Below are positions 1 through 64,000 of a stretch of 64,000 bases of DNA, one piece after another. The notes beneath the pieces were generated by a model. That model had not been told where the DNA came from. It made no database searches and saw nothing but the letters and a program-made list of their open reading frames with translations. The translations under genes were made by a program, and so were the position numbers. Within the stretch, counting starts at the first letter, position 1, and each line of letters opens with the position of its first letter. The DNA is taken from assembly GCF_001411555.2 (NCBI RefSeq), contig NC_049916.1, positions 62,001-126,000 of the forward strand, in the 5' to 3' direction. The DNA is from Juglans regia. Lineage: Eukaryota > Streptophyta > Magnoliopsida > Fagales > Juglandaceae.

Positions 1-149
1 AAAAGCCATGAACTTGAATTTTAAAATGATAAAATATTGATGTGACAAAATCCACCTTTCATAGTAGCCTAGGAACTCCAAAGGATCTTAATCCATATGT
101 CTAAAAGGGATGTACAATGAATATATGATTTGCTATTTTGTTGCCCTTT

Positions 150-345
150 GGCATTGGGGTTGACCCGATTCTATGGTAGATTTGATTACTTCTTGTGGTA
201 GAAAGTCTGAAAGGGAAAGAGCCTAGTTTCTTGGAGAGCATTTCTTCTTATTTGATGTGGTGCATCTGGTTGGAGAGGAATAACAAGTGTTCCAAGGCAG
301 AGAGACATCATTGAGATAGCTCAAATTGGGTTTTTTAATGGCCTT
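150..345 (+). mobile_element. LINE ORF2 C-terminal remnant
   Basis: The + frame reads MWCIWLERNNKCSKAERH. This aligns by eye with the C-terminal [13 protein letters not shown] segment of the LINE ORF2 ending at 8943. The preceding PDSMVDLITSC corresponds to its [11 protein letters not shown], with a frame change between them. No tail or target duplication was found, so it is an old fragment. Confidence 0.55.
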
Positions 346-601
346 GTTTGAATGTGTCTTGGCACATCTGCTGTTTTGATTCTCGGGCTCTTTCTTATGT
401 TTTATTGATGTCCTTAACCTTTTAGAATCTGATATGCAGTTATCTTTGTTGTTTTTCATGGGTGGTGCCTTTCAGTATATGTTCTGTGGACATTGATTAC
501 CCCCTTTCTGTTTCTGTTTTTTGCTTTTTTTCCCCTCCAAATATAAATTTCATTTCACATGGTATGGAAAACATATTGGTGTTTCTCTGAATGAAGTTGT
601 T

Positions 602-654
602 AATGTTTTTTCTTTCATGTACTTATAAAAAAATATTGTTTGTTCTTTCATGTA
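602..654 (+). mobile_element. LINE 3'-tip micro-insertion at the exon 1 splice acceptor
   Basis: The insert is 622-634 (CTTATAAAAAAAT), matching the LINE terminus (ACTTATC plus A tail) seen elsewhere in the window. It is flanked by 20-base copies at 602-621 and 635-654 that match at 18 of 20 positions. The right copy forms the pyrimidine tract and TA of the acceptor (TTCTTTCATGTAG). The first 12 shared bases before the insert, TTCTTTCATGTA, are exact. Confidence 0.6.
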
Positions 655-655
655 G

Positions 656-937
656 GTTAACAGATCAGGAAAGTTTGATAAAGATGCTCCACAATATTCT
701 ATCACCGCTGAGTTAACTGACTTGGTTTGTTCATTGTTCTGGAAACATTTTAATTAGAAAAAATTCTCGATTGCTTGCCATTTGTGTGGCATACTTCATT
801 TTAACATGCACTTTTTGATTCTATTAGGTTATCTCATTGAATGAGGTCCAGTTACAGCAAATTTTGGTTCTCTGGGATTATTTAGGCACATGTCGATTGA
901 GGGAGAAGTGAGTTCATTATTTTTTCCTACTAGTTTT

Positions 938-978
<41 letters not shown>

Positions 979-2218
979 GGCTTAGGATAATTATTATTAG
1001 TAATGTTATTGTATTTTTTTTTTGATCTTGTAGTATCCATTGAGAAGTTACTCAGTATGGATGACTAATAATAAGAGCTCACTTATCATACTTAGGTCTT
1101 TCTCTTCTATATGTCATGTGAACATGGCCTACGCCTATTATTCTCATCAATAAATTATTTACTACTTATAGAAAAATAATAATGATAATAACCGATCCAA
1201 AAAAGAAAAATAATAATGATAATATCTCACTTTGGAAATTTTATCTTTTCCCTTTTCCTTTTAGCTGGCGCAGGGGGGTTCCTTTGAGCTGGCATCACTT
1301 CAAAAAGTTTTCTTGCTTTTGACATGTAACTTGGGTTTGCATTGCTCTCAGTATTTTGGTATTTGATTTGTTTTTTAAAAAGGGACACTTGTAAAGAAAT
1401 TCACCTTTTATGTTTGCATTTTTTAGATTCTCAGATAAGTTAATTTACTAAAAGTAAAATTATGCAACAAAGAGAGTTGAAACTTATTTTGACAAGCTTT
1501 CTCATTATGGAGGATATAGTGAACTAATGATGGCTGGAAGTCACTGTTTAGTGATTGGAAACCCATCTGAAACAGAACTTCTAAGAGTTGATACCTTGCA
1601 GCTGACATGGGGGATTGCTTGCCTGCCTGCAATAGCGTGGAGAGGATGCATCTGTTTTTTGTTCTTCAGTTTTGGCACTGATGGGTGGCTAATACATCTG
1701 GGGCTGATTAACCTATTAAAAAAAACATCTGGGATCCAACTTGCATCATCAAGAGTTTCTGACCTTTTTTGTCTTCATTTGTAGATAATGTTACTTTGTG
1801 TCTGACTCTCCTATATACTTGTAGACCTATAGATAACCTGTGTGAAAACTCAGCTAGCCTTGTACTCCAATTGCTTCAAGATTTTTATTTTGGCAGAAGA
1901 TAAGAATGGAACATTTGATTATTGCTCTCATTGCCCTTGTTGTTCTTTTTATTTTTACTTTATTGTCCATTTTTGGGTGAGATATTTTAGGTTGCAACTT
2001 GTAAGCATTAGTAACGTCTGATGCTCAAAAAGGGGATATATCTGATGTGATAGCATCGACCTATGTAGGTATGGACGTTATCGTCCCTGGTGTTGTCCTT
2101 TATCAAAAAAACTGGAGGGTTGGCAGATATTGTGGTGGCAGTATGCACAGGAATCTGTCCTATCCGACATTCGTAAGAAATTAAAGAAAACTTCATGGAG
2201 ATACCTTGGACAGCGGCT
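656..2218 (+). CDS. VPS13: VPS13 exons 1-3 of this window (N-terminal region just after the chorein domain)
   Basis: Three exons (656-724, 828-907, 2069-2218) encode about 99 residues. Landmarks in order are [50 protein letters not shown] and [10 protein letters not shown], all typical of the extended chorein/N-terminal part of VPS13. The first junction is phase 0. The second splits a Lys codon (aa at 906-907, g at 2069). The third splits a Leu codon into CT and A. The chorein N-terminus and the start codon are upstream of the window. The 3' splice site of the first exon is preceded by a micro-insertion with a direct repeat (602-654). Intron 2 (908-2068) starts with a (TTA)n microsatellite. 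Confidence 0.9.
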
Positions 2219-5200
2219 GTAAGTATATAATTTGTTGAGATGTAAACCTTATTCTGGAAATTGTGCATTTTCAACAAGCATAAGGTTTTATTTGATTTGG
2301 TTCTTATCTTGCACGTTTTTTACCGTATAACAAGCAAAGGTACTGTGTGCATGTGTATCCTGAAGGTGATTTTAATATTTCTTTTACAGTGTCATGTTCT
2401 ACACATGGTTTTAGTTTTTGGCAAAGCATGTTTAGTGTCTTCATCTACTGCCCCAAGTTCCAAATAAATTGCTGCTAGTGGTAAATGGCATCTTGTTCTC
2501 CTGTGAATAAGCATGTTTAGTTTTCAATACTTTCTTTCTTTGGGCAGCTACTATAGATTTTGATTGGCTCATTTCATGATTCCGTTGTCTCTATTTCCAT
2601 ATCTATTTTTAAGTGTTTCTCTTGTATATTGCCTGTGTATTTGGGCCACGCCTTCTGCCTGTAATTTTGCTTATATGCCTCTTTTTTTTTAAGATAAAGC
2701 ATTGGTTAGAGCATTGGCAATGGTCTAGCCATTGCCAAAGCCAAGTGCAAATTTTACCTTTTTTTATCACAAAATTTCTACATTGAACTAGCTATAGCCA
2801 TATATTTTAGTTTTGAGTTACAGTAATTTTTCCCACCTAGCTATATTTGGCTATACACTATTGAAGGACCAAATGAATTTTTTATTATTTTTTCTCAATT
2901 TCCCTCCCTTTCCTTCCCTTTTTGGTAATTTTTCTTGCCAAATTACTTTTCTTTTATGATAAAGTTTCTAATTGAGGGTATATTTATTTTCTATCATTAT
3001 TAGCTTAATACACAATATAAAAATATAAATAGCAAAAAAAAAAGGTTAGCAAAAATTAATTTGTTGGTTTCAAGAATTGTTGTATAATTTTTTTTTATCA
3101 AATATTATTAAAATATATGAAGTATATTTAAAAATATGAAAAAAAAAATTTGTCAAATATTATTAAAATATATAATATAATAATATTATTTTGACTTTAA
3201 AATGGCTAGTCCAATGTGGACTTAGATAGTCAAAAGTTAATACAATAGCTAAAATGTAAGATTTTAGTCAAATTTTAGACTTGGCAATGGCTAGTCCATT
3301 GCCAATGCTCTTAGTTAATCAAAATGACTAACAAGGGAAGGGCGAGGTCACTTTTTTTTTTTACAGGTAAACAAAAATTTTATTGATCATAAAGAATAGG
3401 CATAGCCAGAAGGAAAGGGCGAGGTCATACGTTAAATCCTACAAGGATGTTTGCATAATATTTACATATTCAAATAAACAACCATAGATAGTATTTATTT
3501 TGTGTTTGATTGAAGGGTAGTCTCAATTTCTTTTCAGTTAGCTTTCTGGTACTACAATATATGTGACGTTCCTATTGGAGAACTCATATGTCCTTTGTAT
3601 TCATGGAGGATAGTTTCCACTTGATTTTTTTATTTATTTATTTTTTATCAGTAAATTGGAATTTTATTAAATATAGGTGAAGCCAAGTACATGGGACATA
3701 TATAAGAACCACACCTATGCATGACTGTCTAAAGATACAAGAAAATCATGTACGTTCATGCCATTAAAGTCTATCACAATCGACCAATGGAATAATGTAT
3801 GAAGAAAAAAAGTTCTAATCTCGTCCATTGTCCGTTCACAATCCTCAAAGCTCCAACCATTCCTCTCCATCCATATGCACCACCATAGGCAAATCAGTAT
3901 CATCTTCCACATAGCTGTGATTTGAGAATTACCTCAAACGCCTTGCCAGCTGGCCAAAAAGTCAACAACCCTTCTTGGCATTACCCAAACAAGTCCCACC
4001 CTGGTAAACCTATCATTCCATAAGCTCATGGCTACATCATATAGCACCAATCCAATACCATCAATCGGCTTTTTCTTATATTATCTAAGGTAAGAATCTT
4101 CCCTAGTGAACCCGTCCATACAAAAAAAGAAGCTTTTAGGGGGCCTTAGTCTTCCATATGTTCTCTTTGAAAAGAGTAGAGGGGGTAGGTGCACAGAGAC
4201 GGGAAGGTGATGGCAGAGGTGAGTATGGGCATAAGGATATTTTGAAGGATTTGCGGGATATGCATGTAGCGCTGGAAGAGATGGCTGCTAGAGTCAATGG
4301 GATGATACGGTGCGTTTTGGGTAAAGATGTTATGGGCTCGAATTTGGGCCTGGGCAGTGGATTGGAGTCTGAAGATGCAGACAAGGCTCAGCCCAAACCT
4401 TATTCCGGATCCATGCCCAATCAACCGAAAGCTCTGGTGTGGAGGAAGAAGCCGCTGCTCGAGGCGGACCCAGAGGGGGGTGGGTCAGGGCCTCTGACGT
4501 CGGCGAAGCCTCAGATGGTGTCGACGCAGGCTCTCGTAGCTTCGATGGAAGTTATACCGCCTGTAGCAGAAGCTGTTAAGCACGGAGGGGCAAAACTAGA
4601 TAGTTCTGGCGTAAGAGCTGAATCAAATGTCTCGGATCCTACACAGACTCAGTCGAAGGTAATAGAGAAGGAGATCCCGAAGTCAAACGTGAGGAATAAA
4701 GTCGTTTCTCTCGGGAGCAAAGCCAAGACAGTCTCGGCTCAAGACCGAGACTTTGTTTCGGAGCCGATATCAGCTCAAACTCCCCCACTATTGGCACAGA
4801 CTCTGCCGATAGGCACATTGGAAATTTCGGAGGAGCTTCAGATGGTTTTGGAGGTAGGGGAAATTGTGGAGGATGGTGAGGGACAGTGCGAGGCTTCTGA
4901 GCGACAAAATGAGCTGGAAGGTCTGAAAGAGCTGAGGGGTAATTGTTCAGAAGAGCTGGAAGAGCAAGCTAGGATGGTTTTGGTGCCAGAACTCGAAGTA
5001 GCTGTTTATGAGGAAGAGATGGATAGTTCATCTCCATTACAAATGACTCCTCTTCAGATTGTGTCAGAGGAAACCTCAGATTGGGTCTTTAAACAAGTGG
5101 AGAAAATTCAAAGCTGTGTGGGTCTTTTTTATGAGGGGTATGAAGATCAACTGAGGACACTTTTAGTTGCTATTGAAGCTGGTCGGTCCACGGCAGAGCA

Positions 5201-8200
5201 GTCTTCTATGAAAAAGAAGCGGGAGTTGAGAAGATTACATTGTTCCATTAATTACGACAATAAGGAGGGTACCTCAGGGAGGAATCGATTTAAGGGGAGG
5301 GATGCCATATCTGTTAATGAAGCCTAAAATTATGTCGTGGAATGTAAGGGGGCTCAATAACGTCAACAAACGCCTTCGCATCAGGTCTATTATTCATAGC
5401 TGGAAGATTGATGTTGTTTGTCTTCAAGAAACAAAATTAGTGACTGTGGACAGAAATGTTATTAGGAGCTTGTGGAGAGGTTCTTTTGTAGGCTGGTCTT
5501 ATCTAGCCTCTTCAGGTGCTTCGGGTGGAGTCTTAGTCATGTGGGATAGTAGAGTTGTTAAGATGGTAGAAGAGTGTATTGGAAATTACTTGGTGGCATG
5601 TGTTTTAAGGAACGTGGAAGATGGGTGGTCGTGGGCATTAGCAAGTGTTTATGGTCCTATTAGGGATCGGGATAGGATCATGATGTGGGATGAAGTCTCA
5701 GGGTTATACTCTTTGTGGGATCTTCCTTGGTGTATTTGTGGGGACTTCAACATTGTGCGATTCCCAAGTGAAAGGGCGGGTCTTTCTTCAATAACTGCAG
5801 CAATGGAGGCTTTCTCTCAACTGATTTTCGACTTGGAATTGCTGGATTTGCCGTTGGTGGGGGATGAACATACGTGGTCCAACTCTAGAGGCAGCTCAAG
5901 ACTAGACAGATTTTTAGTTTCTTCGTCGTGGGAAGCTCATTATCCGAAGTTGTGTCAAAAACGGTTCCCAAGGATAGGATCTGATCACTTCCCCATTATT
6001 CTTGAGTGTGGGGGTATTCATGAGGGCAAACGGCACTTTAAATTCGAGAATATGTGGCTAGAAGTGGAGGGCTTTGTCGATATGGTAAAAAATTGGTGGC
6101 TGTTGTATCAGTTTGTGGGGACTCCTAGCTTTGTTTTGGCTTATAAACTTAAAGCTTTAAAAGCTGATTTGAAGACTTGGAACAAGGAGGTTTTTGGGAA
6201 TGTTGAGCAGCAGAAAAAAACCCTTTGGGATGAGCTCCAATCCTTGGAAGCTGATGGGGATAGTGAGGAGAATTTGACTAGGTTGAATGAAGTAAAAATA
6301 GATCTTGAGAGGGTTCTTTTGAGGGAAGAAATATCATGGAGGCAAAAGTCGAGAATTCTTTGGCTCAAAGAGGGGGATAAGTGTACTAGTTTCTTCTACA
6401 AAATGGCTAATTCTCATAGACGTAACAACGCTATCGAGATGCTAAAAGCTGAAAATAATCTCCTTACATCACCGGCTGAGATCCAAGAGCATGCTGTGCA
6501 GTATTTTAGTTCCCTCCTTAGTGAGACGGAAGATTGGAGACCTAAGATAGATGGTTTGAACTTTGCAGCGGTGGATGCTTCTTCAAAAAGCTGGCTGGAA
6601 AGGCCGTTCGAAGAGATTGAGGTGCATCGGGTGGTGTGTGGAATGCGGAGAGACAAAGCTCCCGGGCCGGATGGCTTTACTATGGCATTTTTTCAGGAAT
6701 GTTGGGACTTTGTGCGGGAGGATGTGATGAAAGTTTTTCATGAATTCTATGAGTTTCAGAAGTTTGAGAAGAGTTTGAATGCCACTTTTATTGCATTAAT
6801 TCCAAAAAAAGTGGGTGCTTCGGAGTTGAAGGAGTTTCGCCCGATTAGTTTGGTAAGTAGTGTCTATAAGATTATTTCAAAGGTGCTAGCAAATAGAATG
6901 AGCAAAGTGATGGGGAAGATCATTTCCAATTCTCAAAACGCTTTTGTTAAAGGACGACAAATTATAGATTCGGTGTTGATTGCAAATGAATGTGTAGATA
7001 GCCGCATACGGGAAGGAGTTCCGGGGGTCCTTTGTAAGTTGGACATAGAAAAAGCATATGATCATGTAAATTGAAATTTTCTTTTGTATATGCTTAGAAG
7101 ATGCGGTTTTGGTGATAAGTGGTGTGGCTGGATAAGTCACTGTATTTCAACAGTTCGCTTTTCTATTCTTGTTAATGGACAGCCTTGTGGGTATTTTCCG
7201 AGTTCTAGAGGTTTGAGGCAGGGGGATCCCTTATCTCCCTTCTTGTTTGACATTGTTATGGAAGCTTTGAGTCGAATGGTGGAGGCAGTGGTAGGAGAAG
7301 GATTTATTTCGGGATTTTCAGTGGGAACCAATCCTAGTGGTCCCTCTACTATATCACACTTGCTCTTCGCTGATGATACTCTCATATTTTGTGAGGCTGT
7401 TGGGGAACAAATTCAAATTTTGAGAGCTGTTCTGCTATGTTTTCAAGCCATCTCGGGATTAAAAGTGAACTTAAGTAAATCGGAATTGGTACCGGTGGGA
7501 GAGGTTCATAATATTCATCACTTGGCTGAATTTCTGGGGTGTAAAGTTACTTTGCTGCCCATAAAATACTTGGGATTACCGTTAGGGGCATCTTTTAAGG
7601 CCAAACATATTTGGGATGGTGTGATCGAGAAGATAGAGAGGAAGTTGGCAGCTTGGAAAAGGATTTACTTATCTAAAGGGGGTAGGATTACTCTTATTAA
7701 GAGTACTCTCTCTAATATTTCAACTTACTTCCTTTCTCTATTCCCTTTACCTGTTGGTGTGGCCAATCGTATTGAAAAATTATATAGAGATTTCCTTTGG
7801 GGAGGTTTGGGAGAGGAGATCAAAACTCCCTTAGTAAGCTGGAAAAAAATCTGCCGTCCGATTGCTGATGGAGGTCTGGGTATTCATAGTCTTTGTAGCT
7901 TCAATAAGGCGTTGTTGGGGAAGTGGCTATGGAGATATCATGGGGAAGAGGAAGCATTGTGGAGGGGGGTGATTGATCGCAAGTATGGTAGTGATTGGGG
8001 AGGATGGTGTACCATGGAGAGTAGGGATTCGTATGGAGTGAGTTTATGGAAGTTTATTAGGAAAGGTTGGGGTCGCTTCCTAAAACAAGTTAACTTCTCG
8101 GTTGGTGATGGCTCAAAAATCAGATTTTGGTATGATGTTTGGTGTGGGGATATTGAATTATTTCGAGCATTTCCGGCTGTTTTCAGGTTGGCAACTAATA

Positions 8201-11200
8201 AGCAAGCTTCAGTTTCCGACATGATGGTATCTTCCAATGAAGTGGTGCTTTGGGATGTAGGCTTCTCAAGATCTGTCCAGGATTGGGAAGTAGAAGAGGT
8301 TACTGAATTTTTTAGACAGTTGTATTCAGTGGTGTTAAAAAGACAGAGCAGGGACCAACTTTGTTGGAATCAAACAGCCTCCAAGAAGTTTTCAGTTCGG
8401 TCTTATTATAAAGTGATACTTAATCAGCACCATATTGGCTTTCCTTGGAAGAGGATTTGGAAGGCTCATGTTCCGTCAAAGGTGGCTTTTTTTGTATGGA
8501 CAGCAGCAATAGGGAATATTCAGACTATTGACAACCTGAGGAAGCGTGGAATGATTGTTGTGGATTGGTGCTTTATGTGCAAGAAAGAAGCGGAATCAGC
8601 AAACCACCTTCTACTTCATTGTGAAATGGCTAAAGTGCTATGGGATGGTGTGTTTGGAAAGGTTGGGCTGTGCTGGGTTATGCCAGAAGCAGTGGTGGAT
8701 TTTCTAACATGCTGGACTAACTTTCAAATGCATACTTGTCCCCAAGTGGCAGCTGCCTGGAAAATGCTGCCTTTGTGTATTATGTGGTGTATTTGGTGGG
8801 AGAGAAATGAGCGGTGCTTTAATGATCGGGAACGCAATAGAGATGCATTTTGGAAGTTTTTTATAAGTACTCTAATTAGCTGGTTCTCTGCTATTGTACT
8901 GAAGGGAGGGGATGTAAACGCGTTCTTGTCTTCGTTTTTCTAAGTTCTAGAATGTATTAGGTGTTTCTTGTGTATACTCCCTGTGTACTCGGGCTATGCC
9001 TATTACATTGTTATTAATAAAGCTATTACTTATCAAAAAAAAAAAAATGTTCTTCCATGGGAATGTTCTTGTAGAATGTGTCATGAGGGACTTGTAGTAT
9101 GATTGTACAGTAAAATTCCCCTTCTTGGATTTTGACCTCATAATCTTATCTGCTCCTCCAATCACTCTACAAGTATAGACAAGGTTGAAGAAATCTGTAA
9201 ATGTGTCAATTTTCCAATCTTGGGCCTAAGGAAAGTGATATTCCACTAGAGAGATCCACGAGCTCTGCTATGGAAGCCTCCTTTCTTTGGGCGATGTCGT
9301 ATAGTGTTGGGTAGGCTTCTTTGAGGATTCATTCTCCACACCATAGGTTATTCCAAAATTTAATTCTGGAACCATCCGCAACTGCAAAATGTGTGTATCG
9401 ATGAAGATTGCTCTAGCCTCTTCTTATTTTTTTCCAAAGCCCCACCCCATGTGATTTGCTCATCTCATTCGAGCTCCATCCTCCTCACAGTCCACCATAT
9501 TTTAACTCTATAATCACCCTCCATAAACCCTCATTGCAGTATCTCCACAGCCATATACTCAATAAAGCCTTGTTGAAAACCAACAAATTCTGAATTCCTA
9601 GCCCGCCTTCTTGTATAGAGGTACAAACCGTAGCCCAATTCACCAAATGAATCTTGACTTCTTCGTCTGTTCCCCCCAAAGGAAGTCTCTTTGCAATTTC
9701 TCTATCCGGTGAGCCACTTTGCGTGGTATTGGAAATAAAGATAAGAAGTAAGTTGGCAGGTTGGATAGAGTACTTTTCAATGTAACTCTATCACCTTTGG
9801 ACAAATACACAGTTTATGCTCAATTTTTTCCAACACTCCATCCCAAATAGACAGCAATTTAAAGGATGCACCCGTTGGAAGACCGAGATACTTCATTGGC
9901 GAGGTGGAGATTTTGCATTCCAGCATATTGGCCAAGCTCAAAACACTTGCAACATTTCCCACTGGAACTAATTCTGACTTGGCGAGATTCACTTTCAAAC
10001 CCAAAGCCGCTTCAAAGCAAAGTATAAGAGCTCGCAAGGCTTGAATATGATTATGACTAGCCCCACAAAAGACAAGAGTATCATCTGCAAATAAGAGGTA
10101 AGTCATCTCAAGTGTGCCGATTCTTGCCTCCCCTACGACAAATCCAGATAAAAATCTACCTTCCACAAAACCTGCAATTATTTTACTAAAAGCTTCCATT
10201 ATGAAAACAAAGAGTAATGGAGATAGGGAATCACCTTGCCTCAAACCCCTTGAACTTCCAAAGAAACCATTGGGGTACCATTCACCAAGATAGAAAAATG
10301 TACGGTGGAGATGCAAAATTTGATCCAAGAGCACCATCTCGCTCCAAGTCCACACCTCTCGAGCATATGTAACAAAAAATTCCAGTTTACACAATTATAT
10401 GCCTTCTCCATATCAAGTTTGCATAATAACCTAGGCTCACCCGACTTGATGCGACTCTCCAAGCATTCATTGACAATGAGAACCGAATCAAGGATTTGTT
10501 GACCTCAAATGAATGTATTTTGGGGCTTGGATATGATCTTCTCCAATACTGTACTCAATCGGATAGCCAATACCTTCGAAAAGATTTTGTACATTCCACT
10601 CACCAAGCTAATAGGACGAAAGTCCTTAATCTCCACCACCCTAGGCTTCTTTGGGATAAGAGTAATGAAAGTAGTAGTAAGGTTTTTTTCAGTAATACCT
10701 CGTTCATGAAACTCTTGGAAGAAGCTCCTCCCAACATGCCTTAAAGAAGGCCATAGAGAACCCATCAGGCCTGAGCTTTGTCACCGGCCATACTTCTCAC
10801 CACCTTGCGAATCTCCACCTCCTCAAAAGGCCTCTCTAGCCAACTTGCTTCTTGCTGATCGATGTAGTTGTGCATAGTAGTTAGTAATATGATCCATGAT
10901 CTCAGATAGATTCAATGTAATCCTCCCATCTACCAATATGGACTCAATGATATTGTGTCTTCTATGTGAATCAGCCATGCGATGGAAGAACTTAGTGCAA
11001 TTATCCCATTCTTTTAGCCATAAAGCCCTCGATTTTTGTCTCCATGAGATCTCTTCCATTAAAGCCATCCTTTTAATATCCGAGGTGACTTGCTTTTTGC
11101 GAACCTTTTCTTCTTTTGAAAGCCCCCCCCTCCTCCTCCACGTCCTCCAAACCCTGTAATTCGTCGAGGAGGGACTTCTTTTGGTGTTCCACATTCCCAA

Positions 11201-14200
11201 ACATTTGCTCATTCCACTTCTTCAAGTCCTCCTCGAGAGCCTTTAACTTACAAGCCAGCACATAACTCAGGTTGCCTTGTATGAGATAGGACGACCACCA
11301 TTGTCTAACTCGCTCAACGAAGCCTTTGGATTTCATCCACATGTTCTCAAACTTGAAATATATTTTACCTCCCTTGTGCCTCTACAATCAATCAGAATGG
11401 GGAAGTGATCCGAACATAATCTTGGAAGCCATTTTTGGATTAAATCCGGAAAATATGCTTCCCAATTAGGCAAAATGAGGAATCTATCAAGTCTTGATCA
11501 AGTTGGGTGTTCTCTATTATTGGACCATGTGAATGTGTCACCCACTAGAGGAATATCCGGAAGATCTTGCTCATAAATAAAGTCTAAAAAATCTGTCATT
11601 GCTAAGCTAGAGCTAGGTTCTGCTATTTGTTCAATTGGGAAGCGAGTGACGTTAAAATCTCCCCAATGCACCGAGGGAGGCTCCATAAGCTACAAAGACC
11701 AACTAATTCATCCCACATGCCTCTTCTCTCAGTATCAGTATTGGGACCATAAACACCGGCAAAGGACCATTGATACCTATCTTCCACATTTGTGAAAGAA
11801 GTAGCCACCGTATAATCCCCCACACACTTATCTGTTTTTTCCACCACCCTTTTATCCCACATTATCAAGATGCCTCCCAAAGCCCCCTTAGACGGCAAAT
11901 GCGACCACCCCACATGACAACAATTCCACAAACTCCGTATGATGTTATGGGAGATGAGTTCCAGTTTTGTCTCTTGTAAACAGACAACATCCACTCTCCA
12001 ACTACGAAGCTGGTTTCATACTTTGGTACGCTTCTCTAATTTGCTCAACCCCCTTACATTCCAAGAGACCATTTTGAGCTTCATAAAACCACCGATTTTG
12101 CCCTACCCTTCATCCCACCATGACTCACACTTCCTTCATAATTTACTGAAGAAGTAAGTCGCTTTAATTCCCTTTCCCTTTTTTGGCTGAATGGCTCTTC
12201 ATGGTTGCATTGGACTGCCCAGCTTCGATGGCAGCAAGTAAGGCCAAGAAGTAATCTTTATAACTGAAACATGCGAGCCTGACACAAAATTGAATCTCCT
12301 TGGCTTTAAGTAAAACCCAATCTGATGCTAGTTGTTCTTTCAGTGGGGACATTAAGGAGAGGTTTGGATTCAGAGATGAGTTGAGATGGTTTGTGAATAG
12401 TAGAATAAAAGTTGAATTATTTATTATATTTGGTGTGGAAATTTGGAAAAGTTGTTTTGGGATTTAAAAAAGTTGAATTGTTTATTATATTTTATGTGAG
12501 AATTTGAGAAAGTTGTAATGATGAGATGAGATGAGTTGAGGTGGGTTTTGAATCCAAATATCTCCTAAATTCAATGGAGTAGGCTCAACCCAATGATCAT
12601 CAGCTCCCATATTTCCACTTGCTTCTTAGGCTTTGTTCTTTTCAAGATTCTATGGGAGTTGAATCCCAATTGCAGCATTATTTGATTTTTTTTTTCTCTG
12701 TTTCTGGGATGACTTGTATCAATTCACTTCATAATATAATGGAAACTCCAGTCACTTGTAGAGGTCACAACTCCAGAAAAACTATGAATAGTGACCACTT
12801 TCTTATAGTGGTAATCCTAAATGTTTTCACAGTTTAGAAACAGGATCGGCACACCCATTGAGAGTTTGATATGCATTTGGTCAGGAGAAATTGTCAAGTA
12901 GTCCTTTTGGCTGAGGATGTTGGGTTTGGAGTTGATGATTTGGTGGGAGTGATTGATAGGAGGGACGGTAAAGCAATTGCTGGAGGTTCTGGAGATCATA
13001 TGGTTTATCTCTGATGTTTCTCCTCAAAGCCCGTTTTATATGGATGTTCATGCGTGTGTTAACTGTGGTCAGGAAGTGTGCATAAACCTTCATAAAGTAG
13101 TGGAAGCAATGGATTACTGGACATGTCAATCTTTTTCATGAATATGAGCGATGTTAGTATTTTTTGGGTGTATCTTTTGCGGGCATCTCAGGGGAAGTAA
13201 TTGCTTGTAGGACCCAAAAGAGCTTGAATTACCCAATGTACACTTGCGTGGAACTCTTTGCCGAGGGCCTGTGCACTCCCGGGATTAGTCAGGATGCTAT
13301 TTCCGGACACCCGGTGCCAATAAAAAAAAAAAGGTTTTTTTTTTAGGGTGGCATGTGTGAAGAGTTTGTCTTCCCTTGGAAGAGTATTTGGAAGGTTAAG
13401 GTGCCAAATAAGGTGGAGGTTGTTTCCTTCTATAGCATCCCTTGTGTTGATTCATTTGTTACTCCAATGTCCTATTGCTTATTAAATGTGATCTCTTGTT
13501 CTCAATGTTGAGAATCACATGGGTCATACCCAAGACACTGGTAGATTTGCTAGCTTGTTGGAATGGAATGTCGTGCCATTATGTCCTTTGTCTTGGAGAG
13601 AGAAATTCATCAACAATTGACTAATTGAGTTTATTTTGGCTCTCTCTATTCTTTTCTTTTTTTTTTCTTTTTTTCTTTTGCAAATCCTTTTTTTAAATGG
13701 ATAGGGAATTCTAACAGTTCTTTTGTTTTGTTGAAATAATTTTTTGTAATCTATGATGTTATGTTTAGGCTTTTCTCTTGTATTATTGTACACTCCATGT
13801 GCACTTGGTAAATACCCGTCTTTTTCAATGAGTTTTGGGTGTGATGCTTGGGACCATGACAATTTCAATATATTAGGTGGGAAATATACCTTAATAATTT
13901 TGTTTCTCTTGTATAATTACTTTGTGGCAGGTGTGGCCTACCTATTCGATAATTTACCTATTTTTAATAGGAAATATAATTGTTTGAACATTTTAGTCTT
14001 GTAAATTTAGGTTTTCCAGTAAAAATTCTGAGTGTGTATATGTATATATATATTTCCCTTTTTTTGTCTGAATACAGAAGTTATCGCCGGAAATATGTAA
14101 ATCTGTACAGAACTAAATTGGAGTTTCTTCGACAAGAACAGGTGATGTTACTTTCCTCGATGAAACATGTGTGTGGTCTTACTTTCTGGCCAAACGAATA

Positions 14201-17200
14201 TTTTGACTTTTGTTAATATTTGTTTATCTGATCTGTTTCCCATCCTCTGTCAATGCTAAGGGGCTCTCACATTTGCCAAAAGTGTTTTTTTTAGATGTTG
14301 GTGACGATGCCTCTTGTGTGTGGTACAACTAGATTCTGTATTGCACAGTGTTGGATACTTATTATAGCTTGAGGAAACGAGTTGACTCAGTTGTTGAAAT
14401 TCTGGCTGAATTGGCTACACTATTTGTCATGTTGTAAAAAAAAAATAGAAGCTTTTGCAAATGCCATTTACGTTCCTTTTTTTTATCAATTGCTGATCCT
14501 TTTTTTAGTATGGTAGAAGGTTCTCACTGTGGATGCCTTAAATTTTATGGTTTTGATATGTGGATTTTAATGTCATATTGATATGGCATTAGTGTGTCGT
14601 CCATACTTTCTCACCTGCTAGCGAGTTAATGCTTTTCAATTTGTATTATTAGTCAATTGATGTAGATATAATTCGGGAATTGGAGCAAATGGAGAAAGAA
14701 TCAGATATTGATGATATTTTAACTTATAGAACTGCTGCCGAACGTGAACTGGAGGTATGAGTTCTGCCGATATGTTGAGTTTGAAATTAAATGCATATAC
14801 TGTTCAGTGAATTTTTGAAATAATTTTTGGAAAAGCAGCATCCGTCTGAAAAAATTTGATCTCCCTGGCTTCATTTTATGTTTTCAGACAGTAGGACCAT
14901 TGTCTTAATTTTTCATGTTTAATGTGCTACAGGAATTTTCCTCGAAGTCTTGCACATCCAGCATGGGAATGAATGATTCTGGTATTAGTGTGGAGAAGTC
15001 ACGAAATGATGACTATTCAATAGGCAAATCCCAAGGATGGTTAAATTGGCTCTCTCGTGGTATGCTTGGTGCTGGAGGAACAGATGATTCTAGTCAATTC
15101 TCTGGTGTTGTTTCTGAAGAACTTATAAAGGTACCCATTCTCATTGTCTCCTGCTTAAAAAAAAGAAATTGTTGTGAAAAGCTAACATCAACCTCTGGCT
15201 TTGAGCTATGTTATGGGAAGTCACCGCTGCCACCCTTATCCAGTGACCATTCTGAGTTTTTGTACAGGATATTTATGAAGCAACCGAATTCCGTCCTAGT
15301 CTTTTATCCAACGGTGATGATGTTGCGAATGATAAAACCTATCTGTTTGCAATCAAGTTCAGCATTTGTCAGATTTCTGCAACACTGAAAAGCATGTATG
15401 GATGCCCCTCTTCCGTACTCTCTGGACAAACATTTATGTTGTGATTTCTTGCACATAATAGTGAAATCAACAGCCTCCATTACCAGTTTCTTATGCCTCT
15501 GCTCTTGGCATGACTCAAGCGCAAGCAACCTGACTAAAAAAGTTACTTTGGAAAGCACTAGCATTCTTACAATGGAGTTTAAGATAATCGATGGATTCAC
15601 CACTCTTACATGTGCAGCACCAATCAATAACAAAAATAGGCATTTTCCTTAGCTTATCAATGGCGAGAATATTTCCTTGGCATTCTTGAAATTAATATTT
15701 TCTGACACTCATCTGGGCTCAAACCTCCAGAGTAACAAATGGGTTGGGCAATGTCATACTTTTGGTTCAGGCTTGTTTAACAGACATGCCTGAACTTGCA
15801 GCCACCATGGATCTGTTGTATGTGCCTGAATTTTTTGAGTAGTCTTGTTAATTTACAGCCCTAATTGCATCTGTGGTTTGTGACACACTCTCTCTCAGTC
15901 CATCTAATTTCCAAAACCACTGCTATGGGTTTTTAATATTAATTAGGTACACAATTGAGAATCATGGTGTCCATGAAAATTATAATTTTCTATAAATTAT
16001 ATTGTTTGATAGCTCCTTCATATATAATTTCTAGCTGTTTAAAAATATCAGCTCCTTAATCTGCAAGTTGAACTTGTAACTGCTTGGGTCCCAGCTGATT
16101 TATAAATGTGCCTGACCATAAGATTTGCTCATAACCTATTTATCATCGGTACTTCTCAAAAGAAAAAGAAAAGACAAAGAAATAACCTCTTTGTTGCTGG
16201 CTTGTACACTTTCATCACATTGGTCTAATCAATTAAACAAATGGGCTGAGCAATCTCGTACTTTTGGTTTGGGCTTGTTTAACAGACATGCCTGAACGTG
16301 CAGCCTCCATGGATCTGGTATGTGGGCTCTAGCTTTCAATGTTAATATAATTATTGGGGTTGGTCATGTGTGGTTGTTTATTTTCTTTTTCATTAGTTTC
16401 TCTGATTCAATTACCATGTACTTCAATTTTTCAGGAAGTGCAGGCAAGGAGTTGCTGATTTATTTCTTCATGGAGTAACTATTGAGTGTAAACTTTGCAA
16501 TGAATGTGCAACCATCACTGCCGTGGTTGAGTCGGGGGAGATGGTTTATCCATGTAGCAAGAAAGTCATTCTACTTATGAAAATGGTTTGTAGCTCTGCA
16601 TGTCTTCTGTACATCTGGCCTTTATTTAAAATTTTGTGGAAAATAATGTGCACTTTTTGGCAAGAAAGTGCACATTATGCTTAAACCAGTTGCCTCGTGG
16701 ATGCTATGCACAATGATAACACTTATGAAACTTCTGTGATTGACTTTATTTATTTGTAGCCCATTTTTGAGGAAGTAGTACTGGATAGTAAGCATCCCTC
16801 CTGTACCATCCAGGTGGATGTGACACCCGACCGTGACGTTGAATTGTCGGTAAAGGTATTTCTCCATTTGTTACTCTTAATCCAATGGTCTAAGCGAATG
16901 AGTCTTCACTCTTTGTTTCTTGCCTTGTTTTGGTTCATATTTCTTTTGATTCAACTTCTTACTAACAGACTCACATTATTCTGCCTGGGTGGTGTTTAAA
17001 GCCTGACTTCACTTAATAATTTTTTGAGATTGGGTTACACACACCACCATATTACTTAGATTTCTCTACCTTGTTGCTCATAAAAAAAACTTCTAACAGT
17101 TTCTGTATAATGAACTTTGTCTTCAGGGCATGTTTCAGCCACTTGAAGTTACTTTTGATGCAGAATGCCTTGCGAGTTTCATGAATTTCTTTGATGTGTT

Positions 17201-20200
17201 AAAATCCATAAGTTTTCAGCATGAAAGGGTAAGCATTACTTTTTCTTATAAGTAGCCCCATTCTGTTACTTTCGATTCCTAGTTGGCTTTCTTGCTTCTT
17301 CTATCCTTCCAGTAGTGAGCTTATTTGTTTAGGGCTTTAAAATGCTATTGTTGCATATTTTAGTGGTCAAAATATCACGAATGGCCTTGTTTTTGTATCT
17401 ATCATTCTCAAATCCAAATTTATATCTTTAAAGGATTATTGAGCACATCATGCTTAATGTTTGGGGAAGAAAAATTTAATGGTAGAAAATTATGAAGATT
17501 ATGCTGGAAGAATTAGAATGAATTTTCATTTCTTATATTATTAGCTCACCATTTCCTGTGTTGATCTGTTATGATTTTTTTGTTATTGTGTCCATATTTT
17601 GATGGGAAAATAAAGCACCCCCATTGTTTCTCTCTCTTGTTCTCATTGATTTGTTTGAGTCTTAGGATAATGATTTGGTTTAGCACTGCACTCTTGATTT
17701 AATTGTTTTGTTTCCAGTTTCTTTAGCTTGTTTAGGTCTAATGTGTTGAGGAAAAAGTCACTTTTATTCTTGATGTAGAATCCCAAGAAGAAAAAGTTGG
17801 TTATGGAACAAAAGCACGAATTAATATTTGTTTTGTCATAATAGTTAATGATGACCAGCCTTAACAGGTGCTAGCGAGTCCCAAGGTTCATTCACTTGCA
17901 GTTTCCAAACTTTATTTGTTTTTCAACAGTAATGGTCTCAAAATAAACCCTTTCACATTTTGTGTGGAAATGTACTGTGTATATGACAACATAACATGCC
18001 GAAATCGAGAAGAGTTTCTGAATAATTATTCTGTGGAATTACTTTCCTTCCTCTTTGATCTTATTTTGGAAGGCACATGGCACATGCCAATGTGAGGCAG
18101 CCCTTTGATTTCTTGGTTAGGGTTCTAACCATCACTGCAGGTAGGGTAAAATGTAATTCCCCAGTTTTACTCTAAGATGGTAGTGAATGGGGATCCCACA
18201 TTGCATTGGCTGTGTTTGTTTTGGGGTTTAGAAATCATTGCCTGAAGCAAAGGATGTTACTGTCAAAGACTATGAAGCTGTTTCATGAGTTTTTAGTCAT
18301 CTTATTGTCATCCTATGTGCACTTTTGAGGGTTTTGACAAATGTGGCGAAATCAACTACGAATGTGGTGAGGTGACATTATATGTTTACAAGAAACGAAA
18401 TTGGAGTTTATCTCTTTAAGCATCATTAGGAGTTTATGGGCATGTAATTAGGTGGGTTGGCACTATCTAACAGATTTCTTTCTTTGACGGAATAATTCCT
18501 CCTATCCTTTCTCATTCATTAAGTAGTCAAAATATATTACACCCAATTAGCCATTCGAAATCTGACTTCCTATCCTGTAGGGATTCAAATCTTGGATAAG
18601 ATATGTTTCCCATACTTATCTACTTAATCTAAATATTCAACTTACAAATCATATAAATCCTATACACCTGTGCAAATATATCTATACCCGAAATACATAG
18701 ATAACATAGGAATTAATTCAAATAAATATAATCCACTAATACTATCTACCCTTGAAGGGATCATCGGGGGGGCATTCTAGTGATGTGGGATAAACGGGTG
18801 GTGGAAAAGGTGGAAGATCACATGGGAGATTTCACGGTGGCTTGCTTGTTTAAGAATGTTGGGGATGGCTTCTAGTGGGAGGTATCTACGGTCCTAATAT
18901 AGATCAAGCAAGACGGCTTTTATGGGACAAGTTGGCCAGTCCATGTAGCATCTGAGATATGCCTTGGTGTATGGGGTTTATTTTAATGTCACTCAATTCC
19001 CGAGTGAAAGATTGGGTGGTTCCAACTACAATTCAGCAATGGTAGACTTTTCTAAGTTCATATCTGACCAATATCTTAAACCCATTCCAAACCTCATTTA
19101 AAAGCATCTTCCCTGATTATGCTCAGACCACTTGCCCATCCTTATTGACTGTGGAGGAATATATGGAGGTCCAAGGTACTTCAAATTCGAGAACATGTGG
19201 TTGAAATCTGAGAGCTTTATTGACCGAGTTAAACAATGGTGGACTTTTTTTTTAATAAGTAAGAAGTTTTATTAGAAATGAATGTATAGGCGAGGCCCAT
19301 GTACACAGGAAGTATACAAAAGAAAACACCTAAGTACGTTCTAGGAAATGGAAAATAATGGTGGACTTCTTATAAATTCCAAGGAACTCCAAACTATATT
19401 CTGGCATGTAAATTGAAGGCATTGACAAAATATTTGAAGAGCTGGGATGAACTGCCGTTTGGTAATGTGGAAGGCCAAAAGAAAATAATGGAGGAACTTA
19501 AGGTTCTAGAGAACATATTGGAGGTAAGGGAAATGTCAAAAGTGGATAGGGCTCGCAAAACTCAAATGTCTGTAGAACTTGTACAGTTAACATGGCGGTG
19601 TCCTTAGTTTCGACTAGATTTCTCTCTGCTTTTACTCTTTTATTCTTTTGTTCATGTTTCCTAAAATTCCTGTTTTAAAAATAATAATTGCTCAATCTAT
19701 GTTTCTTAAAATTCTTGATGTTTCAATAAGATGCAAAATCGAATACTGACTGCTGTACAAGATATAATATAAAGGAAGTCTTAGTATTATTATTTGACTG
19801 TCCTTCATTATTCAGGCTGTTTTGTTTCAAAAGTTAGTATGATGATTTTAACAGTAACCACTGCTCTACTTATCAAAAAAAAAAAAAAAAAAACAGTAAC
19901 CCCTGCTCTACTGCAGGTCCTCTCTTCACTCAATGGTTTTGAAAATGTCAGTGCTAGACTCTTATCGAAAGCTGAGTAAGTTTTATTGTTTACAGTTGAT
20001 ATCCACTTTTATGCTATGAGAACCATTTATATTATTTGTTGGGGGGGGGGGGGGGGGTTTGTATTCATTTTTTAGGACTGCTGTTCATAGCTTTCCATTC
20101 TAATTTCTAGGTGATATTGTTGTGATCTGTATAAAATCTATACGGCGAACATGTAGGCTGTAATATCAATGTCAATATTTTTGCAGATATGTTTTATCAA

Positions 20201-23200
20201 GTCGTAAGAAAGTGAAGTGGGATATCAGTATCGTCAATATCATCCTAAATGTTCCTTGGAGAATTTCTGAGGAATTTAACTTGGTACTTTCTTCTTTTAC
20301 CATGTCTCCACTGCAGTGTCTTAACATTGACAGAGTTTATATCTTGGCGAGTGTATGTGGTTCTTTGTGTTTAGTTCAAATGCACTTATCCCTCCCAGTA
20401 ACCTAGAAATCAGAAAATGTGAAACATATTCTTTTTTTATTTTTCTTTGAAAGTGATGCCTGCCCATGTTAAAAGGCGCTATGGATGCTGAAAAATTGAG
20501 TTGTTCCACTTCCTTTCTAATACAAGCAGTTGTAGTGTAATGCCCTAACGGAAGCCTAAGCCACATTTGGGCTATACTCCAAAAGGAGTAGTCAATGGTA
20601 CAGTTGGAGCCCCATTGGAATCATATTAAAGAGCAAGAACTTCTCCCCCCAAGCAATGCGGGATACCATGTACCCCCTACACAAACTACTCACATTTAAA
20701 AAAAAAAAAATCTATACTTGGTGGGTGGTCATAGTCCAGTCTGCGAATAGGTTTATGATCTTTAATTTATATGTTTTTTCTTATATATCTTATTTTTACT
20801 TTGATTTTCTGACAGGTACTTGCAGTTGGGGCTCTTCTTTTCATATCCAAACCTGTGGAACAACCTAGTAACCTGAAAAATTTCTTGAATTCAACTCCCA
20901 CCTCTAACTTATCTTTGAGCATCAATCTTCCAGATCTTTACGATCACTTTGAAGTCAAACTAAATGATTTCGAGGTCAGTTTTTTCCTTATTCTGTCAGA
21001 TATTCTGAAAATGAAAGATTTCTTAGCAGGAAAGTAAGACCAAGATTTATGTTATGCAGATGAAGATAAGTACGCCTAGTCATACTCAAACAATCCTTGA
21101 GAAATGTTGTCCTTCTATTACTGTCATATCTTGCGCTATCCTAGATGAATCTATATTCAAACAGTTGGAGGTAAGTTTTAATTTTGATCATATTAAAAGC
21201 CGGCATGTATTTATTGTAGTACTTCATTGATGTTATGCATTTTTGTGCTTGATAGACATTGTTGGCCAAGAAATTGATTGCTTAAGCTTTTTGAATTTAC
21301 AGCCTTCAAGGTGTCCTTGTTTCAAGTGTATGTAAACCCTTTTACCCGGTGCCAATAAAAAAAAAAAAAAAAAGTGTTTCTAACCCCCTTTCTCTTACTC
21401 GGACTGAATTGAGATCAATTTAATTCAGTTTAATTTTAAGCTGAGTCTAACATCCAGACACTTAACTCTCAAATCACTAAACTCATCTTAACTCAAAACC
21501 TCTTTACATGTGGGATCCACAACCTTTTTCAACTCAACACCTATTTACACTCAGGACCTACAATCTTTTTCAATTTTCCATAAATACATCTAAACTCATC
21601 TTAGGTGGGCCCCACAAAACTCACTCTACCATCTCAACTCACTACTATTCATAAAGAACTTAACTCATCTCAATTCAACTCAACATCCAAATGGAGCCTT
21701 AAGCTTCTGGGTTTGATTGCATCTAATTGTTGTGAACTAAAGAAAGCTATCATTCTTGTTTTGGATTTTGGATTTGTAGCAATTGTATGAGATGTTTGGA
21801 AGCTAGTAATATATAGCCTCCCTTATGCTTATTATTCGTTACTTCTCCTAATAGTTCTTCAATCCTTGAGAATCTCACATATTTTTTATAAGTAAAACAA
21901 ATGTGAGTTTCTTGTTTGATGCCTATTAAAGGAATTTTGCATCACTCTACCCTTGAACAAGACTTGAAAATTGCAATCTATATTTCCAAGTTTGAGCTAC
22001 TTGACTGATTGGCATTGGATTATTTATGTCGCATTCTTAGAAGTTCAGCAAGTAGTAAAAGTGGTTTGAAAAGGAGTTTAGGTTGTTGAAGTTTGGGGGT
22101 GCTACCTGCCCCTAGCAGGAACCCAGCATGGGCGCCCCCCTTGGGGGGGGCGAGTTGGGCCCCGGCCCCATCACTCTTGGCTGGGTGCCCCGAGCAGATT
22201 GGCCCCTGGGGCCATCCGCCCACCCATGGGCCTCAAACAACACAACATCCAAAAATCAAACCCCAAAACACCGAAACTCAAACCCCCAAAAATCAAACTC
22301 TACAACATCCAAAACGCAACCACATCCGCAATTGAAACAATCCCATCCTCCCCATCCTCCATTGCAAAAAATAAAACAGACATATTTCGGAATTTCAAAG
22401 AAATTAGGGTTTCGAGTTCGAGATACTTACAACTGCAAGGTGAGATAGAGTGACGACTGGTTTAGGCAATGGTGTGAGCTGTGGTGACCGCTAGTTGCAG
22501 CGACTGTGAGTGATAGAGTTGTGAGAGAGGGTCTGAGAGAGAGAATCGAGACACTGGGGGGGGGGGGAGTGGGAAATTGAGTTTTATTAACCCATGTAAT
22601 AATATATGATACCTAAAACAACGTTTTTTTATAACAAATTTTATTTTTTAATATATATATTTGTAAGTAAATTTTTTAAGATATATATATATTTATTTGT
22701 ATATATATTGGGCTGGATGCGGGGGCCCCCCTACAAGCCTAGTTGATGTAGGTAATCTCGCACGTTTGCCATTAGCCATATTTGTTGTCTCTAAGAGCAC
22801 TCTCATTGGAATAGCTAAATTAAAGTACATTTTTTATGAATGTAAGATGAATTTAACTTTTAGCTATTCCATTTATATAAATCTCCACATTGGAATAGCT
22901 ATTTTTTCATTATATGACAATAAAATAATATAAGATGAATTTAATTTTGACAATTCACATCAAATTTTCAAATTGAATTATACATTTATTCATTATATAG
23001 TAATGAGTAATTAATAATTTTGAAATTTTTTTAATTATGAATTTATTTTATTTTATCATATTTTACTATTTATAATATTATATATTAATTTGTAATTGTA
23101 TTCTAATTATATTTTTTCAATTGTCATTTAAAATGGAGAGAGAAATAATTAATATTAAAAGGAGAGAGAAAGAAATAATATAAAAAGGATTTGATGAATG

Positions 23201-26200
23201 AATAGTGTGTTCCAAATTTAGAAATTAGTTTAGATATTACTGTAGCTATATTCCAAATATTTGGAATATAGCTAATTCAATGTGAGCAATTTATTGACCT
23301 AATAGCTAAATTCTCATTAGATTTAACTTTTAACTAATCCAATGAGAATGCTCTAAGTACTTTGGTTTGCATCCTTTTGTCCATATCAGATTGTGTGGAC
23401 ATGAGCATACTTACGACCCCTACAACTTATGATGTCATCATTGATTTGTGAATTGAAATTGTGGCATTTCATAAATTAGAATCATGTGTTGAAGTGGAAA
23501 AAATGGAAAAAGAAGATATCAAAATAATACGAAGCAGGAGGTTTCAATATCGATAGCCATAAGGACAAACAAAGATGTTTTTTTATCAATAAATAAGAAT
23601 TTTATTGAAAATAGGCAAAACCGAGTACACGGGACATATACAAGAGCCACACCTAGGCATGACTGTTTAATGATACAAGAATATCATGTATGCTCATGCC
23701 ATTAAACTCTATTACAATCGACCAATGGAATAAAGTATTGAGAAAAAAAATTATAAGCTCATCTGTTGTCTGTTCATGATCCTCAAAACTCCGACCGTTC
23801 ATCTCCATCCATATGCACCACAATAGGCAGGTCGGTATTATCTTCCACATAGCTGCAATTTGAGAGTTACCCCAGATGCCTTGCCAACTGGCCAAAAAGT
23901 CAACAACCCTTCTTGGCATTACCCAAAAGAGTCTCACTCTCGCAAAGATATCGTTCCATTAGCTCATGGCTACATCACAGTGCAATAATAGATGCGAAAT
24001 TTGATCCAATAACACCATCTCGCTCCGAGTCCACACCTCTCAAGCATGTGTAACAAAAAATTCAGTTTACATGATCATAGGCCTTCTCCAAGTCAAGTTT
24101 GCATAACAACCCTAGTTCACCCGAGTTGATGCGACTCTCCAAACATTCATTGGCGATGAGCACTGAGTCAAGGATTTGCCGACCTCGTCTGAATGCATTT
24201 TGAGGCTTGGATAGGATATTCTCCAATACCGTACTCAATCTATTAGCTAATACCTTTGAAAGAATTTTGGACATACTGCTCACCAAGGTAATAGGACAAA
24301 AGTCCTTAATCTCCACCACCCCTAGCTTCTTTGGGATAAGAGCAATGAAAGTATCATTTAGTTTTTTTTCAAACCTACCTTGTTCATGAAACTCATGGAA
24401 GAAGCTCATGATGTCATCTTTAACTACCTCCCAGCATGCCTTAAAGAAGGCCATAGTGAACCTACCCGGACCTGGAGCTTTGTCACCTTCCATACTTCTC
24501 ACCACCTTGCAAATACCCACCTCCTCAAATGGCCTCTCTAGCCAACTTGCTTCTTATTAGTCATTCGAGTCAAAGACAAGGCCATCTAGACATGGTCTCC
24601 AAGAAATTGCTCCGGAAGTAGTTGTGCATACTAATTGGTCATGTGATCCATGATCTCAGATGAATTTGATGTAATCCTCCCATCTACCAATAAGGACTCA
24701 ATGGCATTGTGTCTTCTATGCGAATTAGCCATGCGATGGAAGAACTTTGTGCATTTATCCTCCTTTTAACCACAAAGCCCTCGATTTTTGTCTCCATGAA
24801 ATCTCTTCCATTAAACCAACCTTTCAATATCCAATATGAGATCCTTTTTGTGTGCTTTTTCTTCTTCTAAGATCCCCCTCTCCTCCTCCACATCCTCTAA
24901 ACCCTGTGGTTCGTTGAAGGGGGACTTTTTTTGGTGTTCCACGTTCCCGAAAATCTGCTCATTCCACTTTTTCAAGTCCACCTTGAGAGCCCTTAGCTTA
25001 CAAGCCAGCATATAGCTCGTGTTGGCCTGTATGAGATAGGAAGAGCACCATTGTCTAACTCGCTCAATGAAGCCTTATGATGTCAGCCACATGTTCTCAA
25101 ACTTAAAGTATCTTTTACTGCCCTGGATGCCTCCATAATCAATAAGAATGGGAAGTGATAGGTTGCAAAGAACTCCTTATCGTTGGTCGAACATGCCTCA
25201 AGGGCTCTAGTGAACACGTTCACCATGGACATTTCTAGGACTAATCTTTTGTAACCTTTCAACTTCTCTCTGTTATGTGAATCCATCGGCTACCTTCCTC
25301 AGTTTAATTCAAAAACTTTGGATTCTATGAGAATCTGTTTCGAAAAGGCCATGATAATCTCGTAGTTATGCACCAGAGATCATCACCAATGAGAAAGTGT
25401 ATGGAGAGAAAATACTTGAACACTTGCTTGTTTGTTTGGATGAAAAGTTTGAATGACAAACAAAGATATATTAAAGAGAAAAGGATAATTCAAGAGGGAG
25501 GAATGTGAGTCCCCTTGTAAATAGGTTCGGTTTATCATCTTGCATGTGATATTTCCTGTGCCACCAAATTAAAGCCAAAGACATCTGATCCTAGAGTGGC
25601 CTTACCTGGCTTATGGGGGTGTCTCACATTCCAACTTTTGGCTCAACAGAACACAGTTGTTTTCAAGCAGAGCCAACTTCCTGAAATTGGCTCCAAAGTC
25701 GGCTTGCCAGATTGGTAGTTGATTGCAGCCCAATCATCTTTTCTTAGGCTCTTCTCTAGCCCTTACTGACATTTTCAGCCCTTTTGGGCTTGTTTCCAGC
25801 CCTCACTGAATAGAAAATTATATTAGGGGTTTTATATGGTTCTATTTTAAAATATTTAAATAAGGTTTGGGTTAGAAAATGGAAGAAAAAACCTCATCCT
25901 ACTTCTCACCCGACTTTGGTCAGAAGAAAAAAGCCTATGTCAGGTTGGATTCGATCTGAATGACAGATTAGTATGAAGTTTCATTCCAGTGAACAGCACT
26001 ACATGCTGATATATTCTGGTGCCTGCTGCCCTTAAGTTGGTGTCTAGTTGTTCATCTCGTTCATCACAAACCTTGTCAGACCAATTCCTATCAATGCATC
26101 ATAAACTATTGAATAAGGCAATCTTATTCCAACAAATTTTCTACTTTTCACTTGACCTCTCACAATTATTTACCCCAGGATTTTTGGCAATTTTGTAAAA

Positions 26201-29200
26201 AGCATATGATGGCATAGGAAGACCACTCAATATATCCGAGTAGCAGGACATTAACTATTAAAACTTAATAGGTACAGGATGACTATGAACTTCATAGGTG
26301 ACCGATGATAAGAATAACCCCTTAAATTTCTTTAGTTCTTCATCAGACAAGGGAATATTTCATAATCCAGATATTTGCACAGCCACTTATTTTTGGGCAG
26401 ACTGCAAATCATCTTCTACCCTTTCTTTGGGCCATGCAAACTTTTGAAGCCACCAAATATAGTGGATTTGTAAATAGGATAACATATACTTGGCTAGAAT
26501 GTTCCGCCTGAGAAAATTCTAGTTCATTCTGAGTTTTCTTTTTCTCCACTATGTCCGTAAGGTTGACAAATGCAAAAGCATGTTTTTAATGTGATAATAG
26601 GCTTTCTTTATCCGATCAACCCTAAATCCATTGCTTCTATGTGCAATTTAAGCTTCTATGCAATGATTTAGTATTCTAGTCACATCTTTAAACCTAGTTG
26701 CCCTACTTGTTCACTTCCAAATACTTCTCCCATATAGACTCTCTAAACTCCTCCAGATCCCCCCTGCTTCGCATTTTACAGCACCTGTATCCTTTTCTGC
26801 CTACATGAGATGGAACTTCTTACTATCTTACAAACCTTTATCTTAGCTTTCACGAAACCAGATTTTTGAACCAGTAAATCCACTATTTGTGCAATTCAAC
26901 AAAAGCTTTCCTCCACGTGACACCTTGGTCCCACATTGAGAATCAGAGCGGATAGCTGATGCAGGGGGATTCGAGTCCGAATCCGAGACCGATGAGGCTC
27001 AGCTGACAGATGCGACATTAAAAGTACTGGACTACTTAGAGAAAGTAGACCATCGCAAAGTAGGCGAGAAGAGATAAAGATTTGAGCGAGGAGACTTATC
27101 CCTTGGGAGAAGATGAAGGGCCACTTCCTTCCTTTTGGCTACACTCAAACTCTGTTTCAGCGACTTCACTTGTTGAGGCAGGGCACCAGATCGATTGATG
27201 ATTACACGGAAGAGTTCTATCAATTGATAGCCTGTAATGATCTATCTGAGACAGAAGAGCAGATGGCGGCGTGGTATTTGGGCGGATTACGACAGTCCCT
27301 GCAGGATGTTCTCAGCCTTCATGCGCTGTGGACAGTTTCTGAAACATACTAGTGTGCACTTGTAACGCCCCGTTCCCGGAGGTCAGGAGAGTTAGCTCTT
27401 GTAACCTAAAACCATCTCTCATAACATATTTATATACTCCAAATTCTCCATAAAAAATACAAATCCATTTATTCAAACCAAGTGTATATGTTCCTCCACT
27501 AGAACACCAAAAAATACTCCAATGAAATAATTTAAAAACTCCTTAAGGATTCAGAAATATCCATGACTCCCAATACTAAATAACATAAAATCATAAACCT
27601 ACTAAATATGACTCTCCAATAAAAACTTGTACCCTTTGACACTTATTCCTTCATGATCATCAAACATTGCTAACACTTCCTACTCTTGACTTCCAACTAA
27701 GGCATCAAAATTATCTGAAAAATATTGTGGAGATAAGGAGTGAGTTATCAACAACTCAGTAAGCAGAAAACATATACTAGTATGTAAATATAAGCATTTT
27801 CATAATTCAGAATACAGAACAAAATATTTACTTTCAGAATGCAGAATAAAAAACATTTACTTTCATAATACAAAATCAAAACATGTTACCAAAAATATTA
27901 GAGCGAAACTTTCAGAAAACATTCTTATTCAAAAATCCTTTGGCATATTAAAATCTGAGACCTCATCTTTATCAATCATAGCATCACATTAGGACAGATA
28001 CCATATTTAACCCCTGTGTTAGGGTTATAAATCACAATTATAACCTATGGAAGGGCTGTATCCGCTATTATAACCCGTGGTTGGGCCGTATTCCATGTTT
28101 AACCCCCGTGCTAGGATTATAAATCACCATTATAACTCGTGGAAGGGTCGTATCCGCTATTATCACCCGTGGTTGGGCCATATACCATGTTTAACCCCAG
28201 TGGTAGGGTTATAAACCACAATTCTAACCCGTGAAAGGGCCGTATCTACTATTATAACCTATGGTTAGGCCGTATCCACTATTATCACCAGTGGTTGAGC
28301 CATATCCACTATTATCACCCGTGTTTGGGCCGTATCCACTATTATAACTCGTGGTTGGATCGTATGCCACTATTATCACCCGTGGTTGGGCTGCAACGGA
28401 AACCGAACAAAACATCATAATCAGACATAATCAGAATACAGAATTAGAATCTCATGCCAAAGTTTTCAGATGCCACAACATATCCAAATAGAGTACTGAG
28501 CAAATTCAGATCTTTTCACATATTCAAAAACAGTTTCAGAACATTTTCACATCACATGCACAAATTTTCAGAAATTTCATATTCGCTCTTTTTGCATAGA
28601 TAAAAAATATAATGCATAAAATTAGCTCACGTTTACATTAGTCATGACAGAAAATATTTCTCTTATACAACTATCATGCATATGCAGAACACATATCTGA
28701 GATTGTTTTCAGATTTCTTTTCAAAACAAACATGCGTATTTTCAAAATCAACCTTGTTTCATTTTCTTTTTATGCAAAATGTAGCATAGAAATCCTGCTT
28801 ACCTGAACTTTTTAGTTTTTCAGCAATTTTCCTTAATAATGCCGAACAAAAATTGCTCGTCACCTATAAAATAATCACATAATTTTTGTAAATTTTCAAT
28901 CAAACACGTATCTCAATATTTAACTTGAAATACTAAATTAACCTATTTTAAGTCCTCAAAAACCTAAACTCTCATAACCCCAAAATACCATTACTTCCCA
29001 AATTCCTCAATATCTACTTAATTTCTGCGATTAAAACATTAAATTCTAACTTATTTACTATTGAGGTCCAACTAGACAATATAAAATTGGATAACATAAT
29101 TATATCACAATCTATTAAAGTAGAAAAAGAAAAAATATCATTTAATTAAAATAGACTTAATTAGTTTCTGTTTAAAGGGGTTTAAAAATAAAATTTTGCA

Positions 29201-32200
29201 CTTACTGTTCCCATCTAAAATTCATACTTTAATAATATACCTCAAAATCTTTGTTTTTGTTCTTTATAACTTATAAATATAAAAATGAAGTTCTTGTACA
29301 ACAAAACTAGATTTAATATAACACTCATCTAAAGGCAGGGTGTTTTAGTAAATCAACTTAAAGTGCATGGGCTATGGGAAGGCACGACATAACAAAAACT
29401 TAGACACTTTAAGCTTCTTGATTTAACCACGCAGTAAAGGCATGCTCACCATTCGGGAAGGAGTTGCGCGAAGAGCTGGGAGGTGGATGGTGGCTACATC
29501 GGCGAGTTGGGCGGCTGAGCACAAAGAGAGAGAGTGATGAGAGAGAGACCAACTGATAGACATAGAGAGATTTCGAGAGGAACAAGAAAAACTCCAAGAG
29601 GCAATGCATGGGGAGGATTGGCGTCTTCTGGTTACACTGTTGGTTCACGACTACTCTTTCATGGGTCTGGAGCCCGAATAAACTGGTGGCAACGTAAGAA
29701 GTTTTCTCTGTTTCGGTGGTGAAAAATAGAGCACTCTCTCTACAAACTTTCGATGGTTGGCACGGTGGTGATCAGGGGTTATGGTGGTGGTGCACTAGGC
29801 TAGCAGTGTTGCGGGACTAAACGTAGGGCTATGGTTGTGGGTTGTGGGGAGTTCATGAGGGTGCAACTTCGTGGGAGGTTGCGGCGTGGACAACTCGGCA
29901 ATGGGGTTACTTTCGATGGTGGTGGTTGGCAACACATGACGTGGAACGGTCAGGTGCAACGGCAATATTTAGGCATCATCTTTGTTTCTCTCAGTCAGGT
30001 GCAACGGCAGGGTGCTTTGGGCTATCTTCTATATGCTGGGATGAGGATCTCCACTTATACATATCCATATGTATATCTAGATGACTAGAAACTGTAGAGA
30101 AAAAGAGAGGGAGAAAACTGCATAACGTGAATGTATATCTTCTATGCAAGCTGTTGCCGTGAATGTCGTGGGTATAGGAATGTGCATGCCGTGGAGAAAA
30201 CTGATGTCAAGAGTAACCCTAGTTGAGGGAGGTTCTACGTGCATGAGATGATGCCTAAATAGGTGGATGAAACCCTAGGACAAATAGGAAGAAGCCTGCA
30301 TGGCGTGATCTCACCGGCTTGGGCTTTAGGGCTCGTTTCAAAGTATTTGGGCCTTGACTTACATACAAACTAGTCTAATTCTTTCCATAACTATATCTGG
30401 CTTGATACTAAATAAAATAAAAATCCCACTTGTTCCATAAAATATTATCTGAATTAAACCTAAATATTAAACCTAATAAAAGTCCATATTCCATAAATAT
30501 AAATATTGGGCCCATAACCTATTTCCAAAAATACTCGCTAAAACTCAAATGAGTTTTTCCTCCATATATAAAAAAATTTGAATACGAGTTTCGTATTGGA
30601 CTTGGTGTTACAAATCTTGTCGTGGAGAAGTAGTAGAACAGGAGGCCAGTGATCAGAAGCGATTAAAGCAGCCGAGTAGTTCACCCTCAAGAACCTCATC
30701 TCGCCCAGCAACCTCCACAGGGTTAGAGTTCTAACTCTAATATTAGATGTTTCAGATGTGATGAACGGGGGCATAGAGCGATTGAGTGCAGGAAGTCTAC
30801 TAATCAGAAATGGAAAAATCTCCTAATTGAGGAAGACATGGTAAAGAAACTAGGGATATTGGAGAGCTTGTGTATGATGATAATGAGGATGGAAGCGTGT
30901 TGTATGGTGATGGTCATGAGACCCTGGTCATTCGCAAGAGTCTACTGACTCCCAAGGGTGACTCAGGAGACGATTGGTTGAGAACCAATATTTTCCACAC
31001 GACCTGCACAGTTGCCGATAAAGTCTACAAGATGATCATTGCCAGTGACAGTTGTGAGAACGTGGTGTCTGAAGAGGTTGTCCAGAAATTACAGTTGAAG
31101 ACAGATCGTCACCCCAAGCCGTACAAATTGTCGTGACTAAATAAAGGCAGTGAGGTAATAGTAGATTGGCAATGCCTAGTGTCTTTTTCAATCAGCAGAA
31201 AATATTTTGATAATTCTTGGTGTGATGTCATATCTATGGATGCTTGTCATGTATTGTTAAGCAGACCTTGGCAGTACGATCGTAGTGTTATTTATGACTG
31301 GCGGAAGAATAAGTATTCCCTTAGTATCAATGGGAAGAAGATTGTGTTGGCACCTCGCCAAGAAGGAGCCACTCCTACCCCGGTAGCCATTAGTGCTAAC
31401 CTGCTTTCCATGTCCATGTTTATAGAGGAAATTGAGCGTGAAAATGTGATTTACGCCCTACTGCCTTGTGGGAATAGTGCAGTAGACGTGAGCCCAAATT
31501 TACCAGCAGAGGTGCAACAGCTGCTAGCAGAGTTTTTTGACCTAATGCCAGAAGATCTTCCTCCTGGGCTATCGATTATGAGGGATATTCAGCATCAGAT
31601 CAACCTTGTTCCAGGGTCAAGTTTGCCAAATCAACCTACATATTCCCTCAGTCCTAAGGAATCTGAAGAGTTGCAGCGTCAGGTGGTGGAGTTATTAGAG
31701 AGGGGCTACATCCATGAGAGCATGAGCCCATGTGCAGTCCCTACCTTGTTGGTACCGAAGAAAGATGGTTCCTGGCGTATGTGAATTGACAGCAGAGCAA
31801 TTAACAGAATCACAGTGAAGTACATGTTTCCCATTCCACGCCTAGATGATATGTTGAATCAATTGTCCGGTTCTAAGGTCTTCTAAAAAATTGACCTTAA
31901 AAGTGGATACCACTAGATCAGGATAAGACCTGGAGATGAGTGGAAGACGGCGTTTAAGATGCAGCATGGGTTGTATGAATGGATGGTCATGCCTTTTGGG
32001 CTGTCCAATGCGCCCAATACATTCATGAGGTTTATGCGTTAGGTTTTATAACCCTTTATGGGGAAATTCGTTGTAGTTTACTTAGACGATATCTTCATTT
32101 ATAGTTCGATATGGGCGTCACACTTTGATCACCTTTGAGCTGTTTTTGATATGTTGAGAACAGAGTGTCTTTCATCAATCAGAAGAAGTGTTATTTCTTC

Positions 32201-35200
32201 ACTACTTCTGTAACTTTCCTTGGTTTTGTTGTGTTTACTGATGTTGTTCATGCAAATCAATCAAAGATATATGCGGTCTTGGAATGGCCCAAACCTAAGA
32301 CCTTGCATGATGTCAGGAGTTTCCATGGATTGGCGTCCTTTTACTGCTGGTTCATCAGAAACTTCAGCACATTGATTGCCCCTATCACAGAGTGCCTTAA
32401 GGGGCGTGACTTCCAGTGGTCTGAGGAGGCAGAGGCCAGTTTTCAACTGGTTAAGTAGAAGATGACAGAGACACCATTTTAGCACTTACAGATTTTGATA
32501 AGGTGTTCGAAGTCAATTGTGATGCATCTAGGATTGGCATTGGTGGTGTTTTGAGTCAAGAGGGGCGGCCGATAGCCTTTTTCAATGAGAAGTTGTTAGG
32601 GTCAAAGAAGAATTATTCCACAAATGATCTAAAGTTCTATGCCATAGTTTAGTCCTTGAAGCATTGGTGTCACTATCTGGTATAGAGGGAGTTCATCCTT
32701 ATCATTGACCACGAGGCCCTGAAGTACATCAATGGCCAGCACAAGTTGAGCAGGCAGCATGCTAAGTGGGTAGCATACTTGCAGGAGTTCACATTTTCGC
32801 TGAGGCACCAATCGGGAAGTTTGAACTAGGTTGCAGACGCATTAAGCCGGCGAGTGGCACTCCTCGCCACCTTTAGTAGTAGAGTGGAGGGCCTTGATGC
32901 TTTCAAGGATTTGTATGCCAAAGATCCGTCCTTTGGAAAGATTCTTAAAGGAAGTAACTGAGGGAAAGTGAAGTGATTTTCTCTTGCACGACGGATTTTA
33001 TTATGTCACCTACAGCTGTGTATCCTAGACTATTCCTTGAGAGAGCACATTATACGGGAATTGCATGGTGAGGGGTACTTTGGGCGAGAAAAGACCTTGG
33101 CTTTAATCGCTGTTGATTACTATTGGCCTAAGTTGACTAGTGATGTGGCACGATACGTGGCGAGATGTTTTGTGTGCAGAGGGTGAAGGGCGAAGAGAAC
33201 CCTCACCAATGCTAGCCTTTACACTCCATTACCTGTGCCTGATGGTTCGTGGCTTGACGTTAGTATGGATTTTGTCTTAGGCTTACCCAGGACCCAATGT
33301 GCCAGGGATTCAATCTTCGTCGTGGTCGACCAATTTTCTAAGATGGCCCATTTTGTAGCTTGTAGAAAAACCATGGATGCCACCCGAATCGCCCACCTTT
33401 ATTTCAAGGAGATTGCTCGCCTGCATGGTGTTCCTCGGTCTATAGCCTTAGACCGGGATACAAAGTTTATGAGTAATTTCTGGAAGACTTTGTGGGAAAA
33501 GCTCGGAACGAAGCTAGACTTTAGTAGTGCCTATCACCCCCAAACGAACGGGCAAACCGAGGTGGTGAATCAAAGTTTGGGCAACCTCCTGAGAAATTTG
33601 GCAGGTACTAAGCCAATGGACCTCGCCTTATTGCAGGCGGAGTTTGCTTACAACCGATCCAAGAACCAGACTACATAGTTGAGTCCATTTGAAGTTGTGT
33701 ATGGTCAAAATCCGTCGGGCATCCTTGATTTGGTCCCTGCCCCACGGATTGGTCGCCTGAACATCAAGGCCGAGGAGATGGCAAAGCACTTTCGGGGAGT
33801 ACATGACCAAGTCAAACAATAAATTTAGGCGAGCAATGCAAAGTACAAGGTTCACGCCGACAATTGTCGTTGCCAGATATTTTTTGAGTTTGGCGACCTT
33901 GTTTGGGCTGTACTAACCTGTGATTGTTTTCCTATTGGCGAGTACAACAAGTTGAAGGACAGGAAGATTGGACTTGGTGAAGTTCTCCAAAAGATCAACG
34001 ACAATGCATATAGACTATGTCTTCCCAGTCATACGAGAACTTCGGATGTGTTCAACGTCAAACACCTCAGCCCTTGCTTTGTCGACGATGGCGTGAACTC
34101 GAGGACGAGTTCTTTCCAACCCGGGGAGGCTGATGGAGGGGGATCCGAGTTCGAATCCGAGATCGATGAGGCTCAGCTGACAGATGCGACGTTAAAAGCA
34201 CTGGACTATTTAGAGAAAGTAGATCAACACAAAGTAGGCAGGAAGAGATAAAGATTTGGATGAGGAGCAACAGATTTGGGCAACTTATCCCTTGAGTGGG
34301 TGAGTAGACTTATCGGATGGGTGAGGAGACTTATCTCTTGGTTGGGCAAGAAGAAGTGACAACTTATCTTTTGGAAAGCTCTTTTAGGCACGCACGTCGT
34401 GGTCACCAAGCTTTGCTTGGTGGAACCTTTCTTGACCCCAAAATCAGCCGTTTTTACCTCAGAAACGTCAACTTTAGTCATCTCTTTCAGTTTTGCTTAA
34501 TTTTCTTTTATGGTAATGTTTATCTTTAGTAATGATTCTATTCTGGATTCTTAGGCTAGATATTAGTCATAATTATCTTATTCCGTATTTTATTGTTTTT
34601 CCTTAATTACAATTTTGCCATTTTTCATTAGCTATTTAAAGCCCGACTTGTGGGGTTCAGAAAGGATGATTGATTTATGTTATCTTAAAACCTTAATCTC
34701 AGAATTTATCTCAGAGTTTATTTCTGTTTGCAATTTTTTCTTTATCTCAATCTCTAGTTTTCGTTGTTTAACTAGCCGTCAGAATAATCTTCTATTCTGC
34801 CCAGCATCAATAGGTATAAAGGTAGTAATGGGTGCTAAGTCTCACGTTGGCTACTTTTTAAGTGAAACTAGCCTTTATTATATTGATATAACATGGTGAC
34901 CTTTTGGATTAAAATATTCAAAAGTTCTATATCATGATTAATGACACTTCGAATGTTGTTCCTCTATAAAATATGGTTTTACCTTGATTGTCGAGGCTGC
35001 TTGGGTAGGTCTTATTGAAGCTCATATTCATCCTCCAATAAGAGATTGATCTAGCGAATCTTCAAATTGACTAGTCTTCTTGGGATTATAGCCACACATG
35101 ACTAGTGCTTTCCTTGGGTTGCACTTACGATATGACTCCATTGTTTTCTCTTTGTCAGATTATTCATTATTAAAATCTTTCCTAAGGCAGCCATTCAATC

Positions 35201-38200
35201 AAAGAAAGTACCCTTGAAGGCGCCTTGTTTGTCGAACTGGAGGGATGAGTTGAAAATGGATTTAGCCTCGAAGATCTGTCTTTTGGATGGTATCCAACAT
35301 TTATGATCATCACTGCCTCTTCTCCCCTAAAAGACTAGAATTGATTGAAGACCTAAGAAAACAACTCCATCCACCAATCAAGGGCTGATCTAGCATAGGT
35401 AACCTTACACTTGTGCATATTATCAGAAATATGCAAGTATTCTAGAACCATAGCCTCCTTACAATGCAGAAAATTTGTATTTAGGGCTGATCCCATTTTT
35501 CTCCTCTTAGTTACTTTTCACAAAGACGAGAAAAAGGATAACCAAATGATCACTTCTTGATAGTATTCTATTTGACTAAATTTACAGACAATTAGCTTAA
35601 TTTTTGCTATTGTGTGTGGTCAAATTCAACTTTAAAGAGCTAAGGGGACAGAATATTTCTTGTTGGATATTTACAGTGCTTAAATTATTTTTTTTTTTTA
35701 GAAAAATTATTATTATATAGAAAAACTTCGGTAGGTTGCTTTGGATTATAATTTATTTCTGTTTAATCTCATTTTCTTTTGATGGAAGATGAGAAGCTTC
35801 TGGGTGGATATTTTTTAATTGTTTCACTTGTTGCATAGAGTGGTGCATGCATCAGATATTTCAGCATTGAAGAATACTTGAAAAAATCTATGATTGAAAT
35901 TTTAAGGTTTAGGATGACGGTGAGTTGGAGTTATTACTGAATGCCTGTTTGTATGTAACACATTTAGATTTGAGTTGCTATGAAGTTATCTCAAAAAGGG
36001 ACTTGAGTTGCACTGATTTCTTGTTTGTCTGTGTGTTTTGTCATGTGTCTGCACCTATGTATTTATCTTCTCTTTGCTAGATGTAGTATGAGTAGAGTTT
36101 GTTTCTCAGTTTTTGTGATTCTGATTTCAGGTGTATATTGTAGTATCTTCACTTCATGCATGCTTGTCTCCATGGATATATGGTGCAGCTCTGGAATTAA
36201 TTGCACATCTAAGTACTCTGCATTCAAAGTCTGAGTATGTGACATCAGAAACTCTGGATCCACTTAATATGGCATCAAATGGATGGATGACTCCTTATTT
36301 TGGTTTCTCTTTTGGTGCGAATTTGGAGTCGGTTAGTTTACAAGTTGATCTTGCAAATAATGGAGATACCAGTGCTGCACTCATGCTTGTTCTGCAAGAC
36401 TTAGATATACAGTACGCTATTCTTTTAAGATCTTATGTTCTTGCATACATGTAGGCCATGGATGCGCTCTCTGAATCACAAACCCATTGACTTGCACCTT
36501 TTACCATGTATAAAACATTGAAACTTGCATTTTGATGTCATGTTGGAGGCTTTTCTGCAGATTTGCTTTGGTCATTGCTCTATAAAACGCTATATTTTTT
36601 CCCGGAAAATTGAAGTTCATGCACTGTTGTACAATTTCAGGTATGCTTCTACAAAGTTTGAGGAATGCCGGATCTGTATGAAGGCATTGGAGATCGCCAC
36701 ATATCCATTGAGAGGCCAAGGGGAGCGCCATGTTCTATTTTCATGTGCGAATACATCTTCTACAAGTTCTGTTTATCGGCATGATACTGACATTGGCATT
36801 GATGATGGAAGTAATAATGCTGATGACATAAATTTATCAATGGAAGGATGCTTTCTTTTACATTATGAATCTCCTAGAACAGAATCACTTTGCCACAAGT
36901 GTACTGTTTGCTTGAATGATGCTGACCTCCACTGCTACCCCTATATAATTGGATTGCTGGTCGGATTTGTTGATAAGCTGTCTGTTTATGGTAAAGCTTC
37001 CGATGGTGCTGATAGCACAACAGTAGATGCTGAAGTTCGAAATACCATGACTGGCTTTGGTTTTCAAAGATTTGGTTTCTCGAACTTTTTTGAAACTGGG
37101 TCATCTGAATATGCGAGTATTCCATTATATCACTTTCCGTTTGTAACTATTTCCAACTCTGGTCCTATTGCTAGCCTTGAGAGTTCACTTCTTTATCCCA
37201 ATTCTGAGTGGAGGAAACATCTGAATCTTAGGAATAGAAAATTCAAAAGTCCAAAGTTCAGTATAGAGGTGAGGTCTAAACTTTTTCATGCCCCGCCATC
37301 AATATCCACACCTGGTAGTGAAGCATTTCATGTGTGTGGAACTTCCATTGTCACTGATCCATTTGTTGTTGATTTACATTTCTGTCGAATCAGAGTGCAT
37401 TTTCATGATTCCTCCTGCATTATTGGAACTGTTACACTACCAGTTTCTCAGTCTTCATTCTTTATTGAAGAAAATTCTATGGATATTTTGTGCTCTACAG
37501 AGGGATTGACACTTTCCTCGTCTTGGTGTACACAAAATTTCCATGAGTTTGTATGGGGCCCATCATTACCAAATCTATCTCCCATTTTGAACATGCGTGT
37601 GAGGCAGGAAAAAAGTACATCCTTGAGATCTAGCTTTGAAGTAAGCATCAGCATTCAGCATGTGTATTGCGTTTTACCAGCTGAATATTTGGCTATAATC
37701 ATTGGTTACTTTTCATTATCTGACTGGAGTTCAAATGTAAATAATCAGCCTGTTACTGGAGGCCATGAGTACATTGCTACTGGGAATGAGAGCTCCGTTG
37801 TATATAAGTTTGAGATACTGGAATCCACTTTGATTTTGCCAGTGGAAAGCAATGAGCTTCAGTTTTTGCAGGTTGATATTCGACAGCTGTTTTGTAGTCT
37901 CATCAATGATAGCATTCCAGATAATGTATTGGAGGAAATTCCTCTGGAGTATGTGGTTCCAGCGCATAAACTTGCTAGAAGTAATCAGTGTTTAAATGTC
38001 TTTGGACGGGACATGCTCTTATCATTTCTGCTGTTCAAGGATGATGGTTATGGTTGTTCAACATTAGCTCAAACTACTGATTGTGTACGGATTACTTTAG
38101 TTTCATCCCTGAGTGCTGATGTTTGGGTTACAATACCCTGTAAAAGGGAATCCCCTTCTAGAAGTTCTCCATCAGCCACATGTGTCATGACAAGGATCCT

Positions 38201-41200
38201 AAATTGTCAAATTATGGCTGATGGTAGGAGTTTTTCCTTTTATATAGATCACTTATAGAGAGAATTGTAGAAATTTGTTGTCTCGTGTTTTGTATATGTT
38301 TTAATGCTTTAGTTCTCTCTTTGTTTACAGATGGGCACTGTCTTGATGGATTTGAGGCTCTACGGCATGTCATAAATCAATTTTCCTTGGTACATGATCA
38401 ATCAAAAGGATTCAAGTCTGATGTTCTACTGTTTCTTCAGTTAAAAAGGTGTCGAAAACAGATTAGTGCAGTTTCACCTGTTGGCTCTAGCATGATATTC
38501 ACAGAAGTTAGTTGTTATGTTAATTCATTGTTAATAAAATTGCATCACTGTGAAAATGATTCACTGGAACTGGTTGCCAAGGCTGACATGCGATTTTCAT
38601 GCTCTGCATCGTTGAAAAATGGTGCTCTCTTAAGCCTGGGTCTTACTTTCTCTTCCTTGGAGTTAAAATCTTTGCCTAATACCCTCATATTAGCGCAATG
38701 CACCTTGACATGTCCACCCTCACATGTTCTTGAAATTTCTCTTTCCAAATCAATTCATGAAGAAAATGAACTTTGTGTTTCTCTTCCATCTCTTGATATT
38801 TGGCTACATTTATCTGAATGGACCAAGGTTCTTGACCTTATCAACTCATATGCCAGACAACTAACCAAAACCACACTCCTTGAGCCATTGTCAAAGAATT
38901 TGACCAATCCATTAAAAAATGATGCAGTTGACGTTTCAACATCTTCTCATTCTGCTAGTATTTCAACTCAGGCTCCATCAGTAAATGTGAATAGGGACCC
39001 TGTTTTTCTGGTTGTAAGGTCTGAAAATGTCGGCATTACATTTAATGTCCCTTTGTGGGTGAGCAAAGAAGCATGCAGGAAACTTCAACTAACCTATGAT
39101 TACTGGAAAAGACCGCAGAATGGTTCATCTGATGTGCTTGAAGAAAAGGACTGTAAATTCATTGCTGTGAACTTGTATAGTAAAAGCACACTACTCTTTA
39201 TAAACAACCAGAATATAAAAATTAAGTCCAGCTTTGAAAAATTGAGTGGCACAGTGTTAGTATGTAACATCAAGAGTGTTCCATCTTGGCCTCTCTTCCA
39301 GATATATCAGGTTGATGTGAAAGCCGAGATTAGTTATAATCATAAGGAACTTGTGCATGTTGAAGCAGAGATTGTGTGCGACCGTTCAGATGTGTGGCTT
39401 TCACATCGCATCTTCTATTTGTTGGGTGGTGTGCGTTTCAATGTTCCCGAAGCGGCATCTTCTGAGTTTGCATATGGTGGGGCATGTTTTAAGGCTCACT
39501 TAAGGAAGGTCTCACTCCTGCTAAGCGATGGAAGGGTATACCATCTACTTGACTACTTAAGCTTTAAGTTTTGTACGTGCATTATTGATATGAAAGACAT
39601 ACTTTCCAAAATTTTATCTTATCTAATGTTTATACAGGATCTATTATTTAGATAGAGCCAATTTTATTGTCTGTTGGAATTAAGGTTTAAGTTGAGTTAA
39701 TTTGAGTTGTAGGGCTAATTGTTATAGGCTTTTTAATGGTATGAGGTATGTAAAGTAAAAATTGGTATAATCTTTTAAAGTTTTTCTTGGTCAACATTGG
39801 TGGCATTTTAATGGTATCAATTTAAAAATAAAAAAATAAAAAATAAAAAAAATTGATCCGCAGTTTTTCTTAGACAACCCATAATGAAAGTTAAATTGGT
39901 AATCTTGTCTCTGTGACTAATGTCCATTATATCCTCTGTTTGATCTCACTCAAGTAGTACTGCATTATTCTCTAAGGGCATACCTTCAGGAGAGGCGTAT
40001 CTCTGGCATTTTAGGTTATTCCAGGAGTATTTTGCCCTTGATTATTTGTAGTATTTTTTCCTTGCTTTTAATCAGTCCCATTTTTTTGTTTCGTTCTATG
40101 TGGACATTGGATTTGTTCTTTCCTTTGTGATATATATTTTATAGATCACCTAATATAGCGGGTTGGTTCTTTCCTGATTTACTTCATGCTGCTAATATTT
40201 CCTACATGCTTTTATTTAGTGGAGTTGTGGTGGACCTTTGTTGGAAGTTCTTTTGAGGAATGTCATACTGCATGCTAATGTGACTGAAAACAACATTGAG
40301 ATTTCAGTCACTACCGAGTTTCAAGTGAACTACAATAACATTCACAAGGTATATGGTCACTGACAATTGGTGTCTTTCAAATTTTCTTGTATGAATAACA
40401 TGCTAATAGCTGCTTTATCTGCTAATAATGGCTGAAAGGTATTGTGGGAGCCTTTTATTGAGCCTTGGCAGTTTCAGATGGCTGTGATTAGAAAGTTTGA
40501 GATGAGTGCTTTGCTTAACAGCTTCATAATGACTGAAATCCAACTGAAGTCAACAGGGCAGCTTAACTTGAACTTTACAGAATCCCTTATTGAGGTACTT
40601 TTGATTTCTTATATTGTGTGCTTGTAAGATCGCCTCTGTACCTAAATGAATTTAATTTTTTCACATTGTTTTTGGACATTTTAAATGTGATTCAATCTAA
40701 AATCTGTAATTTTAAAAGTGAGATTTGAAATGCATGTTAAATTCCCTGCAATGCCTCCTACAAACAGAGTGAGGCAGCTGACTCCTAACTGGCATCTAAA
40801 TATGCCGTAACAATTTGAGTGGTAAGTGGTTGCAAGTGTATATTTAGATCAAGTTTAGTCTTTAATTCCTTATGCGTCAAGCCACAACTGGATGCTTTTT
40901 AAAAGATATAACCTTTTGATTGTACTCTTTTGTGTAGCTTCATTTGGTAAGTTTTCATTATTTGTATGTGGTGTTCAATTGGGTCTTTTTCTCTCCGTAC
41001 AATATTGTTTTTCCGATGAGATTTGTTGGGTTTTAACGGTGAGAGTACATCTGAGATTGTGTTCTTAAGTGCGAGTAATGTGAGTATGGGGCGTCTAAAC
41101 CACCTAGTGATAGAATCTGAAGTGTTCGACTTGTTGAAAGATGGAAACTCCTTGTTCATTACTCAGAGGAGTAGGAGGGTGGTGAAAGAGATGAGGCTGG

Positions 41201-44200
41201 GGATGTCCACGTGCAATGGTTCGCCAGAACACTGGAGGACTGCCTGAAGAGTGATAAAAAGGATCTGTACACCACCTCATGGAAGGAGACCAGAAGTTTC
41301 ATTCTGTAGAGGTGTTCAAATGCCCGTGGCCGCTACATGGCTCTAGCGGAGTGCAGTGGTGGCAGCAGACGCAGTTTCATTTTTATACCTGAAGAGTCGG
41401 GAAGTAAGGGCTGGAGGAGAATGGCGGATGCATTGTGGGAGCTGGTTAAGGAAGGAGGGAATGCGATTCTCAACAAAGGAGGGGTTACTCAAAGGCTATT
41501 GGTGGCAGTGAACCACCCACAGAACCGGTTGTATAGGGAGGCTCTGTTGCAGAAGACGTTGCCTACTTTACTTTGTTGCGGATAATCTCCATGATTTGCT
41601 TGTATCTCTTACTAGTGCTTAGTTGTATTTAGGCTCGTTCAATGTATACTCCCGTTGTACTTGGGTTATGCCTTTATTATCAATAAAATTTTACTCTTGT
41701 TAAAAAAAAAGTTTTCATTATTTTAATAAAATCCATTGCTAACATATTCTTTTGTTTCAGTGTCTTTCCAGGACAATTGAGATGATTGAGGATGCTTGGG
41801 ATCTGACGGAACCGGATGATCATCCTGAAAGCCTGAGATTCTTAAATTCCCCATTTAGTAAATATATGTCTGACGGAAAGTATGCTCCTTATATACTTCA
41901 AAATCTGACTTCTGTGCCTCTATTATATCATATTTACCGGGGGCTGGTTAATTTGGATGAGTTTGAGACCTCAGAAGTGAGAGATGGAAATTATGTGAAA
42001 CCAGGTTGTTCTCTTCCTATTTATATTGATGAAACTCCTGAAGAACAATTTCTTCGTTTTAGGCCAGCCCATTCTTCTGATAGACTTAATGAGCAGAAAT
42101 CAAATGGGGTTGCTCATCATTTTATTACCATTCAGCTCGAGGGAACATCTGTTCCTTCGGCTCCAATTTCAATGGATCTTGAGGGACTTACCTACTTTGA
42201 GGTTGATTTTTCCAAGACATACAATGAAGAAACCGATGAAAATGCAACATATACCCACAGTGGTTTTGTAGTTCCTGTTGTGGTTGACGTTTCAGTGCAG
42301 CGCCATTGCAAGTTATTACGGCTATACTCAACAGTATGTGCAAAGGCAATTTTATTGTGATTCTTAATGCCAAAAAAGTTTTCTTGCAATTCATATACTG
42401 TGCCTTTTCTCTCTTCTTTTTTTCGGTTTTTTCCCTTTATTTCTTTCTTTGCTAAGGCACAGTTAATATGCATAGGTTGTACTTTCAAATGCAACTTCAA
42501 CACCTTTGGAACTGCGATTCGATATTCCATTCGGCGTATCACCAAAGGTATGAGCAAAAAATATTATCTTATTCTGTAGGCAATTTATGGTGGAAATTAC
42601 TGTCTGTGTAACTGTACACAAGAAAACCTTGTATTTTACATTTTCAGATATTGGACCCAATATATCCTGGTCAGGAGTTGCCACTGCCTCTACATCTGGC
42701 TGAAGCCGGTCGCATGAGTTGGCGCCCAATTGGAAATTCTTACTTATGGAGTGAATATTATAATCTCTCAAACCTCCTTTCACAGGATAACAAAATTGGA
42801 TTTCTTAAATCTTTTGCGTGCTATCCACTTCATGCAAGTGGCGATCCATTTCGCTGTTGTGTATCAGTCAGAGATATCGGCTTGCATTCCTCAAGTCGGT
42901 TAAAGAAGACTGGTCAAATCTTGCATAATCTGGATGACTCAAAGAAGCGATTTGTTCACCAAGTGACGCTTAATACTCCATTAGTAGTGAACAGCTACCT
43001 TCCCGAGGTAGTTTCATTGACAATAGAAAGTAGTGGAGTTACTCGTACTGCATTTCTTTCAGAGGTTTGTGGCTTAGTTTTTTTATGTAATATATTTTAA
43101 TTGGAATTCAGATTTCTGCACTACTTTGTTTTTCTTGAGTTTTATTGAGTATGTTGCAAGTACTGAAGAAATCTTATATACAAAACTAAAGCAGGTGGCA
43201 ACTTCCTTTCATCATATTGATCCATCACATGACCTTGGATTGGAAATCCATATGCAACGATTCAAACCATTGGATTTGAAGTTCCCTCGAATGGAAAAAT
43301 TCTGTGCAATGGCCAAGTTCAGTGGGACCAAGTTTTCACTGTCTGAATATGTGACCTTTTATCCAGATTTGTCAAATGGTACTGGATATTTACCCATATA
43401 TTTACTATTGAGGTTATTGTTTGTGATAAATTTGCTAATTATATTGGTGTTACTTTATTATAGGTCCCATATATGTGACTGTGGAGAAAACAATTGATGC
43501 ATTCTCTGGTGCCAGGGAACTCTTCATTTTCGTTCCCTTTTTGTTATATAATTGTACTGGTTTCCCCCTCTTGGTATCACATTCTGCTGATGACATGAAT
43601 GGAAGGGGCTTCATTATTCCTTCCTGCTATGATTTGGTTGAACATGAACTACTACTGGGCAAAAAAGATGGTCTCAGCCTGCTATCTCTGAATCAAGAGC
43701 CACATGCTATGGCTCCACCTAGTTCGTTGAGTTCTTCCTCAAAGAATCGCATCATCTCAACTAGGGAGAATGTAAATTTACGCTCGGCTAGATTTCATAG
43801 CAAACCTTTTATTTCATCTGATTCCCTCTCAAATTCTCACAATATGTTGGATAAAATTGATTTGGATGGTCAAAAAGCTTTTCTAAACAGTCCATCGACT
43901 TCAAGCAATCCCAACTCTGCGGGACATGAGCATGGAAGCGTTAGGGCATGCATGTATTCTCCGTTTCCTTTTTCCTCTACAAATGAAGTTATGGTTAGAG
44001 TAAGTAGGTGCGTACCTGAATGTGTTTCAGAAACCATGCCAAATTCTTTGTGGTCAAGTCCCTTTTTTCTTCTTCCACCAAGTGGTTCAACTACTATTCT
44101 TGTTCCCAAATCATCATCAAATGCTGCATTCATGATATCCCTGACATCTAGTGCAGTTGCTAGACCACTTGATGGGAGGACGAATGCCATTACTTTCCAG

Positions 44201-47200
44201 CCTAGGTGACACACTTGGCATAACTAGAGTAAACAAAAAATCTCCTTGTATGGTTTCAATGCTGTCTTTGTCATGTGATACTCTTTTTTCTTTGGCAGAT
44301 ATGTTATCAGTAATGCTTGTAATAAGGACTTGTGTTATAAGCAAAAGGGAACTGATTTTGTCTTCCGTTTGCGCATTGGAGAACATGCACATCTTCACTG
44401 GACAGATGCTACCAGGTTGTTGCACATCTTCACACTCACTCGCATATCCACATTTCAAATGCATATTTTAAGGATATCCGGTCTGCATATTGGAAGCAAA
44501 TACAAATTTGTGTCTAGGAATGTCCAATGAAGTAATTCACTCGATATATGTTTTTATTATATTTTGAGTATTTTCCCAGCCATGTATCAAATCCTATAGT
44601 ATTTTGCCCCCCTTTTTAGGTAATACATAAAATGGGGCTATAATATTATGAACTTAGCTGATGTAGGCATGAAATAATTATTTTTAATTGGGACATTGAA
44701 CACACCCAATGGGTCTCCAACCCATGATCTCACACTCCGCCCTCTTGTTACAAGGGGAGGAGGTGTCACATTTTAGCTAAATCTCATGGGCAACATGGGT
44801 AAACATAATTAACTTGTAAATGAATCGTTCAGTGCAAAACAGAGGATGCACATCCTTTTCTGTGCCATGCACTTGTCCGAAGCGTGTGCCTTTTGCCTAA
44901 GCTAAGCCTTTTTGAAGGAGTGTTGTGAGGCTGTACATATGAGCCTTCTAAGCTGCATACTGTAAACGCACCCTGGAATGCTTTAATAGCTCTGAATAGA
45001 ACCCCCCTTATATTTCATGTAGTGTATTTCCCCTTGAAGAACCCTAATTAATCTGTGAGACTAGTGTATTTCCTTAAAGGGTAGTTTACCATCCATTCAT
45101 TCCACTAGTCTCTGAGAATGCAAAACGCAAATCCATTGCCATGGTTGGTTTTCCTGCTTTCATTCTATGGATAATGGAATGCATTACTATCTCTAGATTC
45201 TCTACCAATATAAATGGGGAGCAGGACAGATCGTGCGCGCTTCCCTTAAACATGATTCCCCTTCTTCACTGCACTAATCCTCCCCGAGGAGGATTGAACT
45301 CATAACTCTAACTCTAATATACGGGATCGTCGCTTCTCCTTGCTCTACGGTCAGTGATAGAGAGTCAATAGAGGTTGTGGGGAAACCCCCCCCCCCACAC
45401 ACCTTCCGTGGCTACTGCCACTCTTGGCTCCCGAGAGTCGTCCGCCCTTTACACAGGAAAATTAGGAGGTCCTCAGCAGAACAAAGAAATCTTCGTTTTT
45501 TTTACACCTCTAGTGAAATTATTTTCAAGATTGAGCACCAGAGCTGCTCATAACAATGCCAAAAAGAAGGTTCGGTAAACTCAGACTCTGATAGGATAGG
45601 ATTGTGCCCACCAGGCACTTTGGGTGTCATATTTTGGCCGAGTTTACCTCTTGCACTTTGGACAGCTGTCCATAGCATCATAAAGAGGGCCTCCCTTTCA
45701 AGGTAAAAAAATGGTACGATGCATAGGAGGTTGGTTTCTCAACGTGGTGTATAGCACGAAAACCCGTTCGATAAAGGTCGTTTACATGAACTAAGAGAAG
45801 AAAGGACCGATTCTCTTCTTTCTCTTTCTTAGGGGGGAAAGAGAAAGAGGATCTTATGGAGGGTGGGGGATTGGCCCAACACACGTGCATGAAACGTGAG
45901 CAAAAAATGATGAAATATGCCTTAAAAGCTCATGGACCCCTACCGATGTCAGTATGTACGGTCATGAATCCTCAAGCATCTTTGGACAACTATCGTCGTC
46001 TTGTCTTCTAGCATGTATACATCGGATTTGATCACTGGAAACAGAACGGTCTACTCTTCATAGCCGTACCCAAGCCTTTCGGCCTTCATGAATCCTGGAA
46101 TATGCAATTAAGCTTCTGGTATCACTTTAGGGCTTATGTGCAAGCTAGATATGGAGAAGGCATATGATCATGTTAATTGTGATTTTCTTCTATATCTACT
46201 GGGTAGGTGTGGATTTGGAGAAAAATGGAGGTCATGGATCAGATGGTGTATCTCCACGGCAAGATTCTTTGTGTTAATCAACGAAAGTCCAGAGGGTTTC
46301 TTCCCGAGCTCTCGTGGCTTGAGACAAGGGGATCCGTTGTCTCCATTACTTGTTGTTATTGTTATGGAGGCACTAAGCAGGATGATTTCAGCCTTAGTGA
46401 CTAATGGTTATATGTGTGGTTTTCAGATTGGATCGCCGAGTAGGGGTACCATTACCATCTCACATTTACTGTTTGCAGATGATACGCTTATTATGTGTGA
46501 TGCCGAGTTAGATCAATTGAGGGCTGTGAGGGCATTGTTGCTTTGTTTTGAAGCAGTGTCTGGTTTAAAAGTGAATTATGATAAATCTGAGTTGGTGCCT
46601 ATTGGAGAAGTTCAAAATTTGAGAGTATTGGCTGGTACACTGGGTTGTAAGATAGGGTCTCTCCCTATGAACTATTTGGGATTACCATTGGGTTCAGCCT
46701 CGAGGGCGATTTCTATTTGGGATACTGTGATTGAAAAAGTAGAGAGAAGATTGGCAGGTTGGAAGAGAATGTATTTGTCAAAAGGGGGCCGGATTACGCT
46801 TATTAAAAGTACGCTTTCTAATCTACCCACTTACTTCTTATCCTTATTCCCTATACCGGCTAGTGTAGCGGGACGTCTTGAGAAGATACAAAGAGACTTT
46901 CTGTGGGGGGGTCTAGGTGAAGAGTTCAAATTCCATTTAGTCAAGTGGGAAATGGTGTGCCGTCCTATATCCAATGGTGGTTTGGGTATTAGAAATTTGA
47001 GGATGTTCAATCGGGCACTACTTGGCAAATGGTTGTGGCGGTATATCAAGGAACTGGATGCCTTATAGAAGATTGTGATTGAGAACAAATACGGTAGTCT
47101 TGAGGGGGGTTGGTGTACTAGAGATGTTCGAGGGGCCGCTGGTAAGGGACTATGGAAACACATTAGAAGAGGATGGGTGGTTTTCCATCAACATACAAGA

Positions 47201-50200
47201 TTGCAATTGGGTACAGGTTCAAAGATCAGATTTTGGAAGGATGTTTGGTGTTCCGATAGTGCTCTACAAGATAGGTTTCCTACACTTTTCGTGATTGCAA
47301 ATGCTAAAGATGCCATGGTGGCGGAGGTAATGGAAGTGGTAGGTAGAAACATCCAATGGAATATCAATTTCTTTCGGGCAGCACATGACTGGGAGATGGG
47401 GAGTTTTGTAGATTTTTATAGTCTTTTATACTCTTGTCGCCCAAATACCCAGCATACAAATGATTTGTGGTGGAGTCCAACAAGGAAAGGGGTCTTCATT
47501 GTTAGCTCCTTTTACAAGGTACTTACACAAGTTCCTGACAGACAATTTCCATGGAGAAAGCTTTGGCGCAATAAGGCTCCTCTCAAAGCTTCTTTCTTTG
47601 TTTGGACAGCGGCTCTGGGGAAGATTCTTACTACGGATAATCTAAGAAAAAGAAACATAATTATAGCAGACTGGTGTTGTATGTGTAAAAAAGGGGGTGA
47701 ATCGGTGGATCATTTACTTTTACATTGCGAAGTAGCCAGGACTATTTGGGATGCGGTGTTTAACATAGTAGATCTAGCGTGGGTTATGCCAGAAACTGTG
47801 ATGGATGCTTTGGCCTGTTGGACCTCAATTGGAGGTGCGAGACAGATTAAAGCGGTTTGGAAGATGATTCCAAACTGTATTTTGTGGTGCTTATGGCAGG
47901 AGTGCAATGAGAGGATTTTTGAAGACAAAGAGAGATCAATAGCGGAGCTAAAAATGTTATTTTTTAGGACCCTATGTACTTGGGCTAATGCTGTGGTCTT
48001 TAATGGCATGGAATTTCATGAGTTTTTAGTTTCTAATGCTCCCACCTAATTAGGATGGGAGCATTAGAACATTTGTTTGTAATTGACACTTGTTTGGATG
48101 AATATATACTTATTTTACTTATCAAAAAAAAAAAAGCTTCTGGTATCACCAATAAATTCCGTATCTTCCTCAAGGACGCTTTGGAAGGATCAATGGTCAC
48201 TTGCGCAATTAAATAGTCTGAGTTAGTTTGGCATCCAAGGTAACCGAAGTAGCTGAAAGTTGGTGCAGTAGTTGGTTTGTATAATCCCCCCAAGCGGGAT
48301 TTAGGGCAGTAATGGTCCTATCTAATTTGTAAGCAATAAGCTTTGGGTTCATTGCAAGCCTGTAACTCTAGCAATCTGCCAAAAGCAATCGAAATATTCC
48401 TTAGTGAATTAGGTGAAAACTTGAACTACTCACTAGCTAGCCGGACTAGTAGGGGGGGCGGGGCCTATTTGGAGACCCTAAAGATAGTTTTCCTTTTTTT
48501 TGTATGGACAACTTAGAAAAGATCTTCAGCTTAGAATAAATATTAATGGAAACGCCAAATCCTTGTCATGGATTGGTGTTGCATATGCAAAAAGAGTGAT
48601 TCCATTGGCCACTAATGCTCCATTGTGAGATTGGCATGACCCTATAGAATGACTTCTTTGCTAGAGTGGGGTTAGCTTGGGTGATGCTGAGAATGGTTGT
48701 TGATTTTCTAGCAAATTGGAGAGGCCTTCATGTTAATCTACAAATTGCAACAATTTGGAAGATGGTCTCGATATGCTTATGGTGGTGTCATTGAAGGGAG
48801 ATGAACGAAAGAAGTTTTGAAGATCGCGAGCAGTCAATGGATGAGCTTAAAGCATTCTTTTTTAACACGTTACTCCATTGGTAGATTGTAATTGATTTTT
48901 TTTCTTTTTTTGATAAGTAAGAAAGACAATTTTATTAGAACAAATGAAATAGGTGAAGCCCATGTACACAGTATACAAAACAAAACACCTAATTACATTC
49001 TTAGGAAGTAGAAAGCAACAACAAAAAGTCAGAGATTGAAATTGATTTTAATGGCATGAGCTTTCATGACGTTCTTGCATCACTGGATTATCATTCATAG
49101 GTGATGCGCTTGTATATGTCCCATGCACTTGCACATTGCACATTATTTTCTTCAATAAAATTTGTTTACCAATAAAAATAGTTTGTGGGAGTAATTACCA
49201 GAGTTCTAGCCCAAAGCTACCATGCGAGGATTTCTTGCAGAATGAGAGAATCAAAGGAGGTGTTTGCTTAAAAGCATAACAAATTAAATATTTAAGCTGA
49301 AGATGTTAAACTTGGACGGTACTTATAGATTAAACTTGGGTAATTTCTACTAGACTGTGGACATTGGTACTCTGTTTCATCTGTTTCATCTACTGAATCA
49401 TGTCTATAGCCTCTTTGTTTGCTTACTTTTTTCCATTACTTGGAGTTCCCTCTTCCATTTCAATTTTTTTAAGTATTCTGCTTTTCCTCCTTTATTTACA
49501 TTTCAACATGCAGCAGGGAGTTACTGGTTTCCATTCGTTATAATGAACCTGGATGGCAATGGTCCGGCGGTTTCTTGCCAGATCATCTAGGTGATACTCA
49601 AGTCAAATTGCGGAATTACGTCTCCAATGCATTGAATATGATACGGGTTGAAGTGCAGAATGCTGATGTTTCCATTGGAGATGAGAAAATTGTTGGAAGC
49701 CTCCATGGAAGTTCTGGGACAAACTTGATTCTTTTATCAGATGATGACACAGGGTATATGCCATACAGAATTGATAATTTCTCAAAGGAGGTCAGTATTG
49801 TTGTTCATTTAGTTTATTTGCTACATATATCCCAAATTAAGGTTTCATGGTTGATTTTGTGTTTTTTTTTCTGTGCTAATGTTTCTAATTGGCCTCCTTG
49901 TTTTACAAAATATTTTTCTTCACTCATCTCTTTCTCTGTACCACCCCACATCTATGGGAGGGAAATAGGTGGGATCCCCCATTGCTTGGGAAGAAATGTT
50001 CTCAACATTTATAGGATTCCAAGTTAACATTTATTAGTCCTGTTGAAATATAAGCCTGGATGTGGCTTGTGCCTTACTTGGGTTGTTCTAAGTGTTATTA
50101 GAGTCAATCCTAACCAAGACTAGGGTGTCAAGCATGAGTGGTGAGATTGTAACACCCCCACATCAATGGAAAATTCTTGCATGGTAGTGTTTAGGTGTTG

Positions 50201-52652
50201 GCTGGGATTCTAAATTGCCTGGTAGGAAGAAGTTCTAAAAATTTAATAATGATTCGACCAATTGTAACCTCCATTAGTTCTTTGGGAGTATAAGCTCAGA
50301 TATGGTTTGGATTTTTCTTATGCTTATCAGTGTAAATTTATCATTTATCATTTCTATAGGTGTTTGATAGTTATATAGTTAAACGTTCTTGCTTCCTTTA
50401 GTCTTTTGCATGTTGTTTGAACCCATTGGTCAAATGTCAAAATGCATGGTCAACGATGTATATTCTCCAGAGTCCTGCACAGCCATGATGTTCAAATCTT
50501 GATTCACTATTTTTGGTACTTGCCACTTTGTAGAGGCTACGGATCTACCAGCAAAAATGTGAGACTTTTGAGACTATTGTTCACTCTTATACATCTTGCC
50601 CTTATGCCTGGGATGAACCCTGCTACCCACACCGTCTAGCTGTGGAGGTAAGCTATTTGGTTTCATTTAATATGATGGTACCTTCTATTGTTTACTAAGG
50701 AAAGCTTGTTGGTGCCTTCGGAACTGCAAGGTACCTGGAGAGCGTGTTCTGGGGTCATATTCTCTTGATGATGTCAAAGAGTACAAGCCTGTATACTTAC
50801 CATCATCCTCTGAGGTATATTTGTTTAGCCTTTATTCTTTATGTTAACTATAACGGTCAATGGTTTGCAAAACATTGGTGTCGAATTCTTTAGTTTGTAT
50901 CAACTTTGCATGGTTTAATTTTCTGAACTGATCCTTTTTTGAAGTCCCCAGATCATCTGTCCAAAAATGACCAACAAATCGATCTAATTTCGTCCCTTGA
51001 ATGTTGTGTGAAAATAGATAACCAACATCAGCTCAATACTCCTGTAAAACTGTGCTTAGTCGAGTTCTTCCAGAGTTGCATGACAAAAGAAAAAGAGAAA
51101 CAAATTGAATAATGTTTTGTTTTTGATATGCTTATCACTTTTTTGTGTTGGCGGGGAAACCTTCTTTGTCTTCTCACTGAAATTACAGACAATATTACAA
51201 AATTGGAGAAGTGATTACAAAGAAAACAAAATAACACATTGTATAATTTAATCAGATTGGGATGTCATAACAACTGCAGAATTTGTAAACCAAACTATAC
51301 CTGAGCTATCCACTATCATTGCTTCGCTTGTATGATCTAGAGGAAAATATTTTCTTAGGAATGAGAAGACAGGGCTTCTCTTTAACAATAAAGATCCAAA
51401 AAACTTAATCAATTAAAGAATAGCTGCCTTATAAATCCAAGTAGTCTTTCATTATTGTCATGACTTTCTTAACAGATTAGAATTCAAAATGGCTTCATTA
51501 ATTAGCATAGAATATGTAGGTAGTTATCACATGAAATTATTTTTTTATGCTTCATATATGATAAAACCAATTTAGCCATGATAAATGCACAGAGAAAGTG
51601 AGACACAAAACTTAAACTTGCATTGAGTTTTTATGTTAAAAAAGGGTTTTTCTTTTTAAATACTACCAGTCTACCAGGAAGGTTATTTTTTTCGAAGTAA
51701 ATGGGTTTGTTAGGTGTATCTCTTGTATACATCCTGTGTGCTGGAGTACCACTCTTTTTCATCATTAATAAAATATTTGTTTCTTGACAAGTAAAAAGTT
51801 TGAATGATAAAAGAGTTGGAATAGCCTAAGTACACAGGAAATATACAAGACAAAACACCTAACTAGGAAGGAGGAAAGGATCCAAGAAAATTATGAAAAG
51901 TAAGCCCATTAAATCAACAGCTACTGTTCTTAGAAATAACATATTGAAAAAGAAAGATCTAAGCTCCTTCAATTAGCGTTCCCAATCTTTGAAACAACAG
52001 TCGCTTCTTTCCTTCCAAGTCCACCATAAATCGCAAATGAGAGCCATCTTCCAGATTGAAACAGTATGTGGAATACCTTGAAGGGTTCTTCAATATGCAA
52101 TACCATCAAGCATGACCAAAGCTAACCCAACTCTTCCAAAAAACTCATCCTACAAGACCCTAGCAACCTCACAATGAACTAGTAAATGATCCATTGTTTC
52201 ACCACTTTTTCTACGTATGCAACACCATTCAATACCAATGATCCAGCATTTCCATAGGTTGTCCGCTGTCACGATCGTCCCCAAAGGGGCATTCCATACA
52301 AAGAAAGTGGCCTTTAAAGGTTCCCCAATCAAGAGAGTTTCCCTTTCTTAGAGGGAGCCCACTACAGTTTATCCACCTCTTGATTACTGACTCCTGTGGA
52401 ATACAACAAGCTGAAGCATTCTGAAGTTCTACCAATTTCCCAATCATGGGCCTGAAGAAACTAACATTCCACTTGATAGTCTCCCAAAACCAATTTCCCA
52501 ATCATGCCTCCGGGTCACTCTGATCCTATAGACAAGTGTCATACCAGAATCTGACCCTATAGCCATCCCCTACCACATATTTGATGTGTCTAGAAAATAC
52601 CACCCGACCTTTTCTAACGCTCTTCTATAGCTCTTTGTACCTCCCATGCACC

Positions 52653-52683
<31 letters not shown>

Positions 52684-55600
52684 AATCCCCAAAAAGAAAA
52701 TCACCCCCATATTTTGAATCAATCACCATCTTTCACAAGGCCTCCCTCTCATGGTTGTGCCACCACATCCATATCTCAAGATGAGTTTGATTAAATACCC
52801 TCAGGTTTTGGATCCCTAAGCCACCACCTGAAATTGGACATCATATCAACGTTTTAAAAACCATTCCATTCCAACTGGAATGGCCGGAATTTCTTGTGCC
52901 GGACCTATTCCGTCTCGGGTCAAATTCCGGGTTTCGGCCAATTTCGGTCAATTCCTGCTTGATTCCGGTATTTCGGCTGGAATGGTAATTCTGGTCCGAA
53001 ATTAAGTTAAACATTTGAATGAAGTTAAAGCAATGGTCCTTTTATAAATCAGCTGAAGAATGAGAGATGAAATTATATTTTTATGGCCCAGTCAACTACC
53101 CCATCTTCTGATCTGCCCTTCCCCTGCGAGACTCCATCCAGAAATCCCTGCCAAAACACTTTTGACGTTTGACTTGTCATCCATGTGTGACACTTGATTG
53201 GACCAACTCCATCTCTAGACGTCTAGTAAAAATTTATTTTTGTGTGTTTTTAAAATTCTGTGACACCTGATTGAACCAACTCAAAATTGGGACAAAAGTT
53301 CAATTTATAATGCTTTCTTAAAATTCTGCATGATGCAAGTCAAGTCAGTGTGTTTACCATGGTTTAAAAATAAAATAAATATACCAATAAATATGTGTGT
53401 TTTACATATATGTGTGTTTTTAAGACTTATATTAAAAAATATATTTAAGTTTCTCAGTTATGTATATTTTTAAGACTTGTATTGATATTATTTTGGAATA
53501 TAGTTTATATATATATATATAATTTATCCATTTAATGTCTATCCTGAAATGGTACACCGAAATGTACCGGTACCAAAATATTCCGTTCCAGTGCTCCAAC
53601 CGGAACGGTCACCGGAACAGATTTCAAAACTTTGCATCATACCTTGTCTCAATTGACTAAATGAAATTTTTCCTCTTCACCTAGTCCACCCCAAAGAGAA
53701 TCATGTTGTGACTTCTCAATCCGATAAGCGTTTATTAGCGGCATGTGCCATAGTCTCTGTCATTCTTGTAATTAACTTCCATACTTGATGGATATCTGTG
53801 GTTCTTACTTGTTAGATAACCTTATATGCATGAATTCTTGCACCATTCGTTTGCTGGCTTACACTAATTTTTGCCTGCAGAAGCCTGAGAGAACATTGCA
53901 TTTGTCAGTCCATGCGGAAGGGGCAACCAAGGTGCATTTCTAATAGTTTAGTGCATGCAGTGGACTATTTGGTGTGTTATCTTGATAGCTTAACGTTGCA
54001 TTCACCCGTTACAGGTCCTCTGTGTTATTGATTCAAGTTACCACATATTGAATGACATCAAGAATTCAAGTGTCTATCACTTTAGAGAAAAAAGGAAACA
54101 TTCTCAGAAACATGAAAAGCTTGTTGATTACAAGGAAAAAATATCTTTTGTTATTCCACATGTTGGTATCTCCTTGATTAATCATGGCCCACAGGTATAT
54201 GGAATATAGATTTCTCTTCATCAATGAAACTTCTCCAAACTTTGTTCATCGGTTTATTATTTTGCAGGAATTGCTTTTCGCTTGTGCAAAGAATTTAACA
54301 GTCGAGCTGCTACAGAGTTTGGATCAGCAGAAGCTTTCCTGTCAAATCTCATCATTGCAAATAGACAACCAGCTGCGCACTACCCCATATCCGGTTATCT
54401 TGTCCTTTGACCGTGAACCATTGGCTTCTGAAAACTCTTGCGAACCCGTATTCTACCTAGCTGTGTCAAAGTGGAGGAAGAAAGATATTTCATTGGTGTC
54501 ATTTGAATATATAAGCCTAAGGTTACATTTTCTGAAATTAGTATATCTTAAAAGTTTGAGACTTTTGGTGCTTATTATATAACTTTTATTGCCTGCAGAG
54601 TAGCAGATTTCCACCTTGAGCTTGAGGAAGAAGTGATACTGAGCTTGTTTCACTTATTCAAAAATGTGTATTCAAGGTCCCAATATAGAGTCTTGCCATT
54701 TTCGGATCCCTTACTTCATCCTCATATCTATGATATGCGTTTGGTGAAGGAATCCTTGGCAGATGTTCAGAAAATTGAGTACTTGAATGTAAGGGAGGAT
54801 CGCCTCCTATCAATGTATGTTCCTGTGTTTAATGAAAACAATAGGGGCAGTCTTTCATTACCTTCAGTAGTTCCAATTGGAGCTCCTTGGCAGCAAATTT
54901 ATCTTTTGGCGAGAAGACAGAAGAAAATCTATGTTGAAGTGTTTGATGTGGCCCCCATCAAGTTGACGTTAAGGTGAGTCTGTTATTCCTCCCAGCAGCC
55001 ATGAGTTTGCTGTATATAGCTTATTCTTACCTTATTCCTTAAAGCCAATTTATTATGATGAATATCTCTTGCACAGCTTTTCCAGCTCTCCATGGATGCT
55101 CAGAAATGGGGTTCTTTCCTCTGGAGACTCTCTCATCCATGTAAGCTACATCTTTTTCCTGCTTAGAAAAAAAATGCAGCATATTTTTCCAAGAAATGGT
55201 GTCCAAGATATTATAACTAATTCTTCCAAGCCCACATAGGAGAGTGGCAGTGGATTGACAGGCAGTACAAAACTCTGATATTTAATAAACATGGTATGTA
55301 CTAGAAAGGTAGTCTAAAAACTTTGGGTCATGTGGAGTTTTGTTACACAAAGTTGGGTGCTATATGATTTGTATAATCTCAAAAAAAAATCTCCGAACGG
55401 TAGGATGCATGGAGTGGATTATAAAAGGTTAAAAATTGGGTCTCTGTACATGGGGACATCATACATGAATAGGCATGGCAATCCATGTAGAAATCTTTAT
55501 GTTGCCACCTGAAGTAAATTTTGAGTTACGCATGCGCGACACATGTATATTTGTATTTTAATTGTATGTATATGCGAAGCCCCCCACTACAGGTGGAGAT

Positions 55601-58600
55601 TGAGTATCCTCTATTTCTGGAAAGAGAATGACAAGGATGTGGACTCGGAGAAACAGTTTCAACTGATGGATATATCCACCATATTATGATAACTTTTCTC
55701 AGAACTAAAATCTAGCATCACCGTCATTTTACATGAATACTTATGGTGATAATAAATTACAGAGAGGCATTATGGCTCTTGCTGATGTGGAGGGAGCACG
55801 TATTCATCTCAAACAACTGACTATTGCGCATCACATGGCTAGCTGGGAATCCATTCAGGAGATCGTTATCAGGCATTACACTCGGCAACTTCTTCATGAG
55901 ATTTACAAGGTAAATTTTTTATAATTATAAGGTCATTTTCATTACACTTTTTGCTTTATTAAGTATTTTTATTGCATTGTACATCATTGATGAATTAAAG
56001 AATGTCATTGTGCAGTAAGATGAGGAGTTGTTAAAAGTGTTATCGATTTGTACTACCATTTAGAAATTAATTTTAGTTGCATGCTTCAAACTTTGCCACA
56101 GACTACTGTTTTTGTCCTGCTAATTCTTCTTCCTAGTTTCTAGGTTTTTATTAGGATAAATAATGAGAATTTTTGCCCTTGAGGCTAAGATTCAGTTTTG
56201 TTTAATGTTTACTGCTTTTGGCAGATGTATTCTCTTGCCAGCTTCTCCCATGGGACAGTATTTTCATGCCTGCTTTCTAACTAAAGGGTTTTTTCAATAC
56301 AACCACCATTGTTTAGTTTATCTCAATGATGCACGCGTGCATATATCGTGTGTTTTCGTGAAATTTGTTAAAAGACTTTGTTAGAGTGAGAAGGATATGT
56401 TAGTTGAAGGAATAATTTGTTATGAGGGAATATTTGTTCATTTTACTTTATTTGCAACACAACTAATATATAAACACTCATTTATAATGAAAGTCTGACC
56501 GAGGCTATTACATAGCCTCCTCTATCTTTCTTTCATGCAATCCTTATTAGCATGGCATCGGAGCATACCGATTAGGGTTTTTAATTGTCTTCAATCCTCT
56601 TGATGTTTCCACCTCTTTATTTTCTTCTATATTTCATTCTCTATGTGTGCATTGTGAAGTACAAAACCAATGGGCTTCATGCCCATTGTTAAGGATGGTG
56701 CCAATTTCACTTTCATCATCAGTGTGATGTCACCGCCACCATTGTGTCTGCTGTAGTTAGTGGCCTTGGTGTAAATGGTAAAACCGAGATTGTGGCTGCC
56801 ATGGTTTGAGTTTTGCATTGTGGCTTCCGTGGTTTGGGGATTTTTCTTTTTTTTTTTTTTTTAAGTAAGAAGCAAATTGATAAAGATAGGTATTGCCCAA
56901 GTACACCAGAAGTATACATATGAGTACACCAAATTAAGAACTAGAAATTTTTACAAGGAAATCATGGAAGTTGAGACCATTTAACTCTAAAGCAATGGCC
57001 CACATAAATAAAGTCTTCCAAAAGAAACTCCTAAACTCCTCCGAGGAACGTTTATGATCCTCAAAGAATCTATCATTCCTTTCACTCAAAATACACCAGA
57101 AAATAAAAATAGGAGCCATCTTCCACACAGCTACAATCTGTGGTGTCCCTGTGATCCCTCTCCAGCTGGCTAGTAGTTCCACTACCGTTCCCGGCATTAC
57201 CCATGCTACTCCCAATCTGTTGAAGAAATAATTCTGTCCCTTGCAAAATCACAATGTAAGACTAAATGATCTACCGTTTCCCCACTATTTCTTCACATAC
57301 AGCACCAGCCCGTAATTATGAGTCCATGCCTTCTTAGGTTGTCCATGGTTAGTATCTTCTCTAAAGCTGCTGTCCAAACAAAGAACGCAGCCTTGGGAGA
57401 TGCTTTACTCCATATGTTCTTCCAAGGAAAATTGGGCCTAGCTTGAGCTATAAGAACGTCATAGAAAGTGGATACCGAAAATTTCCTTTTCTTAGAAGGC
57501 CTCCATTCCATCGTGTCTTCTGCTGGAACCGCAACAGTGATGTTATATAGTAAGCTGAAAAAATCCACCAGAGCACTCACTTCCCAATCTTGTGCCTCCC
57601 TAGTGGGGTTGATGTTCCACTCTTGTGAACCATGTCTAACTACCCTCACATCAGCCACCATAGCTTCCTTTTCTCTTGCAATTCTGAAGATATTAGGATA
57701 AGCATCTTTAAGAGCCATATCTCCCACCCACACATCATTCCAAAAACTGATTCTATTGCCCTCCCCCAAACACAGCCTAGTATTACTCGAGAAAGCCCCC
57801 CACCCTTGCCTTATGTGCTTCCACAACCCAACACCATAAGCCCCCCTCCCCTCATTAGAATAACAGCCCCCCCTTGCACACCCATACTTTTCATCAATCA
57901 CCCCTTTCCATAAGGCTTCCCTCTCATAATTTTGTCGCCACAACCATTTTCCTTATAGAGTCTTATTAAAGAATCTAACATTACGAAACCCCAATCCACC
58001 AGCTCTCAAGGGGGTGCACACTTTATCCCATCCAACTAAGTAAAATTTAAACTCATCCCCTAGTCCACTCCACAAAAAGTCACGTTGGAGTTTCTCAATT
58101 CTAGATGCTATGCTTGCCAGAAGGGAAAATAAAGACATGAAATATGTGGGAAGGTTAGATAGAGTGCTCTTGATAAGAGTGATCTTCCCCCTTTCGATAA
58201 GTATTACATTTTCCACCCGGCTAGCCTACGCTCTAATTTCTCTAACACCTCCTCCCAAATTGTCTTGGCTTTAAAAGTTGCACCCAACGGACACCAAGAT
58301 ACTTCATAATTAAAAGTTGCACCCAACGTGTGGGTTTTGCCCAGTGCTCAAGAAAAATCATCCACAAAATAGTGAAAATACATCATCATTAACCAACTCA
58401 AAAGCCAAAAATATTGCTGAATAGGACAGCCAAATGAGTGCAATGTATTGTTAGATGGTAACCTAGTTACTTGGAAAAATAAAAGACGGCAGTGGCACAG
58501 TTTATTGTCAAAGCAGAGTATGGGGCAATGGCGAATATTGCTAGTGAGTTGATGTGATTACAGAACTTTCTTCTAGAGTGGATTCTGATCTCCTATTCCT

Positions 58601-61600
58601 ATTCTGTTGTTTTGTGATAACCAAACTGCTTTACATATTGCATCTAACCCAGTTTTTAATGAATGAACCAAGCATTTTGAGGTTGATTGTTATTTGGTTC
58701 AAGACAATATTTCTAGACGATTCTAGAATTCTAGAGACCAGTTGGCCAACAAGTTTACAAAACCTTAATGTCAAAATCAGTTAAAAGTTTACTTGTTCCA
58801 AGTTGGGCTTATGTGATATATATATGCTGACTTTGTTAGAGTTAGGATATGTTAATGTTTGCTATTAAAGGTTAAAATGTCATGTTTCTCAATCAAATAG
58901 TACAGTGGAGACAATTTTTGAATATTTTTTCTTCTCATATGTTGAAGGATCTCCTATTAGATTTCTAGAGTTCTTTATGAATTTTCCTATTGGATATCCC
59001 TCTCCGATATTATGAACTGCCTCTTCACTCCTCCACTCATTAGTCAGTCGATGATGCAGTCTGAGGACCATATTGGGGGGGATACATTGGAAGACTTTGC
59101 ATCTGTTTATTTGGACTGCCACAGATTCTACTGCATAATTTTGCATCTGTTGGTAAGATGCCTTAGCTTTGCTTGAGTTGAACAATAGGTAGTATTTGCT
59201 TGAAGTTTTATCGAAATTTGTTTGTGTTTGTTTCAATGTAAAATGAGAAATGGGGAAGTGTATTCTGATGAAATTATGTTTTGGAAGAATTGTTGATTTT
59301 TTTATGTTTGGTTGGCACCTTGAAAATGATATGGAAAAGAATTTCTGATGTTTGGTTGCATTTGTGATAGTATGACTTCTAATTTTAATTCATCATCTAC
59401 TCTCGCAAAATAGAAAATTAATCTTTTAAAGATTATTGGCAGTAATAAAATTTTCACTTGAAAATTCGCTGTAAATGCTGAGTGAAGGAACGGGGAGAGA
59501 GAGAGAGATAGAGAATATAAGGGTGAGAAACATCAAATCTAATAATCTTAGCAAATTTTGTTCATACACCCATTGTGCTATGGGTTTCTTCGATTTAAGA
59601 CATTCTGCTAGTTTTTTTAACAATAACCACATGCAGTATGAGTTTTATTGTAAATAAAATCCTCTGCCATGCGGTATGAGTTCATATATCACCATTAAAA
59701 TACATGCACCAATCACAGACCGCCATGTTTCAATTTAAATTTTTTCTTAAAATAATTTATTTATTTTTTTAAATGAGAAATATAATTTTATAATAAAAAA
59801 TTATTATATATTTTTAAAAACATCAACAAATTTTCTGAATGCCACTTGTAGTGGCTACAAGCACCACGGGTGGCCGAACTTTGGCATCCATGGGGTGGCC
59901 AGATTCCTGCCACCTCACGAGTGGCCAAAACAAAAGTGGGAGTTAGTTGTTTTCTACAGTTTTAAGTTTTTAAATATATAAAGATCAGTTTTTATTAGAA
60001 AAATATATATTTCTTAATTTTCAAAAAAATATTTAGTAAAATAATTTTAAGAAGAAATCGACACATGGTGATCTATAATTTGGCCACGTCTATCTTTTAC
60101 CTGACAGGCCGAGTGAAGCAAGGGGGGTGGAATGACTTACAGTCCTGGAGAGGGGCACGTCATTTTCCACCCCCGACACATGGTTTTCCCATTGACCAAC
60201 TACTCCTTTTTCGTTGACCTCTCTTTTCTACCCTTTCTGAACAAGCCAAGTGATAAAAATGTTTTCCCAAAAAATATTTTCATCTGAAACAAGTATGTAT
60301 GAATTTTCTTCTAGATGCAAGTATTTAGTGGTTTGTAGGTTTTGGGGAAAATGGGTCTGAAAAAGTAAATATGGGTTTGTATGCTTGAGACCTTAATCAT
60401 CTACTAACTAGTTATATGACAACTTTATTTACGAAGTTTTCAGCTCTATTGGATATCCTAGACTGGTGAAATGGTTGTAGATTTTAAATTTTCTATTAGA
60501 ATTCAGGGAGAGTGATCTGGAACTTCCAAGTAGAGATGAGTTAAACTTGTCATCACCAGTCACATCATTTCACCATCTGATGTGGAGATGACATCAAGAC
60601 CAATATGACTTATGACTCTATGGGTACCAGTAACAAGCAACAGAGCTGCAATTTAAGCAGTTTGGGAAAGGAAGCATGTAATTTTACCAATAAACTGAGT
60701 ATGAAAATTCCATTACCAGATTGGATTTATAATGGAACGAAGAAATTATTGTTCTATGCATGTCGGCAGGAGAATTCTTTTTTCTGGGGATTAATAACTA
60801 ACTAACTTTACACTGGCTAATTTAGCTGCTATTGGAGTTATAAGACTGCAGGTGAAGGGACATTCAGAATTCATTTACAAGTGGACTGCGATTCCTTGGG
60901 CTTCCCGTTTGCTCTGTGCCTGTCTGGAATGAAGGTCACGTCATGCTCTTCTCATTCATCTGTAATTATTTTATGTGCAGGTGTTTGGTTCTGCTGGTGT
61001 TATTGGTAATCCCATGGGATTTGCAAGGACGCTTGGGCTTGGGATCAAGGATTTCTTATCAATGCCAGCCAGGAGTATTTGGCAGGTATATATGACTTAT
61101 CAAAAAAAAAGTATTTGGCAGGTATATAGTTTCTAAGATAGTTGTAGGGAGATCATCAAACAGATAATGATGCCAACTGTGAAGTTGAGGAAGATAAACA
61201 CAAGGTCAAATGTACCTACCAAATATAATAACTCCTAGCTAGTGACTAGGATATTGTAAATGATAATGTAGATATCTCATAATTAACGTTCTTATCCTGT
61301 CAAAAGTTTATGTAAATCTGAGTACATAACCGAAGGATAAAATAACAGAACTTGATCTCCAATTTTTCTTGTGGCGACTATAGTTTATGCATTTTCTAGG
61401 CTATAGTGTTTACTTTATTAAATGATAAGTTCCTTTCTCTACTATTTTTCTACAAGCAAGCAAGCCTTGAAGAACTTCATCAGTTTCGGCATAGGAATAG
61501 ATTACAAGCAAGACAATAAAAGATCAATGAAAAATGAAAAACAGAAATTACCTTGTTCAGTAATATACATATCTTCTATTGGCAGAGCCCTACTGGACTT

Positions 61601-62867
61601 ATTACTGGCATGGCACAAGGTAGCACTAGTCTTCTGAGTAACACGGTGTATGCTATAAGTGATGCTGCCACTCAGTTCAGTAAAGCTGCGCAAAAGGTAT
61701 CACTTCTTTCAATAAACATTTGAATGGTACCAGATCAGTTTTCTTTTATATATTTAGTGGGTTTCTTTACATGTAGGGTATTGTTGCATTTACATTTGAT
61801 GACCAAGCTGTTTCAACAATGGAAAAGCAGCAGATGAATGCTGCATCACATAGTAAAGGTGTGATAAATGAAGTCTTGGAGGTATGTTTATCACGCTTTA
61901 GTGGTTCCCATTATGCAAGTATTTTGGGCACATCCCCCGATTTTCTCCATTTTTCATATAGTGGATCTATTGGGCACTGTCTGAAACCAATTTGCAATGG
62001 GAAGTCAGTTATATTTTCGTTATTTTTTTCTACTGTAAAAGTAATATTTTATTAAATCAAACATTGGAAAACCTCATAATATATACGACATGCACATAGT
62101 GTATATGCAATTCAATTTCCTGGAATATTTCCTGGTATTAGGCTAATGAGCAAGTCACAAGGGCCCACATCACATCTGCACTCGGAACTATTCCAGGAAA
62201 TTGAATTGCATGTACAGTCTATGTGCATGGCGTATATATAAATTGATATTGGGGTAATGAGCAAGTTACAAGGGCCCACATCACATCTGCACTCGAAACT
62301 ATTCCAGGAAATTGAAATGCATATACACTCTATGTGCACGTCGTATATATTATGAGGTTTTCCAATGTTTGATTATTAGATCTTTGTATGACTTGAGCAA
62401 ATACCAGCCAGCATATGCTTCTTTGAAAAGAAACTAAACGCCCTATATTATCTGTCTTTTGTTGATTTATTGGATGCTTGGAGTATCTCAGAATTTTGTG
62501 AATGGTAGTGAAATGGTTTAAGTGAAGATGTTTTGAAGTGAAAAGAATTTAATATTATTTTTGTTTTGAAGTTTGTAAAAGTTGTATTGATTTTTGTGTT
62601 TTGTTTTGAAATTTGTAAAAGTTGTATTGATTTTTGTATTTGAATAATGATTAGGTAATGATTAGTTAAAAAATTTGAAATTGAAAAGTGTTTTGTGTTT
62701 GGGTGTTGTTTGGGAATGAAATTATGAGAAATTTGAGAATTCTCATGTTTGCCAAACATCCCCTTATATTGAGCTATGTTTACACCATTAATTTCAGGGA
62801 CTCACTGGCCTTCTCCAGTCACCGATTAAAGGAGCTGAGAAACACGGCCTTCCTGGTGTTCTATCAG
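656..62867 (+). CDS. VPS13: VPS13-family bridge-like lipid transfer protein, 38 exons, both gene ends outside the window
   Basis: VPS13 proteins form a long hydrophobic groove that moves bulk phospholipid between membranes at contact sites. Plant SHRUBBY, a member, was found as a SHORT-ROOT partner. Exons read by eye: 656-724, 828-907, 2069-2218, 14078-14141, 14653-14754, 14933-15130, 15268-15395, 16435-16585, 16760-16855, 17127-17228, 19917-19975, 20187-20283, 20816-20974, 21060-21170, 36131-36411, 36641-38223, 38331-39535, 40220-40348, 40439-40594, 41761-42333, 42476-42547, 42648-43064, 43195-43378, 43464-44205, 44299-44415, 49517-49790, 50534-50647, 50731-50814, 53881-53931, 54015-54194, 54268-54521, 54599-54973, 55077-55140, 55763-55909, 60981-61085, 61586-61696, 61777-61881, 62798-62867. 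All introns are GT-AG and phases agree throughout with no stop, so the gene looks functional. Start and stop lie outside. The SHR-BD type and absence of a PH domain in the visible part favour SHRUBBY/VPS13S over the PH-containing paralogues; that subtype is inference. Confidence 0.93.
940..978. repeat. (TTA)n microsatellite
   Basis: About 13 tandem TTA units lie in intron 2, shortly after the exon 2 donor. Confidence 0.9.
979..2068. other. Intron 2 remainder with LINE tail remnant
   Basis: About 1095-1170 resembles a LINE 3' UTR (GGCCTACGCCTATTATTCTC, then an ATCAATAAA-like end and ACTTATAG). A perfect 20-base direct repeat (1171-1190 and 1205-1224) follows. From 1225 to 2068 I recognise nothing beyond AT-rich intron. 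Confidence 0.5.
2709..3310. mobile_element. PIF/Harbinger (Tourist)-type MITE, 602 bp
   Basis: The terminal inverted repeats are GAGCATTGGCAATGG plus CTAGCCATTGCCAA on both ends, differing at one of about 30 positions. The 3-bp TTA duplications are at 2706-2708 and 3311-3313. The interior is very AT-rich and non-coding. TWA target duplications and short G-starting TIRs are characteristic of the PIF/Harbinger superfamily. Confidence 0.85.
3338..3427 (-). mobile_element. LINE 3'-tail micro-insertion with 13-bp TSD
   Basis: The insert at 3351-3414 (64 bases) starts with a T run. It continues as the reverse complement of a LINE end (on the minus strand GGCTATGCCTATTCTTTATG, then AATAAAATTT). AAGGGCGAGGTCA occurs at 3338-3350 and again at 3415-3427 as the target duplication. 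Confidence 0.85.
3624..4164 (-). pseudogene. LINE ORF2 C-terminus and tail (continuation of the outer LINE)
   Basis: The minus strand reads [20 protein letters not shown] just below 4164. It ends with [20 protein letters not shown] to the stop at 3715, followed by a 3' UTR and T-rich tail at 3624-3647. The join to the part beyond 9047 is exact once the 7-bp duplication is removed (PWKN to IWKT). Confidence 0.8.
4165..5327 (+). pseudogene. LINE ORF1, 5'-truncated
   Basis: ORF1 encodes the RNA-binding gag-like protein of plant L1 elements. The N-terminal DUF4283 and zinc-knuckle part is missing. What remains is a low-complexity acidic linker and the conserved tail [20 protein letters not shown], then [13 protein letters not shown]. 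The frame is open for about 388 codons to the stop at 5325-5327. The only upstream ATG (4158) belongs to the target duplication rather than to the LINE, so it is not a genuine start. It overlaps ORF2 by about 26 bases. Confidence 0.75.
5302..8943 (+). pseudogene. LINE ORF2: endonuclease, reverse transcriptase, zinc-binding RVT domain; one nonsense codon
   Basis: The ORF2 polyprotein drives target-primed reverse transcription. [10 protein letters not shown] at 5332 opens an APE-type endonuclease, with [23 protein letters not shown] and GSDHFPIIL in order. RT motifs are DKAPGPDGF (about 6650), [50 protein letters not shown] (about 7355-7390) and YLGLPLGAS. The C-terminal zf-RVT segment reads [20 protein letters not shown] and HLLLHCE. 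The whole 1213-codon frame is broken only by TGA at 7072-7074, where relatives have Trp (TGG), so this is a recent copy. The product would act in a nuclear RNP. Confidence 0.9.
9035..9046 (+). repeat. A tail of the inner LINE
   Basis: Twelve A residues directly follow TATC. They mark the 3' end of the retroposed copy. Confidence 0.9.
9047..12611 (-). pseudogene. LINE ORF1 end and ORF2 (endonuclease, RT), broken
   Basis: Minus-strand pieces in order are: ORF1 tail around 12164-12352; endonuclease 11498-11994 ([32 protein letters not shown]); linker 10823-11342; RT palm 9777-10765 ([77 protein letters not shown]); C-terminal part 9485-9679. Stops and frame changes separate them. The last piece upstream of 9047 ([19 protein letters not shown]) continues at 4164 and below. 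Confidence 0.8.
12356..12565. mobile_element. GAGATG-type MITE, 210 bp, TAA TSD
   Basis: It starts GGAGAGGTTTGGATTCA and ends with the inverted TGAATCCAAATATCTCC. TAA is present at 12353-12355 and 12566-12568. It interrupts the ORF1 tail of the outer antisense LINE. Related copies lie near 21385-21698 and from 63304. Confidence 0.8.
12622..13140. other. Intron sequence, nothing recognised
   Basis: No domain, inverted ends or A tail were found. Short open frames on both strands overlap one another and have no recognisable motif. Confidence 0.4.
13150..13331 (+). mobile_element. SINE-like retroposon
   Basis: The unit contains GCCGAGGGCCTGTGCACTCC and ends CCGGACACCCGGTGCCAATA plus an A run (to 13331). 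The same 3' end, ACCCGGTGCCAATA plus A run, recurs at 21343-21376, so this is a dispersed A-tailed family. The 5' border and target duplication were not found. Confidence 0.45.
13350..13870 (+). mobile_element. Decayed sense LINE 3' fragment
   Basis: [17 protein letters not shown] near 13360-13420 and [18 protein letters not shown] near 13515-13570 match the zf-RVT and C-terminal stretches of LINE ORF2. A LINE-like 3' UTR (TTGTACACTCCATGTGCACT) follows near 13785. The part between is deleted. Confidence 0.6.
14078..17228 (+). CDS. VPS13: VPS13 exons 4-10 (N-terminal half)
   Basis: Seven exons (14078-14141, 14653-14754, 14933-15130, 15268-15395, 16435-16585, 16760-16855, 17127-17228) encode about 280 residues. 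Landmarks are [20 protein letters not shown] directly continuing GQRL of exon 3, then [31 protein letters not shown], and [17 protein letters not shown] followed by the beta-rich [12 protein letters not shown] segment. The exon 5 acceptor at 14651-14652 was chosen over the AG at 14664-14665, because only the former restores frame and the SIDVDII reading. The exon 7/8 junction splits a Met codon (AT, G). The open frame running past 15395 is not used, since its continuation lacks VPS13 character and exon 8 joins exactly. Confidence 0.92.
14142..14652. other. Intron 4, nothing recognised
   Basis: Ordinary AT-rich intron with a run of ten A near 14437. No transposon ends seen. Confidence 0.6.
15396..16434. 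other. Intron 7 with a 90-bp direct repeat
   Basis: Two similar copies (15733-15824 and 16234-16324) share GCTTGTTTAACAGACATGCC and the bases around it, and lie about 500 bases apart. The rest is plain intron. Confidence 0.6.
16643..16678. repeat. Perfect 14-bp hairpin in intron 8
   Basis: ATAATGTGCACTTT at 16643-16656 and its exact reverse complement at 16665-16678 enclose an 8-base loop. Confidence 0.85.
17229..18329. other. First part of intron 10, nothing recognised
   Basis: AT-rich intron. The open frame at 17868-18095 has no domain and no matching splice phases. Confidence 0.5.
18462..18749. mobile_element. 272-bp insertion with 8-bp TSD, class unknown
   Basis: ACTATCTA occurs at 18462-18469 and 18742-18749. 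Removing 18470-18749 restores the LINE reading VGWHYL followed by PLKGSSGG in frame. The ends (ACAGATTTC and CCACTAAT) are not clear inverted repeats and there is no A tail. The 8-bp duplication would suit hAT, but the termini do not confirm it. Confidence 0.65.
19235..19368 (-). mobile_element. LINE 3'-tail micro-insertion, 110 bp, with TSD
   Basis: AATGGTGGACTT is present at 19235-19246 and 19357-19368. The insert at 19247-19356 begins with a T run, then AATAAGTAAG. It reads on the minus strand as a LINE 3' UTR (GTATACTTCCTGTGTACATG, GGCCTCGCCTATACATTC). Removing it restores the host LINE reading KQWWTSYKF. Confidence 0.9.
19850..19912 (+). mobile_element. LINE 3'-tip micro-insertion at the exon 11 acceptor
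   Basis: The insert at 19871-19891 is TATC followed by 17 A, the very end of the LINE seen at 9031-9046. The flanking 21-base copies (19850-19870 and 19892-19912) differ at a single base. The right copy runs directly into GCAG, the acceptor of exon 11. Confidence 0.85.
19917..21170 (+). CDS. VPS13: VPS13 exons 11-14
   Basis: Four exons (19917-19975, 20187-20283, 20816-20974, 21060-21170) encode about 142 residues. Landmarks are [20 protein letters not shown], the strand-rich [20 protein letters not shown], then [12 protein letters not shown] and [20 protein letters not shown]. Phases 2-1, 0-0 and 0-0 agree. The acceptor of exon 11 lies only 26 bases after a run of 17 A that belongs to a retroposed micro-insertion (19871-19891). 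The 21-base duplicated target ends directly before the GCAG of this acceptor. Confidence 0.92.
20041..20057. repeat. G17 homopolymer
   Basis: Seventeen consecutive G in intron 11, between exons 11 and 12. Confidence 0.9.
20284..20815. other. Intron 12 with an A-tailed dispersed repeat
   Basis: About 20530-20711 contains GCCACATTTGGGCTATACTC and AAGCAATGCGGGATACC and ends in an A run. It looks like a retroposed repeat, but no target duplication was found. Confidence 0.35.
21340..21376 (+). mobile_element. SINE 3' end fragment
   Basis: CCCTTTTACCCGGTGCCAAT plus a 16-17 base A run repeats the 3' end of the unit at 13150-13331. It is heavily 5'-truncated. Confidence 0.45.
21385..21698 (-). mobile_element. 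GAGATG-type MITE
   Basis: On the minus strand it starts GGCTCCATTTGGATGTTGAG. It shares GAATAGTAGTGAGTTGAGATGG and GTGGATCCCACATGTAAAGA segments with the copy from 63304. A TTA/TAA lies at the border 21699-21702. The other end is diffuse. Confidence 0.6.
21703..22794. other. Intron with GC-rich patch
   Basis: About 22085-22250 and 22710-22735 are strikingly GC-rich (GGCGCCCCCCTTGGGGGGGG; GGATGCGGGGGCCCCCC) in an AT-rich intron. Between them lie CAAACCCC-rich sequence and a GAGAGA stretch with a G run near 22557. No credible coding frame was found. Confidence 0.45.
22795..23353. mobile_element. PIF/Harbinger-type MITE, 559 bp
   Basis: It begins GAGCACTCTCATTGGAATAG and ends with the inverted CTAATCCAATGAGAATGCTC. 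TAA duplications lie at 22792-22794 and 23354-23356. The interior is AT-rich with no frame. Confidence 0.85.
23564..25467 (-). mobile_element. Antisense LINE with two internal deletions, 13-bp TSD
   Basis: GACAAACAAAGAT is at 23564-23576 and 25455-25467. The element 23577-25454 starts (minus strand) with a 5' leader and an ORF1 N-terminus ([35 protein letters not shown]). It then jumps straight into ORF2 ([11 protein letters not shown] near 25090), continues through linker and RT ([30 protein letters not shown]), jumps again near 23985 and ends with [12 protein letters not shown] to the stop at 23653 and a T-rich tail. The retained 5' leader and the TSD show that the gaps are not simple 5' truncation. 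Confidence 0.8.
25468..26957. other. Unrecognised intron sequence
   Basis: No motif is recognised here. A faint minus-strand coding feel near 26200-26480 ([36 protein letters not shown]) is broken by stops. Confidence 0.3.
26958..27105 (+). repeat. Extra copy of the gypsy pol 3' end
   Basis: This stretch (GATGAGGCTCAGCTGACAGA, then LDYLEKV and AGATAAAGATTTG) matches 34130-34300 closely but stands directly upstream of gag. It implies a second, partly deleted copy of the element or a tandem arrangement. Confidence 0.8.
27107..27358 (+). pseudogene. Ty3/gypsy gag core
   Basis: [36 protein letters not shown] and [13 protein letters not shown] are typical of the retrotransposon gag domain, which forms the particle shell. 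The frame runs into an insertion at 27364 and resumes after 30615 in the same frame. A stop is already present just before the insertion. Confidence 0.8.
28005..28395. repeat. Minisatellite, about 30-bp units in 92-bp higher order
   Basis: Units resemble CACTATTATCACCCGTGGTT plus GGGCCGTAT. The first part repeats as roughly 92-base blocks (CCATGTTTAACCCC to GGGCCATATA). On the minus strand one frame reads a decapeptide-like repeat ([10 protein letters not shown]), probably a by-product of the unit length. Confidence 0.8.
28440..30600. other. Interior of the 3.25-kb insertion, no gene recognised
   Basis: AT-rich to 29400, then a GAGAGAGA stretch (about 29525-29580) and G-rich sequence with GTGGTGG runs to about 30010. 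Open frames on both strands lack motifs. Confidence 0.45.
30748..31136 (+). pseudogene. Ty3/gypsy gag zinc knuckle and protease region
   Basis: A CCHC knuckle ([16 protein letters not shown]2-C-X4-H-X4-C) is followed by a retropepsin-like stretch containing [16 protein letters not shown]. The usual catalytic D-S/T-G is altered (SDSC), so the protease is probably dead. Confidence 0.7.
31179..32860 (+). pseudogene. Ty3/gypsy reverse transcriptase and RNase H, broken
   Basis: RT begins with [20 protein letters not shown] (about 31717-31782) and, after a stop, [19 protein letters not shown]. The catalytic YLDD is at 32079-32090. The connection (TFLGFVVF) and RNase H ([26 protein letters not shown]) follow. 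At least seven stops and a frameshift near 32160 are visible. Confidence 0.85.
32940..34252 (+). pseudogene. Ty3/gypsy integrase, broken
   Basis: A partial HHCC zinc region (about 33050-33185) is followed by the catalytic core at 33235-33680, with the acidic residues in [17 protein letters not shown] and [13 protein letters not shown]-terminal part ([10 protein letters not shown]) reaches the stop at 34249-34251. The core frame is long and open, ending in TAG at 33676. Confidence 0.85.
34259..34806 (+). repeat. Probable 3' LTR of the gypsy element
   Basis: After the pol stop comes sequence beginning near TGAGGAGC and ending near CCCAGCA. It has a TATA-like GCTATTTAAAGCCC near 34630 and T-rich downstream sequence. 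No matching 5' LTR is present to fix the borders. Confidence 0.35.
34807..36130. other. End of intron 14, nothing recognised
   Basis: AT-rich sequence with no domain, inverted ends or A tail seen. It ends with the exon 15 acceptor. Confidence 0.4.
36131..39535 (+). CDS. VPS13: VPS13 exons 15-17 (large central exons)
   Basis: Exon 15 (36131-36411), exon 16 (36641-38223, 1583 bases) and exon 17 (38331-39535, 1205 bases) encode about 1020 residues of the central lipid-groove region, rich in alternating beta strands. Recognisable stretches are [77 protein letters not shown] and [18 protein letters not shown]. Exon 15 ends with CA and exon 16 supplies G (Gln). Exon 16 ends with one G and exon 17 supplies AT (Asp). 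Exon 17 ends in phase 0 at AGG before gtatac. Its open frame continues to 39655, but the VPS13 reading resumes exactly at exon 18. The methionines inside exon 16 are not gene starts. Confidence 0.94.
39536..40219. other. Intron 17, nothing recognised
   Basis: The exon 17 frame stays open to 39655 but is intronic. AAATAAAAA repeats lie near 39826-39851. Confidence 0.6.
40220..44415 (+). CDS. VPS13: VPS13 exons 18-25 (VAB/SHR-BD region)
   Basis: Eight exons: 40220-40348 ([14 protein letters not shown]), 40439-40594 ([12 protein letters not shown]), 41761-42333, 42476-42547, 42648-43064, 43195-43378, 43464-44205 and 44299-44415. They encode about 800 residues covering the VPS13 adaptor-binding (VAB) region, annotated in plants as SHR-BD. 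Characteristic text is [52 protein letters not shown] and [17 protein letters not shown], ending in HLHWTDATR. In yeast VPS13 this module binds Pro-X-Pro adaptor motifs (family knowledge). All phases agree. Exon 24 has a long Ser/Asn-rich loop around 43700-43920. Confidence 0.94.
40951..41723 (+). mobile_element. Short LINE with 5' end and tail but no middle, 13-bp TSD
   Basis: GTTTTCATTATTT is at 40951-40963 and 41711-41723. The 747-bp element has a 5' leader and an ORF1 N-terminus of the DUF4283 type ([40 protein letters not shown]). It then passes straight into a LINE 3' UTR (GTATACTCCCGTTGTACTTG, ATCAATAAAATT) and A run. All of ORF2 is missing. It sits in intron 19, just before exon 20. 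Confidence 0.85.
44416..44674. other. Start of intron 25, nothing recognised
   Basis: Plain intron following the exon 25 donor. Confidence 0.5.
44675..44805 (-). mobile_element. tRNA-derived SINE-like segment
   Basis: On the minus strand GCCCATGAGATTTAGCT resembles an RNA polymerase III box A, and GGGTTGGAGACCC resembles box B about 60 bases on. Tail and target duplications were not identified. Confidence 0.4.
44850..46109. other. Organelle-like (probable NUMT) segment, left part
   Basis: Base composition here is more balanced than in the surrounding introns. Its style (for example GGTACGATGCATAGGAGG, GGTCGTTTACATGAACTAAG, GAGAAAGAGGATCTTATGG) looks like plant mitochondrial intergenic DNA. 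No gene is recognised. It continues at 48150 after the LINE. Confidence 0.4.
46110..48149 (+). mobile_element. Young 5'-truncated sense LINE, 16-bp TSD
   Basis: AAGCTTCTGGTATCAC is at 46110-46125 and 48134-48149. The element is 46126-48133, ending ACTTATC plus an A run. It is truncated inside the RT domain. The perfect duplication and single nonsense codon mark it as recent. Confidence 0.95.
46136..48049 (+). pseudogene. LINE ORF2 C-terminal two thirds (RT palm to zf-RVT), one nonsense codon
   Basis: The single frame begins at [13 protein letters not shown] and contains [26 protein letters not shown] (catalytic ADD), [15 protein letters not shown] and [10 protein letters not shown]. The C-terminal zf-RVT part has [25 protein letters not shown] and HLLLHCEVA. 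The frame is interrupted only by TAG at 47066-47068, where relatives have Trp, and ends at 48047-48049. The N-terminal endonuclease is absent. Confidence 0.9.
48150..48494. other. Organelle-like segment, right part
   Basis: It continues the balanced-composition sequence left of the LINE (AATCCCCCCAAGCGGGATTT, TGTAACTCTAGCAATCTGCC). It ends near a G-rich AGGGGGGGCGGGGCC at about 48450. Confidence 0.4.
48495..49185 (+). mobile_element. Old sense LINE 3' fragment
   Basis: Decayed zf-RVT text is recognisable across frames, followed by a tail frame with [12 protein letters not shown] near 49060-49100 and a LINE-like 3' UTR ending near 49185. A micro-insertion (48900-49033) interrupts it. Confidence 0.65.
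48884..49049 (-). mobile_element. LINE 3'-tail micro-insertion, 134 bp, 16-bp TSD
   Basis: GATTGTAATTGATTTT at 48884-48899 and GATTGAAATTGATTTT at 49034-49049 (one mismatch) flank an insert. The insert begins with a T run and TGATAAGTAAG and is a reverse-complement LINE 3' UTR. Removing it rejoins the older LINE end (IVIDF to NGMSFHD). Confidence 0.85.
49186..49516. other. End of intron 25, nothing recognised
   Basis: T-rich intron leading to the CAGCAG acceptor of exon 26. The second AG (49515-49516) fits the reading frame. Confidence 0.6.
49517..55909 (+). CDS. VPS13: VPS13 exons 26-34 (end of VAB region into C-terminal domain)
   Basis: Nine exons: 49517-49790, 50534-50647, 50731-50814, 53881-53931, 54015-54194, 54268-54521, 54599-54973, 55077-55140 and 55763-55909. 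They encode about 514 residues. Landmarks are [97 protein letters not shown] and [15 protein letters not shown]. The last pieces belong to the conserved VPS13 C-terminal domain. Exon 29 is only 51 bases and is confirmed by its phase-0 borders and by the [19 protein letters not shown] continuity. Intron 28 carries a split LINE, and intron 33 has no recognised element. Confidence 0.93.
49791..50533. repeat. Intron 26 with a diverged tandem duplication
   Basis: About 49968-50075 and 50195-50310 align loosely (GGGATCCCCCATTGCTTGGG versus GGGATTCTAAATTGCCTGG; ATATAAGCCTGGATGTGGCT versus GTATAAGCTCAGATATGGTT). It looks like an old dispersed repeat. Confidence 0.45.
50815..51700. other. First part of intron 28, nothing recognised
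   Basis: AT-rich intron without motifs. Confidence 0.5.
51705..51795 (+). mobile_element. Sense LINE 3'-tail fragment
   Basis: TTAGGTGTATCTCTTGTATA, then CATCCTGTGTGCTGGAGTAC and ATCATTAATAAAATATTTG, match the LINE 3' UTR at 8957-9030. Target copies are not clear. Confidence 0.6.
52651..52685. repeat. C23-A12 homopolymer tract
   Basis: Twenty-three C then about twelve A. Length is likely variable and may be affected by sequencing. Confidence 0.85.
52839..53643. mobile_element. Mutator-like MITE, 787 bp, 9-bp TSD
   Basis: CATCATATC (52839-52847) and CATCATACC (53635-53643) flank 52848-53634. The ends are related as imperfect inverted repeats (GTTTTAAAAACCATTCC; inverse of GGAACAGATTTCAAAAC). 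GTTCCGGT-type motifs recur inside. Removing it restores the antisense LINE reading across the break. A 9-bp duplication is typical of Mutator-like elements. Confidence 0.7.
55141..55762. other. Intron 33, nothing recognised
   Basis: Ordinary intron between exons 33 and 34. No repeat ends seen. Confidence 0.55.
55910..56378. other. Start of intron 34, nothing recognised
   Basis: T-rich intron ahead of the Ty1/copia LTR. Confidence 0.5.
56379..56564 (+). repeat. Ty1/copia-type 5' LTR and primer binding site
   Basis: The sequence runs from TGTTAGAG to TTATTAGCA (56552), with a TATATAAAC box near 56467. It is followed by TGGCATCGGAGC, close to the TGGTATCAGAGC that pairs with initiator tRNA-Met in copia elements. 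Confidence 0.6.
56847..58330 (-). mobile_element. Antisense LINE nested in the copia remnant
   Basis: A T run (56847-56862) marks the 3' end. Minus-strand frames at 57953-58216, 57293-57943 and 56934-57215 read [56 protein letters not shown] and [14 protein letters not shown]. It is 5'-truncated just upstream of YLG. TAAAAGTTGCACCCAACG occurs twice at the 5' junction (about 58272 and 58312). Confidence 0.85.
58400..58860 (+). pseudogene. Ty1/copia RNase H end and 3' LTR start
   Basis: Across shifted frames one reads [43 protein letters not shown] and then LTR-like TTGTTAGAGT. These are the usual copia RNase H landmarks. Multiple stops and frameshifts are present. Confidence 0.65.
58861..59711. 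other. Intron 34 middle, nothing recognised
   Basis: AT-rich with a GAGAGAGAGAGA stretch near 59492-59510. No element ends seen. Confidence 0.45.
59712..60096. mobile_element. Probable MITE or foldback element
   Basis: The left CACAGACCGCCATGTTTCAA plus TTCTTAAAATAATTTA is roughly inverse to the right TAAAATAATTTTAAGAAG plus CACATGGTGATCT. The interior has a GGTGGCC-rich core. Borders and duplication are uncertain. Confidence 0.45.
60097..60980. other. End of intron 34, nothing recognised
   Basis: Plain intron to the exon 35 acceptor (GTGCAG). Confidence 0.5.
60981..62867 (+). CDS. VPS13: VPS13 exons 35-38 (C-terminal ATG2-like region, incomplete)
   Basis: Exons 60981-61085 ([20 protein letters not shown]), 61586-61696 ([20 protein letters not shown]), 61777-61881 ([19 protein letters not shown]) and 62798-62867 ([20 protein letters not shown]). 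These are the small-residue-rich amphipathic segments of the VPS13/ATG2 C-terminus, thought to contact membranes. Exon 38 ends with one base of a codon at a gtaatc donor, so at least one more exon lies beyond the window. Exon 35 has two tandem 5' splice sites: gtatat at 61086 and an identical one at 61122, created by a 19-bp target duplication. Use of the second would add 12 residues in frame ([12 protein letters not shown]). Confidence 0.92.
61074..61128 (+). mobile_element. LINE 3'-tip micro-insertion that duplicates the exon 35 splice donor
   Basis: AGTATTTGGCAGGTATATA is present at 61074-61092 and again at 61110-61128. Between them lies TGACTTATCAAAAAAAA (61093-61109), the LINE terminus plus A tail. 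The duplicated target contains the last 12 exon bases and the GTATATA donor. Confidence 0.9.
61129..61585. other. Intron 35, nothing recognised
   Basis: AT-rich intron between the duplicated donor and exon 36. Confidence 0.6.
62054..62386. mobile_element. Foldback element with about 75-bp inverted ends
   Basis: The left AATCAAACATTGGAAAACCT to about 62135 is mirrored by the right arm ending AGGTTTTCCAATGTTTGATT (62355-62374). ATTA flanks both sides. Internally a roughly 95-bp segment (AAGGGCCCACATCACATCTG) occurs twice in direct orientation (about 62145-62240 and 62255-62350). Confidence 0.75.
62465..62765. mobile_element. Probable MITE with a 40-bp tandem repeat
   Basis: The right end, read inversely (GGGGATGTTTGGCAAACATG), resembles the left GGATGCTTGGAGTATCTCAG. 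Inside, GAAGTTTGTAAAAGTTGTAT and its neighbours occur twice in tandem (about 62562-62640). Confidence 0.5.
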
Positions 62868-63303
62868 GTAATCCGTCTGCCAACACACTGTAATTGTATG
62901 CATCATATGAACATGAGTACTGCTACTCATACGTATAGGAAACGTAGGGATTTTTACGTGCTGGCAGCCTCTTTAATTTTTTTTCATAAAAAAAATAAAA
63001 ACAGATCAAAACGTAAAAGAAATACTCGCCCAGCTATTTTCAATCTAATCATTACTCATTTCGAAATTGCTCCTACCATCTTCTCCCAAATCCTAGCCAC
63101 TTTATCACTGAAATTTGGACCAATCTGGGTTACAGATTCTGGGTTTGCGCCACATGATTTCAAGTTTACAGATTCTTGGGTAGAAAGGAGCTAGAGACCG
63201 AATGAGAAACCTATTTGATCTGATCTGCAGTAGAAGGTTATCTGCAAGATAATTGGATCTGGAGACTGATTGAGACAGAAACCATCGAAACTGAGAACAT
63301 TAA
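62868..63303. other. Intron 38 start, nothing recognised
   Basis: Sequence after the exon 38 donor. No exon with VPS13 character was found before the window ends. Confidence 0.55.
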
Positions 63304-63700
63304 GGCTATGTTTGGATGTTGAGCTGAGTTGAGATAAGTTGAGTTCTTTATGAATAGTAGTGAGTTAAGATGGTAGAGTGAGTTTTGTGGGGTCCACCTA
63401 AGATGTGTTTGGATGTTAAGATAAGTTTAGAGATGTATTTATGGGAAGTTGAAAAAGTTGTAGGTCCCGCGTATAAAGAGGTGTTGAGTTGAAAAAAGTT
63501 GTGGGTCCCACATGTAAAGAGGTCTTATGTTTAGTGATGTTTAGTAATTTGGAAGTTGTGTTTGGATGTTGGGTTAGGCGTAAATTTAAACTCAACTCAG
63601 ATGAATTGAGTTGAGATGCTTTTAGATGAAAGTTGAAAGTTGAATAAAATATTGTTAGAATATTATTAGATGAGATGAGATGAAACAATTTCACTATACA
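63304..63700 (+). mobile_element. GAGATG-type MITE
   Basis: It starts GGCTATGTTTGGATGTTGAG after TAA (63301-63303). It shares GAATAGTAGTGAGTTAAGATGG and GGGTCCCACATGTAAAGAGG with the inverse copy at 21385-21698. The right end, near GATGAGATGAGATG, is not sharply defined. Confidence 0.6.
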
Positions 63701-64000
63701 CTTACAGCTGCTGCAAATACCATTTGACATCGAAACCCACTATTAACAGGGTAAAAAGCTACTGCAAATTTCATGTTATTTTGGTTCTACATTTTCTGCA
63801 AATACCACTTACAGCTGCCTTGTACTCGTTCTCTTGCTCAGATTTGAGAGAATGGAATGGTTAGGATTTGAGAGGATGGAAGAAACAGTAAAAGAAATTG
63901 GTTTGAAGAGTATAATTTCATCTCCTTGGTCAGGGGTTTGGTAGTTTATCTCTTGTTTCAACTTTTGATCGGTTTTTATTTTTTAAAATAAAGTCGAAAG
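63701..64000. other. Intron 38 end of window
   Basis: Two copies of an ACTTACAGCTG- and GCAAATACCA-containing motif lie near 63700-63725 and 63797-63818. Otherwise nothing recognised. Confidence 0.4.

Follow-up and report, generated by a model that had tools for sequence, protein, structure and literature searches.

Insertions of 5'-truncated L1-type elements are made by target-primed reverse transcription and carry an A tail, a target duplication and the 3' end of the element. For canine merle, a SINE has been reported in PMEL at an intron-exon border, where a 15-bp target duplication takes in the original splice acceptor and A-tail length decides which splice site is chosen (PMC7349775). 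Intron gain through a duplicated AGGT, arising by transposon insertion or by tandem duplication, has also been described (PMC3443670), and tandem alternative donors such as GYNGYN are reported as a known class (PMC1779574).

Here we analyse a site in a VPS13 gene of Juglans regia, within a window of 64,000 nucleotides (the whole stretch of DNA analysed, C16:62001-126000). The site shares with merle PMEL, as described, a retroposon at an intron-exon border and a target duplication carrying the splice site; whereas merle involves a full SINE in reverse orientation, an acceptor and a phenotype, the VPS13 site has about nine LINE bases in sense orientation, a donor, two identical donors and no known phenotype. 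As in the reported AGGT intron gain, a duplicated proto-splice AGGT flanks the insert and the interval starts with GT and ends with AG, but here an existing donor was doubled, and the 36 nt would extend the exon and make no intron. The candidate donor pair resembles the described GYNGYN class in offering close in-frame donors and small protein insertions, and differs from it in spacing (36 nt rather than a few) and in its apparent making by a retroposon. Compared with 5'-truncated L1 insertions, the A tail, the duplication, the 3' end of the element and the bases common to the 5' junction are alike, whereas almost no element bases were kept, and such tips are frequent in the genome. Neither a doubled donor of LINE-tip origin nor minimal LINE insertions were found described in the open-licence literature, which was covered mostly as titles and the openings of abstracts. 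A target duplication with a splice acceptor is known from merle; what is new here is a donor doubled by a minimal LINE tip.

The gene had been taken for VPS13 in an earlier sequence-only reading, and length, domains and whole-length similarity agree with this. The closest protein is that of Carya illinoinensis (P0001, 3470 aa; 98% identity over the C-terminal 411 residues searched), which contains VPS13_N, VAB and VPS13_C domains, and 2600 of 2814 residues (92.4%) were identical when the exons of the window with their flanking DNA were aligned to it. The length given for SHRUBBY is 3464 aa (PMC13157975). The gene is of the VPS13S/SHRUBBY type as classed by its length, domains and similarity to P0001, rather than by alignment to SHRUBBY itself. 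In the window it looks intact over the aligned exons, since the spliced alignment to P0001 contains no stop or frameshift in them. Upstream of the exon at the site there are 29 aligned introns and six gaps separating aligned blocks, necessarily introns as well, and more coding exons lie upstream of the window; the number of this exon is therefore higher than the 35 originally assigned to it. The gene model comprises 32 introns and donors, 33 acceptors and 65 modelled junctions, introns at block gaps being unmodelled, and the alignment permitted no intron shorter than 60 nt. By eye, LTR-retrotransposon-like frames (protease, reverse transcriptase, integrase-like) were seen in a VPS13 intron at 29804-34251, and the intron 61882-62797 holds a near-palindromic stretch with internal repeats at 62060-62370, probably a short inverted-repeat transposon.

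The site itself consists of an exact 19-bp direct repeat, AGTATTTGGCAGGTATATA, whose two copies are identical at 19 of 19 positions and enclose 17 bases (Table 1). No match to the repeat occurred in 100 shuffles with up to two mismatches allowed. The 3' A tail of the insert directly adjoins the second copy, as in L1-type insertions, and the A run reaches nine when the base common to the repeat is counted. The earlier description of this arrangement was right to the base: the duplication spans the last 12 exon bases and the donor with the first seven intron bases, and the donors at 61085/61086 and 61121/61122, 36 nt apart, are equal from -3 to +7. Translation bore out that the bases between them are in frame, free of stops and code for 12 residues, and the spliced alignment places the intron at the doubled donor in phase 0. 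With a spacing of 36 nt, the term NAGNAG-like is a loose one for these donors.

Table 1 Features of the doubled donor site and of LINE-related sequences in the window.
Feature	Position	Strand	Remarks
VPS13 exon ending at upstream donor	60981..61085	+	spliced alignment to P0001
Target duplication, first copy	61074..61092	+	12 exon bases + 7 intron bases
Upstream 5' splice site GT, CAG|GTATATA	61086..61087	+	score 7.59
Candidate optional in-frame exon extension, 12 residues	61086..61121	+	starts GT, ends AG
Putative LINE tip, TGACTTATC + A8	61093..61109	+	17 nt
Target duplication, second copy	61110..61128	+	
Downstream 5' splice site GT	61122..61123	+	same as upstream donor from -3 to +7
Next VPS13 exon	61586..61696	+	spliced alignment to P0001
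Long LINE copy	4140..9047	+	ends TTACTTATC-A13
5'-truncated LINE	46110..48149	+	ends TTACTTATC-A12; 16-bp target duplication
Second minimal LINE tip, TATC + A tail	19850..19912	+	21-bp duplication, 1 mismatch; 3' splice site (19916) 4 nt away
Probable third minimal LINE tip, CTTAT + A7	601..654	+	21-bp duplication, 2 mismatches

The insert resembles the 3' ends of LINEs in the same window. Its tip agrees with the LINE end at 7 of 7 positions over ACTTATC and, as TGACTTATC against TTACTTATC, at 8 of 9, one base being different. With up to two mismatches allowed, TGACTTATCAAAAAAA has six matches in the window, the VPS13 site among them, where 0.26 would be expected. The matches at 9026 (TTACTTATC-A13) and 48115 are the ends of the long LINE copy and of the 5'-truncated LINE in Table 1, a pair on the minus strand belongs to short truncated LINEs with duplications of 12 and 16 bp, and the sixth, at 19866, is another minimal tip. 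The long LINE copy lies in a roughly 12-kb VPS13 intron and has two reading frames, with ORF2 broken by one in-frame stop; no target duplication was detected around it. A 9-mer within one mismatch of TTACTTATC precedes 5 of the 38 tracts of at least eight A in the window (site included), compared with 17 of 127,982 places at which no AAAA follows. A scan for an A run followed by a copy of the sequence upstream gave 11 hits on both strands of the window and none in six Markov-shuffled windows, searched on one strand each. In addition, an old LINE tail was seen at 1140-1224, its A-rich end AGAAAAATAATAATGATAATA exactly duplicated around ACCGATCCAAAAA.

The same tail was then counted across the 571 Mb assembly (21,811 contigs), with reversed patterns as controls. 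TTACTTATC-A8 occurred 1183 times (8 in the control), TGACTTATC-A7 57 times (2) and VVACTTATC-A8 176 times (18), while VTACTTATC-A8 occurred 281 times (8), a pattern count from which the share of minimal tips does not follow. Loci with a non-consensus dinucleotide before ACTTATC were inspected in contig order, and hence form no random sample. A target duplication reaching the tip was found at 20 of the first 30 of the 57 TGACTTATC loci and at 25 of the first 30 of the 176 VVACTTATC loci, so that 45 of 60 non-consensus tails were scored as minimal tips and 15 were not (L002-L031 and L037-L066). If the sample is typical, about 185 minimal insertions would be present in these ten dinucleotide contexts. 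By eye, one locus (L016) has LINE-like sequence upstream of TGACTTATC.

Removal of three duplicates left 42 distinct minimal tips, whose target duplications range from 8 to 23 bp with a median of 17 and are exact in 28 cases; the median tail is A10.5. Between duplication and A run stood ACTTATC, CTTATC or GACTTATC in 33 of the 42, the number of bases there ranging from 1 to 12; the sharp endpoint of the tip is partly selection, because the search pattern requires ACTTATC. Where fewer than seven element bases were present, the missing ones were supplied by the target itself, which fits microhomology at the 5' junction. The L1-type endonuclease prefers, without requiring, the T-rich site TT|AAAA. 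The target at the VPS13 site is GG|AGT, which is not the typical T|AA and was counted against the LINE account; of the 42 sister events, 12 have T|AA and 19 have |AA, and one sister locus (L017) has GG|AA. In sequence, the VPS13 insertion fits a common class of minimal LINE insertions, though its nick site is atypical.

The LINE-tip origin first suggested by the sequence-only reading is backed by the LINE 3' ends of the window, by the genome counts against their controls and by the 45 of 60 sister insertions, and we regard this origin as very probable. Repair of a double-strand break that made a tandem duplication and took up filler copied from nearby, with no retroposon involved, could draw on a second occurrence of ATATGACTTAT at 60603-60613. 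However, when 2000 random 16-mers of the window were drawn, 76 had a match of 11 bases no more than 2 kb away, and such repair leaves unexplained both the A run and the recurrence of tip, tail and duplication at 45 of 60 sister loci. We rejected it as highly improbable, the local 11-base match being unremarkable. An artefact of assembly or sequencing might be suspected, since errors are common in A runs and the site comes from a single assembly, but the insert has LINE-specific bases, the same structure recurs in 45 of 60 sister tails and the whole feature, at 55 bp, lies well inside one read; an error of this kind is next to negligible as an explanation.

Plant donors tend to sit where a GC-richer exon steps to an AU-rich intron, and GC was 0.476 in the exon, 0.25 in the 36-nt interval and 0.315 in the intron. 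Both donors score 7.59, the median of the gene's 32 donors being 7.52. From this mid-range score, and from the identity of their cores, we infer that both are competent. The protein across the junction was compared in 187 plant homologs, representatives of 90% clusters that could hide a variant, of which 145 fit the scoring pattern; the remaining 42 were mostly fragments or sequences with no visible motif. The spacing was 17 residues in 144 of the 145, and the one exception (P0148), where it is 12, seems to reflect another way of annotating this junction. The 12 extra residues were found in none of the 187. This conserved spacing argues for constraint at the junction. At the same junction, a few of the 42 unscored homologs (P0129, P0131 and P0175, for example) are annotated as skipping the next exon or exons. 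A low-confidence structure model of a relative (P0128), built from 26 sequences and with a mean pLDDT of 56.5, has helices at 84-106 and 110-144; the site falls between residues 108 and 109, in the short turn that joins them, where local confidence is about 52. As modelled, the fold may tolerate the form with 12 more residues.

Since the interval resembles the intron in its AU-richness and the spacing of the protein is conserved, we expect the upstream donor (61085) to be preferred by most transcripts, an expectation held with moderate confidence. If instead the origin were the same but 61121 were mainly used, the form with 12 more residues would be the usual protein in the species. The identity of the two donors from -3 to +7 would allow this, and in animals the intron-proximal of two identical competing donors is often favoured, which was counted for use of 61121; the 17-residue spacing in 144 of 145 homologs, the lack of the extra residues in all 187 and the intron-like AU-richness of the interval speak against it, leaving predominant use of 61121 unlikely but of some weight. 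Another possibility is that the duplication made a new intron of 36 nt (GT at 61086, AG at 61121), spliced out to restore the original; the mRNA left after its removal would not differ from that made with the upstream donor. The interval does start with GT and end with AG, and a duplicated AGGT is a reported path to introns (PMC3443670). The shortest of the 32 modelled introns of the gene is, however, 73 nt, with 60 nt the minimum allowed in the alignment. Plant introns have a usual minimum length above 36 nt. We rejected the new intron, whose probability we put close to nil, as too short.

On the account that we prefer, a target-primed insertion would have been made by an L1-type LINE of the plant, or by the machinery of such an element working on a LINE transcript, and copying would have ended after the A tail and just the last 7-9 element bases. 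Staggered cuts 18-19 bp apart would have straddled the exon-intron border, and gap filling would have doubled the last 12 exon and the first 7 intron bases, and hence the whole core of the 5' splice site. The two donors that resulted would be identical and separated by 36 nt that are open and in frame. Most transcripts would be cut at 61085 and a minor fraction, carrying 12 extra residues, at 61121. With either donor keeping the frame, the insertion would have been tolerated; because of this, and with both copies of the splice site whole, the gene need not suffer from it. Neither an empty-site allele nor a paralogue covering the site was found in the assembly, where, besides the locus, two weak intronic matches of 73% occurred off the site. 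Taken as a whole, this account of LINE-tip origin, preference for the upstream donor and minor use of the downstream one appears likely to us.

All three minimal tips of the window are in sense orientation and no more than 5 nt from a VPS13 junction. The one at 601..654, from which the final C of the tip is absent, lies 1 nt from the intron end at 655. For random placement, the probability of falling within 5 nt of any of the 65 modelled junctions is 0.031 per event, which the unmodelled junctions at block gaps would lift a little. Because the first tip was chosen for its position, the surprise rests on two events, and the joint chance for the two tips that were not the starting point is about 0.001. 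Among the 42 genome-wide tip targets, by sequence score alone and without gene annotation, none had a donor score of at least 7 (2.77 expected) and one had an acceptor score of at least 9 (1.37 expected). Aiming of LINE tips at splice sites was rejected, since these 42 tips show no excess of splice-like targets, and we take the clustering of the three tips near VPS13 junctions to be chance or a local effect. A correspondence between the nick motif and the branch point was rejected as well, TTAA being present between -45 and -18 in 7 of 33 acceptors (0.21) compared with 0.19 in the background. As a separate observation, the LINE tip carries CTTAT, a branch-point-like motif, and CTTA is found between -45 and -18 in 12 of 33 acceptors (the site at 655 included) compared with an intron background of 0.10.

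The VPS13 site offers a clean natural case of a retroposon doubling a splice donor with the gene unbroken and, as the two sites are identical from -3 to +7, a convenient setting in which to test how a donor is chosen; in the same gene, two further minimal tips come within 5 nt of a splice junction. Many apparent small indels and tandem duplications in the genome are LINE tips with target duplications, and repeat annotation would probably miss such minimal tips. It is conceivable, though we hold it only tentatively, that minimal tips are a frequent, overlooked LINE product in the tree's lineage and a steady source of exact micro-duplications, and that VPS13 has through its doubled donor a used, species-specific isoform with 12 more residues. 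The genome-wide abundance of minimal LINE tips may matter more than the VPS13 case, and is most worth following up.
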